From Candidatus Zixiibacteriota bacterium (GTDB taxonomy: Bacteria; Zixibacteria; MSB-5A5; GN15; FEB-12): 40,026 bases of DNA. The position numbers and the translations under genes are program-made. The number at the start of each line of letters is the position of its first letter. Positions within the stretch are counted from its first letter, which is position 1. Below are positions 1 to 40,026 of this stretch, one piece after another. The stretch is from NCBI GenBank assembly GCA_034439475.1, contig JAWXAN010000078.1:1-40026 (forward strand), read 5' to 3'. Below the pieces are notes generated by a model, which had not been told where the DNA came from, searched no databases, and saw only the letters and a list, made by a program, of their open reading frames with translations.

Positions 1-420
1 AGAGAAACATGCAGCGCTCACAAGCGGCTGCGAATAGCAGAGTGAGACACTTCGCGGCTACACCTCGACTTCAGGCTTGACATGATACATAGCAGACCTA
101 ACGGAACGACGAACTGAGATCGCCGCGTCACTCCTAATCCGCCATCGGCGGACTCGCAACGACTCATAGAAATGTCACCCCAGCGCCTGTCCGTTGCTGC
201 GGGAAAGCTGGGGCCATCTTCTCTTTATTCGGGTACCACGTCGTTGACATTTGTCGGGACGGTGTGATCTTCATCTTGGCGAATACCGGATGTCAGGATC
301 ACAAGGATCGCTGACCTACTTGATATCAAAGAAGATGGATTCTCTGCCGCTGGCGGACTTGTCCACGTTTTGGCCGGTTTTATCAAGAATATAGATAAAA
401 GCAGGCCGCCTCAAGACACA
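1..420. other. Left-edge region with no assignable gene
   Basis: I see no convincing gene here. Two short plus-strand readings stay open between about 170 and 310, one ending at a TGA near 310, but neither resembles a family I know and neither has a clear ribosome binding site. The stretch may be the degraded end of a gene whose body lies left of the window. Confidence 0.4.
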
Positions 421-448
421 AAAAAAACCGCCGTATGGCGGGTTTTTT
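421..448 (-). terminator. Intrinsic terminator of msrBA
   Basis: CCGCC (428-432) and GGCGG (437-441) form a five-pair stem around a GTAT loop, flanked by A7 on the left and a T run on the right. Read on the minus strand it is a GC stem followed by seven T, about 30 bases beyond the msrBA stop codon. The symmetry would also let it stop plus-strand transcription. Confidence 0.8.
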
Positions 449-476
449 CAGACTTTGATGTGCGATGAGCGCGCGC

Positions 477-1547
477 TTAGAAGCGCTTGGTATAGAAATG
501 GCAGTAGGGTTGTTTGCCAGTGTAGTTGTAGTAATCCTGATGGTATTTTTCGGCTTCATAAAAGGTGCCAGCCTGAGAAACTTCAGTCACAACTTTAAAG
601 CCTTTATCATGGAGCAAGCCAATCAGCTTATCAGTGGTCTGCTTTTGCGCTTCGTTCGTGTAGAAGACCGCCGAGCGGTACTGATCGCCGACATCGCCGC
701 CTTGTCGGTTAAGCTGGGTGGGGTCATGGATCTCGAAGAACATTCTGGCGAGCGTTTCGTAATTTGTCTTGTTTGGATCAAAGACTATTTCGACAGTCTC
801 GGCGTGCCCGGTTTTTTCATAACTCACCGTTTTATAGGTCGGATTTTTGGTTTCGCCGCCGATGTAGCCGACACGGGTTGAAAGGACGCCATCGACTTTC
901 TGCAAGAGATGTTCTGTCCCCCAGAAGCAACCTCCGGCAAAGTATGTCGTCTCAGTAGCAACTGGCTTAGTAGCCTTATTGTCTGACTTTTTCGAGGTCT
1001 TATCGCCTGAACTCATCATAGTCGCGTTGGCTTCACTCTCGGGAATGAATTTGAGTGAGATTGAGTTCACACAGTGTCGCGTGTTTTTATCGGTGAAGCG
1101 TTCACCCTCGAATACATGTCCCAGGTGCGCGTCGCAATTGACACAGGTTATCTCGGTGCGGCGGCCATCGGCATCGGTTGTACGTTTAACGCTGCCGGGG
1201 ATTTCATCGTCAAAACTCGGCCAGCCACATCCTGACTCGAATTTATCTCCGGAACGATAGAGCGGGGTTTCACATTGACGGCATGTATATGTGCCGGCTT
1301 CTTTGTGGTCATAATACTCGCCCGTGAACGGGGCTTCAGTTCCCTTATTGACGATTACCCGCTCTTCGGCGGAGGTTAACTTGTTTAACGTCATGGTTTT
1401 CTTCTCCGAAATTTGTGTACTTGTAGCAGTGTCAGAATTTGTATTCTGTTTAGTTGTCTTTGCCATGGGTATTATAACAAAAATGATGATTGCCGCGACA
1501 GCCGATATGATAGCTATTGGCAGAAGCCGGGGTTTCTGTGTCGTCAT
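477..1547 (-). CDS. msrBA: Peptide-methionine (R)-S-oxide / (S)-S-oxide reductase fusion, MsrB-MsrA, membrane-anchored
   Basis: A bifunctional repair enzyme that reduces both diastereomers of methionine sulfoxide in proteins. Residues 10-30 form a hydrophobic signal anchor, so it probably acts in the periplasm. The MsrB domain (about 52-168) has both zinc pairs, CRQC and CVNC, and the catalytic cysteine in RHCVNSISLKF. A Lys/Ser-rich linker leads to the MsrA domain (about 198-356), with the catalytic GCFWG motif and a probable resolving cysteine in the C-terminal QPYCHFY. The order B then A is the reverse of the better-known PilB-type A-B fusion. AAGGA lies about 10 bases before the ATG. It is a single gene followed by an intrinsic terminator. 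The assignment is secure; only the cellular location is inferred. Confidence 0.95.
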   Translation of the reverse strand: MTTQKPRLLPIAIISAVAAIIIFVIIPMAKTTKQNTNSDTATSTQISEKKTMTLNKLTSAEERVIVNKGTEAPFTGEYYDHKEAGTYTCRQCETPLYRSGDKFESGCGWPSFDDEIPGSVKRTTDADGRRTEITCVNCDAHLGHVFEGERFTDKNTRHCVNSISLKFIPESEANATMMSSGDKTSKKSDNKATKPVATETTYFAGGCFWGTEHLLQKVDGVLSTRVGYIGGETKNPTYKTVSYEKTGHAETVEIVFDPNKTNYETLARMFFEIHDPTQLNRQGGDVGDQYRSAVFYTNEAQKQTTDKLIGLLHDKGFKVVTEVSQAGTFYEAEKYHQDYYNYTGKQPYCHFYTKRF

Positions 1548-1894
1548 GTGAAAATATCCTTCATTCTTTCAATAGCTTATTCGGACGGTCGTCAATTAAC
1601 TACACACTAAAACAAGGATTATGGGATTTTGTTCTAAAGCCCACCTTTGAATTGTTTGCTTTTTTTCTGTTGTGGCTAATCTCTGCAATCCAGCGTTTTA
1701 GGGCAAAAATCAGTGGGATAACACATATATGAGGATGGGCAAATCAATAAATTCATCGCCAATTAACAATAATCGAACCGGGGCAGAATAGTATCACCCG
1801 TTTCGATTGTCTACCAATATGTTACAGGCGGGCAATCCTTCAATATTGCAAGGACTTCCTTAAAGCTGTTGCTGTATTTGTCTATAACGAATGT
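1548..1894. other. Divergent intergenic region
   Basis: This 347-base AT-rich gap lies between the divergent msrBA and kinase-fragment genes and should hold both promoters. I see an AAGGA ribosome binding site for msrBA close to 1555-1560 (minus strand) but no strong -35/-10 pair, and no RNA gene. Confidence 0.4.
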
Positions 1895-3007
1895 ATGCCC
1901 ATAGTCGATAAAAATTCCACAAATCCCACTCTTGACTATCTGATAATTGAGCTGGCTGGAAAATATTCCCTTTCTCGTCTCTACGATGCCGGGCAGGATA
2001 TTTTCAAGGAGGGGGAGATTGGCAATACCATGCTCCTCGTGCTTCGAGGCATGGTCGAAGTTGTGAAACGAGGCAACGATGAGAGCGGATCACGGCGGGT
2101 TATCGCCCTTCGCGGTCCGGGCGACTTTTTGGGAGAAATGGTTCTTGTGGATGAGACCGAGAGATTCGCCACAGTCGTGGCGGCGACTGAGTGTGAAGTA
2201 CTGGAATTCTCACGCGCTAATTTCGAGCGGGTTATCAGCGAGCAACCCGCATTTGCGAGCCGTGTGCTTCGAAGTCTCAGCCGGAAGTTGCGCGAGTCCG
2301 ATTCATTTCGAATAGCGGAGCTCGAAGAGAGCAATCGCGTCCTCAATGCCACAAATGCGGAATTGCTGCACCTGAACTCATTTCTCGACCGGGTCATCGA
2401 TCAATCACCATCGGCGATTTTTGTCGCGACCCGGGCCGGCGATGTCTTCCGTATGAATCGGGCCGCAGCGCAGATTTTTGACATAGCTGGCGTAGAATCA
2501 GTACCGCGTATTTCCAAACTGATCTGTGATTTTGATAACTTGTGCCAACAGGGTGCTGATCAGAATAGCTGGCACGGGCAGGCTACCGGAATGAGGGGAA
2601 GTGACAGCTTTCCGATTTACCTCTCGATTTCATCACTATCTGGCCAATCGTCCGATCTCCTGAAACTCATTATATGCCAGGACATTTCGGAGTTACAACT
2701 GCTGAATCAGACTATTTGTGAGGTGGAGAGATACGAAAGTGCAAAAGAGACGGCCGTAGAGATGGCGCATGATATTAAGAATTACCTCGGCGTGTTGACA
2801 GGTAACGCCGAACTGATACTCTCGCGGTTTACACCCGACCAGCGGCATAATTTCTCCGAGTTGACTACCCTGATTTTATTAGCTGCCTTGTTTGCTGAAC
2901 ACTGGATACAGGATTTCATCAAAGGCCGATGGTTCAGCCACGCGCGTCCTGAACGTGGATACGTATCTGTGTATGTACGCCGCATGGTATCGTCTTTGCA
3001 AAGCTGA
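1895..3007 (+). CDS. Cyclic-nucleotide-binding / PAS sensor histidine kinase, truncated after the H box
   Basis: The N-terminus is a cyclic-nucleotide-binding (CAP_ED) domain, residues about 29-140, with a PGDFLGEMVL...R.ATVVA phosphate-binding-cassette-like signature. A short coiled coil (130-165) leads to a PAS domain (about 166-270) and a HisKA-type H box, EMAHDIKNYLGVLTGN, with H292 as the likely phospho-acceptor. After about residue 320 the sequence stops looking like a kinase, and no HATPase domain (N or G boxes) follows. A different frame from about 3001 to 3169 (KLNELQQPLRS... to a stop) looks like the continuation, so at least one frameshift and a deletion have occurred. Without an ATPase domain it cannot act as a kinase and is probably a decaying pseudogene. 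The start ATG has only a weak ribosome binding site. Confidence 0.7.
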   Translation: MPIVDKNSTNPTLDYLIIELAGKYSLSRLYDAGQDIFKEGEIGNTMLLVLRGMVEVVKRGNDESGSRRVIALRGPGDFLGEMVLVDETERFATVVAATECEVLEFSRANFERVISEQPAFASRVLRSLSRKLRESDSFRIAELEESNRVLNATNAELLHLNSFLDRVIDQSPSAIFVATRAGDVFRMNRAAAQIFDIAGVESVPRISKLICDFDNLCQQGADQNSWHGQATGMRGSDSFPIYLSISSLSGQSSDLLKLIICQDISELQLLNQTICEVERYESAKETAVEMAHDIKNYLGVLTGNAELILSRFTPDQRHNFSELTTLILLAALFAEHWIQDFIKGRWFSHARPERGYVSVYVRRMVSSLQS

Positions 3008-3169
3008 ACGAATTGCAGCAGCCTTTGCGGAGCACAAAGAACAGCGCGGGATTATTTTATCTAAACGAAATACTCAATGTTCTTGAACTTGTTGATATCG
3101 CCCCAATCATTAATAGAAAAGCGACTTTGCACATCGATAACTTTTCGAAGTACGGAGTATCGAGCTTAC
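3008..3169 (+). pseudogene. Out-of-frame continuation of the histidine kinase remnant
   Basis: In the frame offset from the upstream gene this stretch reads about 54 codons without a stop, with a hydrophobic/charged pattern (LFYLNEILNVLELV, then INRKATLHIDNF) resembling the linker between the dimerisation and ATPase domains of histidine kinases. It ends at a TAG near 3169, before any ATP-binding motif. This supports decay by frameshift plus loss of the 3' end. Weak on its own. Confidence 0.35.
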
Positions 3170-3233
3170 AAAAATAGCAACACCAACCATGCCGATATCT
3201 TATCGCCCGAGTGACGACAGTGAATGCACAGCC

Positions 3234-3271
3234 AAGCCTGGATTAGCGAGAATTCAGGCTTGTTTAATTTT
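3234..3271 (+). terminator. Probable terminator after the kinase remnant
   Basis: AAGCCTG (3234-3240) pairs with CAGGCTT (3255-3261) around a 14-base loop and is followed by GTTTAATTTT. The seven-pair stem is good but the T run is interrupted. Confidence 0.4.
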
Positions 3272-3331
3272 ACGTCGAAATCTGTGAATTTGACTCCTAA
3301 AGCTGTTTGGTGCAGAAAGTTACGAATTAGA

Positions 3332-3360
3332 TTGATTTCGGGGGGATGGTCTGCTATACT
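3332..3360 (+). promoter_or_regulatory. Promoter of tRNA-Asp
   Basis: TTGATT (3332-3337), 17 bases, then TATACT (3355-3360): a good sigma-70-type promoter about 27 bases before the tRNA 5' end. A GGGGGGA run lies in the spacer. Confidence 0.65.
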
Positions 3361-3386
3361 TGCGTTCCATATTTTTGTTTTATGCC

Positions 3387-3463
3387 GGGGTCGTAGTTCA
3401 GTTGGTTAGAACGCCTGCCTGTCACGCAGGAGGCCGCGAGTTCGAGTCTCGTCGACCCCGCCA
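3387..3463 (+). tRNA. tRNA-Asp (anticodon GTC)
   Basis: All arms fold. The acceptor GGGGTCG (3387-3393) pairs with CGACCCC (3453-3459). The anticodon stem CCTGC/GCAGG encloses loop CTGTCAC with anticodon GTC at 3421-3423. The T arm is GCGAG-TTCGAGT-CTCGT, with discriminator G and an encoded CCA. Its 3' half is the attachment site of the integrated element to the right: the serine recombinase reads into it on the opposite strand and stops opposite the anticodon loop. The tRNA stays intact because the element supplies or preserves the same 3' bases. Confidence 0.97.
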
Positions 3464-4894
3464 TTTTATATTTTCACCCTGTTTCGCAAGAATATCAAAC
3501 GGTGATTTGTAAGTCGGACAAACACTTCCACGATAAAATGTACAGTTCGATAGTACCGAATTGAGCAATCGACGCTGTTCCTTCACACCCTGTTTCAAGT
3601 ACTTGTCATACGCTGAATTAGCGAGTTCGAGAATGGACGAGCCAAATTCGTAATAATCCAAATTTGCATCGTTGAAAAGGCGAATCTGGTTTCTTACTGC
3701 CTCAAGATCAACTTGCCATGCGTGGCTTTTCCGGCGCCACATGTCCTCAGAAATCAAACCTTCGAGTTTGTCCTCATAACTCTTGTCAACAAGCCGCATG
3801 AGATGGCTCTCTCTCTTTTGCAGGCCAGTGAGCGACTCAGATCGGAACGAAATCATATCGGCTTGGCTCTCTCTGAGAGCTTGCTTAATATCTTCTACTT
3901 TGCCCACATCAATTGACATGGCCTGAACAGTTCCTGCGAGCATTAGGCCAAGTTCTTCTTCTCGAACCCAAATGTTATCACAATTGCCATGAAACTTGGT
4001 GCAATGATAATAGACGTATTTCCCTTTCTTGATCTCGGGGGTCATCGCGCATCCGCACTGGCCACACTTAACCAATCCGGTAAATGCGAATTCTCGTTTT
4101 GAACTAATCGGTTTGCTTTTACGGCCCAATACATTCTGCACCTTGTTGTACAATTGGAATGAAATGAGCGGCGTGTGAATGCCTTGGTAACGCTTTCCTT
4201 TCCAGTCAAATTCACCATAATAAATTGGATTCTTGAGAATTCTGTGGATGCCAGCCTTGTTGATGGTTATTGAATTTTGAGAAAATAGCCCCGATTCCTT
4301 CATCAATTTGGAGAGTGACTTCAGTGAATGATCTCCGGAGGCATACGCCTCGAACACTCTCGCAACCAAAGGCCCCTTTTCTGGATCGGCCTCGATTAAT
4401 CCAGTCCCAACCACGTTCCGATAACCCACAGGGGCTTTTGTCGGCCATTGTCCTTGAGCGCACTTTTCAAGAAACCCTTTTCTGACTTCCTCAGATAGAT
4501 TATCAGTATAGTTCTTGGCCATGAGCACTTTGATGCCATGCATGAGCTTTTCCGACGACCTTGACTCCTCGGAAATTACAACATTCTCTTTTACGAAATG
4601 TAACTTCAGTTTTCGCTCATCAAGGACTACCCAATCTTTGATGTTTCTATAAAGCCTGTCGGTCTTTTCAACCAGGACACTCTCAATCGACTGATCTTTT
4701 TTGACCAATTCCAGCATTTCGTTGAATCCAGTTCGACCAGCTTTTCGGGCAGTCTCTACATCCACAAACTCTTGCACAACCGTGATCGACTTATCCTTAG
4801 CGTATTGTCTGAGTAGCTTCAGCTGAGCAGGAATTGAAAAGCCGTCCTTCTCCTGTTCTTTTGAGGAAACCCGAGCGTATAAAACAGCTTTCAC
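3422..4894 (-). CDS. Large serine recombinase (integrase) ending inside tRNA-Asp
   Basis: Site-specific DNA recombinase that probably integrates and excises the element at tRNA-Asp. Residues 1-140 are the resolvase-like catalytic domain, with the nucleophilic serine in YARVSS (S10/S11) and the DRLYR motif (79-83). A recombinase domain follows (about 160-260), then a zinc ribbon (CGQCGCAM ... YYHC ... CDN, about 278-308) and a coiled-coil C-terminal region. The last residues, WRGRRDSNSRPPA, are the antisense translation of tRNA-Asp, and the TGA stop lies opposite the anticodon loop. Homologous tails at 24811 and 32489 encode WREL[R/Q]DEFI.W instead, so the present tail is an integration product. 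The gene starts with GTG overlapping the stop of the XRE gene (GTGA), with AGGAG about 10 bases upstream. At 490 residues it is a typical length. Confidence 0.95.
   Translation of the reverse strand: MKAVLYARVSSKEQEKDGFSIPAQLKLLRQYAKDKSITVVQEFVDVETARKAGRTGFNEMLELVKKDQSIESVLVEKTDRLYRNIKDWVVLDERKLKLHFVKENVVISEESRSSEKLMHGIKVLMAKNYTDNLSEEVRKGFLEKCAQGQWPTKAPVGYRNVVGTGLIEADPEKGPLVARVFEAYASGDHSLKSLSKLMKESGLFSQNSITINKAGIHRILKNPIYYGEFDWKGKRYQGIHTPLISFQLYNKVQNVLGRKSKPISSKREFAFTGLVKCGQCGCAMTPEIKKGKYVYYHCTKFHGNCDNIWVREEELGLMLAGTVQAMSIDVGKVEDIKQALRESQADMISFRSESLTGLQKRESHLMRLVDKSYEDKLEGLISEDMWRRKSHAWQVDLEAVRNQIRLFNDANLDYYEFGSSILELANSAYDKYLKQGVKEQRRLLNSVLSNCTFYRGSVCPTYKSPFDILAKQGENIKWRGRRDSNSRPPA
3457..3487. 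repeat. Left attachment site (attL) at the tRNA-Asp 3' end
   Basis: These 31 bases, starting CCCGCCATTTTATATTTTC, recur at 32536-32566 with a single mismatch (A3476 versus T). The left part is the tRNA 3' end including CCA; the right part is the serine recombinase 3' coding region. The first nine bases, CCCGCCATT, are also at 24858-24866. This pattern is what site-specific integration by the adjacent recombinase should leave. Confidence 0.8.
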
Positions 4895-5079
4895 TTCAAT
4901 TTTTCTCCTGATTTAAGCAATTTCTCAATGTGGAAGGCCTGAATTTTGTTAGGCCTCGCGTGATTGTTCAGCCACCGATTGACTGTTACCACTGACACAC
5001 CCAAGATTTCTCCCAACTGCGCCTGACTCAACCGGCGTTCCAGCCGGTATTCGTCAAGCTTCTCCATCATCCTTTTCAT
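4891..5079 (-). CDS. Small XRE-family helix-turn-helix regulator
   Basis: A DNA-binding protein of about 62 residues with an XRE/Cro-like fold: RRLSQAQLGEILGVS, then VVTVNRWLNNHARP as the recognition helix, giving the usual spacing. It sits between the tyrosine and serine recombinase genes and overlaps the latter's GTG start by four bases, so the two are translationally coupled. It probably controls excision or the recombinase operon, or acts as a directionality factor; that is inference. I chose the ATG at 5079 because the helix-turn-helix starts shortly after it. Longer starts (ATG 5109, TTG 5115) would overlap the recombinase end and add a hydrophobic stretch. Confidence 0.75.
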   Translation of the reverse strand: MKRMMEKLDEYRLERRLSQAQLGEILGVSVVTVNRWLNNHARPNKIQAFHIEKLLKSGEKLK

Positions 5080-5095
5080 ATAAAGTAATATAAAC

Positions 5096-6211
5096 TTAAG
5101 TAATGTCATCGTCAAGCTCTATTCCATCTCTATTGAGAAATTCGGTTATTGCTCTCAATGACACTCTTTGTCCCTGAGACCGAGCCGGTTTCCCAAAGTT
5201 AATCTCCCCGAGCACAGTCCTCATTCGGTCGTTTGGCAAAGTTCCATAGTTCATCAGAGTCGTCATCGGTTTAGAATGTCCAAGATTTTGACTGACAGCC
5301 TTGAACTCCTCAGGAGTTTGGCATCGCTCCATAGCCAAATGCACCGCCGCATGCCGGAAAGAATGCGGGTTGAAATAATCAAGACCGGCTTCCTGAGACC
5401 GCTTTTGGAGAATCTCACGTAGTCCACTCCCACTCTTCCAGAACTGGTCGCTTACTCCGACTTGAGCGAATGATAGCACGTTCTCTGCTTGCTCTATAAG
5501 AGTTTTAGGGAAGAGCGGGGCTGTATTTGGAAACAAGCGTTCCGATAAAAGATACCTGTACCAATCCAGTATCGGTAGCAGCATGCGTTCATCAAACACC
5601 ATCAGTTTTGACGGTATAGCCTTGCCGAATTTGGTTTTTACGCCTCGACGCGGGTCCTGGTCAATTCGGAGTGAGTGGGGGTCGAAACAGCCCATGGGAA
5701 GGCTAATAAGAGCACTGAAGCGCATCCCGGAGAGAAGCAGAAAGGCGATAATTGCCCTGTCCCGACGGGCAATCTCCGTATCACCGATTATCGAGTGAAC
5801 TAATTTCAAAACATACTCCAAACTCGGAAAAGGGCGATCCACGGGATTTAGCACTTCTTGGGTTTTACGCAGGTCAAGTGACAGATAAGAGACAGCGTCG
5901 AGCGATATTTTCTTCTTAAAACCCGGCTGTTCGGCAAGCCAAGAAAAGAACCGTTTGAGAATCCGGAGAGTGTGATAAGCTGTGTTTCCACTCAGAGACT
6001 TGGTCTCCCATGCTTGTTTTTCCAAATGCTTCTTGACGTCCATCGCTCGTCTTTGGTTGAAGTATGAGTAGTCCTCGCCTTCAAACAATTGTTCATAATG
6101 CTTCAATGCCCGGATCACCGTGAGCACCGTGCCTGCCGACATTCCTTGCGCGCCCACAAGATGGGTTCGGTACCTGCGTTTCAACTTCTCATTCTCATAG
6201 TTCGGCTTCAT
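5096..6211 (-). CDS. Tyrosine recombinase / phage-type integrase
   Basis: A 371-residue recombinase of the lambda-integrase superfamily. The SAM-like core-binding domain covers about 1-95 and the catalytic domain about 125-340. All key residues are visible: R164 (SGMRFSAL), a lysine-rich beta-hairpin near 192-197, H283 and R286 (HSFRHAAVH), H312 (LGHSK) and the nucleophile Y322 (MNYGTL). AAGGACG lies just upstream of the ATG, and the start overlaps the end of the HTH/zinc gene by 17 bases. A second recombinase of a different chemistry in the same operon as the serine integrase is unusual. It may assist excision or be the remains of a composite module. Confidence 0.92.
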   Translation of the reverse strand: MKPNYENEKLKRRYRTHLVGAQGMSAGTVLTVIRALKHYEQLFEGEDYSYFNQRRAMDVKKHLEKQAWETKSLSGNTAYHTLRILKRFFSWLAEQPGFKKKISLDAVSYLSLDLRKTQEVLNPVDRPFPSLEYVLKLVHSIIGDTEIARRDRAIIAFLLLSGMRFSALISLPMGCFDPHSLRIDQDPRRGVKTKFGKAIPSKLMVFDERMLLPILDWYRYLLSERLFPNTAPLFPKTLIEQAENVLSFAQVGVSDQFWKSGSGLREILQKRSQEAGLDYFNPHSFRHAAVHLAMERCQTPEEFKAVSQNLGHSKPMTTLMNYGTLPNDRMRTVLGEINFGKPARSQGQRVSLRAITEFLNRDGIELDDDIT

Positions 6212-6713
6212 GATTTACGTCCTTTCTAATTATGACATTTGAGGGGTGGTCTGAAGTCTCTACTAACCCTTCGTTGTGCGGAGTATGCGTCACACCTTCA
6301 AACTGGCCAAAAAAAGAGAACCGGCTGCCGAATCGGGCCAGTTCTTGGCCACAAATGCAGCACTTTGCGATGCGCCAGATACACTCCTCGCCATTGCCAA
6401 AAGTCTTTCCGGTATAGATATGATCGATAGTTCCATGAAGGGCGGTTCGAGCCGCCCGACACTTGACGCAGTAGAATTCATCCGGCTTGAGTGAAACTCG
6501 TTTATTTCGAATTCGGCAATTGAGGAACCTTTTCGCCTCACTTCCCATTATCAGGAGCGGCCAATCGGTCGCAGAAACTGGCTTCATTCCCTCTTTTTTC
6601 CACCGCTGAATGGTTCTGGGCGAGGTATTGAGTGCCGTAGCAAGCTCACTCATCGTATAGGACAAATCTGATCTAAGTTGCCGGTACAACCGACGCCAAT
6701 TATAGGTCGCCAT
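6195..6713 (-). CDS. HTH-domain protein with a zinc-cysteine module
   Basis: A 172-residue protein. The N-terminus (about 5-50) has a MerR/phage-terminase-like helix-turn-helix, YTMSELATALNTSPRTIQRWKKEG. It is followed by a region with paired cysteines, CVKC and later CCICG, likely a zinc-binding fold. The ATG at 6713 is chosen because a strong GGAGGG lies 6 bases upstream; the longer reading to 6788 would cover most of the small upstream gene. It sits directly before the tyrosine recombinase (17-base overlap), so a role in regulating or assisting recombination is likely. I do not recognise the family by name. Confidence 0.75.
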   Translation of the reverse strand: MATYNWRRLYRQLRSDLSYTMSELATALNTSPRTIQRWKKEGMKPVSATDWPLLIMGSEAKRFLNCRIRNKRVSLKPDEFYCVKCRAARTALHGTIDHIYTGKTFGNGEECIWRIAKCCICGQELARFGSRFSFFGQFEGVTHTPHNEGLVETSDHPSNVIIRKDVNHEAEL

Positions 6714-6879
6714 GATTGTCCCTCCATTCCCTGAGAATGCTGAAGTACCGGGCAAGGTTTGCACATGCTTGCCGATATTCCTCCTCACTCATTGACTGTC
6801 CGAGAAATGTGCGGGGTACCTTGTCGGTAAGTGATTCCAACGGCGATTCGAGTTCTGGGACTCGCGGTCGTTTAACCAT
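6700..6879 (-). CDS. Small 59-residue protein, first gene of the recombinase operon
   Basis: An ATG at 6879 with GGGAG 5-9 bases upstream opens 59 codons to a TAA at 6700-6702. The protein starts MVKRPRVPELESPL and has an amphipathic helix-rich C-terminus (SMSEEEYRQACANLARYFSI...). Its end overlaps the start of the HTH/zinc gene by 14 bases, and the strong GGAGGG of that gene lies inside this reading frame; both are signs of a real, translationally coupled gene. No family is recognised. It is likely a regulator or accessory protein of the recombinases. Confidence 0.6.
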   Translation of the reverse strand: MVKRPRVPELESPLESLTDKVPRTFLGQSMSEEEYRQACANLARYFSILREWRDNHGDL

Positions 6880-7121
6880 GGGGTTCTCCCAGCGAGGGAA
6901 GGATCGGGGAGCTGAGTTGGCATTGAAGACACTCTCCGGTCCTTTGATCCTCGCATGAAGACTAAATAAGTAGCCAACTCAATTGGTCTTCAGAACCAAC
7001 TGGCGAAATTTCCACGGAGCCTGAAAAATTCACATTTTGAGCGATGAGCAAAATCGCCTTATCACTTTTGTAACAAGGACTTAGGGTCAAATAATATTTT
7101 TCGAGTATTTTAAGGGAGGGG
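6880..7121 (-). promoter_or_regulatory. Structured leader / control region of the recombinase operon
   Basis: This region contains GAGTTGGC (6914-6921) with its exact inverse GCCAACTC (6973-6980), and TGAAGAC twice (6924-6930, 6956-6962) with the inverse GTCTTCA (6986-6992). The two inverted pairs interleave in the order A-B-A'-B', so a transcript could form alternative stems or a pseudoknot. It lies just upstream (minus strand) of the first recombinase-operon gene, where a promoter, operator or attenuator is expected. I could not pick a single convincing -35/-10. Confidence 0.4.
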
Positions 7122-7137
7122 GGGCGAAATTTCGCCC
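7122..7137 (-). terminator. Perfect palindrome just after the QueC-like gene
   Basis: GGGCGAAATTTCGCCC is a perfect 16-base palindrome starting 3 bases beyond the stop codon at 7140. It could fold as a hairpin that ends or stabilises the defence-operon transcript. It lacks a T run on the minus strand (a C-rich stretch follows), so it may instead be a protein-binding site. Confidence 0.4.
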
Positions 7138-7139
7138 TA

Positions 7140-8984
7140 TTAGTCTTTTAGCGAATCGGGAAAATTGCGGTCGTAGAGTATTTTGAAGCGGCAGACAAAG
7201 CCGTCGGCGGTTGTCCATGGCAGGAATGGATCGTCGCGCAATCCAGTGAAGGCCCTTAGCCCGTTCCTGAGTCGCTGGAAGTCTTTCTGGTTCCAAGTGC
7301 GTGAGCGTTCTTTGGTGTCCCAATTCAAGCGTCCCTTCCCTTCGGCGAATTCCGTCAGCAAATCCCATAGCCTGTTGGGGAGTTTGGTTTTCATGTTCTC
7401 GAACCCCATTTCAAAGGCGGTATAAATTTCATACTTACCGTTCGAATAGACTTTTGCGGCATCTAATCCCACGATTTCAATTGTGATATCTTCCCACTTT
7501 GTGCCCTCAGGAAGATTCAGACGCTTGCCAGCCGATTCCCTCTTTTTTGTCACAAATGTCCCCGTAATCATGCTAAGCAGTGAGTCTACAGGAACATCGC
7601 CTCCGGCAATTAGACCCTTATGAAGCGATACAAACTTTTCCAGTACTTCGCACACCTGATGACCATGGTGCTTATGGAGCTCATACAGCCGAGTAGCGTT
7701 CTCCGCGGTCTTCCCATCGAGCGATGTTACAATAGTTGAGATGAGACCGCTATGCTCCTCGTAAAAGGCGGTCTCGCTGTTTTGCTGGTAGTCCCGTCCA
7801 GCCTTAATAATCAGTTCCACCATAGCGCGACCGTCTCCTTTTGTGACAGGATCCAACGGCATTTTGATTTTGTACATCTCTTCCGGGTCTTCATCCTCCA
7901 AGCAGTTTTGGATAATAGCCAATCGTCTTCCGATGCATTGAGAGCAGACCCCGCAATGTGTGTTTATCGTATCACCCGACCGAATATGACTACAACTTGC
8001 CGTAAAGCGAATTAAGCTTTGCCCGCCATGAACCTTGATAGCACGGACAACATCCGCCTTTGTGTGCCAAAAGAATGGATTATGGACTCCGAAATTAATC
8101 CCAAACAAAGCCGAATAAAACTTGGATAGTCCTTTCAGAGCTTTCGGATGCGTGGTTCGGCTTGCTCTTGAACCCAGAAGCGAAGGCGCAATCTTTAGAT
8201 TCGAGCTGGTTATCCCATTCTCGTAAAAGCTGATGTCCGACAGTTGGCTCATTCGAGCGACCACCGCCGCCAGCGAAGCATATAGAAACGACCGAGTTCG
8301 CTGGTGGGTATCTTTGGTGATCTTTTCCTGCTTGTTTACCCAGACCGGAATGTGGAGCAGTCGGCTTTCGCTTCCAGTAAGGTCCTGAAAGTCCTTCAAC
8401 AATGTCCGCTGGAGCTTGTCGGTCTGCGGAGCCGAGCGGTGGCTCAACAACACTATCTTGCCTTTTCTCGTTTTGACAGCCTCGCACAGACCCGCGAGCG
8501 AATCCAAGCCGCCCGAAAAAAGCATCACTTCGTCTGGCCGAAACCATGGTTGCCCTTCCTCAAATTCAAAATACTCCTCGAATTTGTGCTCCTTTTTGAT
8601 TGGACGGAAAATAAACGAATAGTAGTCGCCAGAGAGAAACTCCAGAGCTTCAGTCAGAGCATTACTTACAGTTTCAGACTTCCAAACTGTGAGATTCCGC
8701 ACTGGAATGTGGAATCTCAGCTCCCTTTTCCAATTGGCTCCGTCGGCGGGAAGTGTATTTCCTCCCCGTGTGGCCGCCTGATCCCCTGAGTAGACATAGC
8801 CCGCTATCTCAAGCAGGTCTAAAAGCAGGGGAGGAGGATTCTGAACTAATTTACGGCTTATGTTTGAAATTTTTAGATGAACATTGTTTGATCCGGGTAT
8901 CGCATTGAGCAATATAACGTTTTCGCCCAACTTGCTTCTTGGCGGACGATCGGGCCCGCACCAGATATCAATTGGTCCAGCCAT
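7140..8984 (-). CDS. QueC-like (7-cyano-7-deazaguanine synthase-like) defence-associated protein
   Basis: A 614-residue protein built around a QueC-type ATP-pyrophosphatase. The PP-loop is SGGLDS (157-162). The zinc site is C331, C344, C347 and C350 (SCSHIR...THCGVCSQC), matching the four-cysteine arrangement of QueC, which makes preQ0 from CDG with ATP. QueC is only about 230 residues; here a 150-residue N-terminal extension and a 250-residue C-terminal extension are added, as in QatC of the Qat anti-phage system and related defence proteins. No folE, queD, queE or tgt is nearby, so ordinary queuosine synthesis is unlikely. It is the last gene of a tight operon, 4 bases after the MGH gene, whose product is the likely partner or substrate. 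The role in defence is inference from context. Confidence 0.85.
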   Translation of the reverse strand: MAGPIDIWCGPDRPPRSKLGENVILLNAIPGSNNVHLKISNISRKLVQNPPPLLLDLLEIAGYVYSGDQAATRGGNTLPADGANWKRELRFHIPVRNLTVWKSETVSNALTEALEFLSGDYYSFIFRPIKKEHKFEEYFEFEEGQPWFRPDEVMLFSGGLDSLAGLCEAVKTRKGKIVLLSHRSAPQTDKLQRTLLKDFQDLTGSESRLLHIPVWVNKQEKITKDTHQRTRSFLYASLAAVVARMSQLSDISFYENGITSSNLKIAPSLLGSRASRTTHPKALKGLSKFYSALFGINFGVHNPFFWHTKADVVRAIKVHGGQSLIRFTASCSHIRSGDTINTHCGVCSQCIGRRLAIIQNCLEDEDPEEMYKIKMPLDPVTKGDGRAMVELIIKAGRDYQQNSETAFYEEHSGLISTIVTSLDGKTAENATRLYELHKHHGHQVCEVLEKFVSLHKGLIAGGDVPVDSLLSMITGTFVTKKRESAGKRLNLPEGTKWEDITIEIVGLDAAKVYSNGKYEIYTAFEMGFENMKTKLPNRLWDLLTEFAEGKGRLNWDTKERSRTWNQKDFQRLRNGLRAFTGLRDDPFLPWTTADGFVCRFKILYDRNFPDSLKD

Positions 8985-8988
8985 TGGC

Positions 8989-9756
8989 CTATACGCTCCG
9001 CCTGAACTCAGATCGAATCTTCTTGAACGCTATATGGGCAAATTGAGAAACATCCTTGTGTGAAAGTCTGCCTTCCCATCGCGCCTTGCCAAACCAACCC
9101 GGAGTAAACTCATCGGCGATTCGTACCGTTTGCCGAACATGAAGATCAAATGCCCTACTGAAATCAGAGTGTTCCTTAATGTTGGCAAAGGCTTTCCCGT
9201 GGCCGACATGATAGGGAAGCTCCCGTCCGAGGTAATAGTTCAAATAATGTGATGTAAACGATGCGAAAAATTCATGCATTGTATGGCCGAGCATCGAAGA
9301 CTTGAGATTCGCCTGAAGCGCTTGTCTGGCTTGAGCCGGATCAAAGCCAAAGAGAGTCTGTGAGGCTGAGGCCGTCTGATTGACCAGAACCTTGGTGAAG
9401 CTGTCCTGGGCTATTTCGGCGATGTCAGACCGAGCACGGGCCTTGGCTGCGGCTGCAGTGGCCTTCTCTTTGAAGGCATTGACATAATCAAAAAGCGAGG
9501 GACTGGATGGCAGTGAGAAACCTGCAGTGCGAAGCGACGCATCCGGGCTTTTGGATTGGAGAGCGTCGATAAATCCGAAAATAGTGGTCAGAGTCTCAGT
9601 GAATCCGATATCCTGAGGCACACGCCCAAGTCCGGTATATGCCGCCCAGTAAGTTTCGTGCGCGAGTTCTTCTGCTGTTGCTCCATCAGCGAGCAACTCG
9701 ATGACCCTCTTCCACCGGTGAGTGCGAGGTAGTCGGCTGAGTCTTAGGTGTCCCAT
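8989..9756 (-). CDS. Uncharacterised helical protein with N-terminal MGHLRL, partner of the QueC-like enzyme
   Basis: A 255-residue, mostly helical protein I cannot place in a named family. It has no signal peptide or membrane helix. The N-terminus MGHLRLSRLPRTHRW is notable: Met removal would expose Gly, and the same first six residues, at exact DNA identity over 17 bases, begin a truncated gene at 14033. Residues 85-135 are Ala-rich and helical. The C-terminus (about 165-255) carries several His and aromatic residues (HEFFASFTSHYLNYYLG, then YHVGHGKAF). It lies 12 bases after the PLD gene and 4 bases before the QueC-like gene. QueC-like enzymes of Qat and type IV CBASS act with a small partner protein; this protein occupies that position. 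Its function is unknown. Confidence 0.75.
   Translation of the reverse strand: MGHLRLSRLPRTHRWKRVIELLADGATAEELAHETYWAAYTGLGRVPQDIGFTETLTTIFGFIDALQSKSPDASLRTAGFSLPSSPSLFDYVNAFKEKATAAAAKARARSDIAEIAQDSFTKVLVNQTASASQTLFGFDPAQARQALQANLKSSMLGHTMHEFFASFTSHYLNYYLGRELPYHVGHGKAFANIKEHSDFSRAFDLHVRQTVRIADEFTPGWFGKARWEGRLSHKDVSQFAHIAFKKIRSEFRRSV
9740..9756. repeat. 17-bp direct repeat, copy 1 (MGHLRL start)
   Basis: AGTCTTAGGTGTCCCAT is identical to 14017-14033. On the minus strand it is ATGGGACACCTAAGACT, the first codons of the MGH gene. The match stops abruptly on both sides. Confidence 0.9.
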
Positions 9757-9768
9757 AAGTGACCAGCT

Positions 9769-11046
9769 CTATTGCAGTTGACTTACTTTGAATCCGAAGT
9801 AGTGAAGCACTTTCGTGGTTCTGCCATTAACCACGGGTATGTCTTGCCCGTTTATCCACCCAACCAATTCCTGAACACACGAACGCCCAAAATGAGCCAA
9901 TTTCCAATCAGAATTGTAGATCAGATTGCCCATTCTAACGTGTGCAGCGTCTTTTCCGTGAACCAAGTATGCCAAGTTATGACGAAGACGTTTGGCCTCG
10001 TTGTCTTCAAAGAAAACCTTTTGCAAAGTCGGCTCACCACCTTTGTGATATCGGCGTGTTTCAAGAAAGGCATGCACACTGCGTAACGCACTAAACAACT
10101 CAGAGTCCGTACTTTTTAGGATATTATCTTTGGTTTCCATTACCTTCAGAATTTGCGGATAACTGATTGGTATGAGAACATCGTCAAAGTACTTCCAGCC
10201 CTTATCGAGCCACTCTTTAGCTAACGCCGTAATTTGATTAGTTCGCTCACTCTTAGAATTAGCAATCGGATCCCTCCACTTGTCTCCGCCCGCCCGAGCT
10301 TCTCTAATCCAGCTAATGAACCCGTCGATTTCAAGACGTTCCGGCAATGCCTTCTCGTCAACTTTTCGTCTGTCAAGCGAGCGATAGGCATCTCTGATCT
10401 CGAAAATTGCATTGACACATTCTTGGAAGGATTTCCGGTAGCTTTCCTGAAATGCAGACGCTTCATCAATCTTCTTCCGCTCGCGAGTAATATTGCCCGG
10501 CGCTACACTCTTAAACTTCGCTATTACACTTGCATCAAAATCGCCTACCTCTTCGACCGCTTTTCGATACGATTCATACAACTGTCTATATTGCTGCATG
10601 CTTTGCAAATCGAGAACCGCGGCCTGAGTCCAAAAATCATTAAATAGGCTTGCCAGGTCGTCAAATCTCGAATCTGAGGAATCTACGGTGATGAGAATCT
10701 CCTGATTGGTGTTCAGAGCACTACTCGTCAAATTAGCCGAGCCCACCAGCGCAACATCACTCCCAAAAATGTAGAGCTTAGGATGAAAAGAGTGATGCGA
10801 GAAGTACCTTGCCTCGACACCCTCTATTTTCATAAGTTCGCCCAGAGCTTTGGGACTTGTAGGGAATCCCAGCCTTATAATGAGCCTGACCTTACAGCCT
10901 TGATCAACCAAATACTGTATAAAAGAAACATCTGTGAAGAATGCGACTGCGATGAAAACGTCCCGAGGCTCTCGTCCGTATTTTTTCAAACCATTTTCAA
11001 CAAAGTCACTTCGACTATTGGTATTAGTGAATAACTCGGGTTTCAT
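9769..11046 (-). CDS. Phospholipase-D-family (HKD) protein, probable nuclease
   Basis: A 425-residue protein whose first 125 residues form one PLD half-site: FHPKLYIFG with H88 and K90, followed by VGSANLTSSAL (GSANLT at 102-107), the HxK...GSxN signature. A single half-site usually acts as a homodimer. The remaining 300 residues are helical and charged and unknown to me. PLD-type domains in defence loci (for example DISARM DrmC, or N-terminal domains on SNF2 proteins) are usually nucleases. The start overlaps the HEPN gene's stop by four bases (ATGA), so the two are translationally coupled. The MGH gene follows after 12 bases. Confidence 0.82.
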   Translation of the reverse strand: MKPELFTNTNSRSDFVENGLKKYGREPRDVFIAVAFFTDVSFIQYLVDQGCKVRLIIRLGFPTSPKALGELMKIEGVEARYFSHHSFHPKLYIFGSDVALVGSANLTSSALNTNQEILITVDSSDSRFDDLASLFNDFWTQAAVLDLQSMQQYRQLYESYRKAVEEVGDFDASVIAKFKSVAPGNITRERKKIDEASAFQESYRKSFQECVNAIFEIRDAYRSLDRRKVDEKALPERLEIDGFISWIREARAGGDKWRDPIANSKSERTNQITALAKEWLDKGWKYFDDVLIPISYPQILKVMETKDNILKSTDSELFSALRSVHAFLETRRYHKGGEPTLQKVFFEDNEAKRLRHNLAYLVHGKDAAHVRMGNLIYNSDWKLAHFGRSCVQELVGWINGQDIPVVNGRTTKVLHYFGFKVSQLQ

Positions 11047-12491
11047 GTTTCCTCACTCTTATCGGCTGGCCTTCCATTCCACAACCATTCATTCCAATCC
11101 GGTTTCTTATACTGCGAATTCAAATGTAGGATTTTTTTTGCGATTCGACGTCCATACTCTTCAAGACGAGGCATAATGTCAATATCCGTTTTCTTTATCT
11201 CGCTACCGTGTACGATTTTGCTTCTGATTCCATAGGCCCGTTTGAAGAACTCATCGACGCTTTTTCGTTCTTCGGGTGACTCCCCGATTAGCAATGCGGC
11301 TCGAATTCCTAATCTAAAACTTAATCCTTCCCCGCCACCTTCGTTAAGTAATAGAGCCTCGAATCCCATGAAATAGTCTAAAACCCTGTCCTGCCAGTCT
11401 GGGCCGGAACACGCTCGACTGATTCTGCGAAAGCCTATTGTTGAAGCGTGATCCTTCGATTCTTCACTGCCGATTAATTGATTAAAGAGTAATATAATTT
11501 CTTTAGCATCGGTCTTATGTATCCGATATAGAGTGCCACCACGAGCGTACAATCCCTCCGGAGGCGCGGACATCCAGGGGGACTTACCCAGGTCCTTCGT
11601 TTCTTCAATTGTCGCCCCCAACCGGACATTTCCATCCTTCAATAATCTCAAACTATCTACAGCAGCTCTAAAGTGCTCCATCGCCCTCGACATTAAACTC
11701 TCGTGCTTAGGAGCTTGCAACGCTGACATGTTGATCTCGTCTCCACCCAGCCTCGGCAATGTTTCGCGATACTGTAACAGAGTCTGAATCACATACGCTT
11801 CTGGCGGCACCTCACTTATCCCAAACCAATGGTGCAATGGATATTGATAAAGTAAGATGGGGTTATCATTTAGAAAATTCACTAACATTTCAGGAGTCAA
11901 CATCTTTACATGGAAGTTGGGTAGAAGCTCAATTTGCTCCAATTCACAGCTGCAATTTTCAGCGATGGCCGAGATTACGACCTCGACTGAAGTGGTTTTA
12001 AGCGATTCCGTCGATTTGAAAAGGACAGACTCAAAGTGATTTTCGTTGTATGTTAGGTAATGATCGTTGCATGTGAAGTACTGAGCGAGTAGTTCTTTCC
12101 AAAATTGAAAGAATGTGAGTCTGATTGCACTATTGCAGGTTCCGAACATTTTGTCGATATGGGGAGCAAGGAGTTTGTCACATTTAGCGGCTGTCTCCGT
12201 TGCGCGCCTAAGTTTGACCCCTTGTTCATCCATTGTAATGTATTCGTAGGCCCAAGAGACGTCAAAGATACGCTGATCAAATAATTGAAGGCGTTTATCT
12301 TCTCGCAGCCTTACCTTGCTATACGACCCCCAATTCATTTTGCCCGCTTCGTCTACTTTGTTTAGGAACGACAGGGAATTGACAAGCAAATTTCTAAGTA
12401 GGTTGACGAGGTCATGACTCAGATCCAATTCGCTGGATTGATTTGAAATAGATCCGGCTGACTGAGACTTTTTCTTAATTGGCTTTTCCAT
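11043..12491 (-). CDS. HEPN-domain protein (ApeA-like), first gene of the QueC-like cluster
   Basis: A 482-residue protein. The C-terminal 150 residues look like an Apea-like HEPN domain: the region DRVLDYFMGFEALLLNEGG, then SFRLGIRAALLIG, and the RNase motif RSKIVHG (R423, H428; R-X4-H). HEPN proteins of this type are typically metal-independent RNases used in abortive infection. The N-terminal 330 residues are unassigned and may sense a trigger. The ATG at 12491 has no clear Shine-Dalgarno sequence; a 209-base gap separates it from the membrane-protein genes, so a promoter probably lies there. Domain assignment is by motif only; the toxin role is inferred. Confidence 0.75.
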   Translation of the reverse strand: MEKPIKKKSQSAGSISNQSSELDLSHDLVNLLRNLLVNSLSFLNKVDEAGKMNWGSYSKVRLREDKRLQLFDQRIFDVSWAYEYITMDEQGVKLRRATETAAKCDKLLAPHIDKMFGTCNSAIRLTFFQFWKELLAQYFTCNDHYLTYNENHFESVLFKSTESLKTTSVEVVISAIAENCSCELEQIELLPNFHVKMLTPEMLVNFLNDNPILLYQYPLHHWFGISEVPPEAYVIQTLLQYRETLPRLGGDEINMSALQAPKHESLMSRAMEHFRAAVDSLRLLKDGNVRLGATIEETKDLGKSPWMSAPPEGLYARGGTLYRIHKTDAKEIILLFNQLIGSEESKDHASTIGFRRISRACSGPDWQDRVLDYFMGFEALLLNEGGGEGLSFRLGIRAALLIGESPEERKSVDEFFKRAYGIRSKIVHGSEIKKTDIDIMPRLEEYGRRIAKKILHLNSQYKKPDWNEWLWNGRPADKSEET

Positions 12492-12700
12492 TTAAACTAA
12501 TCAATAAGCGCCTAATCGCGTACTAAACCTACGAAATCTAAAGTGTTCGACTCGGGAATGAAACAATATTTTGAAGTCCACGCAAGGCACGGGGCAGTAA
12601 AGGGCCATGAACTCTGGTCAGAGTAGCCATTGTAACACCAGAATTGACACTGGATGCTCCTTTCGAGCATGGAAAGATCCGCCTCGCTCGATTTTGATTG
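12492..12700. other. Gap between the membrane-protein pair and the HEPN cluster
   Basis: A 209-base intergenic stretch. ATGCTC (12654-12659) and GAGCAT (12665-12670) form a small hairpin without a T run, possibly at the 3' end of the membrane-protein transcript. The HEPN promoter is expected near 12500-12560 (minus strand) but no consensus boxes stand out. Confidence 0.35.
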
Positions 12701-13261
12701 TCACCAATCTCTCTCACCCAATGCAGAATCCCTGAGTTTCTTTCCAAAATAGAAAGGCAGCCCCAAGCCGAGGATGATCGCAATCACTCCAATCACCACT
12801 ACCCAGCAGGCGTCGCTATAGAGCGCTGGCGCAGACAGTGTTACAAAGGCGCTGGATCCCAGAAAAGCAAAATAGAATGTTTTAATGATATCGGGAGGCA
12901 ATAGCCACAACCCGTAACGATCCGCGAAGGCCCTTGACGTCCTTGGCCAGGAATCAAGGATGAAACCCGTCATTCCAAGTCGTACTTCAATTTTAGCCAA
13001 CTGCAGGGTAATGTATCTGGAGTTATAACCCAGAGCAAGCGTGTACGCAGTCCCTATTAACAATAAGACAATCACACCCGACGAACCAACCTGAAATACT
13101 TTGGAAGTAACATCCTCCTTGATAAGCCAGATATAGCCGCCAAGTGCAGGGGTCAGTATTGCGACATACTTGATTACTTCCTGTTCACGTTGCCTTAATG
13201 CCGCAAGTAAAACTTGGTGAAATTCCGCCGCTGTCTGTGTTGCTCTTTCCTCAGGCGTCAT
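12701..13261 (-). CDS. Four-helix membrane protein, second of an overlapping pair
   Basis: A 186-residue protein with two pairs of hydrophobic segments. After the N-terminal helix MTPEERATQTAAEFHQVLL, segments fall near residues 30-48 and 58-78, then, after a soluble stretch of about 50 residues, near 128-148 and 152-172. The start codon at 13261 overlaps the stop of the upstream membrane gene (ATGA), which is why I prefer it to a longer reading to 13300. Two adjacent 4TM proteins inside a defence island suggest membrane effectors or an effector/regulator pair, comparable to SLATT or Pycsar TM proteins, but I cannot name a family. Confidence 0.72.
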   Translation of the reverse strand: MTPEERATQTAAEFHQVLLAALRQREQEVIKYVAILTPALGGYIWLIKEDVTSKVFQVGSSGVIVLLLIGTAYTLALGYNSRYITLQLAKIEVRLGMTGFILDSWPRTSRAFADRYGLWLLPPDIIKTFYFAFLGSSAFVTLSAPALYSDACWVVVIGVIAIILGLGLPFYFGKKLRDSALGERDW

Positions 13262-13932
13262 TCGATATTCCCTTCTTTGGCATTCGGTTCCTCGATCCAC
13301 TTTTTCAGGTCATTACGGATATCACGCTTACTCTGCTCGAATGGGTATGCCTGCATATTCTTAGCCACTAAGAATATGCACAGGAAAAGGCCTAATGCAA
13401 TTAGCACTATCACAACAATCTTCTCGGTTACCAACATCTGACTGCAACAGATATAGTGCAGAAAGATCATAACCAACCAACCGATTGCGATTCCCACTGA
13501 AAAAAGGCAAATTCGTAGCAACCACGACGCACGCTTCTTGGCGGTGTGGGACTGATCTGCGGAAGCATATACCTCACTCAGCAACTCGATTTGAAATTCG
13601 GATTTATCAAGAGTAGCAGTTAGCTTTTCCTTGTCAATCCAAGGCACCTGGATAGACCGTGAGGCGAATGTGGCAAACATTGCCAGCGAAGGAAGCACCA
13701 GAAGCAGGAATGGAATCAGGTACGCTAAAGAAAGTGTTGTTAGTTCTGTCTTGAAAAGCTCCAGAAAAGCAACAATAAATAGTGTGTTGATTGCCAGAAA
13801 CAGGGCTAACGTGTTTTCAACCTTCATTCGCCCCGAGACTACAAATTCAAACATTGCCCAGATAGGTTGAGATGCCTGTTCGAGTTGCTTCGATTTTTCC
13901 TCTTTAGAGTCCACGTCTGTAATCCTTATCAC
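13258..13932 (-). CDS. Four-helix membrane protein, first of an overlapping pair
   Basis: A 224-residue protein with a charged cytosolic-like N-terminus, two hydrophobic segments near 40-60 and 68-90 (NTLALFLAINTLFIVAF, then LIPFLLLVLPSLAMF), a linker of about 50 residues, and two more near 143-163 and 170-195, ending in a charged tail. The two-plus-two layout with a helical linker resembles SLATT- and PycTM-like effector domains, though I see no decisive signature. It overlaps the next gene by four bases and lies 5 bases after the truncated MGH reading frame. Confidence 0.72.
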   Translation of the reverse strand: MIRITDVDSKEEKSKQLEQASQPIWAMFEFVVSGRMKVENTLALFLAINTLFIVAFLELFKTELTTLSLAYLIPFLLLVLPSLAMFATFASRSIQVPWIDKEKLTATLDKSEFQIELLSEVYASADQSHTAKKRASWLLRICLFSVGIAIGWLVMIFLHYICCSQMLVTEKIVVIVLIALGLFLCIFLVAKNMQAYPFEQSKRDIRNDLKKWIEEPNAKEGNIE

Positions 13933-13937
13933 TTCAC

Positions 13938-14033
13938 TTATTCAATTCTCGTTTTTTCGCAGTTTACGCCCGCTACTTCCTTCCTCTGGCCCCGAAGGTG
14001 TCGAATAGTAATGCCAAGTCTTAGGTGTCCCAT
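13938..14033 (-). pseudogene. Truncated MGHLRL gene (5' remnant)
   Basis: One base after the nuclease stop codon, an ATG opens 31 codons starting MGHLRLG, then unrelated-looking sequence, to a TAA at 13938. The first 17 bases are identical to the start of the MGH gene at 9756. This looks like the 5' end of a second MGH gene cut by a rearrangement; downstream sequence shows at most faint similarity to the intact gene. Confidence 0.6.
14017..14033. repeat. 17-bp direct repeat, copy 2 (MGHLRL start)
   Basis: Identical to 9740-9756, in the same orientation. Deleting the DNA between the two copies would place the intact MGH gene one base after the nuclease stop codon. Confidence 0.9.
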
Positions 14034-14034
14034 T

Positions 14035-14850
14035 TCACACCCCACCTTCGAGCGGGCTTACGTCCCCGCATTCCAATTCTCCTCCATTTCGGACAAGAAA
14101 ATATACTTTGCAGGTGCCTTCAATCGACGTGACGATGGCTTTCATTTCGGCTTCTGTTAGAAGTTCTGCGGCATCAGTGATGACTCTCAGGACTGTATAT
14201 CTCTTCCGTTTGCAGATTTCGTCGCACTGTGTGTCCCGGAGCTTCTGAGTCAGAAAATCTGCTTCAGTGGGATGAAACCTTAGCACGCGCCTGTAGTGCT
14301 GCGCCCCATCAACCTGAATGACTAACTTCTTGGAATTGATTACAATGTCTGGTTTAAACTTTGTGTCAGGGAACTTCTTATTTTCCAAAATGGTAGTATT
14401 TAGATAACATTGTCGCACCAAATCTTTGACCAACTCCTCTCGCTTCCACAGCTGAGTATCTTCCCCCTGATCGATTGCCGCCACACAATCTTGCCAATAC
14501 TCGATAATGGCACTAAGGGCTCCACTCGTCTCGAGACTCTGCCGATCTGAAATTTTAAATCCCGTCCAACCGGTTCCCTTTTCGGGTATTATTTTAAACG
14601 ATCGAGCAACGCCTTGCTTAAGTCTCTTTGGTAACCAAAAGTAGACCTTAATGCCTCCACGTTTTCTCAGATCAAACGAAAGGCGTCTCATGTTCCGGTA
14701 TTTCAGGTAGACGCTCGGTACACTTTGAGGAAGACGCTTGTTAATATCCTGGTATTTAGCACACGACAACTTGCCCTTGATATACTTCACCATCTTCATC
14801 GTTTCGGAGTAATCCACGCCTACAATGCTTCGAACTGTTTGATAATTCAC
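14035..14850 (-). CDS. PD-(D/E)XK-like nuclease (DUF559/Vsr-like C-terminus)
   Basis: A 271-residue protein. The C-terminal half carries a Vsr/DUF559-style core: FKPDIVI (D168), a strand KKLVIQVDGAQHY (Q179-V180-D181), then a helix with D206/D210 and the strand RYTVLRV. In this group the second motif is normally E-V-D-G; here the Glu is Gln, which could lower activity or shift the active site. The N-terminal half is unknown and probably binds DNA or the partner. It lies 99 bases after the methylase gene and before the truncated MGH start, so it is likely part of the methylase/helicase module. Nuclease function is inferred from motif spacing. Confidence 0.65.
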   Translation of the reverse strand: MNYQTVRSIVGVDYSETMKMVKYIKGKLSCAKYQDINKRLPQSVPSVYLKYRNMRRLSFDLRKRGGIKVYFWLPKRLKQGVARSFKIIPEKGTGWTGFKISDRQSLETSGALSAIIEYWQDCVAAIDQGEDTQLWKREELVKDLVRQCYLNTTILENKKFPDTKFKPDIVINSKKLVIQVDGAQHYRRVLRFHPTEADFLTQKLRDTQCDEICKRKRYTVLRVITDAAELLTEAEMKAIVTSIEGTCKVYFLVRNGGELECGDVSPLEGGV

Positions 14851-14949
14851 TTGTCTCCCAGTCTCTCTTTTCTTCCTATGTGAGCCCAGTACTCAACGAA
14901 GTTTATCCGCTCTTCATCGTAAGGAAGCCGCCCCCGCTTGAGATAATGA

Positions 14950-17900
14950 CTATTTAGCACTGGCTGCTTGTCTCTTTGCAACCCAATCCGTTAACTCACG
15001 CCCATCGTACTTGCGGGTTTGGTTTCCCTCACGGATATAAACTTCTTTGTCAAAGTGGATGATCTCCTCTGAGCGGCGAACGGTCACTTCACACACTGTT
15101 CCTTCGGGAAGGTCTTGAAGGACAATATCCAATTGGGCGGCTGGGGACGGGTCAAGTCGGCTGTTTATAAGGTTGCGAAGTTTCAGTTGAAAGCCGTCTT
15201 TGTTCTGATTGCGTCCGCATAGTTTGAAATCTTTTTCCAGTCCCACTATAGTTCCGGCATCGGCCACACCAATTAGAAGTGTGCCCCCGTCGGCATTGGC
15301 GAATGCGCAGATCGTTTTCAGAACCTGTGCGGGTAGGGATGGCAGACTAAGACCGGTCGTGGTGTCAGCCTCCAATGTCGCTTTGAATTCCAAATGCTGG
15401 CCTTCTCCATTGGCGATAAGGGTGAGTATCGGGTGAGACTTCCAGTATTTGGGTGGTTTGGAGAGCACCGATTCGCAATGGGCAAGATAGTCGGCGTACT
15501 TCGTCTTGACTTCGGCGGTGAAGCCTTGCGCTTCGGCAAGCTTGCGATAACGGCGGCAGTACCAAAGTTCGATTTCTCGGATGTCTTCGACACGCAGACC
15601 AAACAACTCATAGATAATACGGTCGATTTGCTTTTGTTCAAAAAACTGGTACGAATATGTTTGATTCTGTTTCTGCTTGACGACAATGTCCATTACAAGC
15701 GAACGGAGTTCCGTCGCAGCAGTATCGGGAATTACGGGGAATCTAAATTCCTTGATGTCATCTCCGCTGGTATCCACAGAGTGCTTCACAAAGACTTTGA
15801 ATTGATACCTCGCAACCATTGAACAAAGGAGGCCCAAAAGTAATTCCTGATGATAGTGGTCTGAAAAGATGCCTGAACCCTTTGCTTCAAAGATAGCACC
15901 GCTATTTATCCTAAATGTGGGCGCGTAAATACCAGAAACAGAGAAGGATAAGCCAGCTTTGAAAAAATATTCTTGATTGAACCAGCGATGTCCGGGATTA
16001 TTCCTCATATCTTGGAGGGCTCCTCTAGCCCAATTGATGAAGTAGGGTGTTGGGACATAGTAATTCGGGAGCCAACCCTCTTCTGTGTCACTCGCCCCAC
16101 CCTTCTCAAACGGGACAAAGCAACCTGTCAGTGATGTCCAGTCTTTGTCGACGCCCGTGGTTTTTTCAATAGGGCTCAATGCCACCATTTCTTCTTCGGG
16201 CATTACCATGAAATCGTCTATAGGATCGTAAGAAGAATCGGCGCCGAGTCGGACTCGAACATACTTTTTATTATCCCCTGTCGAAATGCCGTGAACCACA
16301 TCGGCCACATCACCCAGCCTCGTAAAATTAGAATCGGTCAACAATTTCTGTAATGAAGGCAATCCGATAAAAAAGGAGTAATGGTCGTACGCGGCGATCT
16401 GGTCTTGACAATACGTGTACCGGGCATAGGTTAAAGTCTGGGCATCGAATCCGTGAGAGGCGACGGCGAGCAGGTTTGTATTGAGCAACGCATTGTCGTC
16501 AGATGGGATAGCCCGCAAATCGCCAGCAATAAGACTGTGATTCTCGTCAGGTGGTTTGTTGGTCAATGTAAGGATGCAGGTATCGACCGTCGCGTCGAAC
16601 ACCCAAGATGGAAGATCAAGCAAGTGATGGACCGAAGTCCGGCGGAGCAACAGTGTTCGCAGTGGTCGATGGCTTTTGATAGTTCGCCAGGTGTTTGAAA
16701 TGATAAAACTAAACTGACCACCTGGCCGAAGCAGTTGTAACGCTCTGGCCATAAAGATGCCATAGGTATCTTTGGATTGGCTACCGTCAGTGTTCCCGGG
16801 AAAATAGCGCTCGCGAAGGGAATTTTCTACTTTTACACCATAGGGCGGATTGGCAATGGCAATATCGAATCCGCCCGGCGCGGTTGGTGGGGCAAGTTGG
16901 TGTCCGGGATTCAGTTCTCCGGCAATCGTACTTTCAGCCGCACGAGGGAGGAAGACTTCTGCAAAATCAACAACCCAGTTAAACACTCCCATTGGAGCAG
17001 TGGCGTGGATTCTACGCTCCAAGTCCTTTTGTATCCTATGAATACTGGAACGAATGTCCTCTTTTCTCGTCGGATCGGTTTGTTGAGCATACTCGAGTTT
17101 TAACACTCTGATCTGTTCGATAAGTGTACTATCAAAAAGGTCGTACGGAAAATCTACTGGACTAGCAGCAGAAAGGCTGTCTCCGACGCCGACTTTGAAA
17201 TCTAGATTTGGTAGTGGCTCAGGGTCGTCACCTTTGAAATCGACTGCAAGTGAAAGCCATAATCGAAGACATGCAGTATTTACTGCGAAAGCCTCAAGAT
17301 CGACGCCATAAAGATTGTTCTGAATAATGTTCAGTTTGAGACGATAGTCATCATGAGCGGTTGTTGGCTCCGCCCTATTTTCCAGGAGACGGTGAATAAT
17401 TACCAATTCACTCAGCATTCCTACTAGATACGCCCCGCTACCGCAGGCTGGATCGACAATCCGTACGTCCCTAATAAGCTGTAAAAGGCTTTGCGCTTCT
17501 CTAAGAGACAAATTCTCGTTCGAATGGTTGTCGACAAGCTCTTCATGCCCTCCAAGATACTTTTTGAGAGTTTCTTTGCACATGAAGGCTACTATGTTTC
17601 TCGGAGTGTAGTAAGCGCCCTTGCCTCGACGATCTTCTCTCGTGACAAGACGTTCGAAGACCTTACCTAACATCTCTGGATCAACGGCGACCTGAATATT
17701 AAGAGGAGTAGACTCCTCAACGGTGAAGTTGAATCGGTAGAACAGCCCGACCGCTGAGATGATTGGGGCTAGTACTCGATCTGGGATGTCGTTTATCAGG
17801 TTGTCTTCTGGAGTACGTTCAAACAGACCGCCATTCAGATATTTGACGTGTCCAATTCTCTCATCATCCTGATGGCCGGGTTTTGCAAGCGCAGTAAAGA

Positions 17901-18618
17901 GCAAAAACTGCAGACGAGATTGAAAAACGGATTGACCTCCGATGCCTCCGGCTTCAAAGAGTGCTTTAAGGTAGTCTTTCCGTTCTCCTAAACGTAGCCA
18001 TCCTTTTTGCTCAATGAAACGGAGAAACATGAGTCTATTGAACAGTCGCTGAGTGACTAGCCTTCTAGTAGACTCATTTGGGAAGATATCGCTGAAGTAG
18101 TCTGAAGTATCGAAGAAGAGCTCTTCAAATTCTTTGAAGAATGCCCGTGATACTTTCTCGACATCGAAACCCTTCGCCCACTTTTTTGCCCAAATATCGG
18201 GGTCGGCCTGTTCACGAGGAGACGGCCATTCGAGCTCTTTCAGATTGTACTCGCACACGGTACGAGCGAGCATTTGCTGATTCCAACCGAATCCCGCTAG
18301 TGGTTCGGCCTTTGAATTGTCTGTTGATGGCTTGAAGTAGGCAAAGCGGAAATCCCGGTATTCATGCGTGCATATGAACAGCAAGTGCTCACGGTTCCAG
18401 GCCGGGCGGTCCGGATTGCGGCGCGCTCTTGGTACAAGGTCTTTAAGAATGCTACGGAGAACGGTAGTCATACCGCGTTCTCTCAGGAAGGGTTCGCTGA
18501 CTCTTGAATCGCAGAACGAATATGCCCCAAGGTTGCTGTGTCTCAGGATCAAGGGGCTGAATCTGAAGTATTCGCTCATCAAGCAGGTGCTGATCCAGGC
18601 CACTCCCGTGGAATTCAC
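14950..18618 (-). CDS. Eco57I-type N6-adenine DNA methyltransferase with C-terminal AlbA_2 domain (5' end frameshifted)
   Basis: A large restriction-modification methylase. In this reading, motif I is DPACGSGA (389-396), preceded by RRGKGAYYTPRNIVAFM, and the catalytic motif IV is NPPYG (590-594). A target-recognition region follows (about 700-1000), then an AlbA_2/Schlafen-like domain near 1090-1200 (LEFKATLE ... VLKTICAFANADGGTLLIGV). The true N-terminus lies in another frame (18452-18784), which reads into this one if one base is skipped near 18480-18510. The first 45 residues of this reading (MNSTGVAWIS...) are therefore spurious. It overlaps the SNF2 helicase gene via that fragment. The pair resembles DISARM drmD/drmMI or other helicase-methylase systems, but drmA, drmB and drmC are absent. 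Function if intact: epigenetic self-marking. Confidence 0.9.
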   Translation of the reverse strand: MNSTGVAWISTCLMSEYFRFSPLILRHSNLGAYSFCDSRVSEPFLRERGMTTVLRSILKDLVPRARRNPDRPAWNREHLLFICTHEYRDFRFAYFKPSTDNSKAEPLAGFGWNQQMLARTVCEYNLKELEWPSPREQADPDIWAKKWAKGFDVEKVSRAFFKEFEELFFDTSDYFSDIFPNESTRRLVTQRLFNRLMFLRFIEQKGWLRLGERKDYLKALFEAGGIGGQSVFQSRLQFLLFTALAKPGHQDDERIGHVKYLNGGLFERTPEDNLINDIPDRVLAPIISAVGLFYRFNFTVEESTPLNIQVAVDPEMLGKVFERLVTREDRRGKGAYYTPRNIVAFMCKETLKKYLGGHEELVDNHSNENLSLREAQSLLQLIRDVRIVDPACGSGAYLVGMLSELVIIHRLLENRAEPTTAHDDYRLKLNIIQNNLYGVDLEAFAVNTACLRLWLSLAVDFKGDDPEPLPNLDFKVGVGDSLSAASPVDFPYDLFDSTLIEQIRVLKLEYAQQTDPTRKEDIRSSIHRIQKDLERRIHATAPMGVFNWVVDFAEVFLPRAAESTIAGELNPGHQLAPPTAPGGFDIAIANPPYGVKVENSLRERYFPGNTDGSQSKDTYGIFMARALQLLRPGGQFSFIISNTWRTIKSHRPLRTLLLRRTSVHHLLDLPSWVFDATVDTCILTLTNKPPDENHSLIAGDLRAIPSDDNALLNTNLLAVASHGFDAQTLTYARYTYCQDQIAAYDHYSFFIGLPSLQKLLTDSNFTRLGDVADVVHGISTGDNKKYVRVRLGADSSYDPIDDFMVMPEEEMVALSPIEKTTGVDKDWTSLTGCFVPFEKGGASDTEEGWLPNYYVPTPYFINWARGALQDMRNNPGHRWFNQEYFFKAGLSFSVSGIYAPTFRINSGAIFEAKGSGIFSDHYHQELLLGLLCSMVARYQFKVFVKHSVDTSGDDIKEFRFPVIPDTAATELRSLVMDIVVKQKQNQTYSYQFFEQKQIDRIIYELFGLRVEDIREIELWYCRRYRKLAEAQGFTAEVKTKYADYLAHCESVLSKPPKYWKSHPILTLIANGEGQHLEFKATLEADTTTGLSLPSLPAQVLKTICAFANADGGTLLIGVADAGTIVGLEKDFKLCGRNQNKDGFQLKLRNLINSRLDPSPAAQLDIVLQDLPEGTVCEVTVRRSEEIIHFDKEVYIREGNQTRKYDGRELTDWVAKRQAASAK

Positions 18619-18784
18619 TTAGCGGCCATTCGTAGGCCACGTCCTCAACTGTTGATGTACCTTTTGGAATGGGCCAGCGAAGTGTATCTCGAAGAAGTTT
18701 CTCGATAAAGGTCTGTTGATTATTGACCTGGGAAATAGCAGTGAGAATATCTTGATCAGTAGGCACTAACTCAATTCCATCCAT
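18452..18784 (-). CDS. N-terminal fragment of the methyltransferase, out of frame
   Basis: 110 codons from an ATG at 18784, starting MDGIELVPTDQDILTAI, with WGIFVLRFKSQRTLPERT before the frame goes wrong and stops. In methylases of this type that segment runs straight into a GM..VLR.IL region, which here continues in the other frame as GMTTVLRSILKDLVP. A one-base insertion (or an assembly error) near 18480-18510 explains both. The start overlaps the 3' end of the SNF2 gene by 19 bases, consistent with an operon. Read together, 14950-18784 is one gene of about 1275 codons. Confidence 0.75.
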   Translation of the reverse strand: MDGIELVPTDQDILTAISQVNNQQTFIEKLLRDTLRWPIPKGTSTVEDVAYEWPLSEFHGSGLDQHLLDERILQIQPLDPETQQPWGIFVLRFKSQRTLPERTRYDYRSP

Positions 18785-21700
18785 GCTTTCAGGTTTGCTT
18801 TAACGCCGACTGGCGCTTGAACTTGTTTGAGGTACGTATTCTTAATGTGCACTTCAAGCTTAACTCGAATTTCAGTCAGTGATGCGTCAGGCAGTGATCG
18901 CCGTCGAGGAGTAGTTGGTTTCGACCGAATCAAGTCCAGAATTTGATCAGGTTCATCCAGTATTTTCTCGGTGCCAAGATCGAACAAATACCACTTCCTG
19001 AGTCCTTTGGATTCTTCCCACCTAATTTCTTCGGATCCATCGGAACCCGTCTCTTTGACCTGTCCGGGAAGGGCATAGCAAAAAAAGACGCTTTGTGTGC
19101 CCTTTTTAGGATGTTGTTTGCCACTGAAGAGTCTGCCGGGCATGGCTTCGAGTTTTTGCTCTAATTCTGGAAACGCTTTCAGGAGCCGCTGGTACTCAAG
19201 GTGCATGTCTTCGATCGTGCTGGTTGTTCCTTCATAGGTGTGGATAAACTCCTTAAGCGCGTCAAAATCATCGTCCGGCTTGAGGAGTTTTTTTCCCTCG
19301 ATGCCGAAAACTTTGGAGATACGTAGCGTTTTATGAGAGACTCTGGCATAAAGTTTAAGAATATCCTCAAGTTCATCGGGAGGCAGAAAATTCCAAAACT
19401 GCACAGTTCCACGCGTGCCTTTTCGACTCGGATGGTCGCTCAGCATGGCTTTTTCGATGTCAGGGCTGAGTCGTCGGTCGACTCGTCCGATTCGCTGCAT
19501 GAGCCTTACGGGATTCCAATGGAGGTCATAGTTGATCATGCAAGAGGCATCCTGGAGGTTCAGGCCCTCGGAGAGGACGTCTGTTGAGAGAAGAACACGA
19601 ATTTCCGTGAGTCCCTTCTTTTCGAGCTCGGTGGAATTTGAACCATTATAGTAAGGAGAAAAGCGAGTTATGGTTTCACTCCGGTCACGAGAATCAGAAC
19701 TGTCTATTTCGTCCACACCTTTAATGCTTGCTCTCACCAATTCATCCTGAAGGTACTTTGCAGTGTGCATAAATTCAGTAAAAATTAGGACTTTGTCGTT
19801 TTTGAGCCGGTCTTCTGTTGATAGGAGTTGGATTAGAGAAGTTAGTTTATCGTCGTTGCTTGGCTTAAACTTTTTTGTCTCACGCAGAAATTCGACTATT
19901 TGGTCAAGATCAATCTGCGTAGCGGTGATCATGTCTTCGACTCGATGGGAACTTCTTGAGATATTGTTGTCAATTTCATACTCCTTGAAGGACTCAACAA
20001 GGTCAGAAGAAATAAAATCATCATCCTCGTCATCATCTAACGGTCGAGTAGCAAAGTACTTTCTCATGCCGTTCGCATAAGTCAGGATCTCTTCGTTGAT
20101 CTGATTCCATTTCTTCAGCTGTGACTTTTGAGATTTCGTGGTGCTAAAATGGGATTGGAAGGCTAAGAGCTTTTGCATGAGTGCCACACAGGAAAGCTCG
20201 AATGCTTTCACTGAGCTTTCGAAGCGCTTTAGGAACTTGGTCCTGATGAGAGCCACAACTTCTTTCTGCCTGCCCTCTTCCATGGCATCTTTTTCAACCT
20301 TGTCATTCTTCAAATAAAACAAAGGATAGTAATTCGCGAGTGTGAAGAGAGGATTCTCCTTCTCAAATGCGTCTTCGAGTTTTTTGAGGAGGGCTCCATA
20401 GGTTTCCTTCATTGAATAGTTGACTACGCGCGGTTGGTCTCGAAAGGGAAAAGTGGCACTTGATTTTCCCTGTTGTTCGTTGCTCGCACGAACATAGGCC
20501 CGGCTCCGTTGAACTACAAGGGCACGAAAGAGAGTATCATCTCGCAAGATCCGCTCGGCCTCAAGCTGGTTGATCTCACCAAGAGCCTCTGGACTTTCGC
20601 CAATGAGTTTTTTTAAGGCTCGCTCCATCTTTAGAAAGTGCCCAGGAAGAGAATGAATTCCGAGGGGCGCGGCTTTGAAATAGCCTTTGTCCTCTCTTGA
20701 AAAAAGAGAAATCATGTTGTGGAGGTCGGCGAGCTTGTTATTAATAGGAGTGGCAGTCAGAAGGAAAACGGTCTTTCCCTCGCACACTTCATACATTTTC
20801 CGATAACGGGAGGGCTTTCTTGTTCCTTCTCCTTTGATGCCTCGATTACGAAAGTGATGCGCTTCGTCTATGATGATAACATCCGCCTGTTCGCCGATTC
20901 GAGCCATTTTGTCCTCCCAATCGCCCTCTCTGGAAAGATCGGTATGATTGTATACAGCCAGATTACTGAAGTCGCCTCTGAGACGGGGCAAGTATTTCTT
21001 TAGATGAGTTTCCCAAACCGGGGCATTAGCGGCTTTAGGAACAAACAAAGCGACTCGTTTTCGATCGAACGTACAAAGCCTCTCAATGAGCATGAGGCCG
21101 ACCAGAGTTTTACCAAGCCCTACGCCATCACAGAGGAACGCTCCGTTGTGCTGACTGGCAATTTTCATCAGGGATCGGTATCCTTCTTGCTGATAGTTAT
21201 CCAGCACATTGTAGATTATCGATTCAGAAAGCTCCCATTCTCCGACGGTTAACTCGTGTCCCTTGAAGAATTCTTGAAGAGATTTGGCATATACTTCGAA
21301 GGGAGAATAGTCACGGACATGGCGCTCGATTACCTTCAGAACATCATCTGAAATATCCTCGGCTGTATTCCAGTGTTTTTCATACCATGCCTGTAGCTCT
21401 TCGACCTCTCGGCGGATTTGGATATTCAGCTCAATATTAGTCGTCAACCCCGGAAACGTAAAATTGCTTGATCCGACAAGAGCAACAGAACCAATAACAG
21501 CTTGTTTGGCATGAGTGATGTATGCTTTGGCATGAAACTTGTCTTTTGTATACACCTTGCATTGAATTTGCTTTTTAGCAATGGCGGATAGAATAGCCGG
21601 GACACCGAGCAGGAAATCGTTCTGTTCCTTTTCCTTCTCTATGCTATCGTCAAGGCGAGTTTTCATTCTCTCTACGCCAGAAATTAGTGCCTTCTTGGTC

Positions 21701-21918
21701 CTCAGCGACACTGGATCACCCATCAGGATTCTAAGCTGATCAAGTTTCTGCCATTGGCCATCCAAGGCAAGCAATGCGCCAATTTCGAAGTAACCCGTAG
21801 CAATATCGAATTTGCTTGCAAGGTCAGCCCATTCCCGAAGGTACTGTTTGACCTTCCAATCGGAGTCGCTGTTATCGACTATGAAGAGATCCCCGCCCCT
21901 TGATTCTTCTTTTGACAT
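18766..21918 (-). CDS. PLD-SNF2 helicase/translocase (restriction-type)
   Basis: A 1050-residue protein. The N-terminal PLD domain (about 10-190) has H129-A-K131 and GSSNFT (149-154). The superfamily 2 Snf2-like motor has Walker A GVGLGKT (265-271), DEAH (351-354), motif III LLTATPINN, and the C-terminal helicase motifs STDVLSEGLNLQ and MQRIGRVDRR. An Asp-rich insert (DDDEDDD) lies between the lobes. Fused PLD-SNF2 proteins beside large methylases are seen in restriction-like defence loci, where the motor would translocate DNA and the PLD domain or a partner cut it. It is the first gene of the island transcript. The ATG at 21918 lacks a strong Shine-Dalgarno sequence. Activity against phage is inference. 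Confidence 0.93.
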   Translation of the reverse strand: MSKEESRGGDLFIVDNSDSDWKVKQYLREWADLASKFDIATGYFEIGALLALDGQWQKLDQLRILMGDPVSLRTKKALISGVERMKTRLDDSIEKEKEQNDFLLGVPAILSAIAKKQIQCKVYTKDKFHAKAYITHAKQAVIGSVALVGSSNFTFPGLTTNIELNIQIRREVEELQAWYEKHWNTAEDISDDVLKVIERHVRDYSPFEVYAKSLQEFFKGHELTVGEWELSESIIYNVLDNYQQEGYRSLMKIASQHNGAFLCDGVGLGKTLVGLMLIERLCTFDRKRVALFVPKAANAPVWETHLKKYLPRLRGDFSNLAVYNHTDLSREGDWEDKMARIGEQADVIIIDEAHHFRNRGIKGEGTRKPSRYRKMYEVCEGKTVFLLTATPINNKLADLHNMISLFSREDKGYFKAAPLGIHSLPGHFLKMERALKKLIGESPEALGEINQLEAERILRDDTLFRALVVQRSRAYVRASNEQQGKSSATFPFRDQPRVVNYSMKETYGALLKKLEDAFEKENPLFTLANYYPLFYLKNDKVEKDAMEEGRQKEVVALIRTKFLKRFESSVKAFELSCVALMQKLLAFQSHFSTTKSQKSQLKKWNQINEEILTYANGMRKYFATRPLDDDEDDDFISSDLVESFKEYEIDNNISRSSHRVEDMITATQIDLDQIVEFLRETKKFKPSNDDKLTSLIQLLSTEDRLKNDKVLIFTEFMHTAKYLQDELVRASIKGVDEIDSSDSRDRSETITRFSPYYNGSNSTELEKKGLTEIRVLLSTDVLSEGLNLQDASCMINYDLHWNPVRLMQRIGRVDRRLSPDIEKAMLSDHPSRKGTRGTVQFWNFLPPDELEDILKLYARVSHKTLRISKVFGIEGKKLLKPDDDFDALKEFIHTYEGTTSTIEDMHLEYQRLLKAFPELEQKLEAMPGRLFSGKQHPKKGTQSVFFCYALPGQVKETGSDGSEEIRWEESKGLRKWYLFDLGTEKILDEPDQILDLIRSKPTTPRRRSLPDASLTEIRVKLEVHIKNTYLKQVQAPVGVKANLKAWMELS

Positions 21919-22555
21919 TAATATTTCTTATCAGATCCAATCAATTTAAGAATGAACTACAACACTATTTTATCATCAAATCCTAATTCTGATTCGTGGC
22001 TATACCAACCCTATAGACACACAAGAATTTGATAAAATCCTAACCAATTAGCAAGACCTAAATAGTTGATTGATAATCTCATAGTGGTGGCAAGTCGAGA
22101 TAGTGCTTTGCTTAGTTGCGATTCCTATTCCAGTTGAAATTTGTGAACTGTTAGGCACAACAGCACCCCACCCACCTTGTGATAGACGATTTCGATTCTT
22201 GCTGTATACATACACTCATGTGCCGTATTAGTATAATTTCACATTCAACCAATAGACCTTCACTGGGTGATATTCGCACGTCGCTACATAAGCGATGGCC
22301 GGGTGCCGTTAAGTCATCTAACGATTTGGAAGCCAATACATTCGATTTTGCGCCGATGATGGAATCAGTCAATGCGGCTATATCAATGCAAGCCGTCCTT
22401 ATTTCCCTTTTGCGTCATTGCCCGACCGGCTTAATCTGAATAGACTTTTGATCCCCGAAACAACACGCACAACGGATTCGATTTCAATCACAAAACTCCC
22501 TTGAAAAAAAATTGTATTGCTCGCCGCCATCAATGCAGGAAGCATAAAATTGAGA
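21919..22555. other. Divergent intergenic region between the island operon and AbiE
   Basis: No gene is supported. Close to the SNF2 start, ATTTTATCA (21967-21975) and its inverse TGATAAAAT (22030-22038) lie 54 bases apart, each next to a copy of AAATCCTAA (21978-21986 and 22035-22043). This AT-rich arrangement could be an operator or promoter region for the minus-strand operon. An 86-codon open frame at 22179-22439 looks like chance. Confidence 0.35.
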
Positions 22556-22584
22556 TTGACACTGCAACGAAAATTAGGTATTTT
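22556..22584 (+). promoter_or_regulatory. Promoter of the AbiE-like pair
   Basis: A perfect TTGACA (22556-22561), 17 bases, then TATTTT (22579-22584). The start codon at 22595 is only 10 bases past the -10 box, so the transcript would be leaderless or nearly so, consistent with the absence of a Shine-Dalgarno sequence. Confidence 0.55.
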
Positions 22585-22594
22585 CCGTTTCAAA

Positions 22595-23233
22595 ATGAGC
22601 GCTTTAATTATATCACAAACTATTACAAGTAAGATACTTGCAAGGATTTATGGTAAAGGTAGGGGTAAGGTTTTTACTCCAAAAGACTTCCTCGATCTTG
22701 CTGGTCATAGAACGACGAGATCAATCCTCGACCGTCTGACCAGACAAGGGACAATTCGACGAGTTCTTCCAGGGGTCTACGATTACCCGGAGTATAGCAA
22801 TCTGCTCCAAGCCCTGTCCAGTCCTGATCCGGATGCCATTGCCAGAGCAAAAGCGCGAGCACAAGGTTGGACAATTCTGCCATCAGGAGAGACGGCAATG
22901 AATCTCCTCGGATTGTCGACTCAGGTCCCCGCAAAATGGGAGTATTTCAGTGACGGTCCTACCAGACAATATACATGGAGCGGCGGTACGTTGGCATTCA
23001 AGCATCGAGCGAATAAGGAGACAAGCATACTCTCACCTAAAACGGCCCTGCTCGTCCAAGCGCTTAAGACTCTTGGCGAGAAAAATGTCAACCAGTCGAT
23101 AATGGTCACACTACGCACAAAATTCGATGCAAAAGAGCTAAACCGAGCCATCCGAGAGGCGAAATATGCGACGAGTTGGGTTTACGATATAATCAAGCGG
23201 TTGGCCGAGAATAGTGAGCCGCGTGATGCGTGA
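22595..23233 (+). CDS. AbiEi-type antitoxin (DUF6088-like)
   Basis: A 212-residue protein with an N-terminal winged-helix region (GKVFTPKDFLDLAGHRTTRSILDRLTRQGTI, residues about 22-55), then RRVLPGVYDYP and a C-terminal antitoxin domain, as in AbiEi/DUF6088 proteins. These repress their own operon and neutralise the AbiEii nucleotidyltransferase. I chose the ATG at 22595 because homologous sequence starts there and the promoter sits directly in front; the longer reading from 22517 would include the promoter. The toxin gene overlaps its 3' end. Confidence 0.85.
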   Translation: MSALIISQTITSKILARIYGKGRGKVFTPKDFLDLAGHRTTRSILDRLTRQGTIRRVLPGVYDYPEYSNLLQALSSPDPDAIARAKARAQGWTILPSGETAMNLLGLSTQVPAKWEYFSDGPTRQYTWSGGTLAFKHRANKETSILSPKTALLVQALKTLGEKNVNQSIMVTLRTKFDAKELNRAIREAKYATSWVYDIIKRLAENSEPRDA

Positions 23234-24230
23234 GATAGCCAAGCGCCCGGAAAAAGAACGCCAAGAGCTATTTCGCGCTACCGCAGAACAAATGCAAGTG
23301 CATGAGGCGATCATTGAGAAAGACTTCTGGGTTTGCTGGGTTCTTGATTATTTGTTTCACGACAATAAGTGGAAAGATAGTATGGCCTTCAAAGGGGGGA
23401 CGAGCCTTTCGAAAGCATTTGGGGCGATCGAGCGGTTTTCAGAAGATATCGATATAATTTTGGACTGGAAGATACTTGGTTATTCGGATGATGAGCCATG
23501 GGAAGAGCGCAGTTCAACTCAGCAGGATATCTTTGGAAAGGAAGCAAACGACAAGACGGCGGAGTTTCTTGAACAAAAATTCGCGCCAATAATGCGCACT
23601 GATCTACAAATTCGTCTCGATGCCGAAATAGAGATTGAGACTTCCGGTCAGATAGTATTCATAAAGTATCCAAAGGCATTCTCATTGACGGCAATTCAGC
23701 CTCAGATAATACTTGAAATCGGACCATTGGCGGAATCTGTACCCAATGAGCAAAAGGAAATTCGTCCATTTGCGGCAGAGAAGTTCCCCAAGTTATTTGA
23801 CCAACAATTCACGGTGGTAAAAACTATTTCTGCCGAACGAACATTTTGGGAGAAGGCCACTATCCTACACCAGGAAGCCCACCGTGGGAGTGACAAATCT
23901 CTCCCGCCACGTTACTCCCGGCACTATTATGATCTGTATCGATTGAGTTGCCTGCCGGTCCGGGCGAAGGCGATTGCGGATCTCAATCTGTTGGATGCAG
24001 TCGCACAGTTTAAGATGAAATTCTATCGAAGCCCTTGGGCAAAGTACGAAGATGCAAAACCAGGCAGTCTCAGATTGTTGCCTCCAGTACACAATATTTC
24101 TGAATTAAAAAAAGATTATGATTCCATGCAGTCGATGCTTTTTGGGACTATTCCAAGTTTTGAGGAGATAATGGACGGACTGACTTCTTTGGAGAATGAG
24201 ATTAATAAAAATGAAAATCCTCAAAAATGA
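23226..24230 (+). CDS. AbiEii-type nucleotidyltransferase toxin
   Basis: A 334-residue protein of the AbiEii/MenA-like nucleotidyltransferase family. Motif I is FKGGTSLSKAF and the metal-binding pair is in RFSEDIDIIL, with IEKDFWVCWVLDYLF near the start as is usual for the family. Later conserved regions (VKTISAERTFWEKATILHQEAHR, split across 200-230) include the lysine/arginine helix. Family toxins transfer nucleotides to tRNA or other acceptors and cause growth arrest. The ATG at 23226 (MREIAKRPEKER) fits the usual family start and overlaps the antitoxin stop; a GTG at 23214 would add four residues. The last codons are followed at once by a DUF72 remnant. Confidence 0.88.
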   Translation: MREIAKRPEKERQELFRATAEQMQVHEAIIEKDFWVCWVLDYLFHDNKWKDSMAFKGGTSLSKAFGAIERFSEDIDIILDWKILGYSDDEPWEERSSTQQDIFGKEANDKTAEFLEQKFAPIMRTDLQIRLDAEIEIETSGQIVFIKYPKAFSLTAIQPQIILEIGPLAESVPNEQKEIRPFAAEKFPKLFDQQFTVVKTISAERTFWEKATILHQEAHRGSDKSLPPRYSRHYYDLYRLSCLPVRAKAIADLNLLDAVAQFKMKFYRSPWAKYEDAKPGSLRLLPPVHNISELKKDYDSMQSMLFGTIPSFEEIMDGLTSLENEINKNENPQK

Positions 24231-24347
24231 AACTTCACTTCGATTTGCCAGAATGTAAAAGTCCTGACTTATATTAACAATCACTTCGCCGGTCACGCTC
24301 CGACGACGGCCAAGAGATTGGAGATAGTGATAAGGAACCAGAAATAG
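24231..24347 (+). pseudogene. C-terminal fragment of a DUF72 protein (copy 1)
   Basis: The frame reads NVKVLTYINNHFAGHAPTTA, then KRLEIVIRNQK and a stop at 24345-24347. The YINNHFAGHAPTTA block is the conserved C-terminal signature of DUF72 (TIM-barrel) proteins. Only the last 35 residues remain, starting directly after the AbiEii stop codon, so the body was lost. Confidence 0.7.
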
Positions 24348-24424
24348 TCACGTTCCTCTTCAATTATGTTTTTAGCGACGGTGGGTTTTTCCCTCATGCG
24401 GCGCTTAAAAAGTACGCAATCAGG

Positions 24425-24744
24425 CTATCAAAGGTTCGGTTTACGTTCGCTTCGGGGAGCACAATATCGCTCTGGCATTGACTGATAAGACATGGATGCC
24501 GCATGGTGATGAGCTTCCATTTAATCCGGTTACAACGGACTTCAGCTATATCCGGCTGATTGGAGATCGCAAAGAAATAGAAGCAATAACGCAGAAATGG
24601 GACAAGGAAGTCATTAACCGGCAGGAGCGTTTAGTCCGCTGGGCCTATGTCATTCTGAAACTCATTGCTCAGCATGTGAAGGTACTGACGTACATAACGA
24701 ATCACACGCCCCAACGACAGCATTACGTTTGGAAACCCTCCTAA
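24425..24744 (+). pseudogene. C-terminal half of a second DUF72 protein (copy 2)
   Basis: About 105 codons: VYVRFGEHNIALALTDKTWM, then P.DELPFNPVTTDFSYIRL, GDRKEIE and WDKEVINRQERL, which match the second half of DUF72 proteins. The final VKVLTYITNH corresponds to copy 1 but is followed by an abnormal tail and stop. No start codon or N-terminal half is present. Copies 1 and 2 are diverged, so they are not a recent tandem duplication. Confidence 0.7.
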
Positions 24745-24810
24745 AAAACGTCGACTGAGCTGACTAAAGTCTTACAAAGTACTATCTGAACAAGAACCGC
24801 AGGGCATAAT

Positions 24811-24866
24811 TCATGCTGCTTGGTTTTTTATCCAGTTGATGAACTCGTCTCGCAACTCCCGCCATT
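24811..24866 (-). repeat. att-like site with recombinase C-terminal tail (middle copy)
   Basis: On the minus strand this encodes WRELRDEFINWIKNQAA and a stop, closely matching WRELQDEFIDWVMQQAA at 32489-32544. It ends at CCCGCCATT (24858-24866), the same core as at tRNA-Asp. Beyond the core the sequence does not match the recombinase arm. It is the expected right end (attR) of an element whose left end is at 3457. Confidence 0.65.
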
Positions 24867-24869
24867 GTT

Positions 24870-25101
24870 TCTTGATTGGGACTGTTTTTCCTTATATTTT
24901 GAATTATGATGCTGGCCGGATTTGTGTCGAAGGCAGAATGATCAGGCTGGCGTCATGAAAGGTTCTCGTGTCGCTCACGTGTTTGTGCCAAATTTCTCAA
25001 TCGAAGTCTGTCTTCGGTTTCATCCTGAACTGACTGGCAAGCCGCTGGTCATAGCAAAGAGTGGAAAAGGCAGTGCGAACTTATCAGAACCGAGCCATTG
25101 A
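24870..25101 (+). pseudogene. ImuA'-ImuB' remnant (translesion polymerase-like)
   Basis: A frame ending at TGA 24956-24958 reads GTVFPYILNYDAGRICVEGR and resembles an ImuA tail. It overlaps by ATGA an ATG at 24955 that opens MKGSRVAHVFVPNFSIEVCL followed by [16 protein letters not shown], a good match to the N-terminus of ImuB/Y-family polymerases. After about 35 residues the frame enters HsdR sequence and stops at 25101. The ImuB identification rests on a short segment; the ImuA part is tentative. Confidence 0.5.
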
Positions 25102-25468
25102 AACGGCTCAAGTTATCGAGGAGTTAATTTCATTGGCTAAAGAGATGCGAGAAGCGGAAAAGCGAGGGGATGAGTTGGGTTTGACTGACGACGAGTTCGC
25201 GTTTTATGACGCACTCGAAGTCAACGATAGTGCGGTAAAGATCCTGGGGGACGATGCCCTTCGAACAATTGCCCGCGAGCTGGTAGACTCGGTGAAGCGG
25301 AATGTGAGCATCGATTGGACGATGAAGGAAGGCGTCAGAGCTAAAATTAGGGTCATCGTGAGTCGAATCTTGAAAAAGCATGGCTATCCGCCGGACAAAC
25401 AGGAGAAGGCTACACAGACGATCTTAGAGCAAGCGGCAATGCTGAGCGAAACCTGGGCCAATAGCTAA
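25061..25468 (+). pseudogene. C-terminal fragment of type I restriction subunit HsdR (DUF3387)
   Basis: From about 25070 the frame encodes [44 protein letters not shown]-like [17 protein letters not shown] and [13 protein letters not shown], the characteristic C-terminal domain of type I HsdR proteins. Only about 130 of roughly 1000 residues are left; the helicase and nuclease parts are missing. The fragment is joined directly to the ImuB remnant, and the GTG at 25061 is an accidental start. It could still be translated, but a function is unlikely. Confidence 0.85.
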
Positions 25469-25639
25469 AAAAACTGCTTGATTACAAATCAGGCACGATA
25501 CCGATTGAATTTGTATCTAAGAAATAGCGCCAAGTCTGGAGATTTGGCATTGAACTCATATTCACGTTTTTTTTAAATTCCGTTGCCAAACTGTGAATTA
25601 TCCTGCTAATGGAACTCAAATAAATGTCCGACATTAATC
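25469..25639. other. Short intergenic stretch with a hairpin
   Basis: TGCTTGAT (25475-25482) and ATCAGGCA (25488-25495) pair around TACAA; on the minus strand the stem is followed by seven T, so it would terminate leftward transcription. AATGTCCGACATTAAT (25623-25638) recurs at 32655-32670 with one mismatch. Confidence 0.4.
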
Positions 25640-25668
25640 TGGACGAAACCCGTTAATATAAGTATAAT
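25640..25668 (+). promoter_or_regulatory. Probable promoter of the metal-efflux operon
   Basis: TGGACG (25640-25645), 17 bases, then a perfect TATAAT (25663-25668). The first start codon is at 25675, so transcription would begin near it. GTCC...GGAC (25627-25630 and 25641-25644) forms a short dyad overlapping the -35 box, a possible regulator site. No regulator gene is next to the operon. Confidence 0.5.
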
Positions 25669-25674
25669 GACCAG

Positions 25675-26091
25675 ATGAATCGGCAACAAGTACACAAATA
25701 TCTCCTTCCTGTCTTATTTCCCCTCTGGAGTCTGACTTTTTTTGGGCAATTCATAGCCCTGCATTGCCATGATGACGAAATGCACACTGACTCTTTGTTC
25801 TCAGGAGAAGAATGTACCAGCGACGATGATTGCGGACCAGCCGAAGAACTTTTCGGGAATTCTTGCGAGGACGGTGAAGAAACAGAATGTCACTACCACT
25901 TTGATCTGTTTGACCAAGGATTGCCGCAATCAAAGTTCCACCGTATATCAGACAAAAGTCATGTCTCAGTCGCCCCGATTTCGGCGCTACCAATGTTTGC
26001 CGACTTCCGTTTTGAACACCTTCACCCAAATTCAATCAAAGACATTAACCCGCCTTCGGTCTTTTCATCCCCCCCAATTCTTCGCTGTTGA
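25675..26091 (+). CDS. Small Cys/His/Asp-rich exported protein at the head of the czc operon
   Basis: A 138-residue protein with an N-terminal hydrophobic segment (about 8-28, LLPVLFPLWSLTFFGQF) and then a short acidic region rich in cysteine and histidine (HCHDDEMH, EECTSDDDCG, SCEDG, ECHYHFD), which looks suited to binding divalent metals in the periplasm. It is the first gene of the operon, 94 bases before czcC. I do not recognise a named family; similar small proteins often precede RND metal pumps. The start lies so close to the -10 box that translation may be leaderless. Confidence 0.65.
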   Translation: MNRQQVHKYLLPVLFPLWSLTFFGQFIALHCHDDEMHTDSLFSGEECTSDDDCGPAEELFGNSCEDGEETECHYHFDLFDQGLPQSKFHRISDKSHVSVAPISALPMFADFRFEHLHPNSIKDINPPSVFSSPPILRC

Positions 26092-26184
26092 TTTTATCCG
26101 ATTTTTGTAACTAAGCAGTCCATGCAGTTCAGAACGTACCCTGAACTGAGGGCAATTTCTGTTTACATAATATTGGAGAATAGC

Positions 26185-27489
26185 ATGAAGCAATTACGAT
26201 TGTGGATGTGTCTTTTCATATCATCCTCATTCATATACGCGAATAATGTACATTCGCAAAGCTGGAAGACCCCTAAGTCTGATTCGGGAAGAACAGACAC
26301 AGCTGTTGGTACTGGTCTGACTTTGAGCGAGGCCTGGTCCTTGACAGTTCGCGCCAATCCTGGACTCGCGGCTCTGCGCCATAGTATCGACGCCGCAGGA
26401 CATCGGGTGACCCAAGCAGGTGTTCGACTAAATCCGGAACTCGGAGTAAATATCGAACAGTTTTCCGCGTCACTCCCGGGATTTAGCCAGTCGGAAATCA
26501 CGGTAGTGCTGTCGCAGACTTTAGAGTTGGGAGGTAAACGATCCGCAAGGCGAAATGTTGCCACCGCTGAGAAGTCGCGAATCGAACGTGAAGCTATCAT
26601 TAGCGAGTTTGATTTGTATCTGGTCGTGAAGGAGCGATTTTATAAGGTGCTTTATACACAGCTGGGCTACGAATTATCGCGACGATCAACTGAATCCGCT
26701 CGTGAACTGGTTTCAAGCGCCAGGAGAATGGTAACTGCAGGAGCGGCACTTCGGGCCGACGAAATTCTCGGCCAATTGGCGTTAGATCGCGCCCTATTGA
26801 TGGAAGGTGACGCCTCTGCAGAGTTGAATGTTTCGCGTATGGCCTTGGCGGCATCATGGCTTGATAGTACACCCCAATTTGATTCAGTTTCAGGCATATT
26901 TTCGAATATTTCAGGGCAATGGAGGTACCCAAAACCTAACGCTGAGGTGAGAAGTGATTTCCTCTTTGAAGCCGACAGTGTGCTCATGGCATCCCGACTG
27001 CTTAATGCGCAGGCCCAAAGGAAGCCCGATCTAACCCTCGGCGGCGGAATCCGGCGGCTTGAACGAGAGGATGCCACAACTTTCGTAATGGGTGTGTCGT
27101 TACCACTCCCATTTTTCAACCGCAACAAAGGGAATATATTGGCAGTTCGCGCCGAGCAGGAGGAACTTAGGGCTCGTCGTTTGCAGAACCGTAACGATGC
27201 TCTCTCTGAAGTCAGACAGCGCGAGGCCCGTATTGCGCAGATTCTGATACAAATTTCGACTGTCGAATCCATCCTTATTCCTCAACAGCAGGCCGCATCT
27301 GAATCAATGCGCGTAGCCTATGAATCGGGACGACTCAGTTACGCGGACTTACTTGAAGTTGAACGAAACTTGATAGAACTCTATTCTGAGAGAATCGAAC
27401 TTCAGTCACAAATCAACCTAGAGATTATCAATTTACAAAGATTGTTTGGACTTTCAGATGATCTTTTACTCTCCAATGAAGGTAGGTAG
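26185..27489 (+). CDS. czcC: Outer-membrane efflux channel, TolC/CzcC family
   Basis: A 434-residue outer-membrane factor. The start at 26185 gives a signal peptide (MKQLRLWMCLFISSSFIYA) and has GGAG 6 bases upstream; the longer reading from 26122 has neither. Two outer-membrane-efflux repeats follow (about 40-230 and 250-430) with the usual long alpha-helical stretches, for example NPGLAALRHSIDAAGHRV and YESGRLSYADLLEVERNLIE. It forms the exit duct of the tripartite pump made with the next genes. The stop is one base before the czcB start. Confidence 0.92.
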   Translation: MKQLRLWMCLFISSSFIYANNVHSQSWKTPKSDSGRTDTAVGTGLTLSEAWSLTVRANPGLAALRHSIDAAGHRVTQAGVRLNPELGVNIEQFSASLPGFSQSEITVVLSQTLELGGKRSARRNVATAEKSRIEREAIISEFDLYLVVKERFYKVLYTQLGYELSRRSTESARELVSSARRMVTAGAALRADEILGQLALDRALLMEGDASAELNVSRMALAASWLDSTPQFDSVSGIFSNISGQWRYPKPNAEVRSDFLFEADSVLMASRLLNAQAQRKPDLTLGGGIRRLEREDATTFVMGVSLPLPFFNRNKGNILAVRAEQEELRARRLQNRNDALSEVRQREARIAQILIQISTVESILIPQQQAASESMRVAYESGRLSYADLLEVERNLIELYSERIELQSQINLEIINLQRLFGLSDDLLLSNEGR

Positions 27490-27490
27490 A

Positions 27491-28810
27491 ATGAAACGAT
27501 ATCCACTTGTTATTACTGCGGTACTTGTGCTTGTTCTTGCGATTACAAGCATGATGATTCTCCGCACTGAGCCTGCCAAGTCGAATGACCCGCACGATCA
27601 CGGTTCTGAAGTTGGACATGATGAGCACGATGATCACGGCGAACCGGCTGGTCCGAATGGGGGCAAGCTTGTCAGCTTTGGCGATTATATTGTAGAAGTG
27701 TCAATCTTTGAAAAAGGTGTTCCTCCCGAATTTAGACTTTATCTTACCGATAATTCACAAAAATCTGTTACAATCGACCCGACACAGATGGTGATTAGTC
27801 TTGCGCGGCCTGAGAGAACCGATTCCTTCACGTTCCGACAGTCCGATGGATTTTTGCAAAGCGAGCAAGAGATTGCTGAACCTCATGAATTTACTCTCTC
27901 AATGAAGATAAAGATTTCGGATGCCGTTTACGATACTACGTACTTTCAGGAGGAAACACACGGACACGGAGCGGAACATGGAAGCGGATCAATGGGGAGT
28001 ATTGCTCTCAGTGATGAAGCCATACAGTCAAATGATATTCGGCTGGAGAAAGCAGGTCCGGGTAGGATTTCTCATGTAGTTGAACTCCCCGGGGAAATTG
28101 TTCTGAATGCGGACAAAGTCGCGCATATAGTCCCTCGTTTCTCTGGTATAACTCTGAACGTGCACAAGAATCTCGGTGACCGTGTCGATTCAGGTGAAGT
28201 GTTGGCGGTCGTGCAGAGCAACCAGAGTGTTGCTTCATACGATGTCAAATCGATGATGTCCGGCACAATAATTGAAAAGCATGTAACTCTTGGCGAGTTC
28301 GTACGAGACGATGCAGATATTTTTGTGATAGCAGACCTCTCAACTGTGTGGGTTGCGATCAGCATTTACCCCCAGTATCTTGGCCAGCTTCGAATTGGAC
28401 AGCGCGTAGCGCTATCCTCTACAGGCATTAGCGAAAAGACGGAAGGAACTATTGATTATATTGGCCCTGTAGTTGGCGAACGTACCCGGACCGGGCAAGC
28501 GAGGATGGTTCTCCGAAATCCGGATCGTATTTGGCTACCTGGAATGTTTGTGACCGCAAAAATAGCAGTGTCTGAAACAGATGTTCTGCTCGCTGTCCCT
28601 GATGAAGCCATACAGACAGTCGAAGGTTCCACGGCTGTCTTTGTTCGTGTAGACGGACGCTTTCATGCCGTGCCTGTTACGCTTGGCCGGAGCGATGGGA
28701 AGATGGTGGAAATTCTGTCAGGTCTGGCGCACGGGGATGAATTTGCCGCGTCTAACAGCTTTTTGTTAAAAGCCGACTTTGGTAAATCCGAAGCCGCTCA
28801 TGACCACTAA
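27491..28810 (+). CDS. czcB: Periplasmic adaptor subunit of heavy-metal RND pump, CzcB family
   Basis: A 439-residue membrane-fusion protein. Residues 5-22 are a signal anchor. A His/Asp-rich patch follows (DPHDHGSEVGHDEHDDHGE) that probably binds metal, then the GPNGGKL segment typical of metal-resistance adaptors. A lipoyl/barrel-sandwich core is visible (VVELPGEIVLNADKVAHIVP, GDRVDSGEVLAVVQS, GEFVRDDADIFVIADLS) with a beta-barrel and C-terminal domain after it; the protein ends in AAHDH. The ATG at 27491, one base after the czcC stop, is preferred to an upstream start inside czcC. It bridges CzcA and CzcC. Confidence 0.92.
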   Translation: MKRYPLVITAVLVLVLAITSMMILRTEPAKSNDPHDHGSEVGHDEHDDHGEPAGPNGGKLVSFGDYIVEVSIFEKGVPPEFRLYLTDNSQKSVTIDPTQMVISLARPERTDSFTFRQSDGFLQSEQEIAEPHEFTLSMKIKISDAVYDTTYFQEETHGHGAEHGSGSMGSIALSDEAIQSNDIRLEKAGPGRISHVVELPGEIVLNADKVAHIVPRFSGITLNVHKNLGDRVDSGEVLAVVQSNQSVASYDVKSMMSGTIIEKHVTLGEFVRDDADIFVIADLSTVWVAISIYPQYLGQLRIGQRVALSSTGISEKTEGTIDYIGPVVGERTRTGQARMVLRNPDRIWLPGMFVTAKIAVSETDVLLAVPDEAIQTVEGSTAVFVRVDGRFHAVPVTLGRSDGKMVEILSGLAHGDEFAASNSFLLKADFGKSEAAHDH

Positions 28811-28821
28811 GAGAGGACACT

Positions 28822-29163
28822 ATGAAAGAAATCAAGGCTACGATAAAAACACACATGATAAGCAAGGTCATCTCAGCATTACACGAATTGCCCCACTTTC
28901 CTGGTCTGACTACTTTTGATTGTCTTGGTCAAGGGAGAGGCAGAGGACAAGGAGGGACTTATATCACTCCGGAGAGCGGACTCTCTTATCATGAAAAGAA
29001 ACGAATTGAAATCATTTGCCCCGACCATCAAGTAGATGAAATAGTTGCCATAATTGCGAAACACGCTCACACGGGTAATCCTGGTGATGGCATTATTGGA
29101 GTTTCGAAGGTGGATAAGGTAATTAGGATTCGCACCGGGCAAATTGCCGACGCTGCGCTGTAA
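28822..29163 (+). CDS. PII-like protein of the metal-efflux type
   Basis: A 113-residue protein with the PII fold: an initial KEIKATIKTHMISKVISALHEL, the C-terminal signature HTGNPGDGIIGVSKVDKVIRIRTG, and a T-loop region rich in Gly and Arg (GQGRGRGQGG) that lacks the uridylylated tyrosine context of GlnB. A group of PII-like proteins (described as PII-NG, as I recall) is encoded beside CusABC/CzcCBA pumps; this gene, 11 bases after czcB and 12 before czcA, fits. It probably senses a ligand or metal state and modulates the pump. A canonical nitrogen-regulator role is unlikely without glnA or amtB. Confidence 0.88.
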   Translation: MKEIKATIKTHMISKVISALHELPHFPGLTTFDCLGQGRGRGQGGTYITPESGLSYHEKKRIEIICPDHQVDEIVAIIAKHAHTGNPGDGIIGVSKVDKVIRIRTGQIADAAL

Positions 29164-32379
<3,216 letters not shown>

Positions 32380-32407
32380 TTCAATCATTAACGACAGGCG
32401 CGATGAA

Positions 32408-32443
32408 CACTGAAAGAGCCCGACTTGCTGGGCTCTTTCAGTG
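32408..32443 (+). terminator. Strong terminator of the czc operon
   Basis: CACTGAAAGAGCCC (32408-32421) pairs perfectly with GGGCTCTTTCAGTG (32430-32443) around an 8-base loop, followed by TGTTTGT. It begins 29 bases after the czcA stop codon. Confidence 0.8.
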
Positions 32444-32488
32444 TGTTTGTAGTTTGAGACCGTAACAGATTCGATATGGCGTTGATCA

Positions 32489-32645
32489 TTACGCCGCTTG
32501 TTGCATCACCCAGTCGATAAACTCGTCTTGCAATTCCCGCCATTTTATATTTTCTCCCTGTTTCGCGAATATATCACACGTTAACTTGACTGCTGGTGCC
32601 TTAGGGCCAGACGCAAGCAAAATCAGAAACTGGCTAAAATTGAAA
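32489..32645 (-). pseudogene. 3' end of a serine recombinase gene with attachment site
   Basis: The minus strand reads, after a frameshift upstream, VKLTCDIFAKQGENIKWREL and then QDEFIDWVMQQAA with a stop. DI[LF]AKQGENIKWR is shared with the recombinase at 3422-4894, but here the tail continues as WRELQDEFIDW instead of the tRNA-derived tail. This is the C-terminus expected of an unintegrated or reconstituted recombinase gene. The rest of the gene is gone or unrecognisable. Confidence 0.7.
32536..32566. repeat. Right-hand att-like site (31 bp, one mismatch to attL)
   Basis: CCCGCCATTTTATATTTTC, then TCCCTGTTTCGC, matches 3457-3487 with a single substitution. To its left is the same type of tail as at 24811-24866. 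It therefore combines both arms, like an attP or a junction between two related elements. Confidence 0.78.
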
Positions 32646-32701
32646 AGAGGATGGAATGACCGACATTAATACGGCTGTCCGGTTTTGTTAATTTACTGAG
32701 T

Positions 32702-32729
32702 AGAGGCTTTGACAAAGGCCTCTTTTTTT
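32702..32729 (+). terminator. Intrinsic terminator
   Basis: AGAGGCTTT (32702-32710) pairs with AAAGGCCTCT (32714-32723, one bulged G) around GAC and is followed by seven T. No gene precedes it directly on the plus strand except the czc operon, which already has its own terminator, so it may be left from a lost gene. Confidence 0.6.
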
Positions 32730-33282
32730 GTTTGGCCCATTTTTTGAACTGCCATTCTCTTTTGAGAGCAAGTGATAGCGAGCCGCACTGTTCTGTGTGT
32801 GCCAAATTGACGGGCGGATGAAGGAAAGGCGCAAAAATCTCGTCACACAGTTCATTCTTGATATCTGACTTATTTAGGCATTTTTCTGTTGACAATACAA
32901 AGAAATTAGACTGTATTATTTAGGTGTTGGGTCGGGATTCCTCTCTTGCTGATTCATAAGCATTCCCCGCACGTCATCCTTAGTCATGCGAGTGAATGAT
33001 GGCAGGAATGTACACCCACGAAGTACTTTTCTTGATCGATACATACTTTTTTGATCGCGTACTTGGATAAAAAAGGCATCTCGACCAGAGATGAGCTTAT
33101 TTCCCTCGCTCTTTATGACTAAGAGAGCCAGAGGAAATGTAATGGAAACAGTGATTGCTCTTTGTTGCAGCGCCTCAGGATTTCCCGATTGCGCGAGGCC
33201 AATGGCGATTTGTTTGATTGATTTAGAGGATAAGTATAAACACAAGAAAATTTAGAATAACTCTGGAAGGAACAAAACAATT
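32730..33282. other. Intergenic region upstream of the dockerin protein
   Basis: A TTGACA at 32889-32894 is followed by TGTATT after 17 bases or TATTAT (32914-32919) after 19, a candidate promoter about 360 bases before the next gene. A nearer TATAAA (33235-33240) with TTTGAT 16 bases upstream is an alternative. A minus-strand 109-codon frame (32916-33245, TTG start) has a somewhat protein-like composition but no recognisable domain or ribosome binding site. Confidence 0.35.
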
Positions 33283-35712
33283 ATGAAGAAGTTTACTTCT
33301 TTGACAATGGGGCTATTGCTGACGTTATTTTTTGCGGCGGGAATGGTGTCTTCGGAGACGACCTACAAAAAAGCAGGTAATGAATCAGAACAAATACTGC
33401 CGCTGGCACCCGTCAGTGCGCACTCTCCGGCGGTCTTATGTGGAGATTACGGTGGTGACGGCTCGGTAGATATTAGTGATTTGACAATTCTCCTTGATTA
33501 TCTCTTTATATCTCATAGTCCAATTTTTGATTTTAGCGACATTGACGACAGGCTCTTGGTGACGGCTCGAGATGTGATGTTTTTGATGGAGAACGTTTTT
33601 AACTCGCTTCCTCTCACCTGTCCGGCAACGCTTCCGCCGATGAATCCGGCTGTGGATCCAACTACAATTGTAAGAGTTTTGCCAGTAGTGCTTCCAGCCG
33701 GGCTATTGACCGTGAGCGTTAAATTGGAATTTGAGAACGAAGATCCATTTCATGGGGTAATCCTCCCGTTTTTGGTCAGAGTAGGCGGGACGCCAGCAGA
33801 TGGACTGAGTAATATAGTTTTGGGCTCTGACTTTCAACACCAATTGATTGGAGGGGCTCGTGATAAAGGAGCGGGAAGACTCTTCGTATATTCGCTAACG
33901 AACGGCCATCGTTCTTTTGAACCAGGTAATCATATACTTGTTGATTTTGATGTGACCATGTCAAGTTCAACAACATTTGATCGCACTGTTAGTTGTGAAT
34001 TTATCTCACTTCCGCCAACGCAGAACGGAACGAACGTACATACTCCCTACGTCCTCGAAAAGAACTTGCCGTTTACTCCGCGTCTGCCGGTTCTGGGAGC
34101 ATTTCAGGGATTTACTTTTCATGCAGTCAAAACGAAGATAAACGTCGGCAATCCGGTTTTCTTTTCCGGCTTTTTGAGTGCGCCAGTTGACGACAACACT
34201 TGGCAATGGGACTTCGGTGACGGAAACACCGGCGTCGGTAGGAACCCGATCCACATCTATGATGGTTCGGCCGTGGGGCCATTTACCGTTTCAGCATCTG
34301 TAAATCTTTTAGCTGGAGGAACAGCAAACGCTTCACGGTTTGCTTACATCAGCCTGAATCCGGTGATAGCCGATTTCCAAGCCAATCCTCGCGCAGGAAT
34401 TCTACCCACCAACGTAACTTTCACAGACCTGTCGACAGGGGCCCCCGTCACTTGGTTCTGGGATTTTGGTGATGGCAATACATCAACAGTACAGAATCCG
34501 GTACACACATACACCACTGCCGGCACATACACGGTCTGTTTGACTGCTTCCAATCCATTGTACAGCGACACCCGTTGTTTACTCAATCACGTCAGGTTTA
34601 CGTCCACTCCGACTCCAGACTTCGACCTTTCTGCGTTCGGGCCATCTAGGGTGAGACGTGGATTTAACAAGAAAATTTATTTTACAGTTGTAAATATCGG
34701 TACAGGAGATGCTATTGGAGATAAACTCACCATTGATTTATCGGGACTTCCGAGTGAAGTAACGTATGTAGGAAGCGTACCCGCTCCGAATGTTGATATG
34801 GGTACCATCAAGAAGTGGAATTTACCGACATTGAGTTGGGACCCCACCCAGTTAACATTCGATGATTATACCGTTCAAATTGAACTAACCGTTGATGCTC
34901 TGACCAATGTTGGAGAATTGATTCCAATAACGGCTTCAGTTGACCAAGCGACCGGCGAAGTAACGTTATTCAACAATAATGTAAAAGAAACCGAAGAAGT
35001 TGTTGCTGCTATTGATCCCAATGATAAACAGATTCAGCCGTTGGGCTGTGGCGATCAGCAAGCCCAGCTCGAGTCCAGCGACCTGAGCTTTATGATTCAA
35101 TTTGAAAATAAGCCTGAAGCTACAGCGTCGGCATTGTATGTCATTGTCGTCGACACTCTCAGTCCGTTCTTCGATTGGAGCACACTGGCGCCGGGACCAA
35201 GCAGTCATCCGGTTGATTTTAGTTTTGATGAGCAAACCGGAGAGATGATTTGGATATTTGACGGCATTAATTTGCCGCCTAATGTAAATCCACCTGAAGG
35301 GGAAGGTTTTGTCAGCTATTCTATCAGACCAATGGCCGACTTGCCTCCGGAAACGACAATTTCTAATCAAGCCTATATCCGTTTTGATTTTGAAAACTGG
35401 CTTGCCGCGCCGGGAACGGGACCGCTTCAAATTCTGGTTGATGGGGATGTCAATGTCAATGGCATACCAGATGTTTGTGACCAATGCTGTGTGGCTCTGA
35501 CTGGCAACTGTGATGGTTCGCTCGATGATGTAGTCGACATTTCTGATTTGACAGCTTTGATCGATAATCTCTTTATTTCTCTGACAGCGCTGCCATGTCT
35601 TGCAGAAGGGAATACCGATGGGAGCCTTGGCGGCGTGGTTGATATTTCGGATCTGACCGCGTTGATCGACAATCTCTTTATATCGCTCAGTGGTACTTCC
35701 CCATGTGAGTAG
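33283..35712 (+). CDS. Secreted multidomain protein with dockerin-like repeats and PKD domains
   Basis: An 809-residue exported protein. It has a signal peptide (residues 1-25), then a dockerin-like EF-hand segment (CGDYGGDGSVDISDLTILLD), a cohesin-like beta region (about 125-250), two PKD domains with WDFGDGN motifs (around 305 and 393), a CARDB/DUF11-like region (about 450-580), a DPNDKQIQPLGCG motif (near 582) typical of a conserved surface-protein domain, and a C-terminal pair of dockerin-like repeats, each VVDISDLTALIDNLFIS. The calcium-binding DxDGxxD loops suggest Ca2+-dependent surface assembly. This architecture is common in Zixibacteria-like genomes. GGAAGGA lies 13 bases before the ATG. 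Its ligand is unknown. Confidence 0.9.
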   Translation: MKKFTSLTMGLLLTLFFAAGMVSSETTYKKAGNESEQILPLAPVSAHSPAVLCGDYGGDGSVDISDLTILLDYLFISHSPIFDFSDIDDRLLVTARDVMFLMENVFNSLPLTCPATLPPMNPAVDPTTIVRVLPVVLPAGLLTVSVKLEFENEDPFHGVILPFLVRVGGTPADGLSNIVLGSDFQHQLIGGARDKGAGRLFVYSLTNGHRSFEPGNHILVDFDVTMSSSTTFDRTVSCEFISLPPTQNGTNVHTPYVLEKNLPFTPRLPVLGAFQGFTFHAVKTKINVGNPVFFSGFLSAPVDDNTWQWDFGDGNTGVGRNPIHIYDGSAVGPFTVSASVNLLAGGTANASRFAYISLNPVIADFQANPRAGILPTNVTFTDLSTGAPVTWFWDFGDGNTSTVQNPVHTYTTAGTYTVCLTASNPLYSDTRCLLNHVRFTSTPTPDFDLSAFGPSRVRRGFNKKIYFTVVNIGTGDAIGDKLTIDLSGLPSEVTYVGSVPAPNVDMGTIKKWNLPTLSWDPTQLTFDDYTVQIELTVDALTNVGELIPITASVDQATGEVTLFNNNVKETEEVVAAIDPNDKQIQPLGCGDQQAQLESSDLSFMIQFENKPEATASALYVIVVDTLSPFFDWSTLAPGPSSHPVDFSFDEQTGEMIWIFDGINLPPNVNPPEGEGFVSYSIRPMADLPPETTISNQAYIRFDFENWLAAPGTGPLQILVDGDVNVNGIPDVCDQCCVALTGNCDGSLDDVVDISDLTALIDNLFISLTALPCLAEGNTDGSLGGVVDISDLTALIDNLFISLSGTSPCE

Positions 35713-35760
35713 GAATTAGTAATGCAATATCTATCGCAAATATCTTAGACCGACAGAAAT

Positions 35761-35804
35761 CAGGGCCTTGCTTGAACGAGAGTACAGCAAGGCCTGGTTT
35801 CTTA
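35761..35804 (+). terminator. Terminator after the dockerin gene
   Basis: GGCCTTGCT (35764-35772) pairs with AGCAAGGCC (35786-35794) around a 13-base loop, followed by TGGTTTCTT. It begins about 50 bases after the stop codon. Confidence 0.65.
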
Positions 35805-35817
35805 ATAAGGTATTTAG

Positions 35818-36078
35818 TTGATTAATTTAATTGAAGATTCTCTCATTATCGCACCCCCGTCACTCACTGTATTCAAAGACCTGCTCTATTTGTTCGTCAA
35901 ATATCCGCGCGATCTTGAATGCCAACCCCAAGCTTGGGTCGTACTTCTCCGTCCCAATGAAACGCCCGCTGAACACAAAAAACGGCTAACATATCCCTTT
36001 GGACATTCTGTTCCGCGAACTGAACTCATCAAAGAAACATTGGCATGGCTTGACCGTTATCTTGGTCCGGTCAAGTGA
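35818..36078 (+). pseudogene. C-terminal fragment of an alpha/beta-hydrolase (S9/dienelactone-type)
   Basis: The last 45 codons read TPAEHKKRLTYPFGHSVPR, then TELIKETLAWLDRYLGPVK. This matches the end of the alpha/beta-hydrolases that accompany or are fused to Hanks-type kinases in this type of genome: GH[ST]VPR contains the catalytic histidine and WLD[RK]YLGPV is the final helix. No nucleophile elbow or upstream domain remains, and the reading begins with TTG directly after a stop codon. The first 40 residues are not recognisable. It is probably the tail of a lost kinase-hydrolase gene. Confidence 0.55.
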
Positions 36079-36161
36079 ACGAGTGCGGCTAACAATCAAA
36101 GACTGGTTTTAATCCGGTCTTGATACTTCTGCCATGATGTAACTGGGATCACATCTCTGTT

Positions 36162-36339
36162 GATATTGGAGTCAGCTGTCACTATCTTCCTATTTATGAT
36201 ATCGATTTGTGTAGTATTCAAAAGTGAAAGAGCGTCTCATGGTACAATCCGACAGCAGTGACGATGTCACCCGGACTCACGTGCCTATTGGAAAAGGGAC
36301 AGCTATCGGCCATTATCGGATAGTCGATAAAATCGGCGC
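36162..36339. repeat. 178-bp direct repeat, copy 1 (kinase promoter and 5' end)
   Basis: Matches 39173-39350 at constant offset with about eight substitutions. It covers the non-coding leader and the first ~34 codons of the kinase up to the glycine-rich loop. Similarity falls sharply afterwards. Confidence 0.9.
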
Positions 36340-36484
36340 GGGCGGAATGGGCGAGGTCTACAAAGCCAAAGACACCCGCCTTAACCGCTTGGTGGCGGTC
36401 AAAGTCCTACTCACCAAGATTGCTGACAACGATGAGGTCTACACCTTTGCGCTGGTGAACTATTTGGTGTTCGGCGTCGTTTAA
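36239..36484 (+). pseudogene. Truncated Hanks-type Ser/Thr kinase (N-terminus only)
   Basis: 81 codons: a short Ser/Asp/Thr-rich leader, then [20 protein letters not shown] with the glycine-rich loop and AVKVL with the ATP-anchoring lysine. After KIADNDE the sequence becomes [15 protein letters not shown] and stops; no HRD, DFG or later subdomains are present. The promoter-proximal 178 bases are repeated before the complete kinase at 39250. It cannot be an active kinase. The start at ATG 36239 is chosen over GTG 36224 because AAAGAG sits in front of it. Confidence 0.75.
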
Positions 36485-36527
36485 TGACTGTGACCAACAA
36501 TGATGCTATGGCGAACGAGGTATCGCA

Positions 36528-37967
36528 GTGAAGACCCAGCGAGTGCTGGTGATTGGCGCGACAGGATATGTCGGTAGCCAGTTAGTACCGTGCCTGCTGC
36601 GAGAAGGGCATCATGTCACATGTCTTGTACGAAATCGCGAAAAGATGATGAATCGGCCCTGGAATACTCGGGTTAAGATCCATGAGGGTGACGTTCTGAA
36701 ACCCGCCGGGCTAAAGGGATTGCTGGAAGACCAAGACGTTGTCTACTACCTCGTGCATTCCATGGCGACGTCGAATGGGGACTTTGCCGAGCTTGACCGC
36801 TGCGCGGCTGCCAATATTGGTAGAGCCGCAAAGAATACCGGGGTCAAGCGGATCATCTATTTGGGTGGTTTGGGTCGCCGACAGGAGCACCAGTCTCTTC
36901 ACCTCAAAAGTCGGCATGAAGTCGGCGATGTCTTACGCCAGTCCGGTGTTCCGGTCACCGAGTTTAGAGCTGCCGTCATCATTGGGGCCGGCAGCCTCTC
37001 CTTTGAAATGGTTCACCACCTTGCCAATCGATTACCGGTTATGATCTGTCCACGATGGGTTATCACTCGAACTCAACCGATTAGCATTGATGACGTGACC
37101 AGCTATCTTGTCGCAGCGCTTGACCAGCCAGAGAGCGTCGGCAAGATCATTGATATCGGTGGACCTGAAGTACTGACGTACCGCGACATGATTTTGGTAG
37201 TAGCCCGCGTTCTTGGACTTCACAGGTTGCTCATTAAGGTGCCGGTCCTGACTCCTCGACTCTCATCCTACTGGGTAGGGCTAGTGACGCCAATTCCTAT
37301 TATGCCGGCACGCGCTCTTATTGAAGGGCTTCGCCATGAAACGGTATGTGAAAACGACGACGCACTTACGTTGTTTGACATTCGACCGAAATCGTTTGAA
37401 GCCGCAGTTCGGCAAGCGCTCGCCCCTGTGCTTCCGGGTCAGATCGCTCGGCCCAGCAGCGAAGGTGAATCGGTTATCGCTCACATCGAGCCATCACACA
37501 TCCTAATTGACCAGCGCAAGATTGAGGTAGAGGCATCGTCCGAAAGGGTCTTCAAGATCATCAGTTCCATTGGCGGCAACAATGGATGGTATTGTGCAGA
37601 CACCCTTTGGAAGATACGCGGATTCATCGATCAGTTGATTGGTGGTGTGGGACTGCGTCGTGGGCGTGGTAACCAAGACGACATTGCCCTGGGCGAAGCC
37701 CTTGATTTTTGGCGAGTTGAAGAACTTGAATACGGTCGACGAATGCTGCTGCGGGCCGAGATGAAGGTCCCCGGCAAGGCCTGGCTTGAATTCGAAGTCA
37801 AGCCGGTTGGTCAAAACTCCTGTGTTCTGACACAAACCGCCCGGTTCTATCCAAGGGGACTGCTCGGATTGCTGTATTGGTATGGCGTGTATCCGGTTCA
37901 CGTCCTTGTCTTTCGTGGCATGGCATCAGCAATTGCCAGGCGGTCCGAAGCTCCTTCCGTCGACTGA
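36528..37967 (+). CDS. NAD(P)-binding SDR-family protein with DUF2867 domain
   Basis: A 479-residue protein. The N-terminal Rossmann fold of the atypical SDR/NmrA-like type has VLVIGATGYVGSQLV (glycine-rich loop at 10-16) and the segment DVVYYLVHSM. Around residue 330 a START-like DUF2867 domain begins (VEASSERVFKIISSIGGNNG, later WRVEELEYGRRMLLRAEMKV). SDR-DUF2867 fusions are widespread, with unproven function; an oxidoreductase or isomerase-like role on a small hydrophobic ligand is a guess. The GTG at 36528 has GAGG upstream. uvsE follows after 16 bases, so the two are probably co-transcribed, and both lie between the two kinase repeats. Confidence 0.88.
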   Translation: MKTQRVLVIGATGYVGSQLVPCLLREGHHVTCLVRNREKMMNRPWNTRVKIHEGDVLKPAGLKGLLEDQDVVYYLVHSMATSNGDFAELDRCAAANIGRAAKNTGVKRIIYLGGLGRRQEHQSLHLKSRHEVGDVLRQSGVPVTEFRAAVIIGAGSLSFEMVHHLANRLPVMICPRWVITRTQPISIDDVTSYLVAALDQPESVGKIIDIGGPEVLTYRDMILVVARVLGLHRLLIKVPVLTPRLSSYWVGLVTPIPIMPARALIEGLRHETVCENDDALTLFDIRPKSFEAAVRQALAPVLPGQIARPSSEGESVIAHIEPSHILIDQRKIEVEASSERVFKIISSIGGNNGWYCADTLWKIRGFIDQLIGGVGLRRGRGNQDDIALGEALDFWRVEELEYGRRMLLRAEMKVPGKAWLEFEVKPVGQNSCVLTQTARFYPRGLLGLLYWYGVYPVHVLVFRGMASAIARRSEAPSVD

Positions 37968-37983
37968 CCGGTTACCAGAGAGC

Positions 37984-38901
37984 ATGACAATGATACGATT
38001 TGGCCTTTGCTGTGTTTTTCATGATGAGCCCATTAAGTTTCGCACCACGACCGCTGCGGCACTGCATGGTTTGGCTCGTAAGCAGAGTTTTGCGAAACTC
38101 TCAGAGCTTTGTCTTCATAACGTGCGCACCCTCGGTCTTGCAATCGACTATTGCAATAGAAATGGGATAGGTTCGTTTCGTGTTCAGAGTGGCCTGCTCC
38201 CTTTACGCACGCATCCCCGCCACGGCTACAACATTGAAGACCTGGCGAATGCCGATGAAATTTTCTCTCTCTTTGGTGGGCTACGGGCATTCGCCCACCG
38301 AAGAAATATCCGAACGACCTTCCACCCCGACCAGTTTGTCGTCCTGAATTCGCCGCGGCCCGAGGTAGTGGTAAGTTCGCTGCGAGAACTCGAACATCAC
38401 GCTGAAATGGCTGAATTGATCGGCGCCGATGTGATCAATATTCACGCAGGCGGTGTCTACGGCGACAAAGAATCGGCACTGAAAAGACTTGCTGAAGGTG
38501 TGAATAGCCTGTCAAGTCGCACCCGAAAGCACCTGACCATTGAAAATGACGATCGATCCTACTCACCCGTAGATCTGCTGCCTTTCTGCTGGCAGGAGCA
38601 GATTCCGCTCGTATACGATGTGCATCATCATCGCTGCCTTCCCGACGGCTTTTCGATTGAAGAAACTACAGAGATGGCCTGTTCTACCTGGAATCGTGAA
38701 CCGGTTTTCCACGTCTCCAGCCCTATCCATGGGTGGACGGGAAAAAATCCGAGAAGACATCACGACTACATTGATATGAACGATTTTCCCGAAAAATGGA
38801 TTAAGTTGGGAATCACCGTGGAGGTTGAGGCAAAGGCCAAGGAATTGGCAATCAGGCGAGTGATGAACGAGATAATGTCTCTGGGCTCTGCCACAATTTG
38901 A
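37984..38901 (+). CDS. uvsE: UV-damage endonuclease UvsE/UvdE
   Basis: A 305-residue TIM-barrel endonuclease that nicks DNA 5' of cyclobutane dimers and 6-4 photoproducts as an alternative to UvrABC. Family features are clear: the N-terminal MIRFGLCCVFHDEPIKFR, then FRVQSGLLPLRTHP, TTFHPDQFVVLNSP, NIHAGGVYGDKESAL, LTIENDD and YDVHHHRC, carrying the metal-binding His, Glu and Asp residues. The ATG at 37984 (MTMIRFG) or 37990 (MIRFG) is the likely start, with AGAG just ahead; the longer reading from 37882 lies inside the upstream gene. Length is normal. It is the second gene of a two-gene unit with the SDR protein. Confidence 0.94.
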   Translation: MTMIRFGLCCVFHDEPIKFRTTTAAALHGLARKQSFAKLSELCLHNVRTLGLAIDYCNRNGIGSFRVQSGLLPLRTHPRHGYNIEDLANADEIFSLFGGLRAFAHRRNIRTTFHPDQFVVLNSPRPEVVVSSLRELEHHAEMAELIGADVINIHAGGVYGDKESALKRLAEGVNSLSSRTRKHLTIENDDRSYSPVDLLPFCWQEQIPLVYDVHHHRCLPDGFSIEETTEMACSTWNREPVFHVSSPIHGWTGKNPRRHHDYIDMNDFPEKWIKLGITVEVEAKAKELAIRRVMNEIMSLGSATI

Positions 38902-39172
38902 ACACCCTCCGCAGCATTTCTCAGCCCTTGAGATTCAAAAACTATATTATACTCGCAGAGGTGAACTGATATCTTGCATGACCAAGATGAAAAATAACGA
39001 AACGCACAAGGATTGCATGGTCGTTGGAGCGGGCATACGAGGTTCGAGATTCAGGAATTTCACTGACGAAGGTCACGCCTTTCCTGAAATCTCTGCACTC
39101 CGACCCTCGCTGGACAGTGTTTCTTAAGAAAATTGGTTTGGCTGACTAACAAGAGCCTGATCATTGGCGCTT
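38902..39172. other. Intergenic region after uvsE
   Basis: A 49-codon frame starting near 38978 (MTKMKNNETHKDCMVVGAGI...) contains VVGAGI, which could be the start of a lost FAD/NAD-binding protein, but it is too short to assign. ATTCAGGAA (39051-39059) and TTCCTGAAAT (39083-39092) form an inverted repeat, possibly a hairpin after uvsE. Nothing else is supported. Confidence 0.3.
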
Positions 39173-39350
39173 GAGATTGTAGTCAGCTGTCGCTATCTTC
39201 CTGTTTATGGTATCTATTTGTGTAGTATTCAAAAGTGAAAGAGCGTCTGATGGTACAATCCGACGGCAGTGACGATGTCACCCGGACTCACGTGCCTATT
39301 GGAAAAGGGACAGCTATCGGCCATTATCGGATAGTCGATAAAATCGGCGC
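39173..39350. repeat. 178-bp direct repeat, copy 2 (kinase promoter and 5' end)
   Basis: Counterpart of 36162-36339. Includes the non-coding leader and the first codons of the intact kinase. Confidence 0.9.
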
Positions 39351-40026
39351 CGGTGGTATGGGCGAGGTGTATCTGGCTGACGACACTCGATTGGAACGTC
39401 GGGTAGCTCTTAAATTTCTCCCGGCCTACATGGCGCAGGATAATGATCTTCGCGTGCGATTCACTCGCGAGGCGCAAGCGGCAGCTAAACTTGATCATCC
39501 CAATATCGTTACCATCCACGAAGTAGGCGAATTCAACGGAAGGCCATTTTTTGCAATGCAATATATCGATGGCAAAACTCTGAGCACGTATTGCCATGAC
39601 GAGCCGCTTCCTGTAGGGAAAATAATCAATCTTATCCAGCAAGTAGCTGACGGACTGTCCCGTGCGCATGCTGGGGGAGTGAGTCATCGTGATATCAAAT
39701 CAGCGAATATTATCGTCGACAGAGAACTTCGCCCAAAGATTCTTGATTTCGGTCTGGCGGCAATCAAAGGGAGTGAGATGCTCACCAAGGCAGGTTCCAC
39801 GCTCGGGACAATTGCCTATATGTCTCCCGAGCAGGCACAGGGCCGCGAAATAGACCATCGATCAGACTTGTTTTCCCTCGGTATAGTCCTCTACGAGCTC
39901 GTTGCCGGCCGCACACCTTTCAAGCGCAACAACGATGCCGCAACTCTTCATGCAATAATCAGCGAGGCTCCGGAACCGCTCGCGAGATTCAAGTCCGATG
40001 TTCCGACCGAATTGCAGAGAATCGTC
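39250..40026 (+). CDS. Hanks-type serine/threonine protein kinase, running off the window
   Basis: 259 codons in frame to the last base, with no stop; the 3' part lies outside the window. The kinase core is complete in its key motifs: [12 protein letters not shown] (glycine loop), VALKFL (ATP-binding lysine), a conserved Glu in REAQAAAKLDHPNIV, SHRDIKSANIIV (catalytic Asp), KILDFGLA (metal Asp), GTIAYMSPEQAQG (activation and P+1 loops) and SDLFSLGIVLYELVAGRTPF. Bacterial kinases of this type often carry C-terminal WD40, TPR or hydrolase domains, which would lie to the right. The 5' end is shared with the truncated copy at 36239. The ATG at 39250 is used; a GTG at 39235 is possible. Confidence 0.92.
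   Translation, partial: MVQSDGSDDVTRTHVPIGKGTAIGHYRIVDKIGAGGMGEVYLADDTRLERRVALKFLPAYMAQDNDLRVRFTREAQAAAKLDHPNIVTIHEVGEFNGRPFFAMQYIDGKTLSTYCHDEPLPVGKIINLIQQVADGLSRAHAGGVSHRDIKSANIIVDRELRPKILDFGLAAIKGSEMLTKAGSTLGTIAYMSPEQAQGREIDHRSDLFSLGIVLYELVAGRTPFKRNNDAATLHAIISEAPEPLARFKSDVPTELQRIV

Follow-up and report, generated by a model that had tools for sequence, protein, structure and literature searches.

In type IV CBASS, a QueC-family enzyme (Cap9) accompanies a CD-NTase, and the residue that becomes modified is the glycine following the start methionine of the partner protein. A QueC-like enzyme, QatC, is likewise part of the qatABCD system, for which the portion of PMC13279940 covered here reports that Qat requires Gly2 of QatB and an intact active site in QatC, that the QatB tail of P. 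aeruginosa is 65 residues long, that QatBC alone protects against lambda-vir, with QatA and QatD dispensable against some phages, and that the QatC reaction was not reconstituted by the authors of the structure. According to the covered portion of PMC13329287, QatC does not complement queC, and qatA and qatD stand beside 34.3% and 33.6% of the QatC cluster, respectively, so that many QatC proteins without these two neighbours are already in print. No MGH-type, phage-borne QatBC family was found among the titles and abstract openings of the literature searched, nor is the MGH-type family described in that same portion of PMC13329287, and the term HEPN occurs in the main text of neither paper. 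While Qat, and QatC without QatA or QatD, are already known, what appears to be new here is the MGH-type QatBC, a variant of the known Qat system. The locus described below is read, with a probability of about 0.7, as a stand-alone two-gene Qat variant of this type on a mobile defence island, with HEPN and PLD genes as cargo.

The analysis covered a stretch of 40,026 nucleotides from a Candidatus Zixiibacteriota bacterium (the window). Four open reading frames lie tightly clustered on its minus strand, encoding a candidate HEPN RNase of 482 aa (11043-12491), a PLD-like protein of 425 aa (9769-11046), a QatB-like protein of 255 aa (8989-9756) and a QatC-like protein of 614 aa (7140-8984). The ATGA-type overlap of 4 bases between the HEPN and PLD reading frames was re-found, as were the gaps of 12 bases (PLD to QatB) and 4 bases (QatB to QatC), and the motifs pointed out in an earlier note on this DNA were borne out (in the PLD protein, HPK at residue 88 and GSAN at residue 102; in the HEPN candidate, RSKIVH at 423; in the QueC-like enzyme, SGGLDS at 157). 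The spacing of the four genes in the window does resemble that of one operon. A promoter scan was uninformative, with 6 sites against 7.5 expected. As the note had also held, QatA, TatD and CD-NTase are named nowhere among the scanned window genes (up to position 35712), and these include no OGG or TGT-like gene. For the CD-NTase specifically, Pfam and PADLOC named none among the genes at 7140-21918, and AbiEii further along (23214-24230) is a nucleotidyltransferase toxin.

The 614-aa protein is a QatC with an extra C-terminal domain; the family had been correctly seen as QueC-like in the earlier note, which missed both the QatC identity and the added domain. PADLOC matches the protein to QatC at E 6.2e-49, a PDB sequence search leads to QatC at E 3.6e-25, and residues 3-475 of the predicted model align with the solved QatC (9y01_B) at Z 34.3, over 410 residues and 3.0 Å. 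The QatC core (residues 1-475) shares with qatABCD the fold including both extensions, together with the catalytic and zinc residues, whereas its NCBIfam QatC score of 187.6 bits falls below the equivalog cut-off of 280 and thus outside qatABCD in the strict sense. Conservation was assessed on 56 aligned QatC sequences (alignment A4, i.e. the window protein and 55 of 59 relatives, with L086, L091, L127 and L128 left out), near-copies more than 92% alike having been removed beforehand (61 to 57 for QatB, 61 to 59 for QatC). In the SGGLDS pyrophosphate-binding motif (residues 157-162; 8499-8516, minus strand), S157, G158, G159, D161 and S162 are kept in 56/56, and so are the zinc-ligand cysteines C331, C344, C347 and C350 (7935-7994, minus strand). 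In a tree, the MGH-type QatC (59 rows) form one side of a 99/93 branch, opposite 11 other QatC.

These same residues bear on the possibility that the protein does no more than synthesise preQ0 or some related base. The core fold, the SGGxDS motif and the four cysteines are indeed those of QueC, but the substrate motif is lost in the window protein, which has large extensions and a protein partner. More specifically, the Tyr/Asp pair by which the type IV CBASS enzyme recognises CDG is replaced by S275 and T277, as in QatC (the match to the published threonines being that of our own alignment), with S/T at position 275 in 56/56 aligned QatC and T/S at position 277 in 55/56. The same genome carries, at other sites, a complete QueC-family gene (245.5 bits) as well as one of the QueD family, so that CDG, the substrate used in CBASS, could be present in this host. 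Taken with the published failure of QatC to complement queC, in the portion covered of PMC13329287, the separate QueC/QueD genes and the replaced Tyr/Asp make a preQ0 maker hardly tenable, and it was rejected. Type IV CBASS is resembled in that a QueC-family enzyme is paired with a protein that starts with Met-Gly, and differs in its CD-NTase partner, here QatB-like, in the CDG-binding pair just mentioned and in the size of the enzyme, which is far larger in the window.

The partner itself, labelled unknown in the earlier note, is now read as a divergent QatB on the evidence of a model-based fold match and a conserved Gly2. Specifically, the model of the 255-aa protein (N-terminus MGHLRLSRLPRTHRW; encoded upstream of QatC) aligns with the solved QatB (9y01_A) at Z 12.1, over 204/215 residues and 4.5 Å, with the next match at Z 5.0, a score to be read with the caveat that, among helical models, a common arrangement can by itself give Z values of up to about 13. 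QatB was not among the top 50 Foldseek matches and surfaced only upon re-alignment of 1000 Foldseek candidates. Sequence profiles alone do not join the protein to canonical QatB: hhalign of the MGH-type against the canonical QatB profile gives probabilities of 20% (local) and 9% (global), NCBIfam has no match for the window protein, a PDB sequence search returns nothing, and no QatB family is among the PADLOC matches of 58 MGH-type members. The 255-aa protein appears to be a divergent QatB, sharing with that of qatABCD the helical fold, the position directly before QatC and a conserved N-terminal Met-Gly with Pro and Trp soon after.

The conserved N-terminus reads Met-Gly-His ... Leu-Pro ... 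Trp (residues 1-15; 9712-9756, minus strand) and is the predicted substrate of QatC. Glycine directly follows the start codon in all 66 loci with a readable start (GH in 63, GN in 2 and GT in 1), 4 further loci being unreadable there; L037 lacks an in-frame Met-Gly start. Loci L027-L033, which are the same contigs as L015-L020 and L023, and L038-L041, from an earlier viral scan, were not counted in this tally, and the invariance of G2 in alignment A3 is partly by construction, as its rows were trimmed to the Met-Gly start. Unlike the Gly-Thr-Ser of Qat, the MGH-type thus has Gly-His, and an upstream MG[TGS]S start is absent in 67/67 loci. The long disordered tail of QatB is also missing, helix 1 starting at residue 13 in the model.

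What is conserved among relatives is the gene pair QatB-QatC. Relatives were collected by searching genome contigs with a QatB alignment (11 loci; a single-sequence search of the same contigs with QatC gave no relative) and among viral sequences, where QatB lies upstream of QatC in 57 of the 61 MGH-type loci and the remaining 4 begin at QatC; a QatB-QatC pair from Leptospira is included in alignments A1 and A2 and not in A3 or A4. This agrees with the earlier note in treating the QueC-like enzyme and the small protein beside it as Qat-related partners. Across 70 QatB-bearing loci, searches of the surrounding DNA (BLAST, E 1e-4) with four QatA queries (KAP-type NTPase) and three QatD queries (TatD-type nuclease) matched none, in which the window-type pair differs from qatABCD. 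The reading frame upstream of QatB is on the opposite strand in 34/67 loci and on the same strand within 40 bases in 8/67.

The earlier note had gone further and proposed a single four-gene system, with the HEPN RNase and the PLD nuclease as effectors of QatB-QatC, i.e. recruited locally in place of QatA/QatD. Such a system would be consistent with the single strand, the 4-base overlap and the short gaps, and both proteins are plausible effector types. However, at BLAST E 1e-4 the HEPN gene is present in 1/70 loci and this PLD gene in 1/70, both being the window. The note itself had laid down that the proposal falls if the four genes seldom adjoin in other genomes, and by this rule it does. 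The published sufficiency of QatBC without QatA/QatD against some phages (PMC13279940, portion covered) also speaks against it. A four-gene system is accordingly considered unlikely and was ruled out on adjacency, the window being the only such case.

The two neighbours have relatives of their own. The PLD family call is confirmed (Pfam PLDc_2, E 2.5e-13), and the family occurs on 125 plasmid records; in 6/6 plasmid neighbourhoods examined, no HEPN or Qat gene lies within 5-6 kb of it. The HEPN call stands as far as the motif is concerned, R423, S424 and H428 of R423-x4-H428 being invariant in 8 aligned sequences (the window protein and 7 relatives), but is not backed by Pfam, of whose HEPN models one matches 1/8 of these sequences weakly (E 0.0063) and none the window protein. 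No PLD or Qat gene was found at E 1e-3 in the available DNA of 7/7 Zixiibacteriota loci with HEPN relatives, a QatC match in L068 (E 0.009) having been discounted. The HEPN candidate has no match on plasmids, and viral single-sequence searches with either protein, which reach close relatives only, returned nothing. Both genes are judged to be independent cargo, neighbouring and separately mobile, that would be co-directional here by chance.

A further difference from qatABCD lies in the length of the MGH-type QatC, which exceeds that of Qat by about 150 aa through a variable C-terminal domain. In the window this domain spans residues ~485-614 (~130 aa; 7143-7532, minus strand) and is winged-helix-like according to our reading of the strand and helix order in the model; Pfam has no match for this copy. 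A sister island encodes a 603-aa protein with the same domain (E 1.9e-9), and among 49 C-terminal domains compared, which include that of the cell-genome relative L034, L073 alone provides a sequence link from the Zixiibacteriota domain to those of phages. Pfam Trans_reg_C is found at the QatC C-terminus in 6/56, which is the count relied on here; a regular-expression search for endings that resemble Trans_reg_C matches 17/56 C-termini versus 2.25% of shuffles. In Leptospira, QatC carries a fused DpnII/MboI-type (restriction-endonuclease-type) domain. The variable domain probably recognises or attacks nucleic acid.

The window copy and some other Zixiibacteriota copies sit on recombinase-bearing islands. 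In the window, the island comprises a serine recombinase (3422-4894; Pfam Resolvase and Recombinase), a tyrosine recombinase (5096-6211) and an HTH protein of the recombinase module (6195-6788), all on the minus strand. Homologues of the latter two occur in 6/70 loci each including the window, those of the HTH protein all in Zixiibacteriota, and serine recombinases are present in 41/70. There is a 53-nt direct repeat (85%), with its left copy, a candidate att site (3457-3509, plus strand), at the 3′ end of an overlapping tRNA-Asp (3387-3463) and its right copy marking the candidate far end of the island (32536-32588, plus strand).

The MGH-type pair, unlike qatABCD, is mostly found on IMG/VR contigs in this sample (55/70 QatB loci), and in the DNA around these 55 loci there is a serine recombinase in 35 and a primase-like gene in 26, with representative neighbours matching phage families. 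Among named phage records, the QatB of a viral relative had no match and QatC yielded two partial Listeria phage records, so that the claim of a phage setting rests on the IMG/VR contigs. These contigs, and the Trans_reg_C endings of QatC, would also fit a pair that serves its carrier phages, through superinfection exclusion or through gene control in which the DNA-binding C-terminal domain takes part, and that islands like the present one have acquired. This is a rather unlikely explanation, against which stand the restriction-type fusion in Leptospira and the restriction, methyltransferase or Cas9 genes (Pfam/BLAST) in 7/10 Zixiibacteriota loci with full-length QatB. Superinfection exclusion would be the same QatBC chemistry for another owner.

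QatBC could also be one part of a more extensive restriction system that includes the PglX-like methyltransferase and the upstream PLD-SNF2 helicase, since relatives of the window methyltransferase and PLD-helicase are near QatBC in L017 and L019 as well. Against this, the methyltransferase is found in 3/70 and the PLD-helicase in 4/70 loci, both are on the opposite strand in L017, and other loci carry type I restriction (L016 and L020), another methyltransferase (L018) or Cas9 (L023), which makes such a module very unlikely.

For the preferred two-gene reading, we infer a mechanism by analogy with the described systems. QatC would modify the N-terminal glycine of QatB, the chemistry of this step being part of the same proposal, and the modified QatB, or the QatBC complex, would then stop phage growth, with the fused variable C-terminal domain of QatC standing in for separate QatA and QatD.

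For QatC biochemistry, this naturally occurring gene pair, whose QatB tail is very short and which has dozens of divergent members, offers a simpler substrate, in which (i) the needs of the reaction can be read from the Gly-His end and from the unvarying active site of QatC and (ii) the way in which QatBC would stop phage can be approached through the fused, changing C-terminal domain. Since the pair is found on contigs of uncultivated phages, phages may use QatBC chemistry against competitors. A more far-reaching and quite tentative proposal is that of a phage-borne autonomous immunity, in which modification of the N-terminal glycine would be coupled to DNA recognition or cleavage through a swappable QatC-fused domain replacing QatA/QatD. 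If true, glycine modification would be tied directly to the recognition or cleavage of invading DNA by the domain fused to QatC.

The four minus-strand reading frames that the earlier note had proposed as a single defence system lie where it placed them, at 11043-12491 (482 aa), 9769-11046 (425 aa), 8989-9756 (255 aa) and 7140-8984 (614 aa), and the 4-base overlap, the 12- and 4-base gaps and the motif positions are all borne out. The conserved unit, however, is two genes, QatB and QatC. Among 70 QatB-bearing loci (55 viral and 15 other, a viral share that depends on the collections scanned and on the query used for each), a HEPN gene is found near QatB in one and a PLD gene in one (a second match, in locus L017, is a PLD-helicase), neither QatA nor QatD is found in any, and a serine recombinase is found in 41; these counts cover stretches of 3.2-20.8 kb, from which farther or very divergent genes would escape. 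We therefore abandon the four-gene system and regard the locus, with a probability of roughly 0.7, as an autonomous variant of the QatBC part of the anti-phage system QatABCD, here called MGH-type QatBC after the Met-Gly-His start of its QatB.

The 614-aa protein, previously described as QueC-like, does belong to the QueC family (Pfam QueC, E 4.3e-7) and is, more specifically, QatC. It matches the PADLOC QatC model at E 6.2e-49, the NCBIfam QatC model at 187.6 bits (under the curated cut-off of 280) and, by sequence search, the solved QatC chains at E 3.6e-25 and 1.4e-24. Residues 3-475 of its structure model (pLDDT 90.0) align with solved QatC (9y01_B) at Z 34.3 over 410 residues and 3.0 Å, the next fold matches being QueC and Cap9, the QueC-family enzyme of type IV CBASS, at Z 13-14. 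All 56 aligned QatC sequences retain SGGxDS, R229, R231, H279-P280 and four cysteines; position 275 is S/T in all of them and position 277 is T/S in 55, and by our own alignment these two positions correspond to the threonines that, according to PMC13279940, replace in QatC the Tyr/Asp that bind CDG, the type IV CBASS substrate. In a tree, a branch with 99/93 support separates the MGH-type QatC (59 rows) from 11 other QatC, of which three sit on very long branches.

The C-terminal domain is variable between members, with 116-266 residues after position 475 in the 56 aligned sequences. Trans_reg_C is matched in this part of six (best E 1e-9), and DpnII-MboI in the Leptospira protein (residues 511-615, E 1.2e-9); the latter is encoded on a Leptospira noguchii plasmid (L001, 8114-10758), where MGH-type QatB and the QatC with its fused DpnII/MboI-type domain are both annotated as hypothetical. 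The Zixiibacteriota domain of the window protein has no Pfam match; the order of elements in its model (three strands, helix, helix, hairpin) suggests a winged-helix-like fold, and a sister island encodes the domain again, in a 603-aa protein at the equivalent position.

The gene for the 255-aa protein, which starts MGHLRLSRLPRTHRW, is as described, but its product need no longer be called unknown: it is taken as QatB because of its fold match, its place in the gene order and the Gly2 rule. Its model (pLDDT 89.2) aligns with solved QatB 9y01_A at Z 12.1 (204 residues, 4.5 Å) and with 9y02_A at Z 11.6, the best match after the QatB structures reaching Z 5.0, although a Z of such size can be reached by helical models through a common arrangement. 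QatB is absent from Foldseek's own top 50 for this model, and the profile of the protein matches a canonical QatB profile (11 sequences taken as canonical, one of which, L133, lacks MGTS) with a probability of 20% locally and 9% globally. The QatB core was found in 70 of 85 loci by a scan blind to the first 14 columns, the sequence upstream of the match being read afterwards. Starts were readable in 66 of the 70; one was unalignable and three lacked a nearby start codon (L089, which opens at a contig edge with GHVRLG; L094, whose frame is broken; and L037, without an in-frame Met-Gly). A start codon followed by Gly stands at the expected place in all 66, the third residue being His in 63, Asn in two and Thr in one. 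Upstream of the QatB start, none of 67 loci has an MG[TGS]S start; some other upstream start codon is present in 26 of them, and the short tail is therefore less certain there.

The QatC query has matches in 12 of 132 Zixiibacteriota genomes: eight nearly full-length, two partial (G070, G071), one in fragments (G111) and one to the C-terminal domain only, within another protein (G012). The QatB query matches 11, ten full-length and one as a 29-residue fragment (G042), and all ten full-length QatB adjoin QatC or its start; in L022 the frame of QatC stops early, at 182 aa, and in L023 the contig ends. This last contig also encodes a Cas9-like protein (HNH_4, RuvC_III; 2020-5190) some 700 bases upstream of the QatB-like gene. 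Scanned with the QatC alignment, IMG/VR yielded 70 loci, of which 61 are by our reading of MGH type (five in short or split frames), with QatB upstream in 57 and the remaining four beginning at QatC; the other nine hold other QueC-family proteins, with an MGTS-type protein upstream in six of the seven examined. The open reading frame upstream of QatB is on the opposite strand in 34 of 67 loci, on the same strand in 23 (more than 40 bases away) and 8 (within 40 bases), and missing in two.

The other two genes behave differently. PLD family membership of the 425-aa protein is confirmed (PLDc_2, E 2.5e-13); the HEPN assignment of the 482-aa protein is plausible, not proven, since its R-x4-H motif is invariant in eight aligned sequences (window and seven relatives) and one of the eight has a weak HEPN match, but a Pfam scan of the window protein gave none. 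PLD relatives occur on 125 plasmid records (query coverage of 80% or more in 120, top identity 42.6%), and all six of the neighbourhoods read lack HEPN and Qat genes over 5-6 kb. HEPN relatives occur in eight of the 132 genomes, window included, and in the DNA fetched around the other seven neither a PLD nor a Qat gene is matched at E 1e-3; a QatC match at E 0.009 in one of them (L068) was discounted. One genome (G095) has QatBC and a HEPN relative on separate contigs. We judge HEPN and PLD to be cargo, independent of QatBC. The HEPN gene may instead belong with a PglX/type IIG-like methyltransferase with a Schlafen AlbA domain (14950-18618), because the two families directly adjoin in L069 (9187-13731; methyltransferase E 3e-17) and lie about 2.5 kb apart in the window. 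This methyltransferase adjoins a PLD-SNF2 helicase (18766-21918), whose best PADLOC match is C3a139 (HKD+Snf2). Between HEPN and a gene with weak DUF559/Vsr-like matches (14035-14850) lie two small, overlapping proteins (12701-13932) that contain hydrophobic stretches and match no family over a cut-off.

Downstream of the window QatC follow an HTH protein, a tyrosine recombinase and a serine recombinase, the first two also being found near QatBC in five sister loci; further cargo of sister loci comprises type I restriction (L016, L020) and relatives of the window methyltransferase and PLD-helicase (L017, L019). A 53-nt direct repeat (85% identical) at 3457-3509, the 3' end of tRNA-Asp, and 32536-32588 provides candidate att sites and is consistent with an island some 29 kb long. 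Both copies can, by our reading, encode the end of a serine recombinase, so the right copy could instead be the relic of a second element. Inside the putative island lie an AbiEi-like (DUF6088) and AbiEii toxin-antitoxin pair (22517-24230, plus strand), an isolated C-terminal HsdR-like fragment of type I restriction (T1RH-like_C; 25061-25468), probably a remnant, and an RND efflux set (OEP, HlyD, AcrB; 26122-32379), which may be cargo because it lies between both putative att copies; a 264-nt direct repeat (84% identical; 36160-36423 and 39171-39434) lies outside. In the DNA fetched for the 55 viral loci, a serine recombinase is present in 35 (24 before QatB, 11 after), a primase-like gene in 26 and both in 17, and a PHROGs scan of ten representative neighbours returned serine integrase, primase, helicase, SSB, Sak4, RusA, ParB-methyltransferase and others.

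According to PMC13279940, QatBC alone is enough against some phages, and protection depends on Gly2 of QatB and on the active site of QatC. MGH-type QatBC would perform the same chemistry, with a shorter QatB tail and a fused accessory domain, a proposal made because its conserved features fit; N-terminal modification would be its most likely step, at slightly better than even odds. As neither QatA nor QatD was found, MGH-type QatBC falls outside qatABCD in its strict definition. Since PMC13329287 has already described a QatC cluster in which about two thirds of the members lack Pfam-detected qatA or qatD neighbours, what is new here is the MGH-type family itself, with its own N-terminus, a short tail, fused domains and a setting on phage contigs.

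What the first reader, a model, noticed from the sequence alone, without database searches (positions are those of the whole stretch)
9712..9756. Met-Gly-His N-terminus as a possible substrate for QueC-like conjugation
The unknown partner starts MGHLRL, and a second, truncated gene in the island starts with the same residues. As I recall, QueC-like proteins of type IV CBASS, and QatC with QatB, have recently been linked to attachment of a deazaguanine to the N-terminus of a partner. QatB also has a Met-Gly start in my memory. A conserved MGH start directly upstream of a QueC-like gene fits an N-terminal glycine being modified. This is inference built on a recalled result.
Basis: inference. Interest (0 to 1): 0.72.

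Follow-up and report, generated by a model that had tools for sequence, protein, structure and literature searches.

The report
QatB-like partner with invariant Met-Gly-His start
A pair of neighbouring bacterial genes looks like a stripped-down, previously unnamed branch of the Qat anti-phage system, in which an enzyme related to tRNA-base chemistry probably attaches something to the exposed glycine at the very start of its partner protein.

Summary
In detail: window:8989-9756(-) starts MGHLRL and lies directly upstream of a QueC/QatC-like gene (7140-8984,-). Across 22 relatives (Zixibacteria, Proteobacteria, Armatimonadota, Leptospira, IMG/VR contigs) Gly2 is invariant (all four Gly codons used) and His3 is 21/22. 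Among pairs under 30% identical, residues 1-15 are the best-conserved 15-residue stretch of 241. AlphaFold2 leaves residues 1-8 disordered; the rest matches crystallised QatB (Z 12.1; next 5.7) at 7% identity. The neighbour matches QatC over its whole length (Z 33). Both genes co-occur in exactly 10 of 132 class genomes. So a Qat-type substrate-enzyme pair with N-terminal glycine modification is the best reading. "Deazaguanine" is not supported: the Tyr/Asp that read the base in QueC and Cap9 are absent, and five carrier genomes (one with a broken C gene) lack detectable QueC, QueD and QueE. Differences from qatABCD: MGH not MGTS, a ~10-residue tail instead of 30-90, no QatA or QatD nearby, an extra C-terminal domain on the enzyme (DpnII/MboI-type nuclease in Leptospira, winged-helix-like elsewhere). 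The "second truncated MGH gene" is only a 17-nt direct repeat. No modification was shown. New variant of a known kind.

The parts
8989..9756 (-). Gene B: 255-aa QatB-like partner, start ATG, MGHLRLSRLPRTHRW...
   Evidence: Open frame; no Pfam, NCBIfam or PADLOC family; 22 homologues; AlphaFold2 model pLDDT 82 matches QatB 9y01_A Z 12.1
9712..9756 (-). Conserved N-terminal tail, consensus MGHxRLGxLPxTxRW; Gly2 is the candidate modification site after Met removal
   Evidence: Gly2 22/22, His3 21/22, synonymous codons vary; best-conserved window in distant pairs; residues 1-8 pLDDT under 50
7140..8984 (-). Gene C: 614-aa QatC-like enzyme with C-terminal extension
   Evidence: PADLOC QatC 6e-49; NCBIfam QatC 187.6 bits, under the 280 cut-off; PDB QatC by sequence 3.6e-25; fold Z 33 over 407 residues
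8499..8516 (-). PP-loop SGGLDS (C residues 157-162), ATP pyrophosphate-binding motif
   Evidence: Sequence and alignments A3/A5
8145..8162 (-). SRTTHP (C residues 275-280): S275 and T277 stand where P. aeruginosa QatC has T278 and T280 and where QueC and Cap9 have Tyr and Asp
   Evidence: Alignment to QatC of PDB 9zee; family comparison; residue roles from PMC13279940
7935..7994 (-). Zinc site of four Cys (C331, C344, C347, C350)
   Evidence: Invariant in A3
7143..7517 (-). C-terminal domain beyond QatC (about residues 490-614), winged-helix-like order of strands and helices in the model
   Evidence: Secondary structure of model; no Pfam hit here; homologues: DpnII-MboI nuclease in Leptospira 1.5e-10, Trans_reg_C-like 0.0015, below Pfam's cut-off, in L088
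6195..6788 (-). HTH/zinc protein next to C in 7 of 10 Zixibacteria loci; probably part of the carrying island, not of the pair
5096..6211 (-). Tyrosine recombinase of the island
   Evidence: Pfam Phage_integrase 6.9e-8; found in 6 of 10 loci
14017..14033 (-). 17-nt copy of the start of gene B (second MGHLRL); short repeat, not a gene

Best explanation
B and C are a two-gene, Qat-type defence module. B is the protein substrate: a helical QatB-like body with a ~10-residue tail. After normal removal of Met1 (inferred from the Gly2 rule) the tail exposes Gly2-His3. C is an ATP-using QueC-fold enzyme that binds B, takes the tail into its active site, adenylates a carboxylic acid and joins it to the amine of Gly2. 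The LPxTxRW segment holds the tail at the mouth of the enzyme. The extra C-terminal domain of C (winged-helix-like, or a DpnII/MboI-type nuclease in Leptospira) would supply the DNA-directed function that QatA and QatD supply elsewhere. Shown here: the gene pair, the conserved and predicted-disordered tail, both folds, ATP and zinc motifs, absence of QatA and QatD, variable C-terminal domains. Inferred: binding, modification, its chemistry, and defence. The attached group is probably not, or not only, host-made 7-carboxy-7-deazaguanine (CDG).
For: Gly2 22/22 and His3 21/22 with free codon choice. Tail is the top-ranked window in distant pairs. Disordered tail on an ordered body. QatB is the only clear structural match, Z 12.1 and 12.0 against 5.7 for the next entry, 208 of 215 residues. 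C matches QatC Z 33, 407 of 427 residues, and QueC and Cap9 Z 13. PP-loop, RxRSF and zinc Cys kept. The loop that packs on QatB is kept without gaps. QatC-like hits over 45 bits occur in exactly the 10 of 132 class genomes that carry B. C of this group forms a supported clade, 98/93. Literature: QatB G2D abolishes defence, QatBC alone defends against lambda (PMC13279940); NDG on Gly2 in type IV CBASS (PMC11996544).
Against: No modification or complex was shown. Profile comparison of B with QatB by sequence gives only 6% probability, so homology rests on one predicted fold; the tool warns that helical folds can reach Z near 13 by chance, and Foldseek ranks 9y01_A 14th at E about 1. The tail is much shorter than in QatB (about 10 against 30-90 residues). 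Another group of QatC-like enzymes has partners starting M[ST]DGP, so glycine is not universal. In G070 the C gene is broken after residue 169 while B is intact.
Confidence: 0.68

Rival explanations
1. One reading: C attaches 7-carboxy-7-deazaguanine (CDG) from the queuosine pathway to Gly2 of B, as Cap9 does.
For: QueC fold and Zn site; Gly2 invariant; the Cap9 precedent; four carriers including the window's genome have full QueC, QueD and QueE.
Against: Tyr/Asp base-reading residues absent, as in QatC. G062, G067, G070, G083 and G095 lack detectable QueC, QueD and QueE although 78-97% complete; G083 holds the pair closest to the window's. QueE in carriers is 4/10 against 32/122 in other class genomes, Fisher p 0.46. 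All carriers have tRNA-guanine transglycosylase, so salvage of some deazaguanine is possible.
Confidence: 0.2
2. The tail is only a docking or inhibitory peptide: it plugs the active site of C and is released, rather than modified, on infection.
For: Conservation extends to L6, G7, P10 and W15, not just Gly2; QatC activity could not be reconstituted in vitro (PMC13279940).
Against: PP-loop and zinc residues are kept, which points to a catalytic role; Met-Gly recurs in three separately defined partner families (MGTS, MGGS, MGH).
Confidence: 0.15
3. B's N-terminal Gly-His serves metal binding or another role unrelated to C.
For: His3 is nearly as invariant as Gly2 and becomes residue 2 of the mature protein.
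Against: One otherwise intact homologue has Asn (L015); perfect genomic linkage to C; no further obvious metal ligands in the tail.
Confidence: 0.07
4. The start is conserved as DNA or RNA (translation signal), not as protein.
For: The 17-nt repeat in the window covers just this stretch.
Against: All Gly codons, both His codons and several Arg and Leu codons are used among relatives.
Confidence: 0.01

Closest known systems
qatABCD anti-phage system (QatB/QatC; PDB 9y01, 9zee, 9vlk; NCBIfam NF041925; PMC13279940)
   Same: Adjacent partner and QueC-fold enzyme; both folds; Met-Gly start followed by Pro and Trp; SGGxDS, RxRSF, [ST]RxxHP and zinc Cys; loop that packs on QatB; QatBC alone is reported sufficient against lambda
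   Different: MGH instead of MGTS; ~10-residue tail instead of 30-90; QatB sequence profile not recognisable; no qatA or qatD; Pa QatC T278/T280 become S275 and T/S/A277; additional C-terminal domain (C ~615 aa against ~440); QatC model score 187.6 under cut-off 280
Type IV CBASS Cap9 with its CD-NTase substrate (PDB 9nto; PMC11996544)
   Same: QueC-fold enzyme next to a Met-Gly partner; proposed N-terminal glycine chemistry
   Different: Partner is QatB-like, not a nucleotidyltransferase; no Cap10-like transglycosylase near the pair; Tyr/Asp base-binding residues absent; enzyme three times longer
QueC (PF06508, preQ0 synthase; PDB 3bl5)
   Same: Core fold, PP-loop, zinc site
   Different: Base-reading Tyr/Asp of the YPDC signature absent; groups with QatC, not QueC; the genome has a separate true queC on contig C45 next to queE and queD
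Plasmid operons with M[ST]DGP partner, QatC-like enzyme and HTH/M78-peptidase gene (Rhizobium rhizogenes L081, Methylocystis L083, Sphingobium L082)
   Same: Small partner with conserved start and an LP...W/Y segment upstream of a QatC-like gene
   Different: Ser or Thr, not Gly, after Met; SDGLDS loop; EDYRNHP-type pocket; peptidase-type regulator downstream

Membership tests
qatABCD | QatC: QueC core with N- and C-terminal extensions, SGGxDS, zinc Cys | tested here: met
   Z 33.1, 407 of 427 residues, 24% identity; motifs
qatABCD | QatC above the NCBIfam equivalog cut-off (280 bits) | tested here: not met
   187.6 bits; none of the class's 132 genomes exceeds it
qatABCD | QatB fold in the partner | tested here: met
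   VIA-align Z 12.1 to 9y01_A, next entry 5.7; caution: helical fold, predicted model, Foldseek E about 1
qatABCD | QatB recognisable by sequence | tested here: inconclusive
   hhalign probability 6%; one homologue shows a weak local match to QatB, 20.8 bits
qatABCD | N-terminal MGTS motif | tested here: not met
   MG kept, MGH in 21 of 22, MGN in 1; QatB rows MGTS or MGTT
qatABCD | Long (30-90 aa) disordered N-terminal tail | tested here: not met
   Model ordered from about residue 10; B 10-255 aligns to QatB 64-287
qatABCD | QatA KAP-type ATPase in the operon | tested here: not met
   phmmer with three QatA proteins finds no credible homologue in the window or 14 family loci; one 15.6-bit hit to a 76-aa frame only
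qatABCD | QatD TatD nuclease in the operon | tested here: not met
   No hit with three QatD proteins in the window and 14 loci
qatABCD | Anti-phage activity | not testable with these tools
   Needs plaque assays; location beside R-M genes and recombinases fits
Type IV CBASS | CD-NTase partner | tested here: not met
   No Pfam, NCBIfam or PADLOC family for B; QatB-like fold
Type IV CBASS | Cap10, a TGT-family protein next to the pair | tested here: not met
   One TGT per carrier genome (two contig-edge halves in G095), always on another contig than the pair
Type IV CBASS | Tyr/Asp CDG-binding residues of Cap9 | tested here: not met
   S275 and T/S/A277 at these places (mapping through PMC13279940)
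N-terminal glycine modification (mechanism class) | Covalent adduct on Gly2 made by the enzyme | not testable with these tools
   Needs mass spectrometry
QueC (preQ0 synthase) | YPDC-type substrate-reading residues and grouping with QueC | tested here: not met
   C falls with QatC, away from QueC, in the tree; Tyr/Asp places changed; a separate true QueC of 245 bits is on contig C45

The most novel reading that the evidence does not exclude
B and C are a third lineage of N-terminal protein-conjugation systems built on the QueC fold. The enzyme attaches a carboxylate other than CDG to Gly2 of an MGH-type partner, and carries its own DNA-binding or nuclease domain, making a self-contained two-gene immune system.
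Probability: 0.4. Interest if true: 0.82.

Novelty: new variant of a known kind. Interest (0 to 1): 0.62.

Why it matters
What QatC attaches to QatB is an open question (PMC13279940 could not reconstitute the reaction). This group gives three handles. It is a simpler two-gene pair with a tail of ~10 residues. It occurs in genomes without a detectable CDG pathway, which argues against host-made CDG as the universal substrate. Its natural fusions, including a DpnII/MboI-type nuclease, suggest which output a QatBC-type pair controls. It also shows that a Met-Gly (or Met-Ser/Thr) start beside a QueC-like gene can reveal such pairs where sequence searches for QatB fail.

Tried and rejected
Second MGH gene as independent evidence: rejected, only a 17-nt repeat, and no inverted repeats at the ends of the intervening block. 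DNA-level conservation of the start: rejected by the codon table. PLD-like, 482-aa, membrane and DUF559/Vsr-like genes upstream as parts of the system: no homologue near any other pair. B as a known family: no Pfam, NCBIfam or PADLOC family, and no credible PDB sequence hit. Single-sequence search of IMG/VR found nothing; the alignment search found 8. No complex prediction was available, so whether a ~10-residue tail reaches the C active site is untested. The full text of the NDG paper in Science was not held; only the preprint abstract was read. The C-terminal domain of C was not folded alone, so the winged-helix reading rests on secondary structure and weak profile hits. VIA-align and Foldseek lists for C are filled by its PP-loop domain and say nothing of residues beyond about 475.

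Full report
What was checked. These 45 nt are codons 1-15 of an open 255-aa gene, here B, reading MGHLRLSRLPRTHRW. Four nucleotides past its stop begins gene C (7140-8984,-), 614 aa, scored as QueC by Pfam (4e-7) and QatC by PADLOC (6e-49), but under the NCBIfam QatC cut-off (187.6 against 280 bits). B has no family in Pfam, NCBIfam or PADLOC, and no credible hit among PDB sequences. The window belongs to a 2.66-Mb, 98.7% complete genome whose nearest named relatives are Candidatus Zixiibacteriota MAGs.

Is the MGH start conserved? Relatives of B were found in 10 of 132 genomes of the class (window included), in an alphaproteobacterium, an Armatimonadetes, a betaproteobacterial and a Chromatiales MAG, on a Leptospira noguchii plasmid and in eight IMG/VR contigs. 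Of 22 gene starts, the second codon is Gly in all (GGA 9, GGC 5, GGT 4, GGG 4), the third His in 21 (CAT 11, CAC 10) and Asn in one, and residue 6 is Leu in all; the start codon is ATG in 19, and TTG, GTG or CTG in one each. In several relatives a stop codon lies within a few codons upstream, which fixes the start. For the 35 pairs less than 30% identical over residues 16-255, residues 1-15 average 58% identity against 24%, the highest of all 241 windows of 15 residues. In the closer set the N-terminus is one of several well-conserved blocks, not the best. The conservation is at protein level and far beyond chance.

The second MGH. At 14033 (-) an ATG opens MGHLRLG... for 31 codons. It shares exactly 17 nt with the start of B (9740-9756 = 14017-14033); the following 83 nt match none of the 22 starts better than shuffled sequence. 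In relative L022 the same helicase and Eco57I-AlbA genes run straight into B, without the four genes that separate them here. The simplest reading is a short duplication at the borders of a ~4.3-kb block placed in front of B. It is no support for the MGH hypothesis.

What B is. AlphaFold2 with 13 homologues gives an all-helical protein (mean pLDDT 82) in which the only stretch below 50 is residues 1-8: the stretch most conserved between distant relatives is predicted disordered. VIA-align puts QatB first (9y01_A Z 12.1, 9y02_A Z 12.0; 208 of 215 residues, 7% identity) and the next entry at Z 5.7. Foldseek alone is weak (rank 14, E about 1, probability 0.69) and profile-profile comparison gives 6%, so relatedness to QatB rests mainly on the fold and on the neighbour. 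B residue 10 aligns to QatB residue 64: the tail is ~10 residues, not 63.

What C is. The C model matches QatC over 407 of 427 residues at Z 33 and QueC and Cap9 at Z 13. The ATP loop SGGxDS, RxRSF and the zinc cysteines are kept. In P. aeruginosa QatC, T278 and T280 replace the Tyr and Asp that read the deazaguanine in QueC and Cap9 (PMC13279940). The alignment to that protein (PDB 9zee) puts S275 and T277 of C at these places; in relatives the first is Ser or Thr and the second Thr, Ser or Ala. The loop that packs on QatB has the same length. A tree of QatC-like enzymes groups all MGH-type C proteins, Leptospira included (98/93). C carries ~130-180 residues beyond QatC: a DpnII-MboI nuclease domain in Leptospira (Pfam 1.5e-10, over the cut-off), and elsewhere a domain whose order of strands and helices, and a weak Trans_reg_C match (0.0015, under the cut-off), suggest a winged helix.

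Genomic setting. B and C are adjacent wherever the contig allows, and QatC-like hits over 45 bits occur in exactly the ten class genomes that have B. In G070 the C frame breaks after residue 169. No QatA or QatD is found in the window or 14 loci. In seven of ten Zixibacteria loci an HTH protein, and in six a tyrosine recombinase, are found beside the pair; the upstream side varies: Eco57I-type and other methylases, apparent type I restriction genes, a Cas9. The PLD-like and other genes between 9772 and 13932 occur near no other pair.

Does the host make CDG? QueE scores are bimodal in the class: 36 of 132 genomes at 64 bits or more, all others at 32 or less. Among carriers of the pair QueE is present in 4 of 10, against 32 of 122 others (Fisher p 0.46). 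G062, G067, G070, G083 and G095 (78, 89, 97, 93 and 88% complete) lack QueE, QueD and canonical QueC; G040 is unclear (partial QueC at a contig end). G083 holds the pair nearest to the window's (62% in B) with C intact. All ten have a tRNA-guanine transglycosylase, so salvage of another deazaguanine is possible. Missing genes in draft genomes cannot be excluded one by one, but five together make host-made CDG an unlikely universal substrate.

How it probably works. Met1 is removed (established rule for Gly2); Gly2-His3 enters the active site of C with the LPxTxRW segment at its mouth; C adenylates a carboxylic acid and joins it to Gly2. QatB offers the parallel: G2D and loss of residues 16-22 (P16, W18) abolish defence, and QatBC alone defends against lambda (PMC13279940); in type IV CBASS the adduct is known (PMC11996544). 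The C-terminal DNA-binding or nuclease domain would take the place of QatA and QatD. Binding, modification and defence are inferred. A further hint comes from a separate plasmid group whose QatC-like enzyme has an EDYRNHP-type pocket and whose partner starts M[ST]DGP...LP...W/Y: pocket and partner start seem to change together, though with only three groups this cannot be told from shared descent.

Verdict. It is a new variant of the Qat kind, not a member of qatABCD as defined (QatA, QatD, MGTS and the long tail are missing).

Noticed in passing
L081:3219-6363, L083:3279-6401, L082:3292-6407: Plasmid operons (Rhizobium rhizogenes, Methylocystis, Sphingobium): small partner starting M[ST]DGPxxxxP, a divergent QatC-like enzyme with SDGLDS and an EDYRNHP-type pocket, and an HTH protein, in two of them with a confirmed M78 (ImmA/IrrE-like) peptidase domain. 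Possibly another QueC-based system with a Ser/Thr start.
   Followed up: partly
L002:8780-10642: Leptospira noguchii plasmid C protein is a QatC-like enzyme fused to a DpnII-MboI-type restriction endonuclease domain (Pfam PF18742, 1.5e-10).
   Followed up: partly
window:3422-6788 and L017, L019, L021, L022, L024: Conserved HTH, tyrosine recombinase and often serine recombinase cluster directly downstream of the pair in Zixibacteria, with variable restriction or CRISPR cargo upstream: probably an integrating defence island.
   Followed up: partly
window:9740-9756 and 14017-14033: Exact 17-nt direct repeat bordering a ~4.3-kb block of four genes (9772-13932) absent beside the pair in relatives; no inverted ends found. 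Mechanism unexplained.
   Followed up: partly
window:14953-18618: Eco57I-type methylase fused to a Schlafen AlbA_2 domain; related genes stand next to the pair in L022 and L019.
   Followed up: no
window:18769-21918: SNF2/ResIII-type helicase with an N-terminal PLD-like domain.
   Followed up: no
L023:2020-5187: A 1056-aa Cas9 lies upstream of the pair in genome G071.
   Followed up: no
L020:1967-2512: In G070 the C gene is broken after about residue 169 while B stays intact.
   Followed up: no
L085-L092: Eight IMG/VR contigs carry the pair, with a winged-helix-like end on C; L087 is nearly identical to a Pseudorhodoplanes MAG locus (L032), so these may be integrated elements rather than phages.
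   Followed up: partly
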